This document shows positions 1 through 64,000 of a DNA stretch of 64,000 bases, one piece after another (positions within the stretch are counted from its first letter, which is position 1; each line of letters starts with the position of its first letter). A model generated the notes under the pieces. It was not told the DNA's origin. It ran no database searches and worked only from the letters and a program-made list of their open reading frames with translations. The DNA lies in assembly GCA_004794785.1 (NCBI GenBank), contig SJOL01007269.1, forward strand, positions 1 through 64,000, in the 5' to 3' direction. This stretch comes from Opisthorchis felineus. Taxonomy: Eukaryota > Platyhelminthes > Trematoda > Opisthorchiida > Opisthorchiidae. Both the position numbers and the translations under genes were made by a program.

Positions 1-1239
1 AGGATTGCACTTTGAAGCCAGCCAACAGCTTTCTGATCCTGCGAAGTTTATGTGGTTTGTTTGACTGCAGTCGCCTTTCTTGCGTGTTTGTGTGTACCGC
101 CGGGTCGCTCGCGATCAGAGTGGTCAGATGGGTGTACGGAGGATCTTCGTGTTCGCTATTGTCGGGTTCGTGGCTTTGGCTGTCGGGGTCATGGGCGACG
201 ACTGTGTCCACAGTCGAGGAGGCCACTTTTGACGGAGTGGAGCTGGAGACTGGCAGTTTCACATTCTCAGTGGCTGTAGAGTTCTCGGAGCATTCTCCAA
301 TGTCAGGGTCAACTCTTGTGGTTGATTTGTTGGTAGGCTTCGCAGCTTGTCTCCTCGCATCTGACCCGATCCATATCAGAAGCTGTGACTTGGGTGTGGA
401 GTTTGCTGCTGCGCCCTTATCATCTGCTACGGAAATAAGCAAATAAGGAATAGCTCCACATACTTTGGACGCTGCGTCCACGCGAGACTTGCATCCCCCC
501 GAGCATCGCAGCCTTTGGTAGTCGAGGGGTCTTCGGTGGTTGAGTAGAAGCTGCAATCCGGAATCGTGGCCAGTTGTGGCAGTGTGATTTCAACAGCGCA
601 AGGGGCTGTAACTACCGTCGGTTTGGCTATGAGTGTGGGGTAAGCTAAACTGCAGCCAAGCGGACGCTTGTTTTGCGCCCCTCCTCTAGGACCTCTGTGG
701 CCCAGTTTTTGCGCCTCTAGAGGGCGATCCTCGGACATGCGCTTGATCGTTAAGTGAGTCTTTTGAATACTAACAGCCCGCTCCAAGGACTTCTGTACGG
801 CAGATGGGGAGAAAAGGTTGACTGGAATCCCAAAGGTTTGCTTGCTTCTCTTTTCGTGTGACCACTCTTCGTGAAGCGATCCGTGTTCAGGCTTTGTGAG
901 GACACCGCCAAGGAGCGACTGTGCCAGTTTCGTGGGCGTGATTTTTCTGAAGAACGACCGCCAGATGGCCAGCCTGCTCTCATTCGTGCGCCCGTCCACT
1001 AAAGAAGCGGTGACGGTCTTGATTACCGCATTGGAGAGCTGGATAACCTTCTTTCCAGCCAACGGCCCCGGGGTGGATGACGCTAGGTACTCGTTTATGG
1101 GAGAAAGTTCTTTATCAACTTTCGTCCGGGTAGCTTCGTTCTTTGTACCTGCTTCCTCCGGAGATTTGGAAAGAAGCGCCAGTTTTGCGTCGGGTATGCC
1201 GAATAAAACCAAACATTCGCACCGGTCTTTCAGATTCAT
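1..1239 (-). pseudogene. ORF1-like relic of a non-LTR retrotransposon (CR1-like?), frameshifted
   Basis: A 270-codon frame runs from 1239 down to a TAG at 427. A second minus-strand frame, shifted by two bases, is open from about 540 through 427 to the window edge at 1 (roughly 180 codons without a stop). The two overlap, so the original frame was probably broken by an indel between about 450 and 540, and the last few residues of the first frame are out-of-frame read-through. The first frame opens with a hydrophobic segment (CLVLFGIPD), then becomes Lys/Ser/Thr-rich. The second is rich in Ser, Thr, Asp and Pro. A PHD finger relic lies immediately upstream on the same strand, an order typical of ORF1 of trematode CR1-like elements. 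The ORF1 identity is inferred; no RT from the same element is visible because the window ends. An unrelated host exon cannot be excluded. Confidence 0.4.
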
Positions 1240-1269
1240 CAGAGGGGCTTAGTTTCGTTTTTGGTAGCT

Positions 1270-1602
1270 CTCTTCTCGGTTAGAGAATGCATAACACCCT
1301 TAAGATGGAGGCAACTGGCGCAGACAAACGGGTCAGGAGAGTTAGATTATTGGCTAATCTGGTCATACTGTAAACCCGTACATTTAAAGTGCCACCAGGC
1401 CTTGCAGGTGTGACATTGCATACCGCGTCGTGCATTCGATGCACACCCACTTCGCCCACATCTGTTGTGGTCCGTCGATAGCTGTAGAGAGCAGCCTGTA
1501 TCGATCTGGCTCATGATTGAGACTGGGCGCACCGCAGGAATAGAGTGAAAGCCAACAGAGGTTTTCACGCATGAAAAGTTCAACAAAGCGCCACGTGTTC
1601 AC
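1270..1602 (-). pseudogene. PHD-type zinc finger relic with in-frame stop
   Basis: The minus-strand translation shows the metal-ligand spacing of a PHD finger: a Cys pair (CGRSGC), a second pair (CHTC), His-x2-Cys (HFKC) and a final pair (CASC). The frame is interrupted by one TAA at about 1345-1347, between the HFKC and CASC pairs, so the finger cannot be made intact. PHD fingers of this type occur at the N-terminus of ORF1 in CR1-like retrotransposons of flatworms, and the downstream frame at 1239-1 on the same strand fits that order. A decayed host PHD gene is the alternative. Confidence 0.45.
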
Positions 1603-3170
1603 CCTGTAAATAGGATAAGCAGATGAAGAATTCTTTCAAAAATTTACACCGGCGAAAAACGAAACTAATTTCGAACGTACCGAGACAGTGAGTCTTTTGA
1701 CTGAAAGTTGGCAGAGTTCTCCAGTTTGCGCAGTTCCATGTAGAATTAGGTGGAACTGACTACATCAACATTGCGCACACTCCAACAAAATCTAGCATTA
1801 TTCCGGAGTTGGTGTGGGCACCTAAGAAGTCCTCAACTTTATGGATGCGTCTGAAATCTGTGAAACCCCTGACCTCATCCATAGTGGACGACAAAACAAA
1901 AAGAGCTCCTTGACGGTTGACCATGCCAGACGCCAAATTAGTCACATGAATGGTTAGCACGCGGTGTACATTCCTCTAGCAACTGTCACTACCGCATTTC
2001 GGACCCAACTGAAATCTCTTTTAAATGCCAGTTAAACAGAATCCTCGGACTGGTAGGGTTTCTGCCCTACACTGAGTCCAAAACAAAGATGTTGCGTCGT
2101 TTTCCCGCATTCAGGTGACCTGAGGCCTGCTGAGCGCTAAAAATGTACCCCTTCCAGGAAGCCTAGGCAAACATTCCAATCTTGTGTGCTAACCAGTGTA
2201 TACATAACCGTATTGAACTGGCACGTTGCCTAGATAGCACAAGCGCGCTACTTCTGTGTTCAAGGTCACCCGCGTTGTCCAATTTTATTTTAGCGTGGTT
2301 CTCCGGCCCATGTCTGCTGTGCTTTAGGAAGAGCTGCACGACCCCAGATGTGCAGCTTAAAAACACCGGTTTATGCGGCGCCGTTTCATATGCCCCTCTA
2401 CACAGACGTTTGCTCCAACCCTTCAAAATACAACCGAGTGCTTTGCGAGGAACCAACGTTCAAAATTTCCGCTATGGAATACGTCCCAAGGAAATAACAG
2501 CAACTCGGATGGAGATTAAAATGAAGACGCGTACACCAGTCGTACATGGATGACGGAAAAATTGCTCGGCCAAGCTGTGGAAACGCCGTTTCTAGCGGTC
2601 TGATTTATCCAATTTGAGGTGGTCCAGAAATGCATCTACCCAAGTAAGCGCGTGATGCCCACAGTCCAGGTGTTCAGAATGGTTTCTGAGGTCGCTTGGA
2701 ACATCAAAGTTTTTGAGCATTACGATGGCAGTTGTGGAGTATAAAACTATAGCCCAGCTTCATCTGTCCAGTTTTGCCTAGCTCAACCGAGAAGGTATGG
2801 CGGATACTGTACCTTTCGGATGCTGTACCTGCTTCTGAGTACAAGTTACGGCGCCTACTTGGGTCACGTCCCAGTCTAACAGAGTAAAATTGACAATTCA
2901 GAACAAGGTAGATGTAATCCTGTGGCCGTTCTCGCTTCGTACACAGTTCGGTCCTAAGAAGATCCATGTGTTACTTGAGGCTGAAGTGGCCAGAAATCAT
3001 GTCGTCTCCTTTGTTTTGGGTGAGTGCCCTCCACGTGGAGCGTTCATCACAAGCGAAGCTCACAAAGGGGAACGTGTAGTTAACGTTTTTAGGCTTGCTG
3101 TGTGTGGCAATCTCGTCGAACACCAACGTACATCAGTATTCATTGTTGCGCAACTGACTACGTTATGCCC
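1603..3170. other. no recognisable gene or repeat
   Basis: Only short open frames (up to 123 codons at 2182-2553) with no recognisable motif, no convincing splice pairs and no similarity to the repeat families seen elsewhere in the window. Confidence 0.4.
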
Positions 3171-3342
3171 GAAATGGCTCAGTCTCTAAGGCGCGAATTT
3201 ACTGACCGTGGTTCGAATCCAACATCTGCATCTCGACTGCTCCTGCCTAGTTTCGGGCAACGTGGTAGTATCTCAGCCCTCGTGCTTCCGTCGGGTGGCG
3301 TTGCAGCTAGGTACTATAAGGATGTTACAGCTGAACGGTTAT
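3171..3342 (+). mobile_element. tRNA-derived SINE (fluke family), old copy
   Basis: It has the family's tRNA-like head: a box A-like GAAATGGCTCAG and a box B-like GTGGTTCGAATCC. The conserved body (CTGTCTAGG-type, GGCAGTATC-type, AGCTAGGCACC-type blocks) and the 3' end CAGCTGAACGG follow. About ten bases between the boxes are missing relative to other copies (the GGAAGGTC segment after the TTACTGACC block), so the internal promoter is probably damaged. Confidence 0.8.
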
Positions 3343-3698
3343 ATTTTTGTTTACAGTGTGTATACGTGGCGTGCAGTAGACCACCACATGAGTGCCCTCA
3401 CTTGTGAGAGGGGGTCTGTAAAAGAGGTAGCTCAAACTGCTCCAGGTTTCTCTTGGAAACAGCGTCTTTTGACAGTCTCCTCCAAAAGTGGAGCAAAGAA
3501 CCACTTCCGAATATCATTTTGACGACAACAACCTTGTAGTTTAAAGGGATTTGGCCACCAAAGCTGCTCTTCGGACGTTGTTTCGCGCAACTGAACGACG
3601 GATCCCCCTACACCATGCTGGACCCTGTGTATGGTCCTTGTCCTTTTGACCGCTGGTAAGAAGCAGTGCACCCGTAGGTAGATAGGATAAATAGTCAC

Positions 3699-3858
3699 CC
3701 AGCTGTAACACCGTTTCGGTGCCTAGCTGCACGAGGGATGAGATACTGCATGTTTGCCCAAGCCTAGACAAGGACAGTCGAAATGTTGGATTTGCATTCG
3801 AACCATGACGCTTCCGGTCGGCAATTTTGCACCCTTGCCACTGAGCTATATCGACCTC
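3699..3858 (-). mobile_element. tRNA-derived SINE, diverged copy
   Basis: The reverse complement of the family: the 3' end (CAGCTGTAACACC as read on plus) is at the left and the tRNA-like head (TTCGAACCA and CTGAGCTATATCGA) is at the right. It lacks the GGGTGGCATGGCAG-type block of complete copies. Confidence 0.8.
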
Positions 3859-4799
3859 AAAAACAATAAATGGTGACTGTGTTTGGCTCAGAAGCACAAC
3901 GTCTCTGTTCCATCCTTGTTTGGAATCGACAACTGTGAGTCAGGAACGTTTTGACTGGTCACCACCTGTGAACGTTGGCTTGAGAAAACCAATCTTCAGT
4001 TCTTTAGAACGCCGGTCCTCGTCCGTCGACCGGTGGAAGCGAACAGACAGTAGCCCGATTATAACCGGCCCAAGGATCTAGAAGGTGTGTGGAAACAGTT
4101 CTCAGGAACGTTCAAGTTGCAAATGTCGACCGGGCGATAAAAGCAGCGTCAGTTTTGGATTGAAATTATAAGCTCCAAATTGGGACAATGTGAACTATTT
4201 ATCCCACCCAGTTAAAAAATCAGGCGTGCGTTTTAGCCACTACAGTTAGACCGGCAACTCAGAGCTCATCTTGAAAAAGGCATTGTCTGTGGAAACTTTG
4301 AAATCAATTGTCAAAAGTACTATGAATTACCTGTCAGGGCGCCACTCATACAGGTGCTAAAGCGGCATAACCGCCCCGAATATGAATACATTTCGGTAGC
4401 CGGTGCAAACTCTGCACTTAAGCGCCTGTCGGACGATGAATATAGGCTGATATCGGTGACTGCATTGCAGAGGGGCAGCTGAACAGTCATGGACATTTGG
4501 AGCAGATTTTTTAGACTGCCATCTTTGTTGATTGTTTCGCTGTCTGTCGATTTCTTCCGATCTGTTGTCCGTCGTATTCTTGTGAGAAAGCCATCTCATT
4601 ATCCTGAATTTTTGCCGTCTACCAGTGTGTTCGGCCTTTTAATATATTTTCCAGTGATAGACGTTTAAGCCATCTACTTTCCTAATGTCGACCAAAGTCA
4701 CCGATCTAGAAATTATTCGTATCGGTGGTCGGACAGAAAACAACACCAAGTAGTCAGTACATGAGACGCAAGTCAAACAAAATTTCGTCCACGTAGGGA
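3859..4799. other. no recognisable gene
   Basis: No motif-bearing frame. The 80-codon minus frame at 4357-4599 has no recognisable domain. Confidence 0.35.
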
Positions 4800-5290
4800 G
4801 TGCACTGAACGCATCTTCACGTCAAATGTTTGAAGAGTGCCGGCAATCGGTTGCGGTTTCTCTCAACTTCAAGGAAGCTTTCAGCTGCGTAGACAGATCC
4901 GTCCTTCGATGTTTTCTTAGCCAAAAAGGAATGCTCCTGAAGTTTTAAAATATGCATCGTATCCTCTATTCCCACTTATCTGCTCGGGAAACGGACTGTC
5001 CGAGAATTTTCTCACACATGTTGAGGTTCGGCCGGGCCGGTGTCTCTATTTCTGTTGAACTTTGTTACCAATATCATCATGGGTTGTGCATTTTAAAAAG
5101 TTGAGGACCTTTGCGTCGAAGTTACACCCAGAGAAAGACCAGTGGACCCGGACTACGCGGGTGATATTTTCTCGCTGTCTGACGATCAATCCGCACTGTC
5201 TATTCCAAGTATAAATTTAGAAGTGATCCCTTGTAGTATGCACTTTACGCAATCATGGTGTAAATTACTGCTTCAGGAGCTTCAGTGCTT
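4800..5290 (+). pseudogene. reverse transcriptase relic, RTE-like
   Basis: Plus-strand frames retain scattered RT landmarks in the right order. The palm region FKEAFSCVDRSVL at about 4870-4905 corresponds to the FDxxxAFDxVDR block. A degraded palm C motif (DPDYAGDIFSL, from YADD) lies at about 5143-5175. Just before the next SINE comes a block (HFTQSWCKLLLQ) matching the post-YADD region of fluke RTE-like proteins. Stops and frameshifts separate the blocks, so it is non-functional. A SINE begins at 5297 where the fragment stops. Confidence 0.65.
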
Positions 5291-5296
5291 CAGTGA

Positions 5297-5474
5297 TCTC
5301 GAGGTAGCTCAGTGGTTAACGCGCGAACGTACTGATCGGAAGGTCAGTAGTTCTAACTCAACCTCTGCATCTCGAATGCTCCTGTCTAGGGTTGGGCAAC
5401 CTGGCAGTATCTCAGCCCTCCTGCTTCCTTCGGGTGGTATAGCAGCTAGGCACCGAAAGCATATCACTGATTAA
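5297..5474 (+). mobile_element. tRNA-derived SINE
   Basis: It starts CTCGAGGTAGCTCAGTGG (box A-like), has a mutated box B (GTAGTTCTAACTC instead of GTGGTTCGAACCC) and ends near ATATCACTGATTA. It abuts the RT relic at 4800-5290. The box B changes predict poor Pol III activity. Confidence 0.85.
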
Positions 5475-7129
5475 CTACGATCAGAATACGATTAATTATG
5501 ATTAAATGCTTGATTACTTTAGGATTTTGATTCTCCTGTGTGCTTCTCACCCTTCGTGAGGAGAATTTTGGGTTTGTTGAGCGTTCCATCTATCTGAGCA
5601 GCTGCGTAAAGCCGTCTGTACTTGACATAAAAACTCAATACATGCATTATCAAGTCTCGAGCTGCACTTTCGAACTTGCGTCACCCAAGTTGTTGGAGAC
5701 GGAGTTGACTTAGGCTGAAGGGACGTGTGTGCAGGGTAACTGCGAAGGTGGCCTTGCTCTGTGGTTACAAGTCTGGGGAGTTGGTTAGGCCATATTTGTA
5801 GGAAGAAGCTCGGATCGCTAAACCTTTTCAATGTATAAATGTTCTTTTTTAATCGTTCAGCTTCCTTTTAAGGCATTCATTTAGTGGGCCTGGTCCTGGC
5901 ACTCATTGGCTGTTTCAAAGTGCTTTGCTGCCTGTATAATCGAGCTTCCTGTGGTGCTAGTTTCTTTCTGAGTTCTGTCCTGTTCCAGCGTCGCGCCTTT
6001 CTGTCTGCATCACTTTCCCGCGTGTCCATCAGTATGATTTCCCCTCAGCATTAGTAGTTATTGTGTCGTGATGGGGCAGATCACAATTACGCAATGGTTG
6101 TTCACTCCTTATCAGACTCCAGTTCTTTGATATTTTGCGGGACACGTTGTCCTGCCTCAGAAGTGCTCCCACACAATAGCCGTCAGACACGAGAGTTGCC
6201 TCCTAAACATTGATGGGCAAACGCCAATAGCCACCGGATTTCATGGGCATGAAGGTGCCAGATGTCGTTTTTTACTGACTCAGCAAACGTCGCATCTCTC
6301 CCATAGATGCAACAGATCAGTAAACGGCGTGCTGGCCTCTGTTACCTGACCTGTAACTCTAAAAGGGATTATAGAAGAGATGATAGCCCATCAGGCATGT
6401 GAAACAGCCCGTCAAATCAAGTGAATGGTTTTATAGGGTCAAATCTCTTGGAGGACATGCCTTGGGAAGGAGTTCCAATGGCATTGGTACTGTCAAAGCC
6501 AAACCCAAACGGAGAGATGGAGCGCCCACGTGCCCAGATAGATACCAAGAAATATTAATGTTATTCTTTCTAGACCTTTAGGTATCCGGAGGTTTCAATA
6601 CACAGGACTTCGAGGCAGGTAAGGATCTTACAGGACAATTGAAGCTATCGGACTGTACGCAGTTCGTATTCGGTAGGCAGTAGGAAAAGGCAGATGAGGG
6701 CAGTAGATGTCGTATTGAGAACTGGTTCTGTGAACAAATGGATTAATAAACACCATGAATTAAACATAAGGTACAGTCGATAATAGCGCAATCGGTAGGG
6801 GCAGAAAATGGGACAGTGAGGCAGCAGACCTTTCTGGAAGCAATAGCGAGTAAATATCAAATGGTACACAAACGTCCGGTACCGGCAGTCAGATAGCGTA
6901 AATAGGCCATATACGGATATAACGGCGCAGAAGACAGTCAGTACGTTCGTGGGGGTAACGGAAACTGCCTGGAATACGGATCTCGGGTGAATTTGGCACA
7001 AATTATTTGTACCTACGGTCTTTATCTGACAGCGTGACGAGGTAGCACGTACCACGTACCGAATCGGAATGCGCTCTTAGGCCCGTTTAAAACAAAATAC
7101 CAACAGACACTATCAGGTGAGATGTAATA
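5475..7129. other. no recognisable gene
   Basis: The longest frame is a 136-codon minus ORF at 6645-7055, Cys/Tyr/Leu-rich with no recognised domain and no flanking splice or start context that I trust. Other frames are below 100 codons. Confidence 0.35.
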
Positions 7130-8815
7130 CGAGCGTAACGTGACGGCTTTCCCTTTGCTCTGTTCAAGGATGATGGTGGATCCGTTAGCCAGTGTCTGTC
7201 TAGCCTATTTGGGTCTATCTGGTAGAAAGAGTCTGTCTCAGACAGCTGGATTGAGTCGATAATAGTGCCCACTTTCAGAAAGGGTATTCGTAGTGAATAT
7301 AGTGACCGAAGTTTTAGTTTGGCTCCTGTTGTAACAAGGCTTCTGGCGTCACTAATTCTTCGTCGTCTTACGGTCGCACGCCGAACCTTGACCCGTGAGC
7401 ATCGAGTGGGATTCCGACCAGGTAAAGGCAGCGTTGACCACATCTTTGCACTCCTTCAGGTTTCAGAACGAAGCCATATGGACAGACGACCCATAATCTC
7501 GGTGTTCCGTGAATCCAAGAATGTGTTTGATTCTGTCGATCGGTCAGTGCTGTTAACTGCACTTGCTCATCAGGGTATGCCGCGGAGGTTTGTGAACATA
7601 ATCCAGTCCCTATATTCACATACTTCTGGGCTTGTGAGAGTGTATACTGAACTCTCCAAAAGCCCCCCTACAAAAGTGGTGTACGACAAGGATCTCCACT
7701 CTCTCCAGTCTTTTTCGATATCGCCATTGGTAAAATAATGAGGCGAACTCTGGAAGGTCATCAAAACTCCGGTGTTCATATTGTTGCTGTTGACAATCTT
7801 GTTGATCTGGACTACGCAGACGACATCGTCTTCATCTTTTAAGATGAAGACAAAGCACAAGTCCTGTTGAATAAACTGACCAGCATCATGCTAACTTTCC
7901 GCATGCGCCTTGCTATTCAGGGAGAACCACTGGAGGTTGTGGAGAGGTTTACATACCTCGGTAGTTGTGTCAGCTCTGACGGAAGTGTGCCTGATGAAGT
8001 CAGTGCAAGAATTTTAAATACCCTAATCACGTTTGCTAATTTGCGTCACTTGTGGAATCAAAAAGGCACACCACTGGGTCTCAAGCGTCGCGTGTACCAG
8101 GCTAGATTAATGGCTCTATCGTTGTATGGTCGCGAAACGTGGCCTCTGTGGACAAATGATGTGAGGCGTCTTCAGGTTTTTGACCACCGATTCTTCAGAA
8201 TCATTGCTGGTGTTGTATGGCGTCAAACGATTCGTAATTAGATTTGTAATTAGAAAACGGGTATTTGGTTGTGCACCAAGCGCTTTAATCGCGGAAAACA
8301 CCCAACACCATCAACTGCGGTGGCTGGGTCATGTGCCACGCATGCCGAAACGTCGTCTACCGAGACGAGTATTGTTCTCTGTGCCTCCTTCAGAATGCCG
8401 CAAACCGTGAGGTGGACAACGTTTGACTTGGTACAAGGGTGTAAAAAAGCTTACGAAGATTTCGGGTGTTGTTGGTGCGGTATGCCTTCCAGGATGGGGT
8501 CTCCGTGACCCTTTGTGGACTTGGCTGGAGACATTTCAAGAGATGGCGGCTGATCGATATCAGTTTCTTTACGGCTTGTCTGACTGAACTCTTGGAGGTG
8601 TGGGCACCTCAGAATGCTTGCGATAAACCAGCACCATGTTCCTTCGATCACCCACTCTTTTGCGTCCTTTTCGCTCCAATGCTTTAAACATAATTAAACA
8701 TAATTAGGTGAACTTTATGGTTGTACGGCAGTGAAGCATCAATGTCGACACTGATTTTTCTGCCTGTCATGATGATTATGACGACGATGATGATGATGAT
8801 GATGATGATCGGAGT
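7130..8815 (+). mobile_element. 5'-truncated RTE-like non-LTR retrotransposon with broken RT
   Basis: The element enters just before the RT domain (FALFKDDGG at about 7150) and continues through the thumb/fingers (ASLILRRL, GFRPGKGSVDHIF at about 7405) to the palm (VFRESKNVFDSVDRSVL, 7500-7555). The PLSP block and YADD (7813-7824) are in another frame, so a frameshift lies near the C-run at about 7663. A TAA follows YADD at 7837-7839. The post-YADD block then runs directly into VERFTYLGSCVSSDG (7938 on), and the usual SKCKxLLQDW segment is missing, so there is an internal deletion. The C-terminal part (LRWLGHV.RMP, LPGWGLRDP) and a 3' UTR follow. The copy ends in a short hairpin-like segment and a (GAT)n tract at 8768-8812. 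All key RT blocks can be placed, but the copy cannot code. Endonuclease is absent. Confidence 0.88.
8768..8812 (+). repeat. (GAT)n tail of RTE-like element
   Basis: A GAT/GAC/GAA-type trinucleotide run directly follows the conserved 3' end of the RTE-like copy. Simple-repeat tails are characteristic of RTE-clade elements. Confidence 0.8.
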
Positions 8816-9530
8816 AAACAAAAAAGACGCCAGTCCTTTACGACCTACTTCTTTGGCTTGTGTACTCGCCATATTGCCGTTCAGCCTTTGGATGCGCCCG
8901 TTAGGGACACAAACCAACACGGTATGCGGCGAAACTGCAGTAAAATTCTGTGGAGAATCATGGTTTCTGTCACAAATACTGAACCGAGTACAGCGTAATG
9001 CAAGTCTGGTGAATGACCAGTATCTATCGATGCGCTCAGAAAATTATATAAAAATGGTGGCGAAGTCAGTCTGGAATTTTTCTGGACAGGTCGGCTGCAA
9101 TAGTTTCGTTGCACAGAAACAATGCGCGGTTGCGTGATTCGACTCCATGTGGTGAAAAAGATAATCTTATAGTGGTCTGCGCTATCGACGACTGACCGCA
9201 GTATATTCTATCCGGTCTGTGGAGAGCGAGTGCAGGGTAATGAAAATCTCCGAGAGGCAGAATCCTTCGATTATCATACTCTCTAGGAAGCATGATTTTG
9301 CTCCGCGTTCTGTTTCGTAGCGTCAACCCAGGAGCAGGCGTGAACAAAGCATTCGTGTAGTCGGAGAAATAATCTTGACATGTGGAGAATGGTTACCTGA
9401 CTAATATGGTGACCATTGCCGTCCTCATCAGTGTTCCATGAGCTGGGATGCTGAACAGTTTGGGTCCTCTAGTTACGTCTTGTTTGGACGAGAGCGGTTA
9501 TCCTTTTAGTGAGAAATTGAAAAAAAAATC
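8816..9530. other. no recognisable gene
   Basis: Short frames only. The isoleucine- or methionine-rich peptides predicted nearby are translations of the (GAT)n tract. Confidence 0.35.
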
Positions 9531-9704
9531 TTTCAGCTGTAGCACCCATCCGGTGCCTAGCTGCCATGCCATCCGATAGATACACGAGGAATGGAATACT
9601 GCCAGGTTGCTCCAGCCTTAAAAGGGGCAGTCGAGATGCAGAGATTGGGTTCAAACCACGGAACTTCTGGTCAGTAAATTCGCACCGCTGAGCTATCTTG
9701 AGCC
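9531..9704 (-). mobile_element. tRNA-derived SINE
   Basis: The 3' end lies at TTTCAGCTGTAGCACC and is preceded on plus by AAAAAAAA, a T-run tail on the element strand. The head contains GGTTCAAACC and ends at TCTTGAGCC. It is nearly full length with scattered substitutions. Confidence 0.85.
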
Positions 9705-9759
9705 TGTCGCATGTTTGTGGTTGGTATACTTCTGGCTGTCCGGACGGAAACATTTAACT

Positions 9760-10020
9760 AAATAGACTGGCACGGAAGGCGGCGGACTGGGGGGTGAAAC
9801 CGCAATCCAAGGCATTGGGAGCTGGCTGCTGGCGTCCTAGTTTATTTGTCTCTTGAACAAGGTTATCTGTTCTGGGTAACCATCGCACTCTTGGCCTCAT
9901 ATCTGTCGGGGATCGGACCGAACCGCGCCCTAAGTTCTGGCGCGGTTCGCCATCCCAGGATGGTTTGAAAATATGATTAGCCAACCCCCTAGGCGGACAG
10001 GCAGTCAACCCCGTCTAACC
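9760..10020 (-). repeat. possible dispersed repeat with perfect hairpin
   Basis: This GC-rich 260-bp block differs in composition from its flanks. It contains an 11-bp perfect inverted repeat (9919-9929 and 9939-9949) around a 9-base loop. The minus frame across it (WDGEP..., WLPRT...) resembles a widespread spurious peptide I associate with fluke genomes, which suggests a repeat. That association is from memory, and no second copy is in this window. Confidence 0.3.
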
Positions 10021-11152
10021 TGACGCATGTTCTCCCTTCACTCTACAAATATATGGGTTGTTTGACGTTGAGATGTTTTGGCCGGCTGACAGTAGCTGAA
10101 ACACATCAATGCACGTCATGTCAGTTGAGTACCAGCATATAGTGCTGGTATGTTGCTTTTGCTGATATGGTTGCATTTCACTACACCAGTTGCCTTCGTT
10201 GAAGCGTAATATGTACCCTAGATTTATGGATCATTGTCTACTTTGTTATATGATGGTCTCCGGGACGTGTGTCGTGTGCTCAGCTTATCCGTAACATCAC
10301 AAAACGATAAAACTACAAACAAGCATCCTTGACCAAATTCCCTACCCTTGTTTTCTGAAGACAGCCGCCTGCGGACGCATATAGTTTTCATGCTGTGACC
10401 ACAGCTTTTTGATCCGCCTGTTGGGATCTGGGAACCTGCTGAGGCGGGATTTCTTCTTAAAAAGCGGGGAAGTCGACATACCTTACCAACTCCTTCGGCC
10501 TATTCTACCACTTCTTTAGCTGCCGTTTCAGTCCATCTTGTAGTTTCAGAGTCGTTTGCACCACGCTACTACAACAGGCCGTCCTTCATTGTCTTTAATA
10601 TCTAGACATTTTGTCCCCCGGTGCAGACGAGAGCCGTCCTATTTTTTTCCGGATCTCTACTCTATAGAACTAATTTCAATAAGTTATCATCTCTCGCTAT
10701 CGTTCTATGTATCTTACAAAGTGCTCATGTGCATGGTGTTCATATAGCCCCTATTTCATCCAAATCCGGAATGGGTTGAAATCCCTGAGACTTAGAAAAT
10801 AATGTCCCGATGGAGCGGAAAAAATAGTTTTGGTGGCATCGCTGAACTGATCTCTTGGCACACGTCATACAAGTCTTTGTGGTGTCAAACTGGACAAAAT
10901 GAAACGGATATTTTGAAGCCGTTTTGTTCGGTTAAACCAGGAATAGCCGCCCTTTTCACATATAACTCTTGATCCGCTGTCGTCATCTAGTGCGTCATTT
11001 TATCAAGCGAAGGAAAATAACCACACCTTTACTTTTTAGGCTTTTCAACAGGCTGTTCGTAGCCTAGTTGGCAAACATCGTTCCACCGTTCCACTTAACC
11101 TCGTTTTTGCATCGCGTGGTAGGTCTACGTTTCATTGGCATATTTCCTTAAG
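10021..11152. other. upstream flank of the HEATR6-like exons; no exon recognised
   Basis: Earlier exon(s) and the promoter of the HEATR6-like gene should lie upstream of 11153, because that exon begins inside a codon. I could not identify a convincing one here. Confidence 0.3.
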
Positions 11153-11623
11153 CACTCTCCGAACTCACATTGGTCGACGATAATTTTTCGAATCTTCCAC
11201 CCCATCGGCGTTCGCAAATTATACAAACCCGCCATGGTGGAGCAGATTCTCTCGCTGAACCAAGGGACCATCAATCCTCCGATACTTTGGATTCGTCCGA
11301 TGTGTCGCTTCTGTTCCGGTGGATCACATCAATTCTAACGGTGTCGCATCCCTTAGGAGACCAGCTTTTTGACTTTCTAGAAGGACTCGACGCCTTTTTC
11401 TTGGTTTGCCGCGAACGCTGTCGCTTTCCACAGCTCGAAGTTCATCTTCCATGGGATAAAGCTCAGCCCGGATTGGCTGTGAATGATTTGATTGCTTCGT
11501 TGTTGAACAATTTTAAACGCCTCTCCCAACAGAGTCGTGGTGGTTCAGCCACAGTTCATGGTGAGGTACGCATTTTCAAAACGTTGAATGCAATCAGCAG
11601 TACGATTGGGTCCATACTTTTCG
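11153..11623 (+). CDS. HEATR6: HEATR6-like exon 1 of those visible
   Basis: The acceptor is TTTCCTTAAG at 11152 and the donor is GTAAGT at 11624. The exon encodes helical text ([40 protein letters not shown]) matching the N-terminal HEAT region. It ends after the first base of a Gly codon. It begins inside a codon, so at least one exon is upstream. Confidence 0.7.
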
Positions 11624-14600
11624 GTAAGTCTTATTTTGTGGAAATTGCTAGATGTAAAATCCATCATAAAAAGAGTATACCTGGCTTTTGACCAGTTTTT
11701 TTAAGTAACCTTTGTTGGTTCATTTTTCTGAGCTAAGGTGATGACCGCCAAAGATTTGAAAACCCCTGGCAGCTTTTCCTTCATTAGAAGTGGCTGACTT
11801 ATTCTGAATATAACCCGGATCACGGTATAGCGCTTTGGGGCACAAAAGGCGGTGCCTATGCAGGAGTCAGCTGTTTCTGTTTTCTGCAAGACGGATTTCT
11901 TACATATTTGTAACCAGGTTGTCGAATGATTGCACCACAATTTTGTGGGACCCATTCCTCAGCTGTGTGAGCTATTGCGCATTTGCGAGTACCGAGAGTG
12001 AAATTTTCATGAATGGGGTTGATGAGCAAAGCCAGTAGCCAGTTGAATCATATGTATGTGCACTCGAATCACTTCAACTGAAATCCGCTTGACAGTGTTT
12101 CGACTGCAAAAGAAACCTCTTAGCACCATAGTTCGATCAATGACGTCATTCCTGATTCGTGCACCATGTATTCACTTACAGTACCTTGTTTTGTGATGAT
12201 ACCCTGTCGTGTGCTGTTTACCGTACAATAGGAAACTTGCAGCTGATCCGCATTGACCTATTGATTGAATTGACCTGGGCACTTCTGACGGAAGCAAACA
12301 GTCGAATGGATCACCAAAACTCGAACGATTCCCGTCAACTTTACGTAACCTTGTCGCACCTGGCCTATTTTCGTTCGGTTTGGGACAAACGTGAGACGAA
12401 TAGCTACCCGATTGACAAGCAAGACTTTCTGTCTGAACCGAAGTTGTTCCACGCCTTGCTCGAGGTCTTTGTGGCTGGGTTGAAACACTTTGATTCTTTG
12501 GATTCGGCGCAGTATGCGGTAAGTTGGGTGAATCCCTTACATCACATTTTCTACCCAGTTGCTCAGGTGGGCCCTAAGTAGTCAGCATCCAGAATTATCT
12601 AGCTGATTAGGTGCTGTAGGAACTGAGAACCGTGATCATGGCTGTCCATAATTTTGCATCCTTAACCATTCTTCACTTTGCTAACGAAGAAGATGGATCT
12701 AGTTTGTCTGTTCACTTGAACTAATGTCTGCGTGATTATCCGAATGGTTATTGTCATTGGATTCATGCCTGAATGCATTTTGCAGGCTGATGTCATGCTT
12801 TCTCCATTACGGCTTCGGTGACTTGTTTTTTTGTGAGAATGGGTATGCTTCATCTTGATATTACTGGTGCGATTTGACTACTGGATTAGTCTGACTGCAT
12901 TGGTGTTGATGTTAATAGGAAGCACGACGCTCCCACTCCTGTAACGACATCTGTAACGTTTTGAGCATTTGCATTCCACGCGGCAGTTGGTCAGGAAGCT
13001 CTTCACTTCAAATGGCGGAATGATGGACCTGATTGAGGTCTAACGCAACGCTGAATGTTGTGATCAACTCTGCTACCAGACTACGAAAATTCACCGTGAA
13101 CTCTCATTGGAAACTGTTGTTTGATATGGGTGCAACCTGCCTGAAACTGAATGCAGTGAGATGCAACCTCGCCCGTTAGAATGACCTTTTTTATTAAACA
13201 ATCCGTATCACACGCACGCTGAACTTCTTCTGGACGGTGAACGGGAGCTCGAAATGACTCAGTGGTTAGAGCGCGAATTTACTGAACGGAAGATCCGTGG
13301 TTTGAACGCAACCTCTGCATCTCAACTGCTCCTGTCTAGGCTTGGGCAATTTGGCAGTATCTTAGCCCTCTTGCTTCCTTGAGGCGGCATGGCAGCTAGG
13401 CACCGGAAGGATGCTACAGCTGAACGACCCCGCCCGTTAGAATGAACTTTTTCTATCAAAAATTCCCTGGACAATGAAAGCAACTCAAGTGTTGGATCTC
13501 GTCGAAGTAATTAGACTGTAATTAGCTTCGACCGGTGGGCTTCATTGTAATAAGCAGTTCCGATTCAGTCATCAGATTATGAAGAAGAATACTTGTTCTG
13601 CTCAGAAGCTCAAAATGCTCTCTCAAGAGACCTACAAGAACTATCTTTCGAGTGAATGTTTTTTACAGCACAAACTTTTCCATTGCAACCCCCTTGGGGA
13701 TCGTCGTCCAGAACCAAACAGCAGACGCTCTTTGGTTACTGACCTGGTCGGTTTGAAGGGCGCTGAAGTCCAACTTTCTGCGGCTGATGGACGCGAAAAA
13801 TGGACGATGTGACGCACTGTGGTTGACTTCGCCGGAACATAACCTAGCTTCATGATTATGTCTATAGAGCCTCTTAGGGCTTAGGTTTAATCTTCTGTTT
13901 ACGGTACCGCTTGATATTTCTTTCACTTGCGTGTCTCTAGCCTAGGAACAGTTAAGTTTGAAATGAAAACCAGAAAAGAACGATGAAGCAGCACCGTCAT
14001 CGCACCTGTTGAACGATATAGGTAATTTCCTCCGCCCAGCCTACCGGGTCTGATGTGTTTTTGTTGGCTTCGGCTCGGAGTATCACCAGCTCCCCGAGAT
14101 GGATATCTAATGGAATGCCAACGAGGTTATTGCTCCTAACGCCTGCTCTCGTGCCTTCTTTTCATCGGGAATGAATAGGATTTTTTCAGCGGAGGTTTTT
14201 CGCATCTCACCGGCTATCCCACGTCACATACCTCCTGCAATTCCGAGGCCTTTAGAGGTTCTTTTATATAAAGCATTTCGTACAGATGTAATACGGATGG
14301 AAAATGGAAAAGAGGATTGAGTAACACACGAAACTGCATTGTTCTTGGAATCTACCGCATCAAATTACGCTTTCCCTGTGCAGGTGTGTTCTTTTATCGT
14401 TTTTATTTAAGTGAGATCGGGTGGCCCAAACATTTACGGTTCCCACTGGCTTAGGTGACAGGAACTTTTGACCATAATGCAGGTTTATTTGAACACATTG
14501 ATCTCACAATTACAAATCCGGAGCTGTTGAATACCCGGAGAATTTACTCTGATCAAATTGAAGAGCTTCACCATGAACTAACAAAATGAACTAAGACAAC

Positions 14601-17600
14601 TGAATTATCTCTAGCCAGTTCAGGGTGTCGTGGACAGCTCATATTCCCAAGGGGAACTGTCATCGGTGTGATATTTCGTAACCATTTCGGGATGTTTCTT
14701 TGAATGGAGAGGGGGGCCCTAACTGTTTTTTCTGCTCCCTCGTTGGTTGTATCCTGTAGAAAACAGTTTATAAGTCATGTGGGATTTTTGTTTTTGCAGA
14801 GTTATTCGGGATGATTTGCCAACTTTATGATTATTTTGAGTTTCTAGTGGGAACGCTAGGGTCCTTATTGAAACTGCAAGACGAATTTCCGTCACGTAAC
14901 GACAACATCCCCGAAACCATTTAGTTATGTCGCATCCCAATTGAATTACTTCCTTTCCTCGTATCATTGTCCTTGACCCTGTGACCTCGAATCTATCAGA
15001 TAATTTACCATAAACCACTCCACACTGAAGTACCTACTTCATCTCCGTGCTTTTGTTTGCAGAGATCGCGACATACCGTGGTTGCTTGTTTGAACGGACT
15101 GTCACAGTTGCTTCTTCGTCGATCATCGAAACTCACTCCGGCCACCACAACCGCTATAATCCGTGTCGTTTGGTCTCACATCGCTGTGTTAAGCTGCCAA
15201 TGTTTGCCACCAGCGCTGTGTTCTTCAAACCCATCTATATCCAGTTCGCAGTCTGATTCGTGTTCTGATCTTTCGTCCTCTGGTTTGTCATCGTCAGAGG
15301 ATAACTCCAGGCCGGTGGAACCAGAAGTACAACGAGATACACATGATATTGCTCACTTCACGGCCCCTGTCAAGAACAGGTAAGAGTTTCTCTTCATTCA
15401 CAAGTCAAATCAGGGGAGCGGTTCTATAAAAAGTCCAGTTGGTTTTTGTTTCAACTCACTAAACCCAAAAGGTCATCAAGAAAGATAGGTGACCCTGGTA
15501 CTTATCACACGTCAGAATTCACTGGACATCCATTTGGTTGGTTTTTCTCCTTTCAGTTCATCTCAGGATGTTTCGCATGTGTTTCATCCTTTTTCATCGG
15601 ACGTTGATCTTGGTTCTCGAAGGACAACAACTGATGCCATGGAATCCATAGCAAGTGGCTTGTTAATTGCGGCTGGGCCACCCGCTACAGAAACACTGGG
15701 AGGTACGTCGTGCACGTCTACGCGAACTTCACATACCAAGCGCGTGAGAGGACGCTTTGTGAATCCTGATCCGCCTGTGATCAAATCGAGTGTGAGGAGA
15801 TGTCCTAACAGTCAGGTGAGACGAATGGCACATCCGTTTTGTTGTATGAGCTTGCGTCAGATCTGAGGCTTAGGTGTGAGCTAGCCGAGAGGTCTTTGAT
15901 TCGAATTTACCCCCACTATTTTCGATTGTTCTTGTCTTTGATTTAGAAACCTAGAAGGTGCCACCTAGCGTTTTCTCGGTCTGTCAGCTAGTCGCCTAAT
16001 TTGATTACATTTCACAGGTTAATGAGTAATTTTTCCAGCCTATTCTGGTCCGTTGGAAATTTCATGTTTTTTTCTGCTCAAAACCAACGTTGTTTAACTC
16101 CCCTCGTATCGTTTTTTATCTTATCCTCTTTTTCCGTTAGGCCGATTTGCAACAGGTAGTCTCCCCTTTGATCTGTTGGTTGGAAGAAAGTGTATCTTTC
16201 ATTTGATCCACACAGGATATGGGTATCTCCCCTAAGGAACCCCCTTACAATGATCACCCCCCCCCCTTGTGGGGTCATCTTTAACTTCCAGAGAAAATCC
16301 CCCATTAACATGGATGAGAATACTTTGAGGCATAGACCGCTCGACCGTTCGGTGCACATGCACTTTCTAGCACAATAGCATAAACAATATCACGAACATC
16401 AATTATCTTACTTCGCTTTGTTGGTAGCTGCTCCACCCGCACTATTATCATTTTTATCATATCTATGTTTCGTCGGACTAGCGGACTACGTGTTTTTCCA
16501 TGTAGTTGAGGTCGAATCATCTTGTCGTTCCCCGTAGGCGACACCAGTGTACACGAATGAGGTGATGGTTGTTGGCATTGGAGTCTGGCAATTGGACTGT
16601 GAATAGTTCCTCGTCGATCAGGGTAACATAGCCAGAGCCTTGTGGGTTGTCGTGCTTCTCCTTCAATGCTTGCGATCATGTAATTTTCCAGAGGATACCT
16701 AATAGCTATGCTGTTTTTGGTTCGCCTTCACTGTTGTTCGAAGTTTTAGTCAGTCATCTTGGTTATTCTATTTAGGATAACCATTCTGGTATTTCTGTTG
16801 GTCCGTTTTAAGTTGTTAGGACTGTCGTTTAAATGCTGTTGGTCCATGTTTCTACGTTTTACTATTGACTGTTGACTCATCGGACGCTGGGAACTAAGAC
16901 ACAGATAGTTGAGGTTGATGAAGTAAACGAAACAGTTTGAATTATATCGGCTCGGTTGAAAACCGGCAAAACGCTTCGCGTACGGTCCTGTTCAAATCAC
17001 TCTCTCTCTCTCTCTCCAGTTTACATCTATACATATATTGGTATTCAGGAACTGTATGCACTATTCCTTCACTAAACCAGGAGCTCATTACCGTATTCTC
17101 GTGTTTGTGCATTGACAATATTTTTTTACACCCTATACACTTTTCGATTCGCCGTCCGGAACGATTTGTTCCGTAAAACTTGGGATGGTTTGAACAGTGG
17201 GGTTTTCCCGGATTCTTTTACACGGTCTAATACGGAGATCGTCAGGGAACGTGCTCGTGCGCTTCTCTAATCCTTCCTTATCCATGAGGGAGCATCGTCG
17301 TAACAAAACCCATATGGAACGCCTATACTAGAATTTGGTGTCAATAAACTAACCTTAGCGATGTTTGTGATTCTTACACTCTTTAAGTCGCCGGTCCCGG
17401 TTTGACCGCACCCGGACACTGCCTGTAGTATGCGGTCATGTGAAAGACACTTTTCATCATCCTGTTTGGTGGAGTAGACCTGCCTGCTGTTGCCCTTTCT
17501 GTATCCTGTTGGACGTCTGGTTGGAAGTGTTTGGTATAACCTGGTCGAACCGGCTTGATAACTCACGGTCGAGGTCATTGTCATTGCTGGCTTGGGCACT

Positions 17601-20600
17601 GCCAGAGCATCCTACTCTAAAAAGGAAGGTGATCAGATTTTCAACGAAATTCTTCGGCTCCAAAGTCTAATCGCAGTGGATCGGTGCAGCAAACCACCGA
17701 AATGGCTTTGAGGAAACAATCCATCTTATGTATTCTAGCCTCTGAGCTGGGGTTATGTTCACAGATTTCGCGCTTTTATGCTTTTCACCCTGTCTCGTGC
17801 GTATTCCAACGTGTGTTTACGGTGCTCGCAAACTCTCTTCATCCATCTTCCTCAGCTTAAGGCTTACGCGTTGGCAGTCTTCTGCACCAGGCGTCTTCTG
17901 GACACCTGTCGTGCCCAAATCACTCTGGATGTTTGGCCAACTCTCATGTGTGGTGAGCAATCACATTCCCTTTCAGCCTCGCATCTGCGTGGACAGCTAC
18001 ATGAGGCGTTGCTTGGTTGTTGTCTAACAACGCCATACGATGTATCCGGTGCAGACAGAAGTAATAATCTACCACCCTCAGCTGACTTGCTGAGTTTGAT
18101 CCATCGAACTGCAGATAAGGGCATTCGCCAGGTAAGTTTCGTAGGCAGTGTTGCATTCTGGTTAACTAACCACCAAGATATAGATGCAACCGATTCAGTT
18201 GAAGCAGAATATCACGAACGAGATTCAGTTGGGTCAAAGCTGAATTAGCGTGCAAATGGGTGTATTGCGAATTGCATCCAATTCGTGTTCGAGTAGGGCA
18301 TAAGGCTGACGGAAAATCACAAATTGCGCCCACCTGGTGGGCCCCTAAGAATGGCGAAACTGGTCGTAGTTTGTCGAAGAGTTTTCAGTCAGCTTATGTT
18401 TAGTGTATCTCGAATATCGTAGCAAATGAAGCAAGAGGCGCCCTGGTGAAGCACACTCAGTTGAAAGAGGATATAATAAACAAGAGATTCAGCTGGGTTT
18501 CAGGTGAATCTCACGTCAGGACCAAATTGGTATGCAGATGAGTGTATTAGTCGAATTTCGTGCAATTTTGGTTCACTTGGGACATAAGGTTGACGGAAGC
18601 TGGGGGGTTGCGCCTACCTGATGAGGCCCAAAAAGAGCGAAACCGGTTGTGGGCTGTGAGTTTCCAGTGACCTAATGAGTAGTGCGTTCCGTTTAGACAA
18701 AATATGGTTAACCTACTAAAGACAATGGTTGCATGTGTCACAGCTTTGTTCGCCGGTGAAAGAGTCGATAAATTACACCACTACGTTGTGAGACGGTTCC
18801 TGGCTGAAGACGTAGAGGCTTACTTTTCGCCAGAATGATACTGAAGATGACACTGTCTTGTTTGTTATTGTCACCTTAATGTTTTTATTCCTAAATTAGT
18901 GCTCGGTTATCCAACTCCTCTCTTTGCTCTGTATCTTCAGATGCTCATCGATATCCTCATCTATTTACTGTCCAGCGTTGGGAGACGCTTTGTGATGGCT
19001 GAGGATCTTACTCCACACTCCGGCTCCTTTGTTCCCTATTCTGTTCGGCTGGCTGTGGAACTACGGCATTTACATCGACGAATTTTGGTAGCGTTATCAA
19101 ATGAGACACGTCTCGGATTGCAGGTAATTTGAATTTCTGCATCATCTACCTTCGTTGGTGTCCAGCTTGTTGCACTTGCCGAGTTGGCCTCGGGAGTTTC
19201 TCGTTTTCTGCATCATTACCCGAGTGGAATGCACTGGTCAGAATGAGGCGACTGATTATGTTCGTGTGCGAGTCTCTGGTTGCAGGCAACCCGGTGCATT
19301 ACAACATCCTAGGCTTCATGAATGGCTATCAGCTGAGTGTAAAGGCCGGGGGGCGAGATGGCTCAGTGGTTGGAGCGCGAGCGTACTGATCAGAAGGTCC
19401 GTGGTTCGAACCCGACCTCTTCCTCTCGACTTCCCCTGTCTAGGCTTGGATAACCTGGCAGTGTCCCAGCCCTCGTGCTTCCTTCTGGTGGCATGGTAGC
19501 TGGGCACCAAAGGGGCGCTACAGCTGAATTCCCAGAAGTAATCTTTCCAAGTAGTTTACGGGGAAGTTTGTTGCGAAGTCTTTTTGTGGTCCGGTAGTCA
19601 GTGTTTTTCTTGACTTAATTAAAGTCATTCTGTGTTTATTCAGCTTGTCTCTTATCTGCCTTCGCAACTAGGGCTTGTCCGCATTCTGAAACTCCTATTT
19701 CTCTACCCGAAAATCACATTCCGCTTGCTATCTAGTCTCTGCTGGATAGTTTAGTGCACGAGCACTGTTCAGCACAGTCAGTGTTTTTTGTTAGTGAGTT
19801 TAGCAGGCACCCGGGTACATTAACACCACCTACGGTCAAACTTCTTCCGAATTGGGCTGGTGCATCACCTGGTGTTTTGGTCATATAAAATGAGGTAGTT
19901 TTCTTCTGGATGGTCGATCAAAACTGGCCTGTTCTGGGAGGTGGCCTCTCATAAGATGGTCCTGTAATTTGAATACTCTTTATTACCTAAAAGTGGTCTC
20001 CTTCGGAGGGTGGTTTTGTGTAAGGTTAGTTCTCCTAGAGAGGAACAATTGCTTTACAATGTTTGAAAATCTATGTTTTCCGCCATGTTGCAATTCATCT
20101 GAGCTCACTCAAACGCGTCCTTCATAAAGGTGTTTTTTTTAAATCCGCATCGGTCTTCAGTGATGGCACACAGTCCACTTCCTCTTCGTAGCGCCACAGC
20201 CATAATGTTACAGCTGCTGCGTGTGCGCCAGTGGGCTCTGACGTGTTTGCTTATCGATTGACCGTCAAATGTCTCATTGTCTCAAATGATGGCTCCACCG
20301 TATGGCTAGCATTACCCCTCCACGAATGGGTTTCACATTTGAAGAAAAGAGCATCCATGCCTGAGTAACACCCTGTGTTGTAGAATGTTTGCACACAATA
20401 TGATGTCCACCGACAAACATGGAATGCTGCCGCAATTGCGGTTTGCAATTGGATGTGTAGTGATTAGAAAATAAACTCAACTATCCGACTCGACAGACTG
20501 GTTGGACGAGCTGAACCCTAGTTAAAACGGCTTTTCTTACGGTTCTTCACTACACGCCGTTTTTGCTGCCCCGCAGTCTGCATTTGATTGTGCAAGAGCA

Positions 20601-23600
20601 CGGGTTACTTTCTCGGACAGAAGCCACGTCGAGTTGGGTAAGTCGTTTGTACACGAATTCCCACATTAACCCTTGATTAAGTCTCAAGTAGGCTGCCGGT
20701 TGTGCTTTGTGGACAAAAGCAATTCGGGATGATTTTGAACCCAGCTCATCTCTCCCCAGGAGAAAATCATCGTAATATAAAGTGTAATTGTGAGGACTAG
20801 TCTACGTCAAAGGGAAAAACACCGGCTTTGAGTTTCACTCTTATTGTAGATCATCAGCAGTGCATGTGTTTGGCGAGAGTGGGATTTGAACTCCATTCAC
20901 CTGACACCCAAGGCGAGCGAGTTAAGCCCGCGGGGACCGCATGTGAATTTTCATGTCTGAACTGACGAATTTGTTCAATCTTGAGCTATGAGCGTAGGTT
21001 TGCTGGATGACCTTGTACTTGCTGTGGCCGTGCCGACTGATCACCTAACTTTCAGTTCTTCCGGGCCAGGTGGTTTCCCTCTCTCCCTGTCTCTCTTTCT
21101 GTTAGGCACTATCCGTGTGATTCTAACGTCATTCCTTTATCATGGCTCTCGTACCGATACAGCTACAATCTATTTATTTCTAGGCATTGCTTCTAAAGGC
21201 CCTTACGACGCTGGTACATATTACACCGTACCAACGTCTCCAGCCGGGTCTCCTGACGAGCCTGTTACCGGCTTTACGTCAACTTCTCCATCGTACCAGC
21301 GCGGACACCCGTGTGGTCGATTTGCGTGCTGGTTGCCTCAATTTGCTTGCCAACATTGTTGGGAAGGTGCCGGGTCCTTTGCTTGAAGTAAGAACCAGTT
21401 ACATAGTTCTGCTACTTACTCCTGCACTTATACCGGAGAGTGGCTTTTTGCATATTTACTAACCAAGTAGTTGTTTTATTTCAACCAGCAGTCAAAGGGT
21501 TTTGAATTTTTACCTTTGACATGTTTCCCTAAGAATTCAGGTTGTATCCTGATGGCATTCAATTGGGACTGTAGGGGAGAGCGGTGTTTCTAAAACCGAT
21601 AAAGCAAACGTTGTTAGCTGCGGATTGTCATATACTTAGTATTCGAATAAAATACTGTTTCAATCCTCTGAGTAGGTATGAACTCAGAAACATGTTTTGG
21701 CTGGCTCGCAGTGTGGAACTCCGCTGTTGCTTCAGAATCTTTCTATCGACTTTCGAAGTGCATTTTGCCACCGAATTGTCTCCAGAGCTAGTGTGTACAT
21801 CGGAATGATTGGGCACTGCCGTTCCTAAGCACTGTACTGGGCGAATTCCCTTACGTGAAAACGTCCATCCTAGTGGTCCTTATGAAACGTGCTCTACAGA
21901 GTAGCAGGAAACTCGGGACGTGATGAAAACAGCATAATATCCCTCTGCTCTATATCATCAATTAATCTACGGGAAAATTTCCTATCCCAGGAATTCACAT
22001 CATCCCAGGGTCGTTATTGAAGACAACAGCGTTTTCCTAAAACTGCATGTTGAATACGGGAGTTTTCAGTGGCATGTGTCTTCGTGCAACACCTTTGCTG
22101 CCCAAGCCCACACAGTATGACACCACTGCGTGTGTTTCTAGGAGGTATCCACGAGGTTGAGTTGAACTCTGATGTATTAGGAAGAAATCAAACTGCTCTC
22201 TACTCTTTCCATTGGACACACAAAGGCTTTCTCGCAGTTCTCTTTGGGTTATCGCCCCAAAGCTGCCACTTTTGCTATTTACTGCGTCATACCAAAGTTA
22301 TATAGAGGTATACTATGGAGTGTAATTGTCATTTCTACGTTATTTGGCCCTTGTGCTTACATCATGTTCTTGTCTACGGAAACGACTTAATTCCAATAGG
22401 CAGGAACTTGCCACTTTTTGAGGTCCTTTTTAGCCCACATTCTATCGGAAATTGATAATCCTATGAATAGTGTCCTTTACATTTGCTAGTAAATGATCGT
22501 TCCCACTGTCTGTGAATACCAAAAATCGTTTCAGTTACAGTTTGTGAGAATTCAGTTTATCAGGCTAATGTAGCGTCAGAAAGACCCATCCTTGGGTGCC
22601 ATGTGTATCGAACTACAGTACGGGCCATACTGTCGCGTGGTCGTGATTTACCGGCGGAGGTCTTTGACTGTAGACGTCTCAGAATCACAGCTAGAATTGA
22701 CTTGCATCGGTAAATTTGCTACTATCTCTTCAGCAGACGGTTGGACTTTTAGGTTTCTCACCTGTGGGATGCATACGGCTCGGTCATATGCTGCGAGTTG
22801 TTGTCTACCAAGCCGGGGGTTGTTTTCCAAACCTAATTCAGAATGCTGCAAAGCGAAACGTTGCCAAGTATGTTGCGACAAAAGTGAACGAGGTAGGTTA
22901 CGAAAATCCTGGGGGTCGTCAGTGCTGTTTGATTTTCATGGAGGTGTCCTTGTAATCCGTGTGCTTTCGTAAAGACGTTGCACGATGTAGCTGCTAACCG
23001 ATGTCAGTGTCGTTTGTTCTGTCAGAAGTAATCAAATGTAAGTTTGCTTTTGACACCGGATAACGTCACAAGGCACAAGCCGTCAGTCTCTGTCCCTTGC
23101 GTTGTCATTTTGTCCTTGTCGGCAGAGAAGACATCCTGGCTGCAAACACTTAATCGGGACATAAAAACTTCTTCAAATGCTGTCGCTACTACTTCAGGAA
23201 GTTGTTAATCGAAAAGTCGCTTTGTTTGACCGATATGCATCAACCGACACAATTTCTCTAAGTTTGATCGAGTTATTGTTAGTTGAGTGAGTAAAGGAAA
23301 CCTGCCTTCTCCCGGTAGGTTATCTTGCCGAAATTCACTGTTTTTCTGACACGCTTGAAGTAGGAAATTCCAACTTTACGGCATCGTTAACTTTGATGTG
23401 GTGGCTATGTCGAGGATACACAGCCGAGTAGCTCGTGAGTGACGTTAAATGGTGGAGTGCAGTTAGACGGAACGACGACTGTAACCTGGATTGGAACGCT
23501 CGACCGAAGCGTATGATGCGTGCGCCGCGGTGTTTCAACGCTTGAAATAAAAAAAATCAGCTGTATTTCGTGACAGTATCACAGCAGGACTTCAGTAAAG

Positions 23601-26600
23601 AGAAGAGATAAAGTAAAGCAGCAAATATGTTCAACCCCCAGTGGGGAACAGTCTGTGTGCATTTTCTGGTTATTAGTGAAGCTTAGCAGTGAAGCTGCGA
23701 CCGTCTTCGAGTTCATGCATCGTAACTTCACGCTACTTATTATTTCTACAAGTAGGCACAAATTCTAAAGTTTAAATTTGCCCAATCCCATCCAAGGTGT
23801 GCCAAATACTTTCGCCTGCCGTCCAATCAGACAGCGATGAAATTCAGGCTTCAGCACATCCACGTTCGACGTGCCAACCAGGAGCTGGGTTGTCCTCAGC
23901 TTCCGTCCATCCGTCTGCCAATCAGTTCCGACCTCCGAACTGCTGGTCTCCGACCCATAGTCGAGATACTTTCACGCCTTGCTGGCTTGTTCAGGTGTGT
24001 TTACTGAGCTGGCTACTTTTAAACGATTAGTTTAATGTATTCCCAGAGTGTTTACTCTTTCTATATACGTATATTCCTTACATATTCAAGATAGGCGTTA
24101 CTGATACGTCAACTGACAGATTCCTACGGATGTTCCTACAGATATTTGATGGTCCATGATAAGCGATGTAAAAAAGTTTTTTTCATAGAAATAGTGACTG
24201 GCTTGAGCCTAAAGTAAATTTATGTGAAACTTTTGGAAGTACCCTCACTGGTGAGTACAACATAAATGAACATAGCAACCTAACTACATCGCTTCGTTAT
24301 CTGTGGTCTTCTGCCCCCTTTACTTACCTCGTCGTGGTCAGATGTTTCAGTATTCTGCTCCCCTGTCGACATGGGTTGACATTTACGACCCAGCGCACTA
24401 CAGACCTTAACTGTGGATTGTCAGTCTTATTTTTCGTTTCAACTAGGGTACCTCCACAATCGGCAACTTGTTCTACCACCGGGCACATCTGACGATGTTT
24501 TCTCACGGTACAACATTTGCGGTTCATGCGGATCTGTATGCAAACGAAAAGTAATTGACTGCGGACAAGTTCTTCCATTCCAAAAGTACGCACCATTTAA
24601 GTGTATGCACCAGAAAAATTTCTCAGCTTGCTGTTAGATAATAATGAGGCGTCTTCAGATTTTTGACCACCGATTTCTCACAAGCCTTGCTAGTTTCGGA
24701 TGGCGTCAACGGTTTCGTAACGAGGTAGTTAGAAAACGGGTATTCACTTGTGCAGCAGGTTCTTCAATTGCAGAAAACACCCAACACCATCAACTGCATT
24801 TGTTGGGCCATGTGCTGCGCATGCCGAAACACCGCCTAGCGCCTCCGTGCCTCCTTCAGAATGGTGGGAGCCGCGAGCTGGACAATGTATCACTTGGCAG
24901 AAGAGTGTAAAAAAGATTACGAAGATTTCGGGTGTTGTTGGTGCGGTACGCTTTCCAGGATGGGGTCCACATGACCCCTCCCGCGCTTGGCTGGAGACAT
25001 TGCAAGAAATGAAGGCTGATCGATGTCAGTGGTGTTTGTGTTGTGAGTTTCTTTCCAGATTGTCTGACTGAGCACATAGAGGTGTAGGCACCTCAGAATG
25101 CTCGCGATAGGCCAGCACTAGGTCCTCTCACTCACCCACTCTTTTATCTTCTTTTCATTCTAAGGTTTTAAATACAATTTGATAAACTTTGTGGTTGTGC
25201 GGCAGTGAAGCATCAGTGTCAACACTGATGTTGTTGTCTCTGATGATGATGACGATAAATTATGGAGCAATTTGACTTCGTATGTCCTGCATCCGACAAT
25301 ACCCCGTCTCCTGGCACTCTCGCTCGTACTTTGAAGTGAAATTCAGCTTGTTTTTGTCTTATTGTAACAGGCTTGTAATTCCCATTTTCATCCAGGTCTG
25401 CCTCCGTCTGATTTATCCAGACGTATCCTCATTCGCCTGGGACTCGCGCTATTCCGAGTCGATCGCGGACACATTGTCGCCTGATCAACCCCTTCAAGTC
25501 CGAATTCAAGCTCTGTCAGTCCTTCGTGAAATGGTCCCGAGCTACGCCGGTTTCCTTCGCCCCAGCTTGCCTGTCATCCAGAAGACTCTGTTATTCTGTT
25601 TAAAGGTTTGTCTGTCCCACTCACTTATCTCCTATTTAGACCTTTGTTTTCCCCACATGTGATATACCCACAGGGCTGGCCAGACAGGATTTAGACAATA
25701 TTCGTCTAGAAATTTTCGAAATACGATTGTACGGGACTAGGGAACATAATCGATCAAACGCTGTTCCCATGTGAATCGCCTATTTGCAAATCGCCTCAGC
25801 CGACGAAACTGGTAGCTATTGAAAACGGCTGTCAATAAGCGGAGAGGCATTTCATGCTGGTGTTGTGCGACATGCATGTCCAGAAAGGGAGGAACCGTTC
25901 GTTGGATGGGAGGAACTAAGGTTTTCGAGTAAAGTTTCTTTGTCGTAATCTTCCTATACGCATATAGTATTTCGTGTCTCAAAACATTAGTCCATGATTT
26001 TCACAGCGAAACCCCAATAGCTATGGTTCATCGATCTGAAAAGGGACTCCAGAGGATAGACCGGTTGTGTCGGACACAAGTTGTCCAAGTTGTGGAGGGA
26101 AAACAAGAGGCAGACTTAACCCGAGGGTGCAGACACCTAGCCATAGGTGGCTTAATTGTCGTGCGACCGTATATTACAAGATATTCGAACCCGCTTCCAG
26201 TTCATGTGTGTTTTTGTTTTTCATCGGTGATTACAGCGAACGGACGATTTCCGGGGTTGATCTCCTCTAGTTTATCGCCCGATGAACACGGCAGCTCCAC
26301 TGCTTCAAGAAACAGGGAAATTCATCAGGAAGATAGCTCAGAGCTTGAGATAGTTCAGTGGTTAATGTGATAGCTTACGGACTCTAAGGTCCGTGGTTCA
26401 AACCCAACCTCAGCATCCCGACTGCTGCTGTCTAGGTTTGGGCAACCTGGCAGTATCCCAGCCCTCTTGCTTGCTTCCGTTGGTCTGGCAGCTAGGCACC
26501 GAAAGGGTTCTGCAGCTGAACGATTATTACTATTTTATTATCACTGTCCTAACAGCCTTGTCGCAACGGAAAATACGGCATTATCTCCAAATCACCTGGA

Positions 26601-29600
26601 TGTGCGAGCACTCACTCTTATTTTCCTGCCTAGTCGTGTCGAGATAATGCAGCTCGAGACAGCTCAGAGGTTAGGGCGCGAACTGACTAACCGAAAGGTC
26701 CGTGGTTCGAACTCAACCCCAGGATCTTGGCTGATCCTGTCTAGGTTTGGGCAACCTGGCAGTATCCCAGCCCTCGTGCTTCCATCGGGTAGGGTGGTAG
26801 CTAGGCACCGAAAGGGTGTTACAGCCAAACGATTATTATTATTATTATTATTATTAGTATTACATTCCATTGGATAATTTGTGAGACGCATTTCCGACCA
26901 TTGTGTCCGGAAGGATCATTACAGCACCTAAGCCCGACAAGCACTCTTAATGTTGATTGGAAAGTGGGCCATTGCTTTGTATGATTCCATCCGCCACTAG
27001 TTTGGTGAGCTAAATGGGACGAGTCGATATTCCTCATTGCTTAGACAGGAACAGGTGCCGGGCAATTGCCACCCCTTTTGACGGTAACCTTGTTTCCGGC
27101 CCATTCGATCTAATTCAAATTTGTGTGTACGTCGAGCAATTCTCACCTGTTGTTGTGCCCCTGGCTGATGTTGCTAATAGGTTGCTGGCAAATCTATTGC
27201 CGAACAAGACAGATGTCGAGTTTTATGGGATCGCTACAGAACAAATACCTCACAATTGACGTAAATATCCTTTTTCTGATACGCAAGCCTTCCCGTAATG
27301 CAGTTGTGAATGAAACCCATGTATTTCTGTCTTAACCTCTAAAGAGGCCGTTTTCCCCGTCAAGCATCTCTACTTTACTATCTTGTGTAGGGTCCTCCAA
27401 AATTCGACTGGTTGGCCAGCTGTTCAGGTTCCTTGCAAATCAGAGCAATAGAAAACTTGATACTGCGGTGACAAGTCCTAAACTTGAAGTACAATGAGTG
27501 AATTAAAATTCTTCCGGTCGCAAATCTGAGTACTCTTTCGTTTCTTACATTTATTCGTTCTCATGTCGTTCACTGTTCTACTTTACAATCTACAGACCAG
27601 TCTACACTGGAGGATACCATTCGCTTGACGAAGGTTGTTCATGCAAGTTTCGCTCGAAGCGTTGTCATTCATCCTCATCATCGTTGCTGATACATACTAG
27701 TGCATTACTGTCATCAATGATGATAATCGTTCAGCTGTTACACCCTTTCGGCGCCTAGCTGCCATGCCACCCGAAGGAAGCACAAGGGCTGGGATACTGC
27801 CAGGTTACCCAAGCCCAGACAGGAGGAGTCGAAATGCTGAGGTGGTGTTCGAACCACGGACCTTCCGGTCAGTAAATTCGCGCCTTAGCCGCTAAGCTAT
27901 CTCGAGCTCAGCATAACTGTCATACAACTATGAGGAGCTAAAACCGTAATAAAGCGTGAGAATAGGTGAAAAGGATAGGGATTCGGTACCCAGAATTCCT
28001 GTGTGCTTAGGGAAAACAGTAAATAAAACCGTCTCTGCACCTTCGAAGAGCATTGTACTTGTAAGGCCTCATAAGCGAAACCGGCCCAACGCCCTTTGCG
28101 ACCCTCGCTATACGCGATACCAGTGCACACCGACAGACGAACCTCAGCTAGTCACTCAGACTAGGAAATGGCAACACACGCACCACTGAGATCGGTTGCG
28201 ACCGTTGTTCTGAATGGTTTCCGGACACTTGCAAGGAGAATCATGTGAGTTCCAGCCAAGAGGGCACTAAGATCCCAAACCATTCTCTTCGCGTTGCCTG
28301 CCCTCTGTTGACCCTTCGCCAACGATGGTTTGGAGCATAAAGTAACGTTTTCTTCTTTGGACGGCGATTTGGCATTGCATTGTATGCACCAGCTACAGGA
28401 ACCTGATCAATTTTGCTTGCTGCTCCAAAGACTCTGAGTCGTTGTCAAGTGCCCGCTTATGCGCTACTTTGTTGCGTACTCGCTCCAGCTTACTAACTCT
28501 CGCTGTCCTCTGAGGTCGTCGGTAGTCAAAACGCATGAGGGCATTCAAGGTACCCGGATCACTGTGGCCAGGTTTCGTTAGCCTAAAACAAAACTTCTCT
28601 CAATGTTTTGACAATTACACCCATTTTCATATCAACTGGATTTTCATGGGGGGAATCACTGAATCTCTCGTTTATGATATCGTTCAACTGAATCTGCTGC
28701 ATAAATGCCAGTGAAAATAGGGGTAATGAAAAAAGCAGCTAAAATCGGTTAGTGATGGCCGTTGAGCGCCTTGGTGGGTAGATTCGTGTCACGTGACAAA
28801 GACAGGCCCAGCGTTCGTACGAATCGTTTTTGACAGCACAGTAGCGGGTTTCGCAAACGTATTGTGACTGTGTCGGCTGTAGTCAAGCGACGCCGTTGAA
28901 TTGATGCTGGCAATCTTTTGGGTACTCGGTAGATGACGTGAAACGAATCATTCGGATTGATCACATGACCGGTGTCAATTATGCGGGACGCAATTGAGCT
29001 TTTGGCTCAACCGTTGGGTCTAATGGTGCTCCAGCAATAGATATGCTCACGCATTCTCTTGGCAAGTTACCGTACACCCAACATATTCCGTTGAACAACA
29101 GCAGGAGAAGGAATGCACAACCATATTCTGGGTGAGGACTGGCATCTCGTATTCGAGGTTTTAGTTGAGCAAAGGGTCTTGGTTTACAACAAACCTTTTG
29201 CTCAACTTAAATCTTATACGATATGCCAGCATTTCTCTTGCCGGAGATTTGAACTTGCCGCCGGATGTCCCAAAGTCTATTCTTCGTCGTTGATTGTCTC
29301 TCAAGAAAGTAACCTTGAAAATCACCATTGGAGAAGTCACAGTACCAGTAGATAAGCTATGTTATCGCCGATGGATGTGTGGTCTGACGGCCTTTGTTGG
29401 CGAGAGGTAACCACATGTTGGCTCATTTTTTTTAGGTAGGGTTCCTAAAATGCAATTTTCACCCAAAGCCTTCGGAGTGCACAGCGTTATGGATGCCTAG
29501 GCTGGATGGGAAGACAACTGTACCCGAAGCTTTTCAAAGTAGCGTTGTTGTTGACCGAAAAATTAAATTTTAAAGATGCGAGGTAAGCAGCTTTGCTTCG

Positions 29601-32600
29601 AACCTTCCCCGTGGTGGCCTTGAAGCTCTTGACCTGGGTCGAGCTGCTGAATTACGCTGTGCACTTGAGTCAATATCATAGTACAACATGAGTTTGCCAG
29701 CATTCAACGAAGATTACGGACCACTCATCTATGTTTCTCATATCAATCAACACTTCGACCGCCGGGGACGGTACGGGTAGCTGAACAGCGTAAATTCACT
29801 AATTATTCGCATTATTCATGTCTGACGAACTGCAGTTTAGAATCTGAAGTCGGTCGAACCGATGAAGCCAGTCAACAGTGCAACGCGTTCTTTGCAATGA
29901 ACGAATGTACTACCTTCATCTGACAGGGATGTCTGAGTAAACAGAGACTCACCGCTAGATTTCGACCTAAGGCCGTCGTAGTGCTACTTGCCTACCAGGA
30001 TGGGGACCGCGTGATCTCCACTGCGCCTGGTTGGAGACGCTATAAGATATGGCCGCTACTCGATGTCAGTGGGGTTCCTGTTGTCAGTTTCTATCCAGAT
30101 TGCCTGAATGAGTGTTTGGATGTGTAGGCATCTCGGAATGATTGTAGTAAGGTAGCACTTAGTTCCTTTCCTGCCCATCTTTATTCTTTTCTTCACAATA
30201 AGGCTTTCAAATAGATCATGGTTGTACGTCAGCGAAGCATCAGTGTTGAACACTGATGACATGCTCTCCACGATGATGATGATGGTTGTCGCCATCAGAT
30301 GAACATAAGTGTTGAACACCTGGGGCTTCGTTTCTGTGAAACGTTGGCGGGTGTGGAAAGCAGAAGGCGTCCACACTTTGAATTTGTGTGCGCTACGAAG
30401 ACCTTGGTTCGTGAAACAGCATGGTGTATTTTGAGGTTTTCTACAATCTAGTGTGAATTCTTAACGGAACGTCGTAGCGTTCGAATGGCCATCAGTTCTT
30501 CGCCTAATCGGAGCGCGATAACCTATGACACCGGCCTACTGGCGTGGGACAAGAGTAGAGGTGTATATATTATCCATAAAGTGGTCTTAACGTGATAGAA
30601 TTATCCAATTAGGTCTTACTTTCTTGGTGATAAATCTCTGAAGAGATAACTCTACGAGACAACTCTGCATCGAAACTTATTTTGGCCAAATAGGTTTTTT
30701 TTACGAACTGGTCATCCTGTTTGTCAAACGCTAGCACTGTCGTCTGAATCGACCCTAACACTATTCTCATTTGACATGACATCACTCCCCAGTCCAGAGG
30801 GCAGCTTCATTCTGCAACGATATAGACATTCGTATTTGACTCACTTTTACAAGCTAATCGATGTCAGCAGCGTTCGTGCTATTAATTTCTTCCCAGATTG
30901 TCCGATTGAGCGCTTGGAGGTGTAGGTACTTCAGAACGCTTGTGGTAGGCCAGCACAATGTCTCTCCCTCATCCACTCTTCTTTCTTTTTTCAATAACTG
31001 TAATTGAATAAGCCTTGTGCTCTTACGGTGGCAAAGCACCGGCGCTAACACTGATGTTACTGTCTCTCTGACTATGATCATGATGCCCGGTCGCACCAAC
31101 AAAGCATCGGTCGACAGTGAGTGTCACTCAGCACTGAGTTGCGTCCATGGTTGCACTCCCTATTCTTAGAAACCTCTGGGGAATTTCATTTCGTTTGTAT
31201 GCCAGTGCCCAGTGAACTGCTGCGACCCAGACCTCTTTGTATGTCAGTGAGCTCTTCAGCGCAAGACGCGTTACTGGGTAACCAATACTGGGCACTAGTC
31301 AGCAGACACAAAGTAAGCTATCACTACTGGTGTAACAGCGTACACTACTGATGACGTACGAGTAGTATCCGGATAAGTAGTTTAAAGCATAATCCCCGTA
31401 TCTGATGGAAGGTATATTTGGAAATTATTGAACCGTTTCACGGGTATCTTTTTATCGCACTGTCTACAGTGTGATGATGGTAGTAGCGGGGAAAGTGCTG
31501 ACTTAATTTCGCTCAGCTTGCAGTGAGGTATCCGTGTCAATACTGATGTTTTTATGATGCCTCTGAAATTCTCAGCAATGAAATTGGAACTGATCAATCC
31601 GATCGGAACATCATTATTTCAGGGCAGTTGGTGCCACTCATCTTCTTGGAATCTTTTCACCCAATTCGTTTTGATGAATTAGATCCACATGAAACAATTT
31701 ACTCCGTTTTTATGAAGCTCAAGAAAGACTGAGTAACGAAGTAACCAACCGTGAGTACCCTAGAAGAGTAAGCTCGTCTTAGACAGAACGCAACGCACTG
31801 GGGAACGTTTTTGGTAGGACCCATGGATGTTTCCTCCAAAGTGGAATCATTTACCTTCTTGTCGCCCAAATCTAGGTAAAAGCAGTGATGAAGCCCGCGT
31901 GACCAAGGATTCGCATCTTTGTTCCCCGAAGCCGATGTTTTATTCGCTTACTGTCTGAAGTTTACACCCAGCTTATTGGTGGAAGTGTGGCCTGCATGTC
32001 CATTCGAACGAGTTGCATATTCATCCATCCTTCGTACTCGATGATTCAGTAATGCATGTTGTGATGTTGATTATGTTTGAGTTTTTCTTGTGTTTCAAAT
32101 CGTTTACTCTGTACCGCGCTGGTCACCACTGATGACGAAGATGATCTTGCACACAAGGAACCTGAAAAATCTCCAATTGCTCACCAGTTTCCTTATTCAT
32201 CTGTATTTTAGGATGGAGTTATGTTTAAACAAACGCCCTGTTTCCGTGACAACGTCCAGCAGCTACTCATGTCGTTTTTCTGCTACTGCCTCAACACTGT
32301 TTCTCCATTCTGTCTGACTCACCTGCGTGGGCGGTATCACTAGACAACTATGCGCCTACCACTAATCGAAATGATTCCCCAGCCTTTGTTCTCTCAAACA
32401 GCTTACCTTCCATTCCTTTATTTCTGTCTTTGTCTAGGACCTACCCGAAAATAAACCGTTATGGGGAGCAACACTGAGGTTTCTCGACGTTTTTCTGCCA
32501 CACCTGTCTAACGCCACAAACGAAGGTCCAGATGGTTCCGTACACGTGTATGATGACTGTGTTTTGACCTCGTGGTGGGAGAATTTCGTCCCACCAATCT

Positions 32601-32614
32601 TGCGAATTCTCCAA
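11153..32614 (+). CDS. HEATR6: HEAT repeat-containing protein 6-like gene (partial, 10 exons)
   Basis: The exons are 11153-11623, 12232-12518, 15063-15379, 15557-15815, 17856-18131, 18941-19123, 21184-21387, 23797-23994, 25396-25605 and 32438-32614. Each has an AG acceptor and GT donor, and all junction phases agree (1,0,2,0,0,0,0,0,0). Together they encode about 860 residues. The middle exons match the DUF4042/HEAT core of HEATR6: [20 protein letters not shown] followed by RELHR-type [12 protein letters not shown], then [20 protein letters not shown], then a linker ending PCWLV, then further HEAT helices. An acidic Ser-rich stretch (SSSEDNS) in exon 3 corresponds to the Ser-rich linker before the core. 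The family is poorly characterised: HEAT scaffolds bind protein partners, and human HEATR6 is called amplified in breast cancer 1. The start codon and the last ~350-450 residues are not found in the window. Introns hold SINEs, RTE 3' ends and hammerhead relics. Confidence 0.82.
12232..12518 (+). CDS. HEATR6: HEATR6-like exon 2
   Basis: Acceptor CCGTACAATAG and donor GTAAGT at 12519. I chose this acceptor over the equally plausible CTTACAG at 12181 because only 12232 keeps the frame (junction ...[14 protein letters not shown]). The text is leucine-rich helices ([30 protein letters not shown]). Confidence 0.72.
12519..15062 (+). other. HEATR6-like intron holding a SINE and a local duplication
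   Basis: Apart from the SINE at 13245-13428 and the 37-bp direct repeat around it (13167-13203 and 13428-13465), nothing is recognisable. The 77-codon frame at 13579-13812 has no known motif. Confidence 0.4.
13245..13428 (+). mobile_element. tRNA-derived SINE in HEATR6-like intron
   Basis: Near full length: GAGCTCGAAATGACTCAGTGG head, box B-like GTGGTTTGAACGC, body and TACAGCTGAACGA end. It is sense to the host gene. A local direct repeat flanks a slightly larger interval. Confidence 0.88.
15063..15379 (+). CDS. HEATR6: HEATR6-like exon 3
   Basis: Acceptor TTTTGTTTGCAG and donor GTAAGA at 15380. A HEAT helix ([15 protein letters not shown], then [13 protein letters not shown]) is followed by a Ser/Asp-rich linker with [14 protein letters not shown] and SSSEDNS, resembling the Ser-rich linker before the DUF4042 core. 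It ends in phase 2. Confidence 0.75.
15557..15815 (+). CDS. HEATR6: HEATR6-like exon 4
   Basis: Acceptor TTCTCCTTTCAG and donor GTGAGA at 15816. It encodes the end of the low-complexity linker ([30 protein letters not shown]). The single first base completes the codon left by exon 3. Confidence 0.7.
15816..17855 (+). other. HEATR6-like intron, no recognisable insert
   Basis: About 2 kb with a short C-run at about 16257-16266 and a CT microsatellite near 17000-17017. No repeat family seen elsewhere in the window and no exon-like frame. Confidence 0.35.
17856..18131 (+). CDS. HEATR6: HEATR6-like exon 5, start of DUF4042 core
   Basis: Acceptor CTTCATCCATCTTCCTCAG and donor GTAAGT at 18132. It encodes [20 protein letters not shown] and [12 protein letters not shown], then [12 protein letters not shown]. 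An alternative acceptor at 17765 gives an in-frame stop, so 17856 is preferred. Confidence 0.75.
18301..18396 (+). ncRNA. degenerate hammerhead ribozyme, core mutated
   Basis: The architecture is kept: stem I arms, a GCC/GGC stem II, GAAA, a 3-bp stem III (ACTGGT) and GTC cleavage triplet. The core reads CTGGTGG instead of CTGATGA, so the invariant A6 and A9 are both G. It should be inactive. Confidence 0.7.
18582..18672 (+). ncRNA. diverged hammerhead ribozyme with intact conserved core
   Basis: CTGATGA at 18618-18624, GAAA at 18639-18642, palindromic stem III ACCGGT at 18642-18647 and T at the cleavage position 18648. Stem I (GCCTAC/GTGGGC) is intact. Stem II (GGCC...GAGC) has lost internal pairs, so activity is doubtful but not excluded. 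Confidence 0.72.
18941..19123 (+). CDS. HEATR6: HEATR6-like exon 6
   Basis: Acceptor GCTCTGTATCTTCAG and donor GTAATT. The 61 residues contain the best family match in the window: [20 protein letters not shown] then [16 protein letters not shown], equivalent to the AEDT...FTPFS...RELHRCLLLAL block of HEATR6. Confidence 0.88.
19354..19530 (+). mobile_element. tRNA-derived SINE, young-looking copy
   Basis: CGAGATGGCTCAGTGGTTGG head (box A-like), intact GTGGTTCGAACCC (box B), complete body and CTACAGCTGAA end. Few substitutions from the consensus seen in this window. It lies in the intron before exon 21184. Confidence 0.92.
19531..21183 (+). other. HEATR6-like intron remainder
   Basis: No repeat family of this window and no motif-bearing frame was recognised. 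Confidence 0.35.
21184..21387 (+). CDS. HEATR6: HEATR6-like exon 7
   Basis: Acceptor TCTATTTATTTCTAG and donor GTAAGA at 21388. It encodes [20 protein letters not shown] and [11 protein letters not shown], then [20 protein letters not shown], corresponding to the KCLANLVSNAPYDRL...LLT and VRVSSLTLLGAIVS helices of HEATR6. Confidence 0.88.
21388..23796 (+). other. HEATR6-like intron, no recognisable insert
   Basis: The frame at 22592-22972 is Cys-rich without a known domain pattern, and I do not call it a gene. No SINE or RTE copy was seen. Confidence 0.35.
23797..23994 (+). CDS. HEATR6: HEATR6-like exon 8
   Basis: Acceptor CCCATCCAAG and donor GTGTGT at 23995. It encodes a low-complexity linker ending [13 protein letters not shown] occurs at the same point in HEATR6, just before the next HEAT helix. 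Confidence 0.75.
24640..25262 (+). mobile_element. RTE-like retrotransposon, 3' fragment
   Basis: It encodes the extreme C-terminus ([10 protein letters not shown], then [20 protein letters not shown], then [17 protein letters not shown]) with frameshifts. The conserved 3' UTR follows, then a hairpin (25211-25230) and a GATGATGATGACGAT tail. It is a 5'-truncated insertion inside the HEATR6-like intron, sense, ending about 130 bases before exon 25396. Confidence 0.88.
25396..25605 (+). CDS. HEATR6: HEATR6-like exon 9
   Basis: Acceptor CATTTTCATCCAG and donor GTTTGT. It encodes [15 protein letters not shown] and [20 protein letters not shown], a HEAT pair equivalent to the MRLEALQVLTLLARGY region. 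An RTE-like 3' fragment ends about 140 bases upstream in the preceding intron. Confidence 0.8.
26343..26523 (+). mobile_element. tRNA-derived SINE
   Basis: Head GAGATAGTTCAGTGG, box B-like GTGGTTCAAACCC, complete body, end GCAGCTGAACG followed by ATTATTACTATT. About 130 bases upstream of another copy in the same orientation. Confidence 0.88.
26652..26856 (+). mobile_element. tRNA-derived SINE with (ATT)n tail
   Basis: Head CTCGAGACAGCTCAGAGG, box B GTGGTTCGAACTC, body, end TACAGCCAAACG and a pure (ATT)n run at 26831-26855. The shared ATT tail in this copy and its neighbour suggests that the 3' simple repeat is part of the element. Confidence 0.9.
27728..27907 (-). mobile_element. tRNA-derived SINE
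   Basis: Full-length reverse copy: 3' end GTTCAGCTGTTACACC preceded on plus by AATGATGATAAT, head ending at TCTCGAGCT, box B TTCGAACCAC. It is antisense to the HEATR6-like gene. Confidence 0.9.
28565..28709 (-). repeat. relic of the hammerhead repeat
   Basis: Plus-strand text from GATTTTCATGG through TCTCTCGTTTATGAT and GTTCAACTGAATCTGCTGCA matches the unit at 50965-53717 in its plus orientation. The expected ribozyme position upstream (GGCCAGGTTTCGTTAG) is decayed beyond a functional core. It is antisense to HEATR6. Confidence 0.65.
28710..29965 (+). other. HEATR6-like intron, no recognisable gene
   Basis: A small inverted repeat (arms about 29163-29174 and 29193-29207, GTTGAGCAAAGG-type) with an 18-base loop is the only structure noted. 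Confidence 0.35.
29966..30290 (+). mobile_element. RTE-like retrotransposon, short 3' fragment
   Basis: Starts in the PGWGPRD-coding region (CTACCAGGATGGGGACCGCGTG) and ends with a perfect 9-bp hairpin (30238-30246 and 30250-30258) and a GATGATGATGATGG tail. Same family and orientation as the copies at 7130 and 24640. Confidence 0.85.
30850..31085 (+). mobile_element. RTE-like retrotransposon, 3' UTR fragment
   Basis: Only the last ~235 bases of the family: GATGTCAGCAGCGTTCGTG, AGGTGTAGGTACTTCAGAA, then CACCGGCGCTAACACTGATG where the terminal hairpin is mutated, then a decayed ATG-rich tail. Confidence 0.8.
31086..32437 (+). other. HEATR6-like intron remainder
   Basis: No recognisable repeat or frame. 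Confidence 0.35.
32438..32614 (+). CDS. HEATR6: HEATR6-like exon 10, last one visible
   Basis: Acceptor TCTGTCTTTGTCTAG and donor GTAAGT at 32615. It joins exon 9 in phase ([23 protein letters not shown]). The text runs to [14 protein letters not shown], matching the point in HEATR6 just before the C-terminal HEAT array. No continuing exon was recognised up to 64000. Confidence 0.75.
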
Positions 32615-32920
32615 GTAAGTCTCGCCTGCGCCTAATCGTCGTTTGTTCGCGGATCGGAAGCTGCTCCGACTGCTTGAACTTTTTCTCTACTAATCTTGTT
32701 TCGTGTTGATCTTGTGGGAGATCCAAAGCTTTCGGTACTTATCAACTACATTAACTGGTCTTCTGCAAGGGGTATGGGGCGCTTCGGTTTTTTTCTCGTA
32801 ATACGGTGGGGTTGATACCTTCGTATTCCTCGAAGAAGTAAACTACTAGGTCCGTCCCCTATGGTATTCCTTCTGGTGAGGGACTACTCTGTTAGCAGAC
32901 ATGCTCTGCCTCACACGCCT

Positions 32921-33100
32921 CGCGGGATGGCTCAATGGTTAGAGCGCGAATTTACTGACCGGAAGGTCCGTGGTTCAAACCCGACCTGTGCCTCTCGACA
33001 TCCCTTGTCTAGGCTTGGGCACCCTGGCAGTATCCCATCCCTCGTGCTTCCTTCTGGTTGCATGGTAGTTAGGCACCGGAAGGGTGCTACATCTGAACGA
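32921..33100 (+). mobile_element. tRNA-derived SINE, well preserved
   Basis: CGGGATGGCTCAATGGTTAG head, GTGGTTCAAACCC box B, complete body, end CTACATCTGAACGA. It lies 300 bases after the last visible HEATR6-like exon. Confidence 0.92.
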
Positions 33101-33950
33101 ACGAGTACCTAAGGTGAGAAGGGGATGGCGAATTCCCCTTTGAATCGGCCACTAGTCCCTAGAGCAGGACAGGTTTGTTTATCGATTTTCTACTGGGCAC
33201 ATGTGGTTTGACTTGCAAACGCCGACCGTTCAACTTAGACGGATCGCTAGTGTCCGCCCACCGTTACCTTAGTCGCGAAAGCCACCCTCCAAAAGTGCAC
33301 CGAATGACTGGCTGTGACGTAGAACACTGAATATTTTCCCTGCTGTTCCCTCTGCCTTTTCACTCATTCACAATGGGAATCAGGTTGACACGTGCCTGCC
33401 ACTCTTCGCCGGGAGATTTACACTAACACTTTTTACTTAAGTTTCAATCGTAAACACGTCAGTTTTCCCACTAGAGTCTCTACCATTCTAGCTAGAATCG
33501 CGGACTTTCCCTGAAAACTGGGCCTCTGTCTGGTGTTTGGTTTTCGTCAGTACCCATTGATTACTGTCTAAAAACACAGTGTTCGTGAAATTTCAGTTAC
33601 GTATACTGGAGTGTAAAGTACTTGCCCAAAGTTCATAAAATGAGTATGTTAAGGTCTGTCTCTCATAAAATTGTTGGGCCTGCTATGGTCTACTCTGCGA
33701 AATATCGATTAGCCTGCACACTTAAAGCTCTGTTACCTCGAGGTGATTTCACGGCGCTCCTTGGGTGTGATGACTTCAAGCTCGGTTCGGTCCGCACAAC
33801 AACTCGGGCGTTCAGATATGTGCGAACTACACTGAGCCTATCCGGGGCAAAGGTAATGGACCCAAAGCCGCAGCAGCTGACGCCCGACCGGCTCCTGTTT
33901 TGATTGATCCCGAACGAGCGCCAGAATGAAGGTCAACATTTTCATGAACG
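33101..33950. other. no recognisable gene
   Basis: The frame at 33622-33903 has no known motif. Confidence 0.35.
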
Positions 33951-34025
33951 TGCGATTCAGTTGAGTCTCCCGTAAAAACCAAATTGATATGCAAATGACT
34001 ATATTTGTCGAAGGTCGACATCTTC
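33951..34025 (+). repeat. truncated relic of the hammerhead repeat body
   Basis: GATTCAGTTGAGTCTCCCGT, AAACCAAATTGATATGCAAATG and ATATTTGTCGAA match the reverse complement of the 293-bp unit in order. The following ribozyme segment is not present, so this is a fragment of the non-catalytic body. Confidence 0.7.
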
Positions 34026-34767
34026 GGTCTGATAATCTTGACGCAAAGCCCCATTAGTTCGTTGTGTAAACCAGTCTAATCGCGATAGCATATCCAGACG
34101 CTTTCGTGCTTCCAAACGTTCAGTTGTCCGAAAACAAGAGAAAACTAATGGCAATGGACATTTGTATCAAAACGAAGTGGCGTTTCCTCGTTCTCGATAG
34201 TAAGCTCCAGAAATGCTCGTGTCTGTGCACACCCATCACAAAATTTGGATAAACTATGTGAACCGCTTCCTATTGCACTCGATTCCTTATCCCAAATTCT
34301 TGCCACAGAACCGGGGCAAAAATCGAGTGTTTTGTTACTGGTCACAGAGTCATCTGTCTGCTTGAAAACCACCTATTGGTTGATATCATATGTACGGTAC
34401 AATCAGGGCGCCTGATAATTGGGAACAGTTGTCGTGTCATTCAGTCTGTCTCTTCTATGTTTCGCCTTGGCTAAAGTGCTCGTGAGCAGTAATATTCTGA
34501 TGGATCACACGTCACTGGATCTGTAACGAATTAATTTTACAAATTTCGTAACGAACTTCCTGAACGTCCAACTGTTTGGTGCTCTTCTGTTTTTTTTACC
34601 GCCATAGTAAAAAAGCTGTGTACTAGCTAGAGTTTTGCAAGTGAGCACTATGTCTAATGCCAATTAGTTCCGATTCCTTTTTGCGCTAGAATCATAGCAG
34701 TAGGATGTTTTTTCTTGCTGGATCGATAATGGTGCTGCAAGTAGTGCAAACGTTTTGCATGACCTGG
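34026..34767. other. no recognisable gene
   Basis: No motif-bearing frame or known repeat. Confidence 0.35.
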
Positions 34768-35137
34768 GACAGATAGTTTAGTGTTTAAAAAGCAAACTTA
34801 GTGACCCGAAGGTCCTTGGTTTGAACCCAGCCCTGGCACTTCGACCGCTCCTGTCTAGGCTTTGGCAGCCTGGTAGATGGCTCAGTGGTTAGAGCACGAA
34901 TTTACTGACCGGGAGGTCCGTGGTTCGAACCCGACCTCTGCCTCCCGACTTCCCCTGTCTAGGCTTGCACAATCTGACAGTATCCCAGCCCCCGTGCTTC
35001 CTCCGGGTGGCATGGCAGCTAGGTACCAAAAGGGTGTTACAGCTGAACAATTTTTTTTAGCCTGGTAGTATCTCAGCCCTCGTGCTCCCTTCGAGTGGCA
35101 TGGAAGCTGTGCACCGAAAGGGTCCTACAGCTGAAAA
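34768..35137 (+). mobile_element. older tRNA-derived SINE, split by a younger SINE
   Basis: The older copy runs 34768-34876, is interrupted, and resumes at 35059-35137 with the continuation of the same body sequence (GCCTGGTAG then TATCTCAGCCC). Its box A region is heavily mutated, while box B reads TGGTTTGAACCC. Confidence 0.88.
34877..35058 (+). mobile_element. young tRNA-derived SINE with 10-bp target site duplication
   Basis: Insertion inside the older SINE, flanked by the perfect direct repeat AGCCTGGTAG (34867-34876 and 35059-35068). This defines the element ends: 5' (G)ATGGCTCAGTGG and 3' GCTGAACAA followed by T8. Box A and box B (GTGGTTCGAACCC) are intact, compatible with Pol III transcription and LINE-mediated insertion. 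Confidence 0.95.
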
Positions 35138-35826
35138 CCAGTCAGACAGTGTTTCTTCCCAAACTGGAGCTGAGTACTAACCCTAGCACTGGTGACTAGG
35201 ACCAACGGGTCCCAGTGTTTCAATACAGTATGACGTGATCTGTTCGGTAATCTCAGAATTCAAAGCATCAGTTCATTCATTCCAAGTTGAATATGGAAAC
35301 ATGATGACATTGTTACGTACTGGAGCTCAGCTGAAACTTCATTTTTGGACTTACATAACTTTTCTTTCTTCGGGTAGACATTTTATCGTATATTCCTGAT
35401 CAGGAACGGAAATGTCCGTGTTGGACATCGGTTCTTACGTGTTGTGTAAATGCGGTAAATAAAGTCCCCATTATAAAAAAACGGAAAACGGAAGGAAAAC
35501 GCCACCCCGTTACCAGACGTTCTAAGATGGACACATTCAAAACACCGGATGGGGCAGCCTTGGATGGAAGCCTTGCACTGCTGGTCGGAGGAAAGCGCTG
35601 GAAAGGCTCATATCGTAAGAGGAGTGTATTCAAAAGCCTCTAGAACACCCTGTAATAGCTAGAAAAAAAGTTTAGGCTTTCTGAGCCCTCACAAGATCCT
35701 CTGCAGTTAAACACAATGCGGGGAAGTCGTTGACAGATTTCACTCAAAAAAGCAGCACGTAGTTTCTCCGATCGCGTGGAGTGTGAAACATTAGAAAGCT
35801 GAGTATAGTGCTAATTCTTGGATTTA
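35138..35826. other. 3' flank of the minus-strand coiled-coil gene
   Basis: It should contain the 3' UTR of the gene ending at 35827. I see no clear AATAAA on the minus strand, so the polyadenylation site is not placed. Confidence 0.3.
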
Positions 35827-36204
35827 TCAGCGGTGTTGTTCCCTTGTCACAGCTTGTGGTGAAAGTCCAGGGCTCATATCAGACGTTTCCAAAGTGTTTT
35901 GTACTTTGAACAGGTTACAGTTGATCCCGTTTTTACTGCCTCCAAGTAGTTGGGCTAGATCCGGTTGAAATACACTTGCGTAGGATCGCTTCAGAAACGT
36001 AAGATAGGCTTGTAGACTGCGGTTGGTTGCGTCAGCCTGAGTCAGTTGGGCCCGCAATTCGGCCGAGCGTATTTCCGCCGCGTGTTCCACTTGTTCACGT
36101 TCGTTGCGAGCCTCGGCCAATTGTCTTCGTAATTCCTCGACTAGTTGTGTTTCTTTCTGATATGTTGGTGACTTTTCCCTCTCATCTCGACTGTTTTTTC
36201 GAGC
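35827..36204 (-). CDS. coiled-coil gene, last exon
   Basis: Acceptor CCGAAATTTCAG, starts [13 protein letters not shown], continues as Glu/Arg/Ala-rich coiled coil ([20 protein letters not shown]), then [20 protein letters not shown] and a non-helical tail to the TGA at 35827. Confidence 0.8.
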   Translation of the reverse strand, partial: ARKNSRDEREKSPTYQKETQLVEELRRQLAEARNEREQVEHAAEIRSAELRAQLTQADATNRSLQAYLTFLKRSYASVFQPDLAQLLGGSKNGINCNLFKVQNTLETSDMSPGLSPQAVTREQHR

Positions 36205-39200
36205 CTGAAATTTCGGAAAATATGTGTTAGTGGGTGAACCTTGTCAAGAAGGGATTTACCTGCTTTTCTACGGGTGTTTGTTCTTCAAACGAACCCGTTC
36301 CGGCCTCTTGACGGTTTTGTCTGTACATCCAACCATCTGGTCTTACTGACGCAGACTCTAGTGCTAACATCAACCTCCGGTTTTGTTTCTCTGCTTCATG
36401 TAGTTGGCGTTCGATTTCACAAAACTGGTCTTGGTTTCGTTTACGTCCATTTTCAGCCTCCTGTAAGAACGCATTATAAAAACTGATGATAGCGAACTAG
36501 TGATATGGCTTCCATTCTGTTGGGATCAAATCTCAGAAGAAGATGGTTCTACTTAAATTGCAACTCCCTCTCTCCCCAGTTTTGTCTCGATTCACATGTC
36601 CTGTGCAGGCTAACGGCCAAATACGAGGAAGTAGTATGTAGCACCTGTGCGAGCGCAGGTCATTTCCCATCACTAGTACAGCAGATGTTTTTACACGAAC
36701 GAAAATTCATCGTGCTTCGCAGTCGAACATGTCTTCCCTGAGGGTTTTTGTATCGTACTAGGCACACCCAGCTATTGCATAGAAGCTTGTCGCCGATACC
36801 AACTTCGAACAATGTACTGCGTATAGTCACTTGAAACTGGTGTTCCGGTCCAACTGCAGTGGCCTTGCTCAAGAGGGACTGCTTCCTCCCAATTAATACC
36901 AGCTCACCCTAGTCCAATGAGATTTGGCTTGAAATGAATGCTCTAGAATCGTGCTAGCTAGAACCACTGTATGGCAAGTACGTGGTTTTTAAAGCTGACG
37001 ATCATGAGTGATGGCGACGTATTCCTGGTCTGTGAAGATCTTGACATCTATTTTGATCTTAATGATTCTGAAAACTTGATATTTTAGACGTCTTCAGGGC
37101 ACATGTCAGAGATCTGCAGATTAGTGCTTAATGAATTCCAATGTAGAGGTGTTTTTTGCCCTATCGTATGAGAGTCTGATGACTCATCAGCCTGTGTTTG
37201 GATAATCTGTTGAGATAAAATGGGAACTATCTGACCAAACACTGCTGATACCGTGTGTTCAGCGTATCACCAATTTGATCAGTTACGGTCCAGATACTAT
37301 GTAATCATAGGGGTTTTACCAAGGCTAGCCGTGAACAAACAGACCAGCACTGTCCACGAGGAACGTGCTTTTATGCATCAAAATGCTCACTCGCAAGTGG
37401 GCTTGTTTCGATAACAACTCAAGTCCGTCGGCAATAGACAGCTGGTTTACACACTCTGAAGAACTGCGTCCCACACTGCGATAAGCAACGATGCATTTGA
37501 ACAGTATCTTGTACGATAGTGCCAACGTGTCTAGCTTGAAGTTGTGGGTATTTTGATTAAAGGAAACTAGCTGCCAGTTCATTACAAATATCCACAATGT
37601 TAAGCATACAGTATCCCCTCAACGTAAGATCACCTCTTCGGGTCTTGAAGTTGATACCTTCTGATACACAACCTCCACACTTCCCAACTCTTAATGTCCT
37701 TCTGACACATGACACCATTCCAACAAAAAGCAGGACGTGAGATTCGCGCACTCGTTTTTACGCCAATCCGTTATCGGAGCGCTGGCATAAAAGAAACCTC
37801 CCTTGGTGTTTGGGAATCCTACAATGTGAGTCTCATTTGTATAGGAAACAGTGCTAAGTGTCCCTGTAAAGACCACTTTTTAGAATAATCCATCTGTGAC
37901 CAACCCTTTTGATTGGTTAGGTTCCTCCTGAAAAAAAAACAAAGTATCGAAAGGGATCATCTTGGCTGAGTTTCTGAAGGTGGGTCTTTAGGCAGGATAT
38001 AATAGCATACTACACCAATCGGCGAGAAGTGATCTCTTGTAATGTTTAACCCTTTAAAGAGACAATCGTACATTTGCTCTCTCGAGGCAGATCACTTCAA
38101 AGGACCTACTAAAAGCAGTCTCTTTTGCGCTTCAAGGGCCAAACAAAGTGGTCTTTTTTAAAGAATACCCTCTCCAGAGATGAACAGGTAAAATCGCATA
38201 ACCATGACTTCAGCTGCTGGATGTCGCTGTCACACAAAATCTTGAACTAGCATATCGCTTGATGACGTCACACAATACACATCAGTGTCACCACCTGTCG
38301 GACGTTCAATATGGTTGTGTAGACAGTCACGATTCTAGAAGTTCAATCACTAGACAGAACGCCCACAACAGCATGCGAATATTTACACCTAGATCGCGCA
38401 CAACTTCGAACCGAAAGAAGAATCTCTGGTACAATTCCAGGTGAACTCTGTAGAATGTTGGCTTCTTAACGGCGTTTTACCATAGTGACGATTTCCATGG
38501 ACTACAAGTGTGACCTATGCAGGTGTTATAAAGCAGGACCACAATAGTAACGAATTGATTTTTGGGTATGAATATGTTATTATCAAAATTCAGGGTACCT
38601 ACACCGTTGTTTATTCGTGCTCCCTCTTTTGGCGACACCACCAACCAGAGGAGTTGTTCCACGAGCGGTCTTACTCCGAAGGGGACTACCGTATGTGTGC
38701 ACGATCCTTACCTTGTAGCCGAAAGAATATAGGACAATGTTTTGGGCGAAGTGCCATAACTGAACTTTGATTGACCTAAATATTGTCCAAATTGTGAATA
38801 TTCAAGACAGCCAGTCACCTGTAGGAGACCTGGGTTTTGTCATCCTGGCACCCCATGGTTTCATGATTTTGTGTTGTTTGTCTTTCATACCATGGTAACC
38901 TGACTGACTCACTTGAAGTTGTTCCGTCAGAACACGTAATTTATGAGCCTGTGCGTCTGCATCTCGTTGTTGGTCGTGCAGCATCGATTCACACTGCATT
39001 AAACTGGTACGCAATTCTTCCATTTCGTGCTCCGCCGTTGCCATACGCCGTTCGCATTTGGCTGCGATATCTCGAAGGTGTTCATTTTCCTGAATAAAGA
39101 AAGGATTTTGTGTTTATTTGATTGCATACGAAACGACTCGAATTTACAAGCACCGTTGTGCGATACAACGCTGTCTAACCGCATTGTCTCAGCTTATTTG

Positions 39201-42200
39201 AGTTCACGGTATACAATGACCCACAACGGATGGTGATTGCCAGGGTCTTGTCTACGGCAAAATGACTGACTATCGACTCCGTATGCATAGTGAGCAGGAT
39301 TCTCGGAAACTTGCGTATATTGGGTCAAATCAGGATCGGTTTCCGTCGCAAAAACGTGCATTTTTGGCAGTGTGAAAAAAGTTTCCTGTAGAGGAATACA
39401 ATATTTATCTCTCGCGGATCGTCTATTTCCATTGCAACTTGTTCGCATCTGTTGAACCAACAATTCATCTCAGTGAACGACACGATAAATTAATTCGCAT
39501 AATCCCATGCCCGGTTTTTACTGTTGCTGTGATTATGTCCTCTCATGGGATTACTTCACCGTAATCTATCCAGTTGATACATTCTTTCTAGTCCTTGGGC
39601 CATAATACCGCAAAAATTGAGCCTATCCAAAGGCGTATGAACAAACGCTGACTTGATCAATCGACCAGTAAACAGGAGTTGGATTAAAGCGTAACACGTG
39701 ACTTGTGTTTGGTAACACTTGAAGTTGCCGCTGAGTGCCTTTCGTTAGTTTACGAGATTTGAGTACTCTTATGCATTAGTTAAGCCACATAGGCTAAACA
39801 CTACGGTCATCCCAACCGTCACAAAGGTATGTTGGTTCTAACTGATTCAATTTTACCCGCTATTTTCGGAGGGTAGATGGAGAAGAAGCCGAACAGTAAG
39901 GGCGATAGTTTACAGAAACATCGTGTAGGCTATTACTATTGATGATGTAAAGTGCGATAGGCCAAGTTTAATCTGCCTTGAACAATTGTAATGAGGGGTC
40001 ATTTTTAATATCTCCTGTGGCGTTTGCTTTGTTGGCCATCCGAAAGTGTTGTAACTCATTCGCTAGACTGTCTGTTCTGCTTACTTAAGCGAGTGGAATG
40101 GCTTTCCCGCTCTTACTGTTAGCCAAGACCGCTGTTTTCTCATCTGAGTTCCCTCCTGACCCCTCGAACTACAATGATAATTCTTCATTTGCCTGGCTCT
40201 TTCCTTTTCAGCCGTCCCTTCCGCGCTCCATCATTTTCCCATTCTTTCGCTCATCTGTTGCCCAGACTATTTTCACATGCATTTTGTTCCATTTCAATGT
40301 GTTTTCTGGCAGCCACAGTTCGCTGATTGGGAGGGTATCTTTACTTTTTAGTGATACTACCTAGCAGTGTATTTTTAGTGAAATGATTGTAAAAAGGGAC
40401 CTTTTGTTTTCACAGCAGGCTCCGGTAACTTAGAGATTTGCCCTGTTTTGTACATTACAATGGTCTGTCTATGTAAGGTAAAAAAGTGCGGGTCCACGCT
40501 GTCGGCTTTCTTGCTGTATCCTTGAGAATTACCGAGAGATGTAGTGGAGGGCATAGCATCATATAGTCCAACGTCGAAAGTAGCGCAGCTGATTGGCAGA
40601 TAGCTTCCAACTCTGCAGAGGCGTCTGCTGACTGCCTTGATGGAAACACATTAACATACATATGGATTATTTTACACGAATTAATGAAACCACTCTAAAT
40701 GATAAGTCCTAACTTCGGAAACAACACGTTCGAACGGAGTCGCTGGCATAGACTTCGAAACCGATCTCTCTCATCTGAGATCGAGCCAGAGCATAGCATC
40801 ATTGACTCAACTAGGTAACTATTACAGACCAATGACGTTTTTTTTCTTAAATGGAATAGCATCATCACCTCTCCCTATTTGGAGTTATTAGCTTCGATGT
40901 TGTGAAGACAAGTTATATTCGAATAAGCTGATGAGCTTGCATATATATAATAATAATAATAACATATATAATACTATCCTGCCTCGTTGGATAGTTCTTC
41001 TACTCCTCTCTGACCCACTGAACCGAACTCAGCCGGGAGCCGGCGACATAGTCTATTTTTTGTTGCCTTGCTTAGGGATCAAATAACCAACGGTTGGTTG
41101 ATCAGTACTATTCTCTTGACCAAATTCAATCTGTTACTCCGAGCGTGACACAGCGTTGACAAAAACAAATGATGGGAATCAGCCGCTTGCTGCGCGTAAC
41201 CATATTGCTGAGCTTTGTGGCGACAGAGTCGAATTATCTCGATATAAAATAGACTAATAGGTTTTGGTACGTCCACGCTTCTTTTGTTACAGAAATGTAG
41301 CTAGTTCTTTTGTTGAGGCATGGTAAATTGCGTCCTGCAATGTTGATACCTCGAACCTATGTCACAATATGTATCTGGGTGAATGGATAGTTTCGTGACG
41401 TGATCTATCCTGCTGTAACTGGTTAAGTTACACAGTCGGGTTAACTGGCAAAGGTTGGAAGGATAACGTGTCAGTCGATCGATGTGTTTTTGTGTTCCTT
41501 ACCGGCTTGTTGCTGCAACCTGATGGCTTTTTGTTTCTGTTTTCTGCATGAGTTGCTTCTCTTCCAATGCCATGAATATCCTGTTAGACTTTTGTGACAT
41601 CACCGGTAGCCTGATGGTTCCTCAGTTTTGTTTTACAGCTCCAGCATATGAGTAAAGACGGCCTTTCGAGTAGCACTTTATGAAGCATTACGATGTAATA
41701 TGAAAATCATTCAGCTGTGGTACCATTTTGTTGCGTAGCTGCCTGTAATCTGAATGAAGCACGAGGGTTCCGCTACTGCCAAGTTACCCAAGCGTAGACA
41801 GAAGTATTCGAAAAGCCTGGATTCGAATCACAGGCCTTCCTACCAGTGGCTCCGCGCCTGAATTATCTCGAGTGCGTTTCCATCTCACATTGAATTTCAT
41901 TGAATCTTCTCCATCCAGTAGTAGTACTCGATGTGGTCTACCTTATGTTCCACGAGCAACTTGAACAGAACCTGACCCTCACCCAGTTTTCCATTTTTTT
42001 ACCTGGTAGCAAGATCTTTATTCTGAAATGGGAATTCTCAGAAGGACCACCAACCATCAGCTTGCCTATCAAGGTAACCTGAATTTCGTCCTGTAAGAGA
42101 TACGCATTGAAGGCGATAGATCTGATGCACGATTGGGCCATTTCTGCCAGTGTCATTAACCATCGGTGAGTTGAGTCCCGGAGTCCGCATCCAGCGAAGT

Positions 42201-45200
42201 GGCAGTTGTCGATCCGACTCAGTTTGTTGGTTAGCCTTTTCATAATTCATCGCCAGGTCATACACTGTCCACCTTTCGGTCACTTCCACTCAGCACAGGG
42301 CTGGGCGAAAAGAGCTCTGCGAGGCAGACGGTCTTCTGGCATGCGGACTACATGTCCTAACCAGCGTAACCTATTAAGCGTGAGTAATTCACCTATCGCG
42401 GGACGGTTCCTTCTTCCTAGGACTATCTGCCGTACCTCAGCAGTACTAATCCGATGTTCACACCAGACCCAGCCAATGCTTCGGAGACACCGATTGTCAA
42501 ACATCACCACGTCCAGTGGTGAACTTAGGCGAAAGCTTACCGTATACTAGTGCACGCCCACGCATACAGAGCCCTCATTAGGGACATAGATTTGCGTGGG
42601 CTATCACAGTCGCTGGTTGCTGATATGGCCTTCCTGGCAGCAATAAGATTTTCTGATCTGGACCTCGGATGGCATGGACAAACAGTTCTAAAAGCTGAGA
42701 GCATAGCTTCATTCATTCGCTTCCATTCAACCTCCATTCAATCATCGTCATCTGCATGACTGCGTTTCCAGTAGCATTCCAGCCAGGTCAGCTCGATACG
42801 CTTGAACTACTGAAACCCATCGAAGTTGATTTATGGAACTGCTCTGCTTTGGCACACGTAATACTGATGGAATATGAAGTGATAACCGGGCTCGCACAAT
42901 GGCATGATCAGAGTCAAGTTGCGTACCCCAGAAAGGACGATAATCTGTAACAGAGGTTCTCCATCGTTAACTGATAGCCACATTATCCAATTGAGTCCAT
43001 GACTACCTTGCGGTTGGTGGCCTGCAAGTAACTCGATGCGAGTATTTGTGTTGGAAGCTCGTACTGGCCAGGAACAGACGATTATCTGAACGTAGCTGAA
43101 GCAGTCGCTTTCTGTTATCCGTACGCTGAGCATCTACCCCAAATCTACCATCTAGTTGGCCAACTTGAGCATTTATATCACCCGCTAGGATCCCAGTATC
43201 AGTCCTTCTTGCTGACCNNNNNNNNNNNNNNNNNNNNNNNNNNNNNNNNNNNNNNNNNNNNNNNNNNNNNNNNNNNNNNNNNNNNNNNNNNNNNNNNNNN
43301 NNNNNNNNNNNNNNNNNNNNNNNNNNNNNNNNNNNNNNNNNNNNNNNNNNNNNNNNNNNNNNNNNNNNNNNNNNNNNNNNNNNNNNNNNNNNNNNNNNNN
43401 NNNNNNNNNNNNNNNNNNNNNNNNNNNNNNNNNNNNNNNNNNNNNNNNNNNNNNNNNNNNNNNNNNNNNNNNNNNNNNNNNNNNNNNNNNNNNNNNNNNN
43501 NNNNNNNNNNNNNNNNNNNNNNNNNNNNNNNNNNNNNNNNNNNNNNNNNNNNNNNNNNNNNNNNNNNNNNNNNNNNNNNNNNNNNNNNNNNNNNNNNNNN
43601 CTTTCGAGTAGCACTTTATGAAGCATTACGATGTAATATGAAAATCATTCAGCTGTGGCACCATTTCGTTGCGTAGCTACCTGTAATCTGAATGAAGCAC
43701 GAGGGTTCCGCTACTGCCATGTTACCCAAGCGTAGACAGAAGTATTCGAAAAGCCTGGATTCGAATCACAGGCCTTCCTACCAGTGGCTCCGCGCCTGAA
43801 TTATCTCGAGTGCGTTTCCATCTCACATTGAATTTCATTGAATCTTCTCCATCCAGTAGTAGTACTCAATGTGGTCTACCTTATGTTCCACGACCAACTT
43901 GAACAGAACCTGACCTTCACACAGTATTCCATTTTTCACCTGGTAGCAGAATTTTATTTTGAAATAGTAATTCTCAGAAGCACCACCCACTATCAGCTTG
44001 CCTATCAAGGTAACCTGGATTTCATCCTGCAAGAGATACGCATTAAAGGCGATAGATCTGATGCACGAGCGCCACTGATGCACGATTGGGCCATTTCTGC
44101 CAATGTCATTAACCATCGGTGAGTTGAGTCCCGGATTCCACATCCAGGGAAGCGGCAGTTGTCTACCCGACTCAGTTTGTTGGTTAGCCTTTTCATAATT
44201 CATTGCCAGGTCATACACCTTCCACCTCCCGGTCGCTTCTACTTAGCACAGGGCTGGGTGAAAAGAGCTCTGCGAGGCAGACGGTCTTCTGGCATGCGGA
44301 GTACATGTCCTAACCAGCGTAACTTATTAAGCGTGAGTAATTCACCTATCGCGGGAGGGTTCCTTCTTCCTAGGACCATCTGGCGTACCTCGGCAGTACT
44401 AGTCCGATGTTCACACCAGGCCCAGCCAATGCTTCGGAGACACCGATTGTCAAACATCACCACGTCCAATGGTGAACTTGGGCGAAAGCTTGCCGTATAC
44501 TAGTGCACGCCCACGCATACAGAGCCCTCATTAGGGATATAGATTTGCGTGCGCTATCACAGTCGCTGGTTGCTAATATGGCCTTCCTGGCAGCAATAAT
44601 ATCTTCTGATCTGGACGACGGATGGCTTGGACAAACAGTTCTAAAAGCTGAGAGCATAGCTTCATTCATTCGCTTCCATTCAACCTCCAAGCAATCTTCG
44701 TCATCTGCATGACTGCGTTTCCAGTAGCTTTCCAGCCAGGTCAGCTCGATACGCTTGAACTACTGAAACCCATCGAAGTTCATTTACGGAACTCCTCTGC
44801 TTTGGCACACGTAATACTGATGGAAAATGAAGTGATAACCGGGCTCGCACAATGGCATGATCAGAGTCAAGTTGCGTACCCCAGAAAGGACGATAATCTG
44901 TAACAGAGGTTCTTCATCGTTAACTGATAGCCACATTATCCATTTGAGTCCATGAATACCTTGCGGTTGGTGGCTTGCAAGTAACTCGGTGCGAGTATTT
45001 GTGTTGGAAGCTCGTACTGGTCAGGAACAGACGATTATCTGCATATAGCTGAAGCAGTCGCTTTCTGTTATCCGTACGCTGAGCATCTACCCCAAATCTA
45101 CCATCTAGTTGGCCAACTTGAGCATTTATGTCACCCGCTAGGATCCCAGTATCAGTCCTTCTTGCTGACCGAAACAGTCGTGACAGATGTTGATTAAACC

Positions 45201-48200
45201 CGTCCTTCTCAGTCCCAGGACTGCTGTCTGTCCGGGCGTATGCTGATACGACTAATAAACATCGTTTACCGCGCCGACCTGCATTGATGTTAATTGAGCC
45301 AGACAGCCGCACAGCGCAAAGACGACTGTTTACTGGGACCCAGTTCAGTAAGGCACTTTCAGCCTTGGGGCTGAGTGCAACTCCCACACTGTAGACACCA
45401 CGAGCCATTGCGTCAAGATCACCGGACACCCGAAGAGTGAACTGTGGAACATCTGAGCTCGTCCTAAGCGGCTTGAGGTGCATGACCGAAGTGGGATCCT
45501 GCATGCGTGTTTCGGAAACACAACATACATCGACAGATAGGGAAAGCAAGGTTTTAACAAAAAATGCCTGGTGCCCAATTCGACATAGAGTACGGACGTT
45601 AAAGGCTGCAGTGTAGATCAGATGTTTTGAGGTTAGAAGGTGATTATTTTGGTTTATTTTTTCTGGGCGATGGTCTAGACACGGAACAGTGAAATAGGGG
45701 ACTGGCAGATTAGTTGACCGCATTGCATCGTTCGATGGGTGAGGTGTTGTAGAGGAAGACCGGTGATTGAAGAGCTGCAAGGGTGAATGATGATGATGAA
45801 GCGGATGTAGTTGAAATACCCCATCTCGAGCCTTTGACTCAAAAGTCTGACCCACAAGGCAGTGAGAGTATGTCGGGTTTCGTTCGTGGACCCTGTCCCT
45901 AGCCTCCGACTCGAAAGTCTGACCCGCGAGGCAGCGGTTGTTGGGGTTCTTTTGAGGGACCATTCCTGGAGCCAACGACTTGATAGTCTGACCCACTTGG
46001 CTGTGGAGGGCGGTCTGTCCCGAGGAAGCAGGGACCAAGACATTACTGCCTCATTTCTAGTGCAGCTGCACAAAGTAGGTGCATTTTGAACAGTACCAGA
46101 CTCTGTTTTTAAAAGTCTTTCGACCGTACTGAATAATGCGCTGGTGGTCACGGTAAACCGTTGAACGATCGGAGTATGCGGTTTTTAGGGCGGACCTTTT
46201 CTAACCCGTCCTTCCTCGGGGAAAGGACGAAAGCATCGCTGCATCCATAATTATGGACATGCTGGCCGCCATGGAAGCACCTTACTACCTCCTGTCGTCC
46301 TACCGCAGAGGGCAGTACGACTTTACCTCCAGACTGCCTCGTAATACGATTACTCGCAGTACGCAGACTGCTTGGTCTTCGTCGGGCTGCTCCCCGTTGG
46401 CCTTTCTGACATGGTTGAACCTTTAGGAACTGAGTTCCAGCCAGTATAGCCCGCAAGATCATTGTAGCACAGAAGCACGACCATTACTACAAGTGACAAC
46501 CTTAGGTCCGGTCTACGGGTGAATGGTTAGTAGTATACGACTAGCTTGTATCTAGCTAGAATCTTTCAACCATGGGTCCAGTTGCAGCTTCCCGTCGAGT
46601 GACAACTTCTGAGAGTAGGGTTCGTATGACTGACTTGCAGGATATTTTTCCTTCAGAGCGGAGTAATAACTCTTGTTGTCTCAAGCCACCAAAATGTGAT
46701 ATTTTAATGGAGCGCTGCAACGTTTGAGATCACAAGAACCGCATTGGTCGATAGGGCGTAGGTAGACATTACGATCTGTGGCACTGATATGATTCACCGT
46801 ATCTTACTTGACTGTACGAAGATTTGCCGTTGTGTTTAGCGGTCAGTGTGTTGAAATATTGGTAACTCGCGTGTGTTTACTGGTGGGTGATCAGATGGCC
46901 GTTGATCTGTTCGCTGAGCCTGGCAATTGGCCTGCAAATATTTCGTGTCCAGTCGAGAAGACATCGTCATTGGGCATTTAAGTGCTTAAAGAGGAAGTAG
47001 CCGCTCAACTGCGCACTGACGATGTCTCCTCAACTGGGGACGAAACATTTGCAAGCCAATTGCCAGGCTCGAGGAACAGATTAACGGCCGTCTGATCCGA
47101 TGGCTTCAGACAAGAAGCTTCTCAGCGTCATATGGCTGATGGTCGTTAGGGAAATTGTTCTCTGGGTGTTCTTCTGGGGTCTCGAAGTTTTTCAATGTCG
47201 GGTAGACAACCACAGGCTGGACAAACGATCGCAGCCAGGCTTTGCTTCGCTTGACTATGTTAGTTTTCTGTTTTCTAGCACCCCAGCTCTATCAGGTCGC
47301 TCTCCAGACACAAACAACTTGCAGCATTGGACGGGACTCGTCTGTCTGCGTCCACAACCGATTCGCTCAGCAATTGAAATAGTATTTCTGACGGTCCTGC
47401 CAAACTTGTGTACGTCATACTGTACGAACTTCGACCTAATCCTTCAGGTGAGCACCACCGCACTGGCCGATGAATCGTATTTACAATTGATTCGACCGTC
47501 TCACTGGCGACGTCGGCATACTGACCAAGGCTTTTTCTGCACATTTCCATCCACTGACACGAAATTTGTCATGAAAATTCCCAAGATTCGACTTCTCCTG
47601 CACACTGCTTTAGGTTGGCTTGTAGCTAATTTATCCAAATTAGTCGAAAAAAAGAATCACCGTGGATATCCTTTGGACATGTAGTTATCATGTCATGGAT
47701 AGAACGAATTTGGCTCGGGAATCTATCACTCCGAACCGAACGGATGCTCAACTCTTGCTACGGTCGGGTTCGAGATACCTCAGTGGTTAAGACGCCAACT
47801 TGCGGACCAGAAGGTCCTCAGCACCTCGACTGCTCCTCTCTAGGATTGGGCAACCTGGCAGTATCCCGGTCCTTATGGCTGCCTTCGTTGGGATGGCAGG
47901 TAGGCACCGAAAGGGTGCTACAGTTGAAGGACCACTTCTTACTATGGTCTAGTAAACTTGCTGCTAATGTTGGCATCTACGGATTTTCATTTCTTTTTAA
48001 AGTGCACTGATTCACAAGTGAATCTCTCGGATAGCCTGTATGCTACCAATTCTGCTGACTAGCGTCAGCACGGTATCTCATGTGGGAGACTTTTTCTACA
48101 ATCTTGGCGCATCTAATATCACTATCGGTGTGATTTCCTCCGGAGCCGAGTTCTTCCGTTTTACGTAGTCGGCGTTTTCATGTTGTCTTCCTCATTCTCT

Positions 48201-51200
48201 TGACCACTCGTAGCTTATCACGGCTTCTACTGATTAAACTGTTCGGATTACCTCAAACTGCCTCTTCCACTCTGTTGTTCCTTTGCATTTTATCTCAGGC
48301 TTCAACTGTAAGACGATCTTGAGTTGTGCTTTTCTCTCTTCTGAACTCCAATTTTTCCGTTGGTCAACCTTCAAAGTGGTACACCGTCCGACGAAGTTTA
48401 TTGTTGTCAGCATTATCAGGCTTTGCCTCATTTCCAAATTTTATCGATTAGTTTCGGGGCCCCAATTCGACTGACCCACAATACTGCAAAGTAAAGTTGA
48501 TTTAGATTAACCCAAATCACAAATATAAGGACACTGATATGCTCAACTCACTTCCTGCAATTTCTCAAGGTGCGCATCCCTCGAAGAAGCTCTTCTGGTA
48601 GAATTATCCCTGGGAGTTCTTTGTTTGGAGGCGGAAGATGGTGAGTAGGAACGTGAGGCACCATCACCCACATTTCCTCCAACATGTTCATTATCCTCTC
48701 TAGCATAACGTCTATCTACAACCTGAAGGCAAGACATGAATAGGTTTCATTCACTCGAAACCTACTGCTTTCTCGGATCGGATTTTGACAAGTCTTTGAA
48801 CGTACCTCTTCACAGGGCGTGATTCTGCCATCTGTCTTTCCAAGGCGCTCAAGGAGATCTTTGAGCGATTTTTCCGCCTGATCAGCACGCTTTTTCTGAG
48901 CCCGGGCAGCACGTTTTAAAGCCTCTTTTGTTTCACTCAGCTGTGCGACTGTTGCAACAGAACTCTCCAGCCGTGTTTGTAACGTAGCACGTTCTTCTGC
49001 CAGACGACACTCCAAACCGCGTACTTGAGTGGATAGTCTTGATAGTGGAATATAAAAGTGGAATTGACTAAAGAAGCACATTACTCACAAGGCTTCTGAA
49101 TATCACGAACCAGGGACTCGATTGGATTCAGTTGATTCTCCGGTCAAAGCCAAACTAGTGATTTTTACAAATTATTTGAGTTTACGATCGAAAAATAGTT
49201 GTGGGTACATATGAAAACAATACATTAGTTCGGAATCGATTTTTACCCTTCATTTTCCAGTATGTTGCAAGGCGTCCGTCTATTATATCCGAACAGGCAT
49301 TGTATTCATCCACAGTACAACACCAGTAGGGAAGGGCATTCCATATCATCAGCTTGTAATTTTACGCCCCTTGTTTAACTGACCCATCCAGATAACCTGT
49401 CCAATCTGAAGCAGTAGGGTCTCAGGCTGAGAATACATGTCGACTATTGCTCCAAGTTTATCTGTTAGAAAGACGTACTCGCCTCAGTACTAATTCTCCA
49501 TCTTTGTCCTGAATCAAGTTGAATTCGCAATTAAATTTTTCAAGGTGTTCAGCGAGAAATTTTTTGACTGTATGTGATGGCATTTTTGAGGGAAATCAGT
49601 ATACAGCAGGTGACTTCTCATGTATTGTTAGATAACAGCTTCGACCTATCATCTAGTCCTAGTGAATGACTCATATTTGCTCAAAGGTGATGATACTCTC
49701 AAGCCATCTGAAAAGCATCGTTCTAAGTTTTTTTCCTACTGCATTCATGTTCATAGATGTGATAAACTATACGCACTACTTGTAACAACAGGACCTTGGA
49801 ATATCGGGAAAGAAAAGGCTGTAGATTTGTAGTGTAATATCAGGAGGTTGACCTGTGTGTTTCGTCCACCGTGGTGCAATGCACCTTCGTTTGTGCCAGG
49901 TTTCATTTTGCATGGTCCATTCGACGGATCACAAAATAGCCCACTTTGTACCCAATATTGTATCACTTAATGAACAAATCACCACTCAGACTGCGTATTC
50001 GCCTCACTTCGGTACAATCAACTTTGCCACTAGAACGTCCAGCTGTCCGTTCGTTTTCTCACTGCCGCCCACTTTTAGTCGCTGATTTCTCTGTGCACAT
50101 GCAATCTTCCGTCTTAGGGAACGGACTTGCCATAGTGGATTGCTTCCAGACGAAACAATACTACCTTCGGTCATGGTCGTCGTCAGCTGATTTTCACTGA
50201 TCATAATACTCCTAATGTCTCCTGATTAAACACAGCGATGATTTCAGTTTAGGTTGATCATAGGGTTGAGAGTAGAGTGCTTAGATCCACTGAAAATGGT
50301 GGCAAAACATAAGATAGTCACCACAGATAAATCCTTCACTACAAAGTGCTTTTTTTAGGTAAGGTGTACACTTAGTTTCTTACCGATTACATTCGGATTC
50401 ACGTTGGCGTAGTTCGCGCTGCAAATGGGCCCGAACTGTCTCCAGTGATTCAGTAACGGACGTGAATCTTGCACTTTCGTTCTGTTGCGAACCCAATCGC
50501 TTCTGTGTTTCTTCCAGTTCGACGGCTATGTGGGAAGGTAGGTATAGGTATCATTGGGCGCGATGTTCACATTTAAAACAACGTTGTACAACTCCGTTGG
50601 TCAAATGTGTAAAACCCACTCACTTGTTCTATCCAGTGATTCTTTCAGACGATGAATTTCCGACTGCATTGCGTTCTCGCGACTTGAGACATTTTGCAGT
50701 TTGTGGGTCAAAAATCGTTCCTGTTGTTGCTTGACACTGGATGCCCACCGACACAGTTCACGGCCTGCTCGAACAGCAACTTCTCCATGGAGAACCAGGT
50801 CATCTTTTGGCTGATTTAGGCGATTCATATCACGGGTTGTCACTTGTCTACCCTCAGCCATTATCTAAAAGCCAAAGCGTATAGAGTTATGTTTGCTGCT
50901 GCTTCAACCCACTTAGTTTGACAAAAAAGTATGTGAGCGACGCTTCGAACGGGTCACATTGTTCGTAATGCAGTACTCATAAGGTTGCTGAAAATTCTTC
51001 GATAGCCCACGACCGGTTTCGCCCTTCTTGGGGCTCATCAGGCAGGCGCAGTCCCCGAGTTTCCGTCAACCTTATGTTCTACTTGAACCCAAATTGGACT
51101 GATTTCGACAAATACACTCATTTGCAAATCAATTTGGTTTTCACGGGAGACTCAAGTGAGTCTCTCGTTTATGATGTTCTTCAACTGAATGTGCTGCACA

Positions 51201-54200
51201 CAGGCCGCCTCATGTTTCAGTTGGTACGATATTCGAGATATCGCAGTATATTTTCATGAAGGAAACTACTCACAAGGTTGCTGAAAACTCTTCGACAGCC
51301 CACGACCGGTTTCGCCCTTCTTGGGGCTCATCAGGTAGGCGCAGTCCCCGAGTTTCCGTCAACCTTATGTTCTACTTGAACCCAAATTGGACTGATTTCG
51401 ACAAATACACTCATTTGCAAATCAATTTGGTTTTCACGGGAGACTCAAGTGAGTCTCTCGTTTATGATGTTCTTCAACTGAATGTGCTGCACACAGGCCG
51501 CCTCATGTTTCAGTTGGTACGATATTCGAGATATCGCAGTATATTTTCATGAAGGAAACTACTCACAAGGTTGCTGAAAACTCTTCGACAGCCCACGACC
51601 GGTTTCGCCCTTCTTGGGGCTCATCAGGTAGGCGCAGTCCCCGAGTTTCCGTCAACCTTATGTTCTACTTGAACCCAAATTGGACTGATTTCGACAAATA
51701 CACTCATTTGCAAATCAATTTGGTTTTCACGGGAGACTCAAGTGAGTCTCTCGTTTATGATGTTCTTCAACTGAATGTGCTGCACACAGGCCGCCTCATG
51801 TTTCAGTTGGTACGATATTCGAGATATCGCAGTATATTTTCATGAAGGAAACTACTCACAAGGTTGCTGAAAACTCTTCGACAGCCCACGACCGGTTTCG
51901 CCCTTCTTGGGGCTCATCAGGTAGGCGCAGTCCCCGAGTTTCCGTCAACCTTATGTTCTACTTGAACCCAAATTGGACTGATTTCGACAAATACACTCAT
52001 TTGCAAATCAATTTGGTTTTCACGGGAGACTCAAGTGAGTCTCTCGTTTATGATGTTCTTCAACTGAATGTGCTGCACACAGGCCGCCTCATGTTTCAGT
52101 TGGTACGATATTCGAGATATCGCAGTATATTTTCATGAAGGAAACTACTCACAAGGTTGCTGAAAACTCTTCGACAGCCCACGACCGGTTTCGCCCTTCT
52201 TGGGGCTCATCAGGTAGGCGCAGTCCCCGAGTTTCCGTCAACCTTATGTTCTACTTGAACCCAAATTGGACTGATTTCGACAAATACACTCATTTGCAAA
52301 TCAATTTGGTTTTCACGGGAGACTCAAGTGAGTCTCTCGTTTATGATGTTCTTCAACTGAATGTGCTGCACACAGGCCGCCTCATGTTTCAGTTGGTACG
52401 ATATTCGAGATATCGCAGTATATTTTCATGAAGGAAACTACTCACAAGGTTGCTGAAAACTCTTCGACAGCCCACGACCGGTTTCGCCCTTCTTGGGGCT
52501 CATCAGGTAGGCGCAGTCCCCGAGTTTCCGTCAACCTTATGTTCTACTTGAACCCAAATTGGACTGATTTCGACAAATACACTCATTTGCAAATCAATTT
52601 GGTTTTCACGGGAGACTCAAGTGAGTCTCTCGTTTATGATGTTCTTCAACTGAATGTGCTGCACACAGGCCGCCTCATGTTTCAGTTGGTACGATATTCG
52701 AGATATCGCAGTATATTTTCATGAAGGAAACTACTCACAAGGTTGCTGAAAACTCTTCGACAGCCCACGACCGGTTTCGCCCTTCTTGGGGCTCATCAGG
52801 TAGGCGCAGTCCCCGAGTTTCCGTCAACCTTATGTTCTACTTGAACCCAAATTGGACTGATTTCGACAAATACACTCATTTGCAAATCAATTTGGTTTTC
52901 ACGGGAGACTCAAGTGAGTCTCTCGTTTATGATGTTCTTCAACTGAATGTGCTGCACACAGGCCGCCTCATGTTTCAGTTGGTACGATATTCGAGATATC
53001 GCAGTATATTTTCATGAAGGAAACTACTCACAAGGTTGCTGAAAACTCTTCGACAGCCCACGACCGGTTTCGCCCTTCTTGGGGCTCATCAGGTAGGCGC
53101 AGTCCCCGAGTTTCCGTCAACCTTATGTTCTACTTGAACCCAAATTGGACTGATTTCGACAAATACACTCATTTGCAAATCAATTTGGTTTTCACGGGAG
53201 ACTCAAGTGAGTCTCTCGTTTATGATGTTCTTCAACTGAATGTGCTGCACACAGGCCGCCTCATGTTTCAGTTGGTACGATATTCGAGATATCGCAGTAT
53301 ATTTTCATGAAGGAAACTACTCACAAGGTTGCTGAAAACTCTTCGACAGCCCACGACCGGTTTCGCCCTTCTTGGGGCTCATCAGGTAGGCGCAGTCCCC
53401 GAGTTTCCGTCAACCTTATGTTCTACTTGAACCCAAATTGGACTGATTTCGACAAATACACTCATTTGCAAATCAATTTGGTTTTCACGGGAGACTCAAG
53501 TGAGTCTCTCGTTTATGATGTTCTTCAACTGAATGTGCTGCACACAGGCCGCCTCATGTTTCAGTTGGTACGATATTCGAGATATCGCAGTATATTTTCA
53601 TGAAGGAAACTACTCACAAGGTTGCTGAAAACTCTTCGACAGCCCACGACCGGTTTCGCCCTTCTTGGGGCTCATCAGGTAGGCGCAGTCCCCGAGTTTC
53701 CGTCAATCTTATGTTCTACATTGTTCCCATTGTTCTTGCTTCTGTTTTGTGAAGGGCGAGGCTACTTGGCCTAGCGCTTTTGATGATCAGGTGTATCTTG
53801 AAGACGATTTTACTGGGTGTTTGGCGTACAGATATATTTCCATGTTGGGAATATAAAATCCGGCCATTAGGGTTTATTACAGAAACATGCATAAATAGGA
53901 TACTGCTTATGCAATCATACCGTGATGAGTCTGCTTACCTCATCGAGGTACTGTTCCACGCTACGAGCTGCTCTGGCAACGTGTGCAATCGCATTCTCCA
54001 CGTCATTCGCCCATTGTTCCATCACGCTTGTGGTCCACAGAGCCCCGTCTTCCATCCCATCGAGGTCTATATTTTCAGTGTTGTGACTACGTTTCTGTGA
54101 GAGTTCCCCAGCAAATCTTACTGGTCTCGACTCCCTCACAGGTTCCATCGACTGTCGTGACGCACAAAGCCTTCGATCATTTTCTGGTAATTCGTCTCTC

Positions 54201-55738
54201 TCGTCATACCTTGTTGCTTCACGAAGAACTGGGTCCTAAAGAAATCAGTCGGAAAGGATAGTTAGTAGACTGACATCATTCTTGACCATCAGAACGTTTC
54301 AAGGTTTGTGTCGTCGAACATAATTCGAACTAATTTATGGAAATAACAGCGCCATCAGATTATGGTGCTCCACGTTTTCAATGAGAAGTTGTACGGCAAT
54401 ATGACGGGGTAGCTATTAAATCAGAATACACAAGCCTATAAGGCGTCCCACAACAACGTAGAAGTCAAAAACCTGAAAACGGAACCAAAGAGCTTTCGAT
54501 GTTTCACCACCTGTGTCTCTGAACTTTCGGCCAAGTCACGTGAGATTTTCGAACGGAAAACTTTAAGCAACGTTCGATGGACGAACTGCTGTTGAACTAT
54601 AGCTTTCACTGACTTGAGCATGTGCACCAATGAAATTGGACCGATTTTCTCCAAATATTTATCGGGCGGGAGTGTGCTGTAGGAGGTGTGAAATAATAAC
54701 AAAATTGAAGCATAAAATCCATGACAGGCAAGCTCGACCCCGTTGGTGCTTGTTCTTTGTTTGAATATGGACTTGAGACGCGATAATTCATTGTCTGTGG
54801 ACATTGGCAAACGACTGAGCCACGTGAGTGACACGTGCTAATTAAAAATGCAGTTTCCAATGCATAACGGACGTTTTTCTGTTTGATACCTATAAAATGG
54901 TCCGGAAATACGGTCGTGTGGTTTCTACTCATTGGACAGAATTCTTGTGGATGTAACGATATACACTGCATGCAATTTATAACGGATTATGAGGTGTAGT
55001 ACCCACGTGAGTCATCCTTGTGTCTGGGATCTTACGAGGGTATAGAATCCGAATTCGAACGTTACGAATTCTGTCATTTGTTTGATGTCATTCTAGAGAG
55101 CTGACCTATCCGGGATTTTTTCTTCCGTGTACTCACTTGTGCTCCAATCCTTAGCGCTGAACTTTCGGTGATTTCGCACCGATTGTTTAGATTCCTTAGA
55201 AATCGATCTGCTCATCTACACGTTCGGACATTTGTGCAAAGGATTTGCATACGAGACGTAAGTTAGGGCTAGGCAAACAGACTTTCGGATGTGTTTTTTT
55301 CCAGATGAGTATGTAATAACCTGATTGGATGGCACTTAGCTGTAAATCCTGAACCACTTTCAGTCTGGCCATCTATAGTTTCGATGTACAGGCACGCCTA
55401 CCCTGCGAGAAATCACACATTTGTGGGACCTACGTCGTTACTATCATGCTATCATGCAAAAAATTTTGAACTCTGGTCCCGGTAAGCCGGCTAATAATCA
55501 CCCGTAGGATCATCTGACCAGAAAAACGATACTTCCTCTTAGTACGTAAGTTTTCCTTCTTGTTTCATGAATGCTGTTGGTGTAGTGTTGATGGTAATAT
55601 TTCTTTATGTACTTTAGCATGAGCTTACCTCCAATGGATCGTCCGGATGATGAATAATTGAATCGGCTGATGTGCTCCTTCGTGGATACATGACGTTCAC
55701 CTTCCGAGTTGCTGGTCTTGTAGCATACGCAAACTTTC
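35827..55738 (-). CDS. multi-exon coiled-coil protein (partial, 9 exons)
   Basis: The exons in transcript order are 55738-55629, 54235-53939, 50864-50624, 50525-50384, 49037-48806, 48722-48552, 39089-38913, 36460-36260 and 36204-35827 (stop). All have AG/GT boundaries on the minus strand and all join in phase, giving about 650 residues. The first two exons encode a charged region ([12 protein letters not shown]) and a possible helical segment ([20 protein letters not shown]). From the third exon on, the text is heptad-rich coiled coil ([68 protein letters not shown]), with a Ser/Arg-rich insert at 48552-48722. The C-terminus has [20 protein letters not shown] do not recognise the family; it resembles large centrosomal or ciliary coiled-coil proteins only in general character. 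The start codon is not identified. Its introns carry the RTE duplication and the hammerhead array. Confidence 0.75.
36260..36460 (-). CDS. coiled-coil gene exon
   Basis: Acceptor GCGTTCTTACAG, donor GTAAAT. 67 codons: [39 protein letters not shown], then [13 protein letters not shown]. Phase 0 at both ends; the intron to the last exon is only 55 bases. Confidence 0.8.
36951..37015 (+). repeat. 3' fragment of the 57.9/59.6-kb repeat family
   Basis: GCTAGAACCACTGTATGGCAAGTACG and TTTTTAAAGCTGACGATCATGAG match the 3' ends of the copies at 57911 and 59620, including the GAT-type tail. 5'-truncated. Confidence 0.6.
38913..39089 (-). CDS. coiled-coil gene exon
   Basis: Acceptor CTTTATTCAG, donor GTGAGT. 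59 codons of strong coiled coil: [51 protein letters not shown]. Phase 0 at both ends. Confidence 0.85.
39090..41662 (-). other. intron portion with nothing recognised
   Basis: A (TAA)n microsatellite lies at about 40946-40962. Frames are short and motif-free. Confidence 0.35.
41663..43217 (-). mobile_element. RTE-like element, duplicate copy A (internally deleted), cut by assembly gap
   Basis: Nearly identical to 43601-45170 in the same order and orientation, offset 1938-1953 bases. On the minus strand it carries the end of the endonuclease, the linker ([20 protein letters not shown] at about 42737-42680), then directly the C-terminal block ([31 protein letters not shown] at 42510-42290) and the 3' end, followed by a SINE. 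The RT palm is absent. The N-run at 43218 hides its 5' part. Confidence 0.88.
41709..41872 (-). mobile_element. tRNA-derived SINE abutting RTE copy A
   Basis: Diverged reverse copy: TTCAGCTGTGGTACC at the 3' end, TTCGAATCAC box B, ending TATCTCGAG. It directly follows the RTE 3' end and is duplicated together with it. Confidence 0.8.
43218..43600. other. assembly gap (383 N)
   Basis: Run of N between two near-identical direct copies. Frames predicted across it are meaningless. Confidence 1.
43648..43810 (-). mobile_element. tRNA-derived SINE abutting RTE copy B
   Basis: The counterpart of the SINE at 41709-41872, differing by only a few bases. It shares the same junction with the RTE 3' end. 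Confidence 0.8.
44920..46038 (-). CDS. APE-type endonuclease of RTE-like element (372 codons)
   Basis: Metal-dependent apurinic-endonuclease-like nuclease that nicks target DNA for reverse transcription. Residues about 1-75 contain three related GQTxxS repeats, residues 76-135 are His/Pro/Ser-rich, and the nuclease begins at about 140 with [20 protein letters not shown] (catalytic Glu region), [31 protein letters not shown] (Asp-x-Asn) and a degraded W-x-Q-x-D-like block at the C-terminus follow in order. The terminal SDH motif lies just beyond the stop in another frame (44857-44865), so a frameshift has separated it. The RT that should follow is deleted. Confidence 0.85.
   Translation of the reverse strand: MVPASSGQTALHSQVGQTIKSLAPGMVPQKNPNNRCLAGQTFESEARDRVHERNPTYSHCLVGQTFESKARDGVFQLHPLHHHHSPLQLFNHRSSSTTPHPSNDAMRSTNLPVPYFTVPCLDHRPEKINQNNHLLTSKHLIYTAAFNVRTLCRIGHQAFFVKTLLSLSVDVCCVSETRMQDPTSVMHLKPLRTSSDVPQFTLRVSGDLDAMARGVYSVGVALSPKAESALLNWVPVNSRLCAVRLSGSININAGRRGKRCLLVVSAYARTDSSPGTEKDGFNQHLSRLFRSARRTDTGILAGDINAQVGQLDGRFGVDAQRTDNRKRLLQLYADNRLFLTSTSFQHKYSHRVTCKPPTARYSWTQMDNVAIS
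45800..46010 (-). repeat. three ~70-base tandem repeats in the RTE 5' region
   Basis: GGGTCAGACTATCAAGTCGT, GGGTCAGACTTTCGAGTCGG and GGGTCAGACTTTTGAGTCAA begin three units 69-72 bases apart, translating to GQTIKS, GQTFES and GQTFES. Tandem units at the 5' end of a LINE are often promoter-related; here they are also in frame with the endonuclease. Confidence 0.75.
46889..47097. repeat. foldback: 81-bp inverted repeat around a 47-base loop
   Basis: 46889-46969 and 47017-47097 are reverse complements at roughly 85-88% identity, both ending in GATCAGA(T/C)GGCCGTT. No transposase, TIR/TSD pattern or gene was recognised. The 194-codon plus frame starting at 47100 has no known domain. Confidence 0.88.
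47098..47769. other. open region without recognised gene
   Basis: A 194-codon plus frame (47100-47684) overlaps an 91-codon minus frame. Neither shows a motif, repeat match or splice context that I can defend. Confidence 0.3.
47770..47930 (+). mobile_element. tRNA-derived SINE lacking box B
   Basis: Head TCGAGATACCTCAGTGGTTAAG and body are present, but the GTGGTTCGAACCC segment is deleted (GGTCC runs straight into TCAGCACCTCGAC). It cannot use the normal type 2 Pol III promoter. Confidence 0.85.
48552..48722 (-). CDS. coiled-coil gene exon, Ser/Arg-rich
   Basis: Acceptor TGCCTTCAG, donor GTGAGT. 57 codons: [50 protein letters not shown] probable disordered, phosphorylatable linker between coiled-coil segments. 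Phase 0 at both ends. Confidence 0.75.
48806..49037 (-). CDS. coiled-coil gene exon
   Basis: Acceptor CCACTATCAAG, donor GTACGT. The text is [56 protein letters not shown]. The single leading base completes the Arg codon left by exon 50525-50384, which supports this acceptor over another AG 14 bases downstream. Confidence 0.8.
49038..50383 (-). other. intron, nothing recognised
   Basis: No SINE, RTE or hammerhead similarity and no exon-like frame was noted. Confidence 0.35.
50384..50525 (-). CDS. coiled-coil gene exon
   Basis: Acceptor CCTTCCCACATAG, donor GTAAGA. Coiled-coil text [40 protein letters not shown]. Starts with two bases of a Thr codon and ends with two bases of an Arg codon, both completed by the neighbours. 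Confidence 0.8.
50624..50864 (-). CDS. coiled-coil gene exon next to the ribozyme intron
   Basis: Acceptor CTTTGGCTTTTAG, donor GTGAGT. It encodes [38 protein letters not shown] and [11 protein letters not shown]. Its 3' splice acceptor lies only about 100 bases from the hammerhead array in the upstream intron. Confidence 0.8.
50981..51073 (-). ncRNA. hammerhead ribozyme, type I, copy 1 (last in transcript)
   Basis: On the minus strand: CTGATGA (51035-51041), stem II GCCC/GGGC with 6-base loop, GAAA (51017-51020), stem III ACCGGT (51012-51017), cleavage base C at 51011. Predicted cleavage falls between 51011 and 51010. Stem I is GCCTGC/GTGGGC here; the substitution at 51043 turns an A-U pair into a G-U wobble, so pairing is retained. 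The outer arms (GGTTG / CAACC-type) extend stem I beyond an internal loop. Confidence 0.88.
51274..53417 (-). ncRNA. eight identical type I hammerhead ribozymes (copies 2-9)
   Basis: The 93-base motifs start at 51274, 51567, 51860, 52153, 52446, 52739, 53032 and 53325. In the first: CTGATGA 51328-51334, GAAA 51310-51313, cleavage between 51304 and 51303. All 15 conserved core positions of the hammerhead consensus are present. Stem I has an inner 6-bp helix (GCCTAC/GTGGGC), an asymmetric internal loop, then GAAACTC/GAGTTTTC and GGTTG/CAACC. Stem III is three base pairs with no loop, so one molecule cannot close it as a hairpin; two neighbouring copies could pair through the self-complementary ACCGGT. 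Short stem III hammerheads of Penelope-like elements are known to act as dimers. Confidence 0.9.
53618..53710 (-). ncRNA. hammerhead ribozyme, copy 10 (first in transcript)
   Basis: Core identical to copies 2-9, with cleavage predicted between 53648 and 53647. The only change is C to T at 53707 in the outermost stem I arm. It lies about 230 bases after the 5' splice site of the intron, so it would be the first ribozyme transcribed. Confidence 0.88.
53939..54235 (-). CDS. coiled-coil gene exon upstream of the ribozyme intron
   Basis: Acceptor CTGATTTCTTTAG, donor GTAAGC. 99 codons: [65 protein letters not shown]. Phase 0 at both ends, joining 50864 in phase across the array. Confidence 0.8.
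54436..54834 (-). CDS. unplaced 132-codon open frame, possibly an exon
   Basis: The minus frame has protein-like helical text: [62 protein letters not shown] possible donor (TTTTCAG/GTTTTT near 54470) and acceptors near 54824-54842 exist, but the phase does not fit between the exons 55738-55629 and 54235-53939, which join each other in phase without it. It may belong to another gene, a pseudogene or an alternative exon. I do not recognise the family. Confidence 0.4.
   Translation of the reverse strand: MSLTWLSRLPMSTDNELSRLKSIFKQRTSTNGVELACHGFYASILLLFHTSYSTLPPDKYLEKIGPISLVHMLKSVKAIVQQQFVHRTLLKVFRSKISRDLAESSETQVVKHRKLFGSVFRFLTSTLLWDAL
55629..55738 (-). CDS. coiled-coil gene, most upstream exon recognised
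   Basis: Acceptor CATCCCTACCAG, donor GTAAGC. The frame that joins the next exon reads [36 protein letters not shown]. It begins with two bases of a codon, so a further upstream exon is expected but was not found. Confidence 0.6.
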
Positions 55739-57910
55739 CTGGTAGGGATGAAAACCGACAGTTAGTTAGAGGGAGAGAACATTATGTGGTTCGGTATCTG
55801 TACGTTTCAGCCTGTATTCCGGCATGGTGTTAAAGGCTACTTATCGGTCCTCACTGAGCATATCTCACGTTCACTATCTGCTCCATCCTATAGGCGACAG
55901 GCTTAAGACTTCCTCTATTTATTTATTTATTTATTTCAATAGAGCTACTTTCATCAACTTCTATGGCCAAGTGTTTAAAATTAGGAAGAATGTACTTGGT
56001 TCTGGAAAAACAAACCCCTATTAGTTGCGCCCTTCTCAAGTTTTGTCTGGTAGAATAGGTGGCGGGAGCAAATCACGCGTTCCAGGTTACTTACCACACA
56101 ACTCCTACAATCGTACAGTATGAAATACCGACTTGTTAGGAGGCGTTGTGAAATTGTGGGAATGCAGCTAACCAGAATAGTTGAACCTTGGGATTCTAAA
56201 TAAGGGAAGCATAGGAGGTATCAGTATCGGAATCTGGCCTACCGAATATGCTAGGTTTCTTAGCATGCCGTCTATCTTTACACCCTCACACTGATGGGGT
56301 GCGGGCGAATCGTGGAAACACGAAGCCTACACATGCTTTTCTCTAGGCACACAATTCAAGTTTAGACGGCCCGAGAAGCTGCAACAAAACGTTGCCTGCA
56401 TCCTTTTGACTGGTGTACCAGTACATGATACCTTTCAAAGCTCTTTTTCAGTTGGCTAGGAGAAAAATGGTGTTCATCTGGCTGGCTAAGATGAAACAAG
56501 GCATTTTGTTAAATGGATCCGTAGCTAATTTTGTGGTTCGCTTCGCGTTCTGTCAGCATTTTGGAGTAGGGTAAAAAAAAATTACCACGTTAATCAGGGT
56601 TGGACGCATACTTTTGGAATATGTTTTCATGCTATTACTACCCAGAGCCGCGATACATTATTGGCCGGCATCACTATGCGGATTAACCTGAGGACTCAGG
56701 CTTCTAATGGTAACTTCAATAGTCTGTCCTCAGAGATGCTGTACCTATGTGTGGTCGTCTTTATACTCTGATTTATGGCCATCATAAAATCATAAGATTT
56801 TATGTGCTGCTCGGTCTGTGTTTGTGCACATTACGCTATTGTCAACCATAAAGGGGTTGGTAAAGCATGTTATTCCATCAAAAAATTGATCATGGTATGA
56901 ACTGAATTGGACCTAGTCATCGGTTTACCCAGGGTCTTTCGCAATCGTGACATGAACGCGACGGTCCCAGCAATCAAACCTGACTTGGTCCGTCAAACTT
57001 TAGGGTTGCCTTGAACACGTCTCACCCTTAAGGGACACCTCAGTTGCAGTCTACCTTTCTGTTTCTAACGCTTCTAACTGAACTGAAATATTTGGTGCAT
57101 GACGCGTCAATAATATAGGCAAATCATTTTGTTTTTTGACAGTTTTCATGTTCTGTCTGGCAATATACTCAATTTTATAGGTCATCTTTTCCAACAGTGC
57201 TACTTTTGTGGAGAGTCTGTGATCCAGAGAGAGAGGTCATGATTACTTCGTTAGGTCTATATTCTCTGCCATTATCGATCATCTAGATTGACACGGAAAT
57301 TTGATATAGAGCTAGCTGGAGTACCTAGGCCAACCGCTGACCGTTGATCTTATGGCTTCTTATTCTTCAGACGCTTCAGACATTTTCTGGGCTTTCATTC
57401 TTCCGTGTCTCGTCCCATGAAGCACGCAAAAGTGCAAAGTGGCCACATTACTAACAGGCGTTACATTATCTCAACCAAACTGTCTACCTGATATGGGAAT
57501 CCTCAACTGTGGATAACTTGTAGATATCTTGTTAAGCAGTTTCATTTAACTTTTTATAAGCGGGGATTAACGCGCGTAATTATGAACAGAAGCTTGTGGA
57601 GTGCCTGAAGAACTTCAGAGAGACGGAAACGTTGTTGTTGTCACAGCTGAAGGCTTCGTGACCAATCAGTCACCATATTCCTCACCTGCATGATCTACAA
57701 AAAATACGCGAGTAAAATGCACCTTCGTATTTCATTGTTTCTGGCTGCTTGACCAAGTTACTCCAACCAGTTTGAATGCACTGGCCATATGTAGCCGGAA
57801 TCATACATCTCAGCAAGTGATAGGATCGAAGATCTAATGATGTATTCATTTCCTCTGTAAGAGTTGCATAATTATTCATGAACTGAACACTATGAACTGC
57901 ACACTTTAGT
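55739..57910. other. no recognisable gene
   Basis: A (TTTA)n run lies at 55918-55938. No motif-bearing frame; upstream exons and promoter of the coiled-coil gene may be here but are not identified. Confidence 0.3.
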
Positions 57911-58265
57911 ATGCCATTACCAGCAAACTCAGCTGCGCTGGTCGTTGTCGTCTCCCTGGATTGGGACCCCGAGACGGGCCACATCAATGATTGGGGACAT
58001 TGTTACACGTCGCCCAGTCGCGCCCTCAATTGCGCTTGTGCATCCAAGCTATTGCCTTCAATGCATAGCTCCCTTCCCGATTCCACCACTTAAAAGTCCA
58101 CTGTTAGGCCTGTAGTTACACATCAATTTATTAGCTCCCGCCTCCAATGCGCAGCTACCTACCTTCCCTCCTCAAATCATCGATGGACGAAATTGTTGCG
58201 GCTACAACCACTGTACGACAAGTACGCGGTCCTTACAGCTAATAATGATGGTGATGATGATGTCA
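57911..58265 (+). repeat. dispersed repeat, copy 1, with GAT-rich tail
   Basis: Shares ordered blocks with 59620-59960: GCCATTACCAGCAAACTCAG, CGTCTCCCTGGATTGGGACC, ACATCAATGATTGGGGACAT, GTACGACAAGTACGCGGT and a tail AATGATGGTGATGATGATG. Looks like the 3' end of a LINE or LINE-mobilised element; class not determined. Confidence 0.7.
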
Positions 58266-59619
58266 CAAGATAGAAGACTGTTACTGTATGAGCTGCGTAG
58301 GTTGCTTCCACTGGAAATTTACCGTGACGTTTCAGTTCAGTAAGAGTCGCTACAGGCAGATAAAGGAAAGGATGTTAAGAATTCCATTAAAGTCACTCTT
58401 TTCCGACTTGTCCCTGGTCAGATGGGGATTTAACCATTTAGGATTAACGACCTACAAGTTTGATCTCTGGCACCGCCACATTAACGACATGCTATTTTTA
58501 GTGCTGACTGAATTCCTTGTGGAGTCAGCGACAGAGAAAACGAAGAGTATGTCAATATATTTTTGTAAATGATGCCGGGAGAGCGTTAAGACCGTTCGCC
58601 CCAGGACTTTGTACATACGAAGCACCGACGAGTCAAGCATTAGCATGAAAAACAACGTTGTTCTGTATGGGCCAAGAACGGGGAAAGTCTGGCTAAACGA
58701 TTGTTCAAAGTGCCTTGCCTAGTTTGGTGCTGCTTAAGGATGGTTGCCAAATGAAATTTGGGGCGTTATATTGAGTTCAATTAGCGTCAGGCGCTTCTCA
58801 CAATCACTGTAGGAAAAATGGTTCAAAAATCTACAATTTTCCGATGACCATTCGACAAAACTTCTTACCGTAGGTTTGGACGGTCAAGTGCGAAATTCCT
58901 ACATCAGCGGTCCAAAGAAGTGTCGGATGCTCATAAAGTTTATGATTGGCTGCATTCTCTGCTTCTTTTGACTAAAGGTCAAACACACAGGTATTTATTA
59001 AGACAGATCCAGAAGACTGGCCCTGTCACAAGCGAATGCGGCGAACTGAAGTACTGTGTCAGTCAACTAGTCCTCAGTTTAACCTCAAATTCGTCCTAAC
59101 ATTAACATGTCGCATATCAAAACGACAATAAGAAAAGGCTGTTGTTTCCGGTGACCATGTAAACTACAGGTAAACGACCTTTCGAATCCGAAGTGTGTTG
59201 CCCGGAAGAATCATGCAGGCTTTGTCGTCCAAATGACGTCAGATGGTTTCCACACACTGGCATCAATACAGATGGACAGGCTGACAACTTTGTCCCGTAG
59301 GCATTACTATGGGAAGCTAACGAACCCTAACCTATTTGCCTTGCGGTTTGTCTTCGCATTTCATTATTTCGTTTGGTTGCTTTCCTAGACCTTCGTAGTG
59401 CCTCATAATCACACGGCTAAAGTACATAGAATAGTTTTCCTAAGAACGATCTCGCCCATGACAGCTGAACTGATCACATTCCATGGGGTGTGCTAGCTTA
59501 GGCACGTGTTCCGTCAGTCACTCGACCGACTTCCTCAGAGAGCCCTTTCTAAGAACGACACAAGGGGGTAGCAATCAGCCAGAGGGTATCAAGCGGTGAC
59601 TTGGCAGCGAAGTCTGAAA
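58266..59619. other. no recognisable gene
   Basis: The 94-codon frame at 58288-58572 has no known motif. Confidence 0.3.
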
Positions 59620-59960
59620 GCCATTACCAGCACACTCAGCTGCCCTCGTCATTGCCGTCTGCTTGAATGAGGATCCTGAGACAGGCACATCAGTGCTTAG
59701 AGACATTGGCAGACGTGGGTCAGTCGTGCGCTCAATGGAGCGCATGCATCCAAGCTGTTACCTCCAGTGCGTAGCTTCTCCTCGCGATGTCCTCGGTGAA
59801 AAGTTCTGTATTCACGCATCAGTTATATCACCTACCGCCTCTAATGTCTAGCTATTCAACTCTGGCTTCCCAGATCATCGGCGAATGAAATTGTAGCAGC
59901 TATAATCACCGTACAACATTTACGCGGTTTTTATACCTGACGATGATGCACAAGTCGAAG
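59620..59960 (+). repeat. dispersed repeat, copy 2
   Basis: Same blocks and order as 57911-58265 with many substitutions and a shorter tail (GACGATGATG). Together with the fragment at 36951 this makes three copies in the window. Confidence 0.7.
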
Positions 59961-61857
59961 AATGTTCAGTGGTGTTCTGTATGCTCACACAAAGTGCTCC
60001 ACACTACTTATGCTGAATTCACTCATCCCACTCATCGTTTTTACCAGTTGAAATGAGTCTACTTTGGTTGCCGCCAATGAGTGTATGATAACTTAGAGTC
60101 AAATAATGCTTTATTTTTATGTGGCTGTAAAATTTACCTTCTGGATTCATGCAGATCTTTTCGGCGTGGTTGTCACAATATTTTGCTTGTTCAGATGTTT
60201 CAGATGTTAGTTTCAATCCTAACAATTCGAACTTCCTAGTTAAATTCATGGACATTTTGATCACAATTTCAATCATTTTATTCACATAGTTCTAGGACTG
60301 CACACTGTTCATTATAGACGCCCGATCGCTCCCGCATAAGATACATCGAGACCCTTGTAATGTTATCCGGGCTCTTTGAACCCTCTCATGACCTTTCATG
60401 ATTGGTCTATGATGAATATGCGCACCATTTTGAGTGAATAGAACCATCGCCTTCATAAGACTGCAGTGGCAATGTAAGAAAACTGAATCTAAACATCTGT
60501 ACAGTCATGCCAAAGGATTCATATACAACCGCACAACAAAAACAAGGATAAAATGGGAAAGAGAATGAATTGTATGACACAAACACTCAAGATGTCCACA
60601 TCCTTAAACGACCTGTCAGACAATATTGATAGAAACTGACACTCTTGAGGTCAGTTACCAGGTATATCTTGAAAACTAGGGGAGGGTCAAGAAGCAGACA
60701 TCCTAGATGAATCACGTAGATGGTTCCGATGCTACAGATGGTACAAGAGCGCGAGAAACATGAATTCTCTCCTTCGGACCTACTTTTATGAAGTGAAGCG
60801 ACCAAGCTGGTCCGGTGTTGGAGTTTTTGTAATAGTGGGAAAATACTGTTGGGGGACTTTCCACAAAGGGACCACTTAGTATCAGTATTCATGAAAGTGA
60901 TGGCCTCAGGATAGACACTAAGCAAACTTCCATGTAATACGCACACAATGGGGTGGTTTAGACGGCATGCTTACAGCCTCAAACTTTGAAATTGTGTTTA
61001 ACTGGGTATTTTCGCACGTTCAACTGGGAATATAAATTATGATCACCACTACACGTACGTACTATTTTAACAATCAATACAAATATGCGTACGCCTCAAT
61101 AGACAAAGTTGTCAACGAGAGAGCTAATTGCAAAGACGATACAGCCACAATAGGTAGCGATATCCGTGGCTATTTTAGGCATCCTCGTGGGAGTAAATAC
61201 TACATTAAGGTCAATGAACTGTGATCATCATGAGAACTGATAAATACAGAGGTGCATAGAGAACTGGAAACTAGAGTTACTCACGCCTGTGGGACCATCA
61301 AATACAACATACTTGCAAAAGTGGCTGAGTGCTAGAGGAAAATGACCCTTGGAATCAACATCGACACGAGCTTTTGAACCTAACAACCCTTACTGGCAAA
61401 GTAACAGAGTGTTTTGTTGTCGAATTCTCCGTAGTGGCTTGCCATATGAACTTCCTGGAAGATTCACGAACCATCTTTTCTTCGTATTAAAATTGAAGCA
61501 CAAAAGGTATTCTATCAGGTAACTGCACTCCTATTGACTCCACTTGTTATTTCAAAGTCGACGCAAACCTGCCTGATAAAATAGGTTATCTAAATTCCCC
61601 GCTTCATTGCCCAAATTGCTACCCTTGGTGAACAATATTCACCTTTTGGTATCTGGCGAAAGCTGTCCGAAGAAGCTTAACAGACTCCAGCGGTTGAGTC
61701 TTTACGAGTGAAATGTCTTTACAAACGGGTAGATGAGTGCAAATCAGTGAATCAGAACGCGTGTATACTTTGCAACTTCAGAACACCTCAGTTCAGCCAG
61801 TACATCTGGTATGACGCTGCCTTCCTGTACCTTCTTTGAAATGCCCAAGAAATACCC
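59961..61857. other. no recognisable gene
   Basis: Frames of up to 119 codons (60587-60946, minus) show no recognised domain or splice context. Confidence 0.3.
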
Positions 61858-62648
61858 TAACATCAGCGTCATCAAAAACAGCAACGTCGATGTTGACACT
61901 GGTGCATCATTTCCGCACAACCACAAAGTTTATTTATATACTTTATTTATTTATTTATTTTTGTTTATTATTTACTTTATTTATTTATTTTTATTTACTT
62001 TATTTACTTTATTTATTTTTATACTTAAAGCCTTAAATAGAAACGAGTGAGCAAGTGATCTATCGCAAGCATTCCGGATTGCCCGCACCTCCAGGCACCC
62101 AATGAGACAATCTAGAAAGAACTGACAGCACGAACATCACCCATAGCCACTGATTAGCCGTCATTTCTTGCATTGTCCCCAACCACGTGCGAGGGCAGTC
62201 ACGAGAACCTTGTGCTGGAAGGCGGACAGCACCAAAACACCTAAACTCTCCGTAACCTCTCCCACCCTTCTGCCACTCCATGTGTTATCCACCTTGCGGG
62301 CTGCGCCATTCTGAAATATGTATGGAGAACAGCGCTCGTCAGTGTAGACGATGCTTTGGCATACATAGCACGTGACCGAGCCACTGCATTTGGTGTAGCT
62401 GGATGTTTTCTGTGATCGAAGTGCCTGCTGCACAACCGAACACTCGCTTTCTAATTACCTCGTTACGAATTCGTTGACGCCATCCGACACTAGCAGGGCT
62501 TGTGGGATATCGGATGTCAAAAATCTGGAGATATTTCACATTGTATATCCATGGAGGCCATGTCTCGCGACCACACAATGCATCGCTTAATGTAGCGTGG
62601 TACATCTGACACTTGAGACCAAGTGATATACCTAATACGCATGCTAGC
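61858..62648 (-). mobile_element. RTE-like retrotransposon, 3' fragment with (TTTA)n in its UTR
   Basis: Minus-strand frames give LCGRETWPPW, YLQIFDIRYPTSPAS, WRQRIRNEVIRKRVFGCAAG, LHQMQWLGHVLCMPKHRL and, after a frameshift, a decayed P-x-W-G-x-R-D region. It matches the C-termini at 8100-8600 and 24640-25000. The 3' UTR is interrupted by a (TTTA)n expansion at about 61930-62030, and the end hairpin region (CGATGTTGACACTGGTGCAT) is at 61886. 5'-truncated near 62648. Confidence 0.88.
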
Positions 62649-62909
62649 CGTACCCAGAAGTGCTTTGTGGCTTCTCGTGGCTTAGCGTCTTTTACACGAG
62701 TGAACAGCGCGCGTGTATCTGATTTTGTAATCTAGTTGGCAGAAAATTAGATACCTGTCCAGGGAGCGCTGTTAACTACTTGCTTCTACCCAGAAACTAG
62801 CGGTATAGCGAGCAATCCTCATACCTTCTTCCGGACACACTTAGGACACAACGCTCTACTCTGACGTACTCTAGACGTTCTGGGTCCTTCTGGTAGGTTT
62901 TTTTTTATC

Positions 62910-63960
62910 TATTTGGAGGAAGAAATGCTAAACAATTTCGTGGATCTAAATAATTCGGATGACCACCAACAGGGTACAACGCTAAAGATGTTGCTCAAAA
63001 GAAGTAAATCATCAAGTCTTCGAAGACGGAAAACAACCATTCCCGTGCGTATTAGCGTGCAATTTCTGGCCAGTGCCCAAACCACGGCCACCGAGGAGCT
63101 CATATCCAACTGTGAACCACTTTCCTACAGGACAGCAATCGGAATCGAACACCAGCACTGTACGAAACGATACCACCAAATCAAAACCAACAAATCTGAT
63201 TTCCACCAACACTCCAAAACCATGGATATCCCCCATTTCTGTTCAACGTTTCTGTAGAGTCCCCTTGTAAAACAACTTTCAGTCGTTTTACCGTACTATT
63301 CAAGTAAATTAACATGGCTGTATGGCAGTAATTCACAAGTGTTCTCCTCTGATGTTGCTGTCAGTGATGGGGAAGATGATGTGCAGTGAGGTCAGTCGCC
63401 TGCACACATTGCTCGCTCAACTTTCTAAACCAATATCACCGGCGGCTAGCCTCTTCCACTCTTTCACACCTCAAGCAATCTACTTCGCCATCCCCTGCAC
63501 TGAAAGAGTTGCTCGCAGGGGAACTTTGGCCAGTGCCAACAGAAACAAAAAGTCGTCTCCATTCACAGGATTCTGGAGTTCAAAGATCCCATCAACACGG
63601 TCAACTGTCTACAGGACTGCAACGGACGAGAATACATTCCCGAGCCGCTTGTAATGAACGACGTCCTTACCGCCAGAGTAACCCGCGCAACTAAGTCGTC
63701 AACTACAGGGGAGATGCTCTATGCATTCTCAAGATCATTCTGATGTCCTATCAAATAGACACCCAAGTACTGGATTCCTGGTCCGTAAACCACCTATTTC
63801 CGTCATTTGAGCTTGGGTCTCCCTCAGCCACAGCAACGAAAGCCTACAGCCCCAACGACAGCGTTTCACAGCAAGTATCTAACACACACATCTCGAGCTG
63901 TCTCCCGCGCAAGTCGAGACAACCTTCGCTGAACCCAAGGAAGCAATAAATTTCCAGTGC
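62910..63960 (+). other. AC-rich region with Pro/Ser/Thr-rich frames, possibly ORF1-like
   Basis: Several overlapping plus frames (62913-63257, 63073-63270, 63386-63694, 63743-63949) are rich in Ser, Thr, Pro and Asn without a defined domain. The base composition (AC-rich on plus) resembles decayed LINE ORF1 regions, but I found no zinc finger or RT and cannot assign it. Confidence 0.25.
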
Positions 63961-64000
63961 CTGGTCTAGGCTCGGTCGACCCTCCTCAATCACCATGTTC

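Follow-up and report, generated by a model that had tools for sequence, protein, structure and literature searches.

Circular or multimeric RNA as the likely template for target-primed reverse transcription of a dispersed retrozyme family with a predicted hammerhead in Opisthorchis felineus

The 64,000-nucleotide stretch of Opisthorchis felineus contig SJOL01007269.1 analysed here (the window) contains a tandem repeat with a period of 293 bp (9.4 copies at 50974-53719 in TRF). The repeat is bracketed exactly by ACATTGTTC, found at 50956-50964 and again at 53718-53726, and this duplication on both sides sets the limits of the insert at 50965-53717, precisely where a first-pass annotation of the bare letters had drawn them. 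The fluke host that the annotation named is borne out as well, with one protein read from the window being 93% identical to an Opisthorchis viverrini protein. The features of the locus are as follows.

50956..50964, no strand: target-site duplication ACATTGTTC, which reads GAACAATGT on the ribozyme strand, beside the 3' end (shared flank)
50965..53717, minus (ribozyme strand): retrozyme insertion with type I hammerhead units (9-bp direct duplication, TRF period 293)
50965..51058, minus: locus-specific ribozyme-strand 3' edge of the 307-bp subfamily with one complete hammerhead core (Rfam, edge comparison)
50992..51058, minus: hammerhead copy 1, an edge copy with its own variants (RF02275, 35.9 bits)
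51060..53620 (approximate limits), minus: interior units equal to the genome-wide 293-bp unit, probably gap-filled and of uncertain copy number (mismatch pattern)
53629..53693, minus: hammerhead copy 10, at the 5' edge on the ribozyme strand (RF02275, 35.2 bits)
53718..53726, no strand: copy of the target-site duplication beside the ribozyme-strand 5' end (shared flank)
18300..18680, plus: older decayed relative; its hammerhead-like motif at 18618-18642 is complete, and a degenerate second motif precedes it upstream (motif scan)
53939..54235, minus: putative host exon with an open frame of 99 residues that stops at a GTAAGC donor (splice-like end)
50604..50861, minus: putative following host exon, preceded by a TTTTAG acceptor (splice-like end)

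With 0.07 occurrences expected, the window holds 12 of the motif CTGATGA-N14-GAAA, so that a chance origin of the array motif was rejected; ten of these occurrences lie in the array, on the minus strand and 293 bp apart. At all ten array sites the best Rfam match is RF02275 (Hammerhead_HH9), scoring 35.2-35.9 bits with E values of 1e-6 to 1.7e-6 when the array is searched alone and 2.3e-5 to 3.7e-5 when the whole window is searched. HH9 is aligned from its first to its last position in the array copies, the loop bases of stem III being absent from the Rfam alignment. Motif count and best match thus agree on the tenfold motif that the first-pass annotation had reported. The covariance check it proposed found its ten sites but remained below the gathering score, which the Rfam search reached nowhere in the window (52 for HH9, against 35-36 bits for the array copies), and because of this curated cut-off we do not assign the array hammerheads to RF02275. 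As the annotation had said, the core is that of a type I hammerhead in minus-strand orientation (CUGAUGA, GAAA and the cleavage C, with stems I and II and the open end in stem I), and the predicted cut at 51011/51010 is correctly placed. Two other motifs lie elsewhere in the window. The decayed relative scores 27.5 bits at 18600-18674 in the whole-window Rfam search, and a minus-strand motif at 20833-20857, which has no proper stem II, was taken as chance.

Stem III had been drawn as ACC/GGT, and the sequence ACCGGU is indeed present, but it has no loop and a single copy cannot form the stem in that manner. Since ACCGGU is self-complementary without room for a loop, cutting by pairs of hammerheads is predicted. 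Two ribozymes co-fold without constraint as a double hammerhead at -51.3 kcal/mol, whereas one copy alone reaches -23.6 kcal/mol with a best fold that is not catalytic; in these models the hammerhead would work as a two-ribozyme dimer. The placement of the array in a host gene is plausible. Splice-like exon ends on the minus strand speak for it, and the insert would sit in the intron after the putative exon at 53939..54235 with the ribozyme strand as the sense strand. The joined exons gave no homologue in a search limited to proteins of similar length, and the Pfam matches are weak and all under the cut-off.

A genome search with the unit returned 227 matches, and a 100% identical unit is found on dozens of contigs. 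The decayed relative at 18300..18680, used as a query, brought in a second subfamily, giving a family with units of 293 bp and 307 bp. We fetched 78 further loci and analysed 40 and 39 inserts, the window's own included, which amounts to at least 79 scattered copies. The subfamilies differ in 2 of 102 columns of the ribozyme segment versus 49 of 209 columns of the remainder. Both ends of an insert are of one subfamily in 43 of 46 typed inserts (3 of 49 were untypable), an agreement that is weak evidence because the loci were chosen by subfamily.

The hammerhead lies inside tandem units whose lengths fall within the 150-450 bp range of retrozymes, the dispersed inserts carry target duplications longer than 4 bp, and the sequence is non-coding with a GC content below 50% (45% in 2-kb windows). 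No frame of 110 residues is present on the ribozyme strand of the insert, and the opposite strand has only 125-residue stop-to-stop frames. Neither a reverse transcriptase nor a GIY-YIG nuclease frame, as would mark a Penelope-like element, is found in the insert, and the type I order with a 9-bp duplication separates it from plant LTR retrozymes, which have type III hammerheads in LTRs and 4-bp duplications. Judged by these sequence characters, the array is one insertion of a dispersed, non-coding, metazoan-type retrozyme family. The first-pass annotation was thus right about its retrozyme-like nature, which the dispersed inserts with target duplications and tandem hammerhead units support, and mistaken in treating it as a local tandem array. 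Its claim of novelty needs to be narrowed: elements of this kind are described by Cervera and de la Pena 2020, who count platyhelminths among metazoan retrozyme hosts (PMC7229834), and our literature searches found no published description of this particular fluke family.

The array as assembled is, with high probability, mostly an assembly product in which real insert ends enclose an unresolved middle filled with the commonest unit. Among the arrays of at least 700 bp in the 293-bp set, 24 of 26 match the unit perfectly beyond 300 bp from their edges, and the two exceptions (L018 and L024) carry such deep mismatches in the 3' half only, up to ~650 bp in. The pattern extends to loci where the identity of an edge window to the unit drops to 73-77% (L015, L018, L036 and L044), and the middle stretch is 100% identical to one or other unit in 24/25 and 23/23 arrays of at least 800 bp. 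A single N stands at or within 3 bp of the array edge at seven loci of the 293-bp set, and GapCloser gap-filling was part of the probable source assembly. In the window all mismatches lie within 100 bp of an edge, and the left edge is closer to the 307-bp subfamily (96.2% versus 91.3%), in contrast to an interior made of 293-bp units. The edge-only mismatches and this clash of subfamilies mean that ten copies are not established, the copy number and perfect identity in the first-pass annotation being probably the work of the assembler. From the mismatch pattern, the perfect interior is very probably fill; hammerhead copy 10 matches the consensus and is less certainly locus-specific than copy 1. 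Recent amplification, read from the 100% identity, was rejected since interior identity looks like gap fill. The filling concerns the interior only, the ends, duplications and inverted pieces being locus-specific, and the true array length may still be close to the gap estimate. It is compatible with the retrozyme explanation, which concerns the insert ends. The locus also serves as a warning that flawless ribozyme arrays may be gap filler where an assembly was built from short reads.

The insert ends point to two internal positions on the unit, A (~52) and B (~200 in the 293-bp unit, ~214 in the 307-bp unit), roughly 150-160 nt apart. With windows for A and B set post hoc (the 307-bp subfamily having the same A window and a B window shifted by 14), 56 of 68 3' ends fall at A or B (29/34 and 27/34 by subfamily). 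An inverted piece stands at the start of 49 of the 79 inserts, its outer end being at A or B in 37 of 49 cases (19/26 and 18/23 by subfamily), and 5' ends without an inverted piece are unclustered (1/12 and 1/11 at A or B). When both ends could be classed, they use opposite points in 22 of 24 inserts (Fisher p = 9e-5), in a test that left out inserts with an end outside A and B (18 of the 42 readable at both ends, 20 of 43 after remapping); four of the 22 pairs depend on inverted pieces shorter than 30 nt in the first mapping, and the 307-bp subfamily alone gives p = 0.055. On the 293-bp unit, 307-type ends map only as far as the points at which the two units diverge (phases 37-39 and 194), and all ends were remapped with both units, with little change in the counts. 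This placed 55/68 3' ends, 37/51 inverted outer ends and 3/21 5' ends without inversion at A or B, with opposite points used in 21/23 inserts (p = 1.1e-4), or in 18/20 (p = 0.001) when only inverted pieces of at least 30 nt are counted. No inverted piece is present in the insert of the window itself; its edge at 50965..51058 ends ...GCATTAC at phase ~46, which corresponds to start point A, and its right flank TGACCC misfits the cut motif described below.

Target duplications are ~12 bp long, and the cut precedes (C/G)TT(T) on either strand: of 50 boundaries, 39 have T at position +3 from the cut, with both strands alike. Duplications of at least 9 bp are present in 12/31 and 11/30 N-free inserts (23/61) versus 0.11% and 0% of mismatched pairs, and are absent in 38/61. 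Half of the inverted pieces that start near A or B (19/38, or 16/35 without three doubtful mappings) are long enough to cross the ribozyme cut point, and thus their template was not a cut linear monomer. Junctions between the two putative cDNAs often carry a few shared bases.

In order to rationalise these shared end positions, we propose RNA circles with two start points as the likely templates of the copies. Hammerhead pairs would cleave tandem-unit transcripts, and the released units would circularise at ~293 or ~307 nt; with a single hammerhead each, the circles should be poorly recut. An enzyme, most likely from a Penelope-like element, would then make a cut before (C/G)TT(T) on each target strand, with a stagger of ~12 bp. 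The two 3' DNA ends so freed would serve as primers on one and the same RNA, at A and B, one priming giving the direct array and the other the inverted piece on its 5' side, and the two cDNAs would finally be joined. We infer that both cDNAs share one RNA because of the opposite-point rule. Repeated passes round a circle would rest mainly on the short inserts and inverted pieces, since array interiors are untrustworthy. In its broad form, with a dispersed retrozyme that has a predicted hammerhead and whose circular or multimeric RNA served as the template for target-primed reverse transcription, we consider this explanation likely. We give even odds to its most specific form, namely one circle with two start points about half a circle apart, primed at once by both staggered ends, in which dimer-only hammerheads would keep the circle from being recut. 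In circular folds of the units A and B are not strikingly structured, and the fold does not support the idea that they lie opposite one another in a helix.

A linear, uncut multimeric transcript on which reverse transcription starts internally at A or B is a rather doubtful template. It would also explain inserts of more than one unit and the crossing of the cut point, and unprocessed RNA was the main substrate of a Penelope-like element in the in vitro work reported (PMC11167929). The opposite-point rule (22/24), however, is best explained if both cDNAs come from a single RNA that has each point once, whereas a multimer has many, and related retrozymes are described as making abundant circles (PMC7229834). 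We are similarly hesitant to ascribe the mobilising enzyme to a LINE-type (non-LTR) retrotransposon and not to a Penelope-like element. LINE-1 shows twin priming with 5' inversions and duplications of the order of 12 bp, both resembling the fluke inserts, and LINE remains are present in the window. Yet the 3' ends inspected lack a poly(A) or simple-repeat tail and occupy fixed positions within the unit, and the two strands share one cut motif, in line with the Penelope-like protein, by which both strands are cut and extended (PMC11167929). Satellite DNA amplified locally by unequal crossing-over or DNA circles would fit the many arrays of tandem identical units, but unit identity is itself doubtful, and this very improbable origin was rejected in view of the dispersal of 1-2-unit inserts, the duplications, the fixed 3' and unclustered 5' ends, and the 5' inversions.

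Returning to target-primed copying, the footprints fit a scheme in which the two DNA ends left by the cut share a single RNA, circular or multimeric, on which they prime, much in the manner of a Penelope-like enzyme in vitro. If confirmed, the end positions would show the route from a small RNA circle to tandem DNA, and they predict two start points in opposite use and one cut motif on both strands with a stagger of ~12 bp.

The paper that defined animal retrozymes left their re-entry into the genome open and suggested LINEs or Penelope-like elements (PMC7229834). The fluke family resembles the metazoan non-LTR retrozymes presented there in its type I hammerhead per unit of ~170-400 nt, tandem arrangement, GC content below 50% and duplications longer than 4 bp; unlike those elements as described, many of its inserts have an inverted 5' piece, and the two ends fall at two fixed internal points in opposite use. 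With the newt and axolotl elements it shares a very weak helix III with a palindromic tetraloop cap and, by prediction, dimer action (PMC7229834, PMC6155905), whereas those elements have amphibian hosts, units of 330-350 bp and no start points in their descriptions. Schistosoma Sm-alpha and the W-element, likened here by description, are also trematode repeats, with active type I hammerheads (PMC8490949, PMC6155905). For the Anolis Penelope-like element Poseidon, the protein is reported to cut and extend both strands in vitro, with reverse transcription starting inside the RNA at two adjacent sites and insertion unaffected by ribozyme mutants (PMC11167929). Poseidon-type elements encode a reverse transcriptase and a GIY-YIG nuclease, and Poseidon has two neighbouring start sites that both strands share, whereas the fluke insert has no such frame and its A and B are far apart and used oppositely (PMC11167929). 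What the fluke family would have in common with Poseidon, which carries minimal hammerheads, is an internal start, two start sites, the involvement of both strands and a hammerhead upstream of the start (PMC11167929).

Tandem repeat detection in the window revealed a 293-bp period across 50974-53719. The sequence ACATTGTTC is present on both sides of the insert, at 50956-50964 and 53718-53726, and because these duplicates lie directly outside it, the limits 50965-53717 given by the first-pass annotation are exact. The ten hammerhead motifs claimed there are likewise found in the sequence as assembled: CTGATGA-N14-GAAA occurs ten times in the array, always on the minus strand, and 12 times in the whole window, compared to an expectation of 0.07 in shuffled sequence. 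The Rfam check suggested for these motifs was answered in part, as RF02275 (hammerhead HH9) matches all ten places, with E values of 1e-6 to 1.7e-6 for the array by itself and 2.3e-5 to 3.7e-5 for the whole window, but at 35.2-35.9 bits, under its gathering score of 52; no Rfam family reaches its gathering score anywhere in the window. The left edge of the array holds one hammerhead that has its own variants, and the copy at the right edge is identical to the consensus. The insert is flanked on the minus strand by two open frames with splice-like ends, and the ribozyme strand would therefore be sense within an intron. A search with the joined putative exons among proteins of similar length found no homologue. 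Further features of the window are:

18300-18680, plus strand: decayed two-unit relative that retains a complete hammerhead motif and a degenerate one
35827-36240, minus strand: coiled-coil-like frame that shares 93% identity with a hypothetical protein of O. viverrini, which suggests a gene on this strand
44920-46050, minus strand: LINE-type endonuclease frame; its 54 protein matches, many of them from Opisthorchis, Clonorchis and Schistosoma, are 39-67% identical to it

A genome search located the unit at 100% identity on dozens of contigs. The older element (18300-18680), whose other genomic matches are mostly 72-85% identical to it, led to a second subfamily with 307-bp units, and the ribozyme is common to both. 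Only 2/102 columns of the ribozyme segment differ between the two units, against 49/209 in the remainder, as expected if the ribozyme were under selection. For each subfamily 39 further places were fetched and the window insert was counted with the first set, giving 40 and 39 inserts; as the searches rank by similarity and score only top candidates, these copies match well and are no random sample. The ends of the 307-bp inserts follow the same pattern as in the 293-bp family. Platyhelminths are named among the hosts of animal retrozymes in PMC7229834. In the open-licence literature searched we found no description of this family, trematode hammerheads were treated only for schistosomes or in general terms, and retrozymes together with target-primed reverse transcription led only to LTR elements.

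The array interiors call for caution. The probable source, the O. felineus assembly (684 Mb, 13,781 scaffolds), was built from Illumina libraries with 180- and 270-bp inserts and with GapCloser, according to PMC6530080. When the 26 first-set arrays of at least 700 bp were each aligned to the unit, mismatches more than 300 bp from either edge were absent in 24, the exceptions (L018 and L024) having mismatches in the 3' half that reach about 650 bp inward. Mismatch-poor interiors persist even where identity between an edge window and the unit drops to 73-77% (L015, L018, L036, L044), and in arrays of at least 800 bp the middle stretch is 100% identical to either unit in 24/25 and 23/23 cases of the two sets. 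Seven first-set loci have a single N no more than 3 bp from the array edge. In the window, the array's left edge is 96.2% identical to the 307-bp subfamily versus 91.3% to the 293-bp unit, unlike the interior, which is the 293-bp unit. Edge-only mismatches and a 307-bp edge on a 293-bp interior are the pattern expected from a gap closer, and the array at L077:1006-2394 (ribozyme strand), which switches between the two units within one stretch, is probably a chimeric gap fill. Thus, the ten copies of the first-pass annotation stand as ten assembled units, whereas the true number may differ, because the interior is very probably gap-closed.

Exact duplications of at least 9 bp surround the whole composite in 12/31 and 11/30 N-free inserts (0.11% and 0% in a mismatched-pair control) and are absent in 38 of the 61; among the 25 inserts with at least 8 bp the median length is 12 bp. 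Reading downstream from the cut, both boundaries carry (C/G)TT(T), with C/G at +1 in 33 of 50 boundaries and T at +2, +3 and +4 in 33, 39 and 28. As both strands carry the same motif, this suggests that one nuclease specificity makes both cuts. The window insert, with TTGCTT at one boundary and TGACCC at the opposite one, is a poor fit to the motif and has no inverted piece.

The 3' ends of inserts and the outer ends of inverted 5' pieces cluster at two internal points of the unit, A and B. Phases are counted from the base that follows the ribozyme cut (phase 1); on this scale A spans 37-60 and B spans 190-208 (293-bp unit) or 204-222 (307-bp unit); these windows were drawn after the ends had been inspected, and the second family takes those of the first with B shifted by 14. 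Readable 3' ends fall inside A or B in 29/34 and 27/34 cases. On the 5' side, 26/40 and 23/39 inserts start with an inverted piece of at least 18 nt, six pieces under 30 nt being possibly due to chance. The outer end of the piece falls within A or B in 19/26 and 18/23; 5' ends lacking such a piece are unclustered (1/12 and 1/11). Both ends are readable in 42 inserts, and in 18 of them an end misses both A and B. In 22 of the 24 inserts with both ends classed the points are opposite (10 A then B, 12 B then A, 1 A-A, 1 B-B; Fisher p = 9e-5; p = 0.007 and p = 0.055 for families 1 and 2). Since the mapping of 307-type ends onto the 293-bp unit breaks off where the two units diverge, we remapped all 79 inserts with both units, obtaining 55/68 for 3' ends, 37/51 for outer ends, 3/21 for 5' ends without inversion and 21/23 for opposite points (p = 1.1e-4), or 18/20 (p = 0.001) with only inverted pieces of at least 30 nt.

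The use of opposite points is best explained if the two cDNAs were copied from one small RNA that offers a single A and a single B; this favours a circle as template. Of the inverted pieces starting near A or B, 19/38 are long enough to cross the ribozyme cut point (16/35 without L053, L064 and L081, whose pieces overlap the direct part in mapping), and direct parts exceed one unit in 40/40 and 36/39 inserts, their long interiors being doubtful. The template of these inserts was therefore not a cut linear monomer; a circle or a multimer can serve. Three A-start pieces (L035, L077, L080), whose inner ends lie no more than 5 nt from the cut point, would fit linear cut RNA as some templates.

Stem III of the ribozyme, ACCGGU, is self-complementary with zero loop bases. 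The best predicted structure of a single ribozyme is non-catalytic (-23.6 kcal/mol), and two copies folded without constraint are predicted to form a double hammerhead in which stems I and III are shared (-51.3 kcal/mol). In its predicted dimer action the fluke ribozyme resembles amphibian elements, which, according to PMC7229834, act as dimers owing to a weak helix III. Such dimer-dependent cutting would cleave multimers and spare a circle with a single ribozyme.

That a LINE supplies the mobilising enzyme instead of a Penelope-like element seems to us less likely. For the Penelope-like source, PMC11167929 describes a purified Penelope-like protein from a lizard that cleaves both strands, extends each of them and begins copying at two neighbouring internal sites of its RNA, the same for top and bottom strand, with ribozyme mutants having no effect on insertion. 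Set beside this account, the fluke footprints look like a Penelope-like reaction whose template is a small RNA circle, the use of opposite points being an added rule, whereas the lizard sites are alike on both strands.
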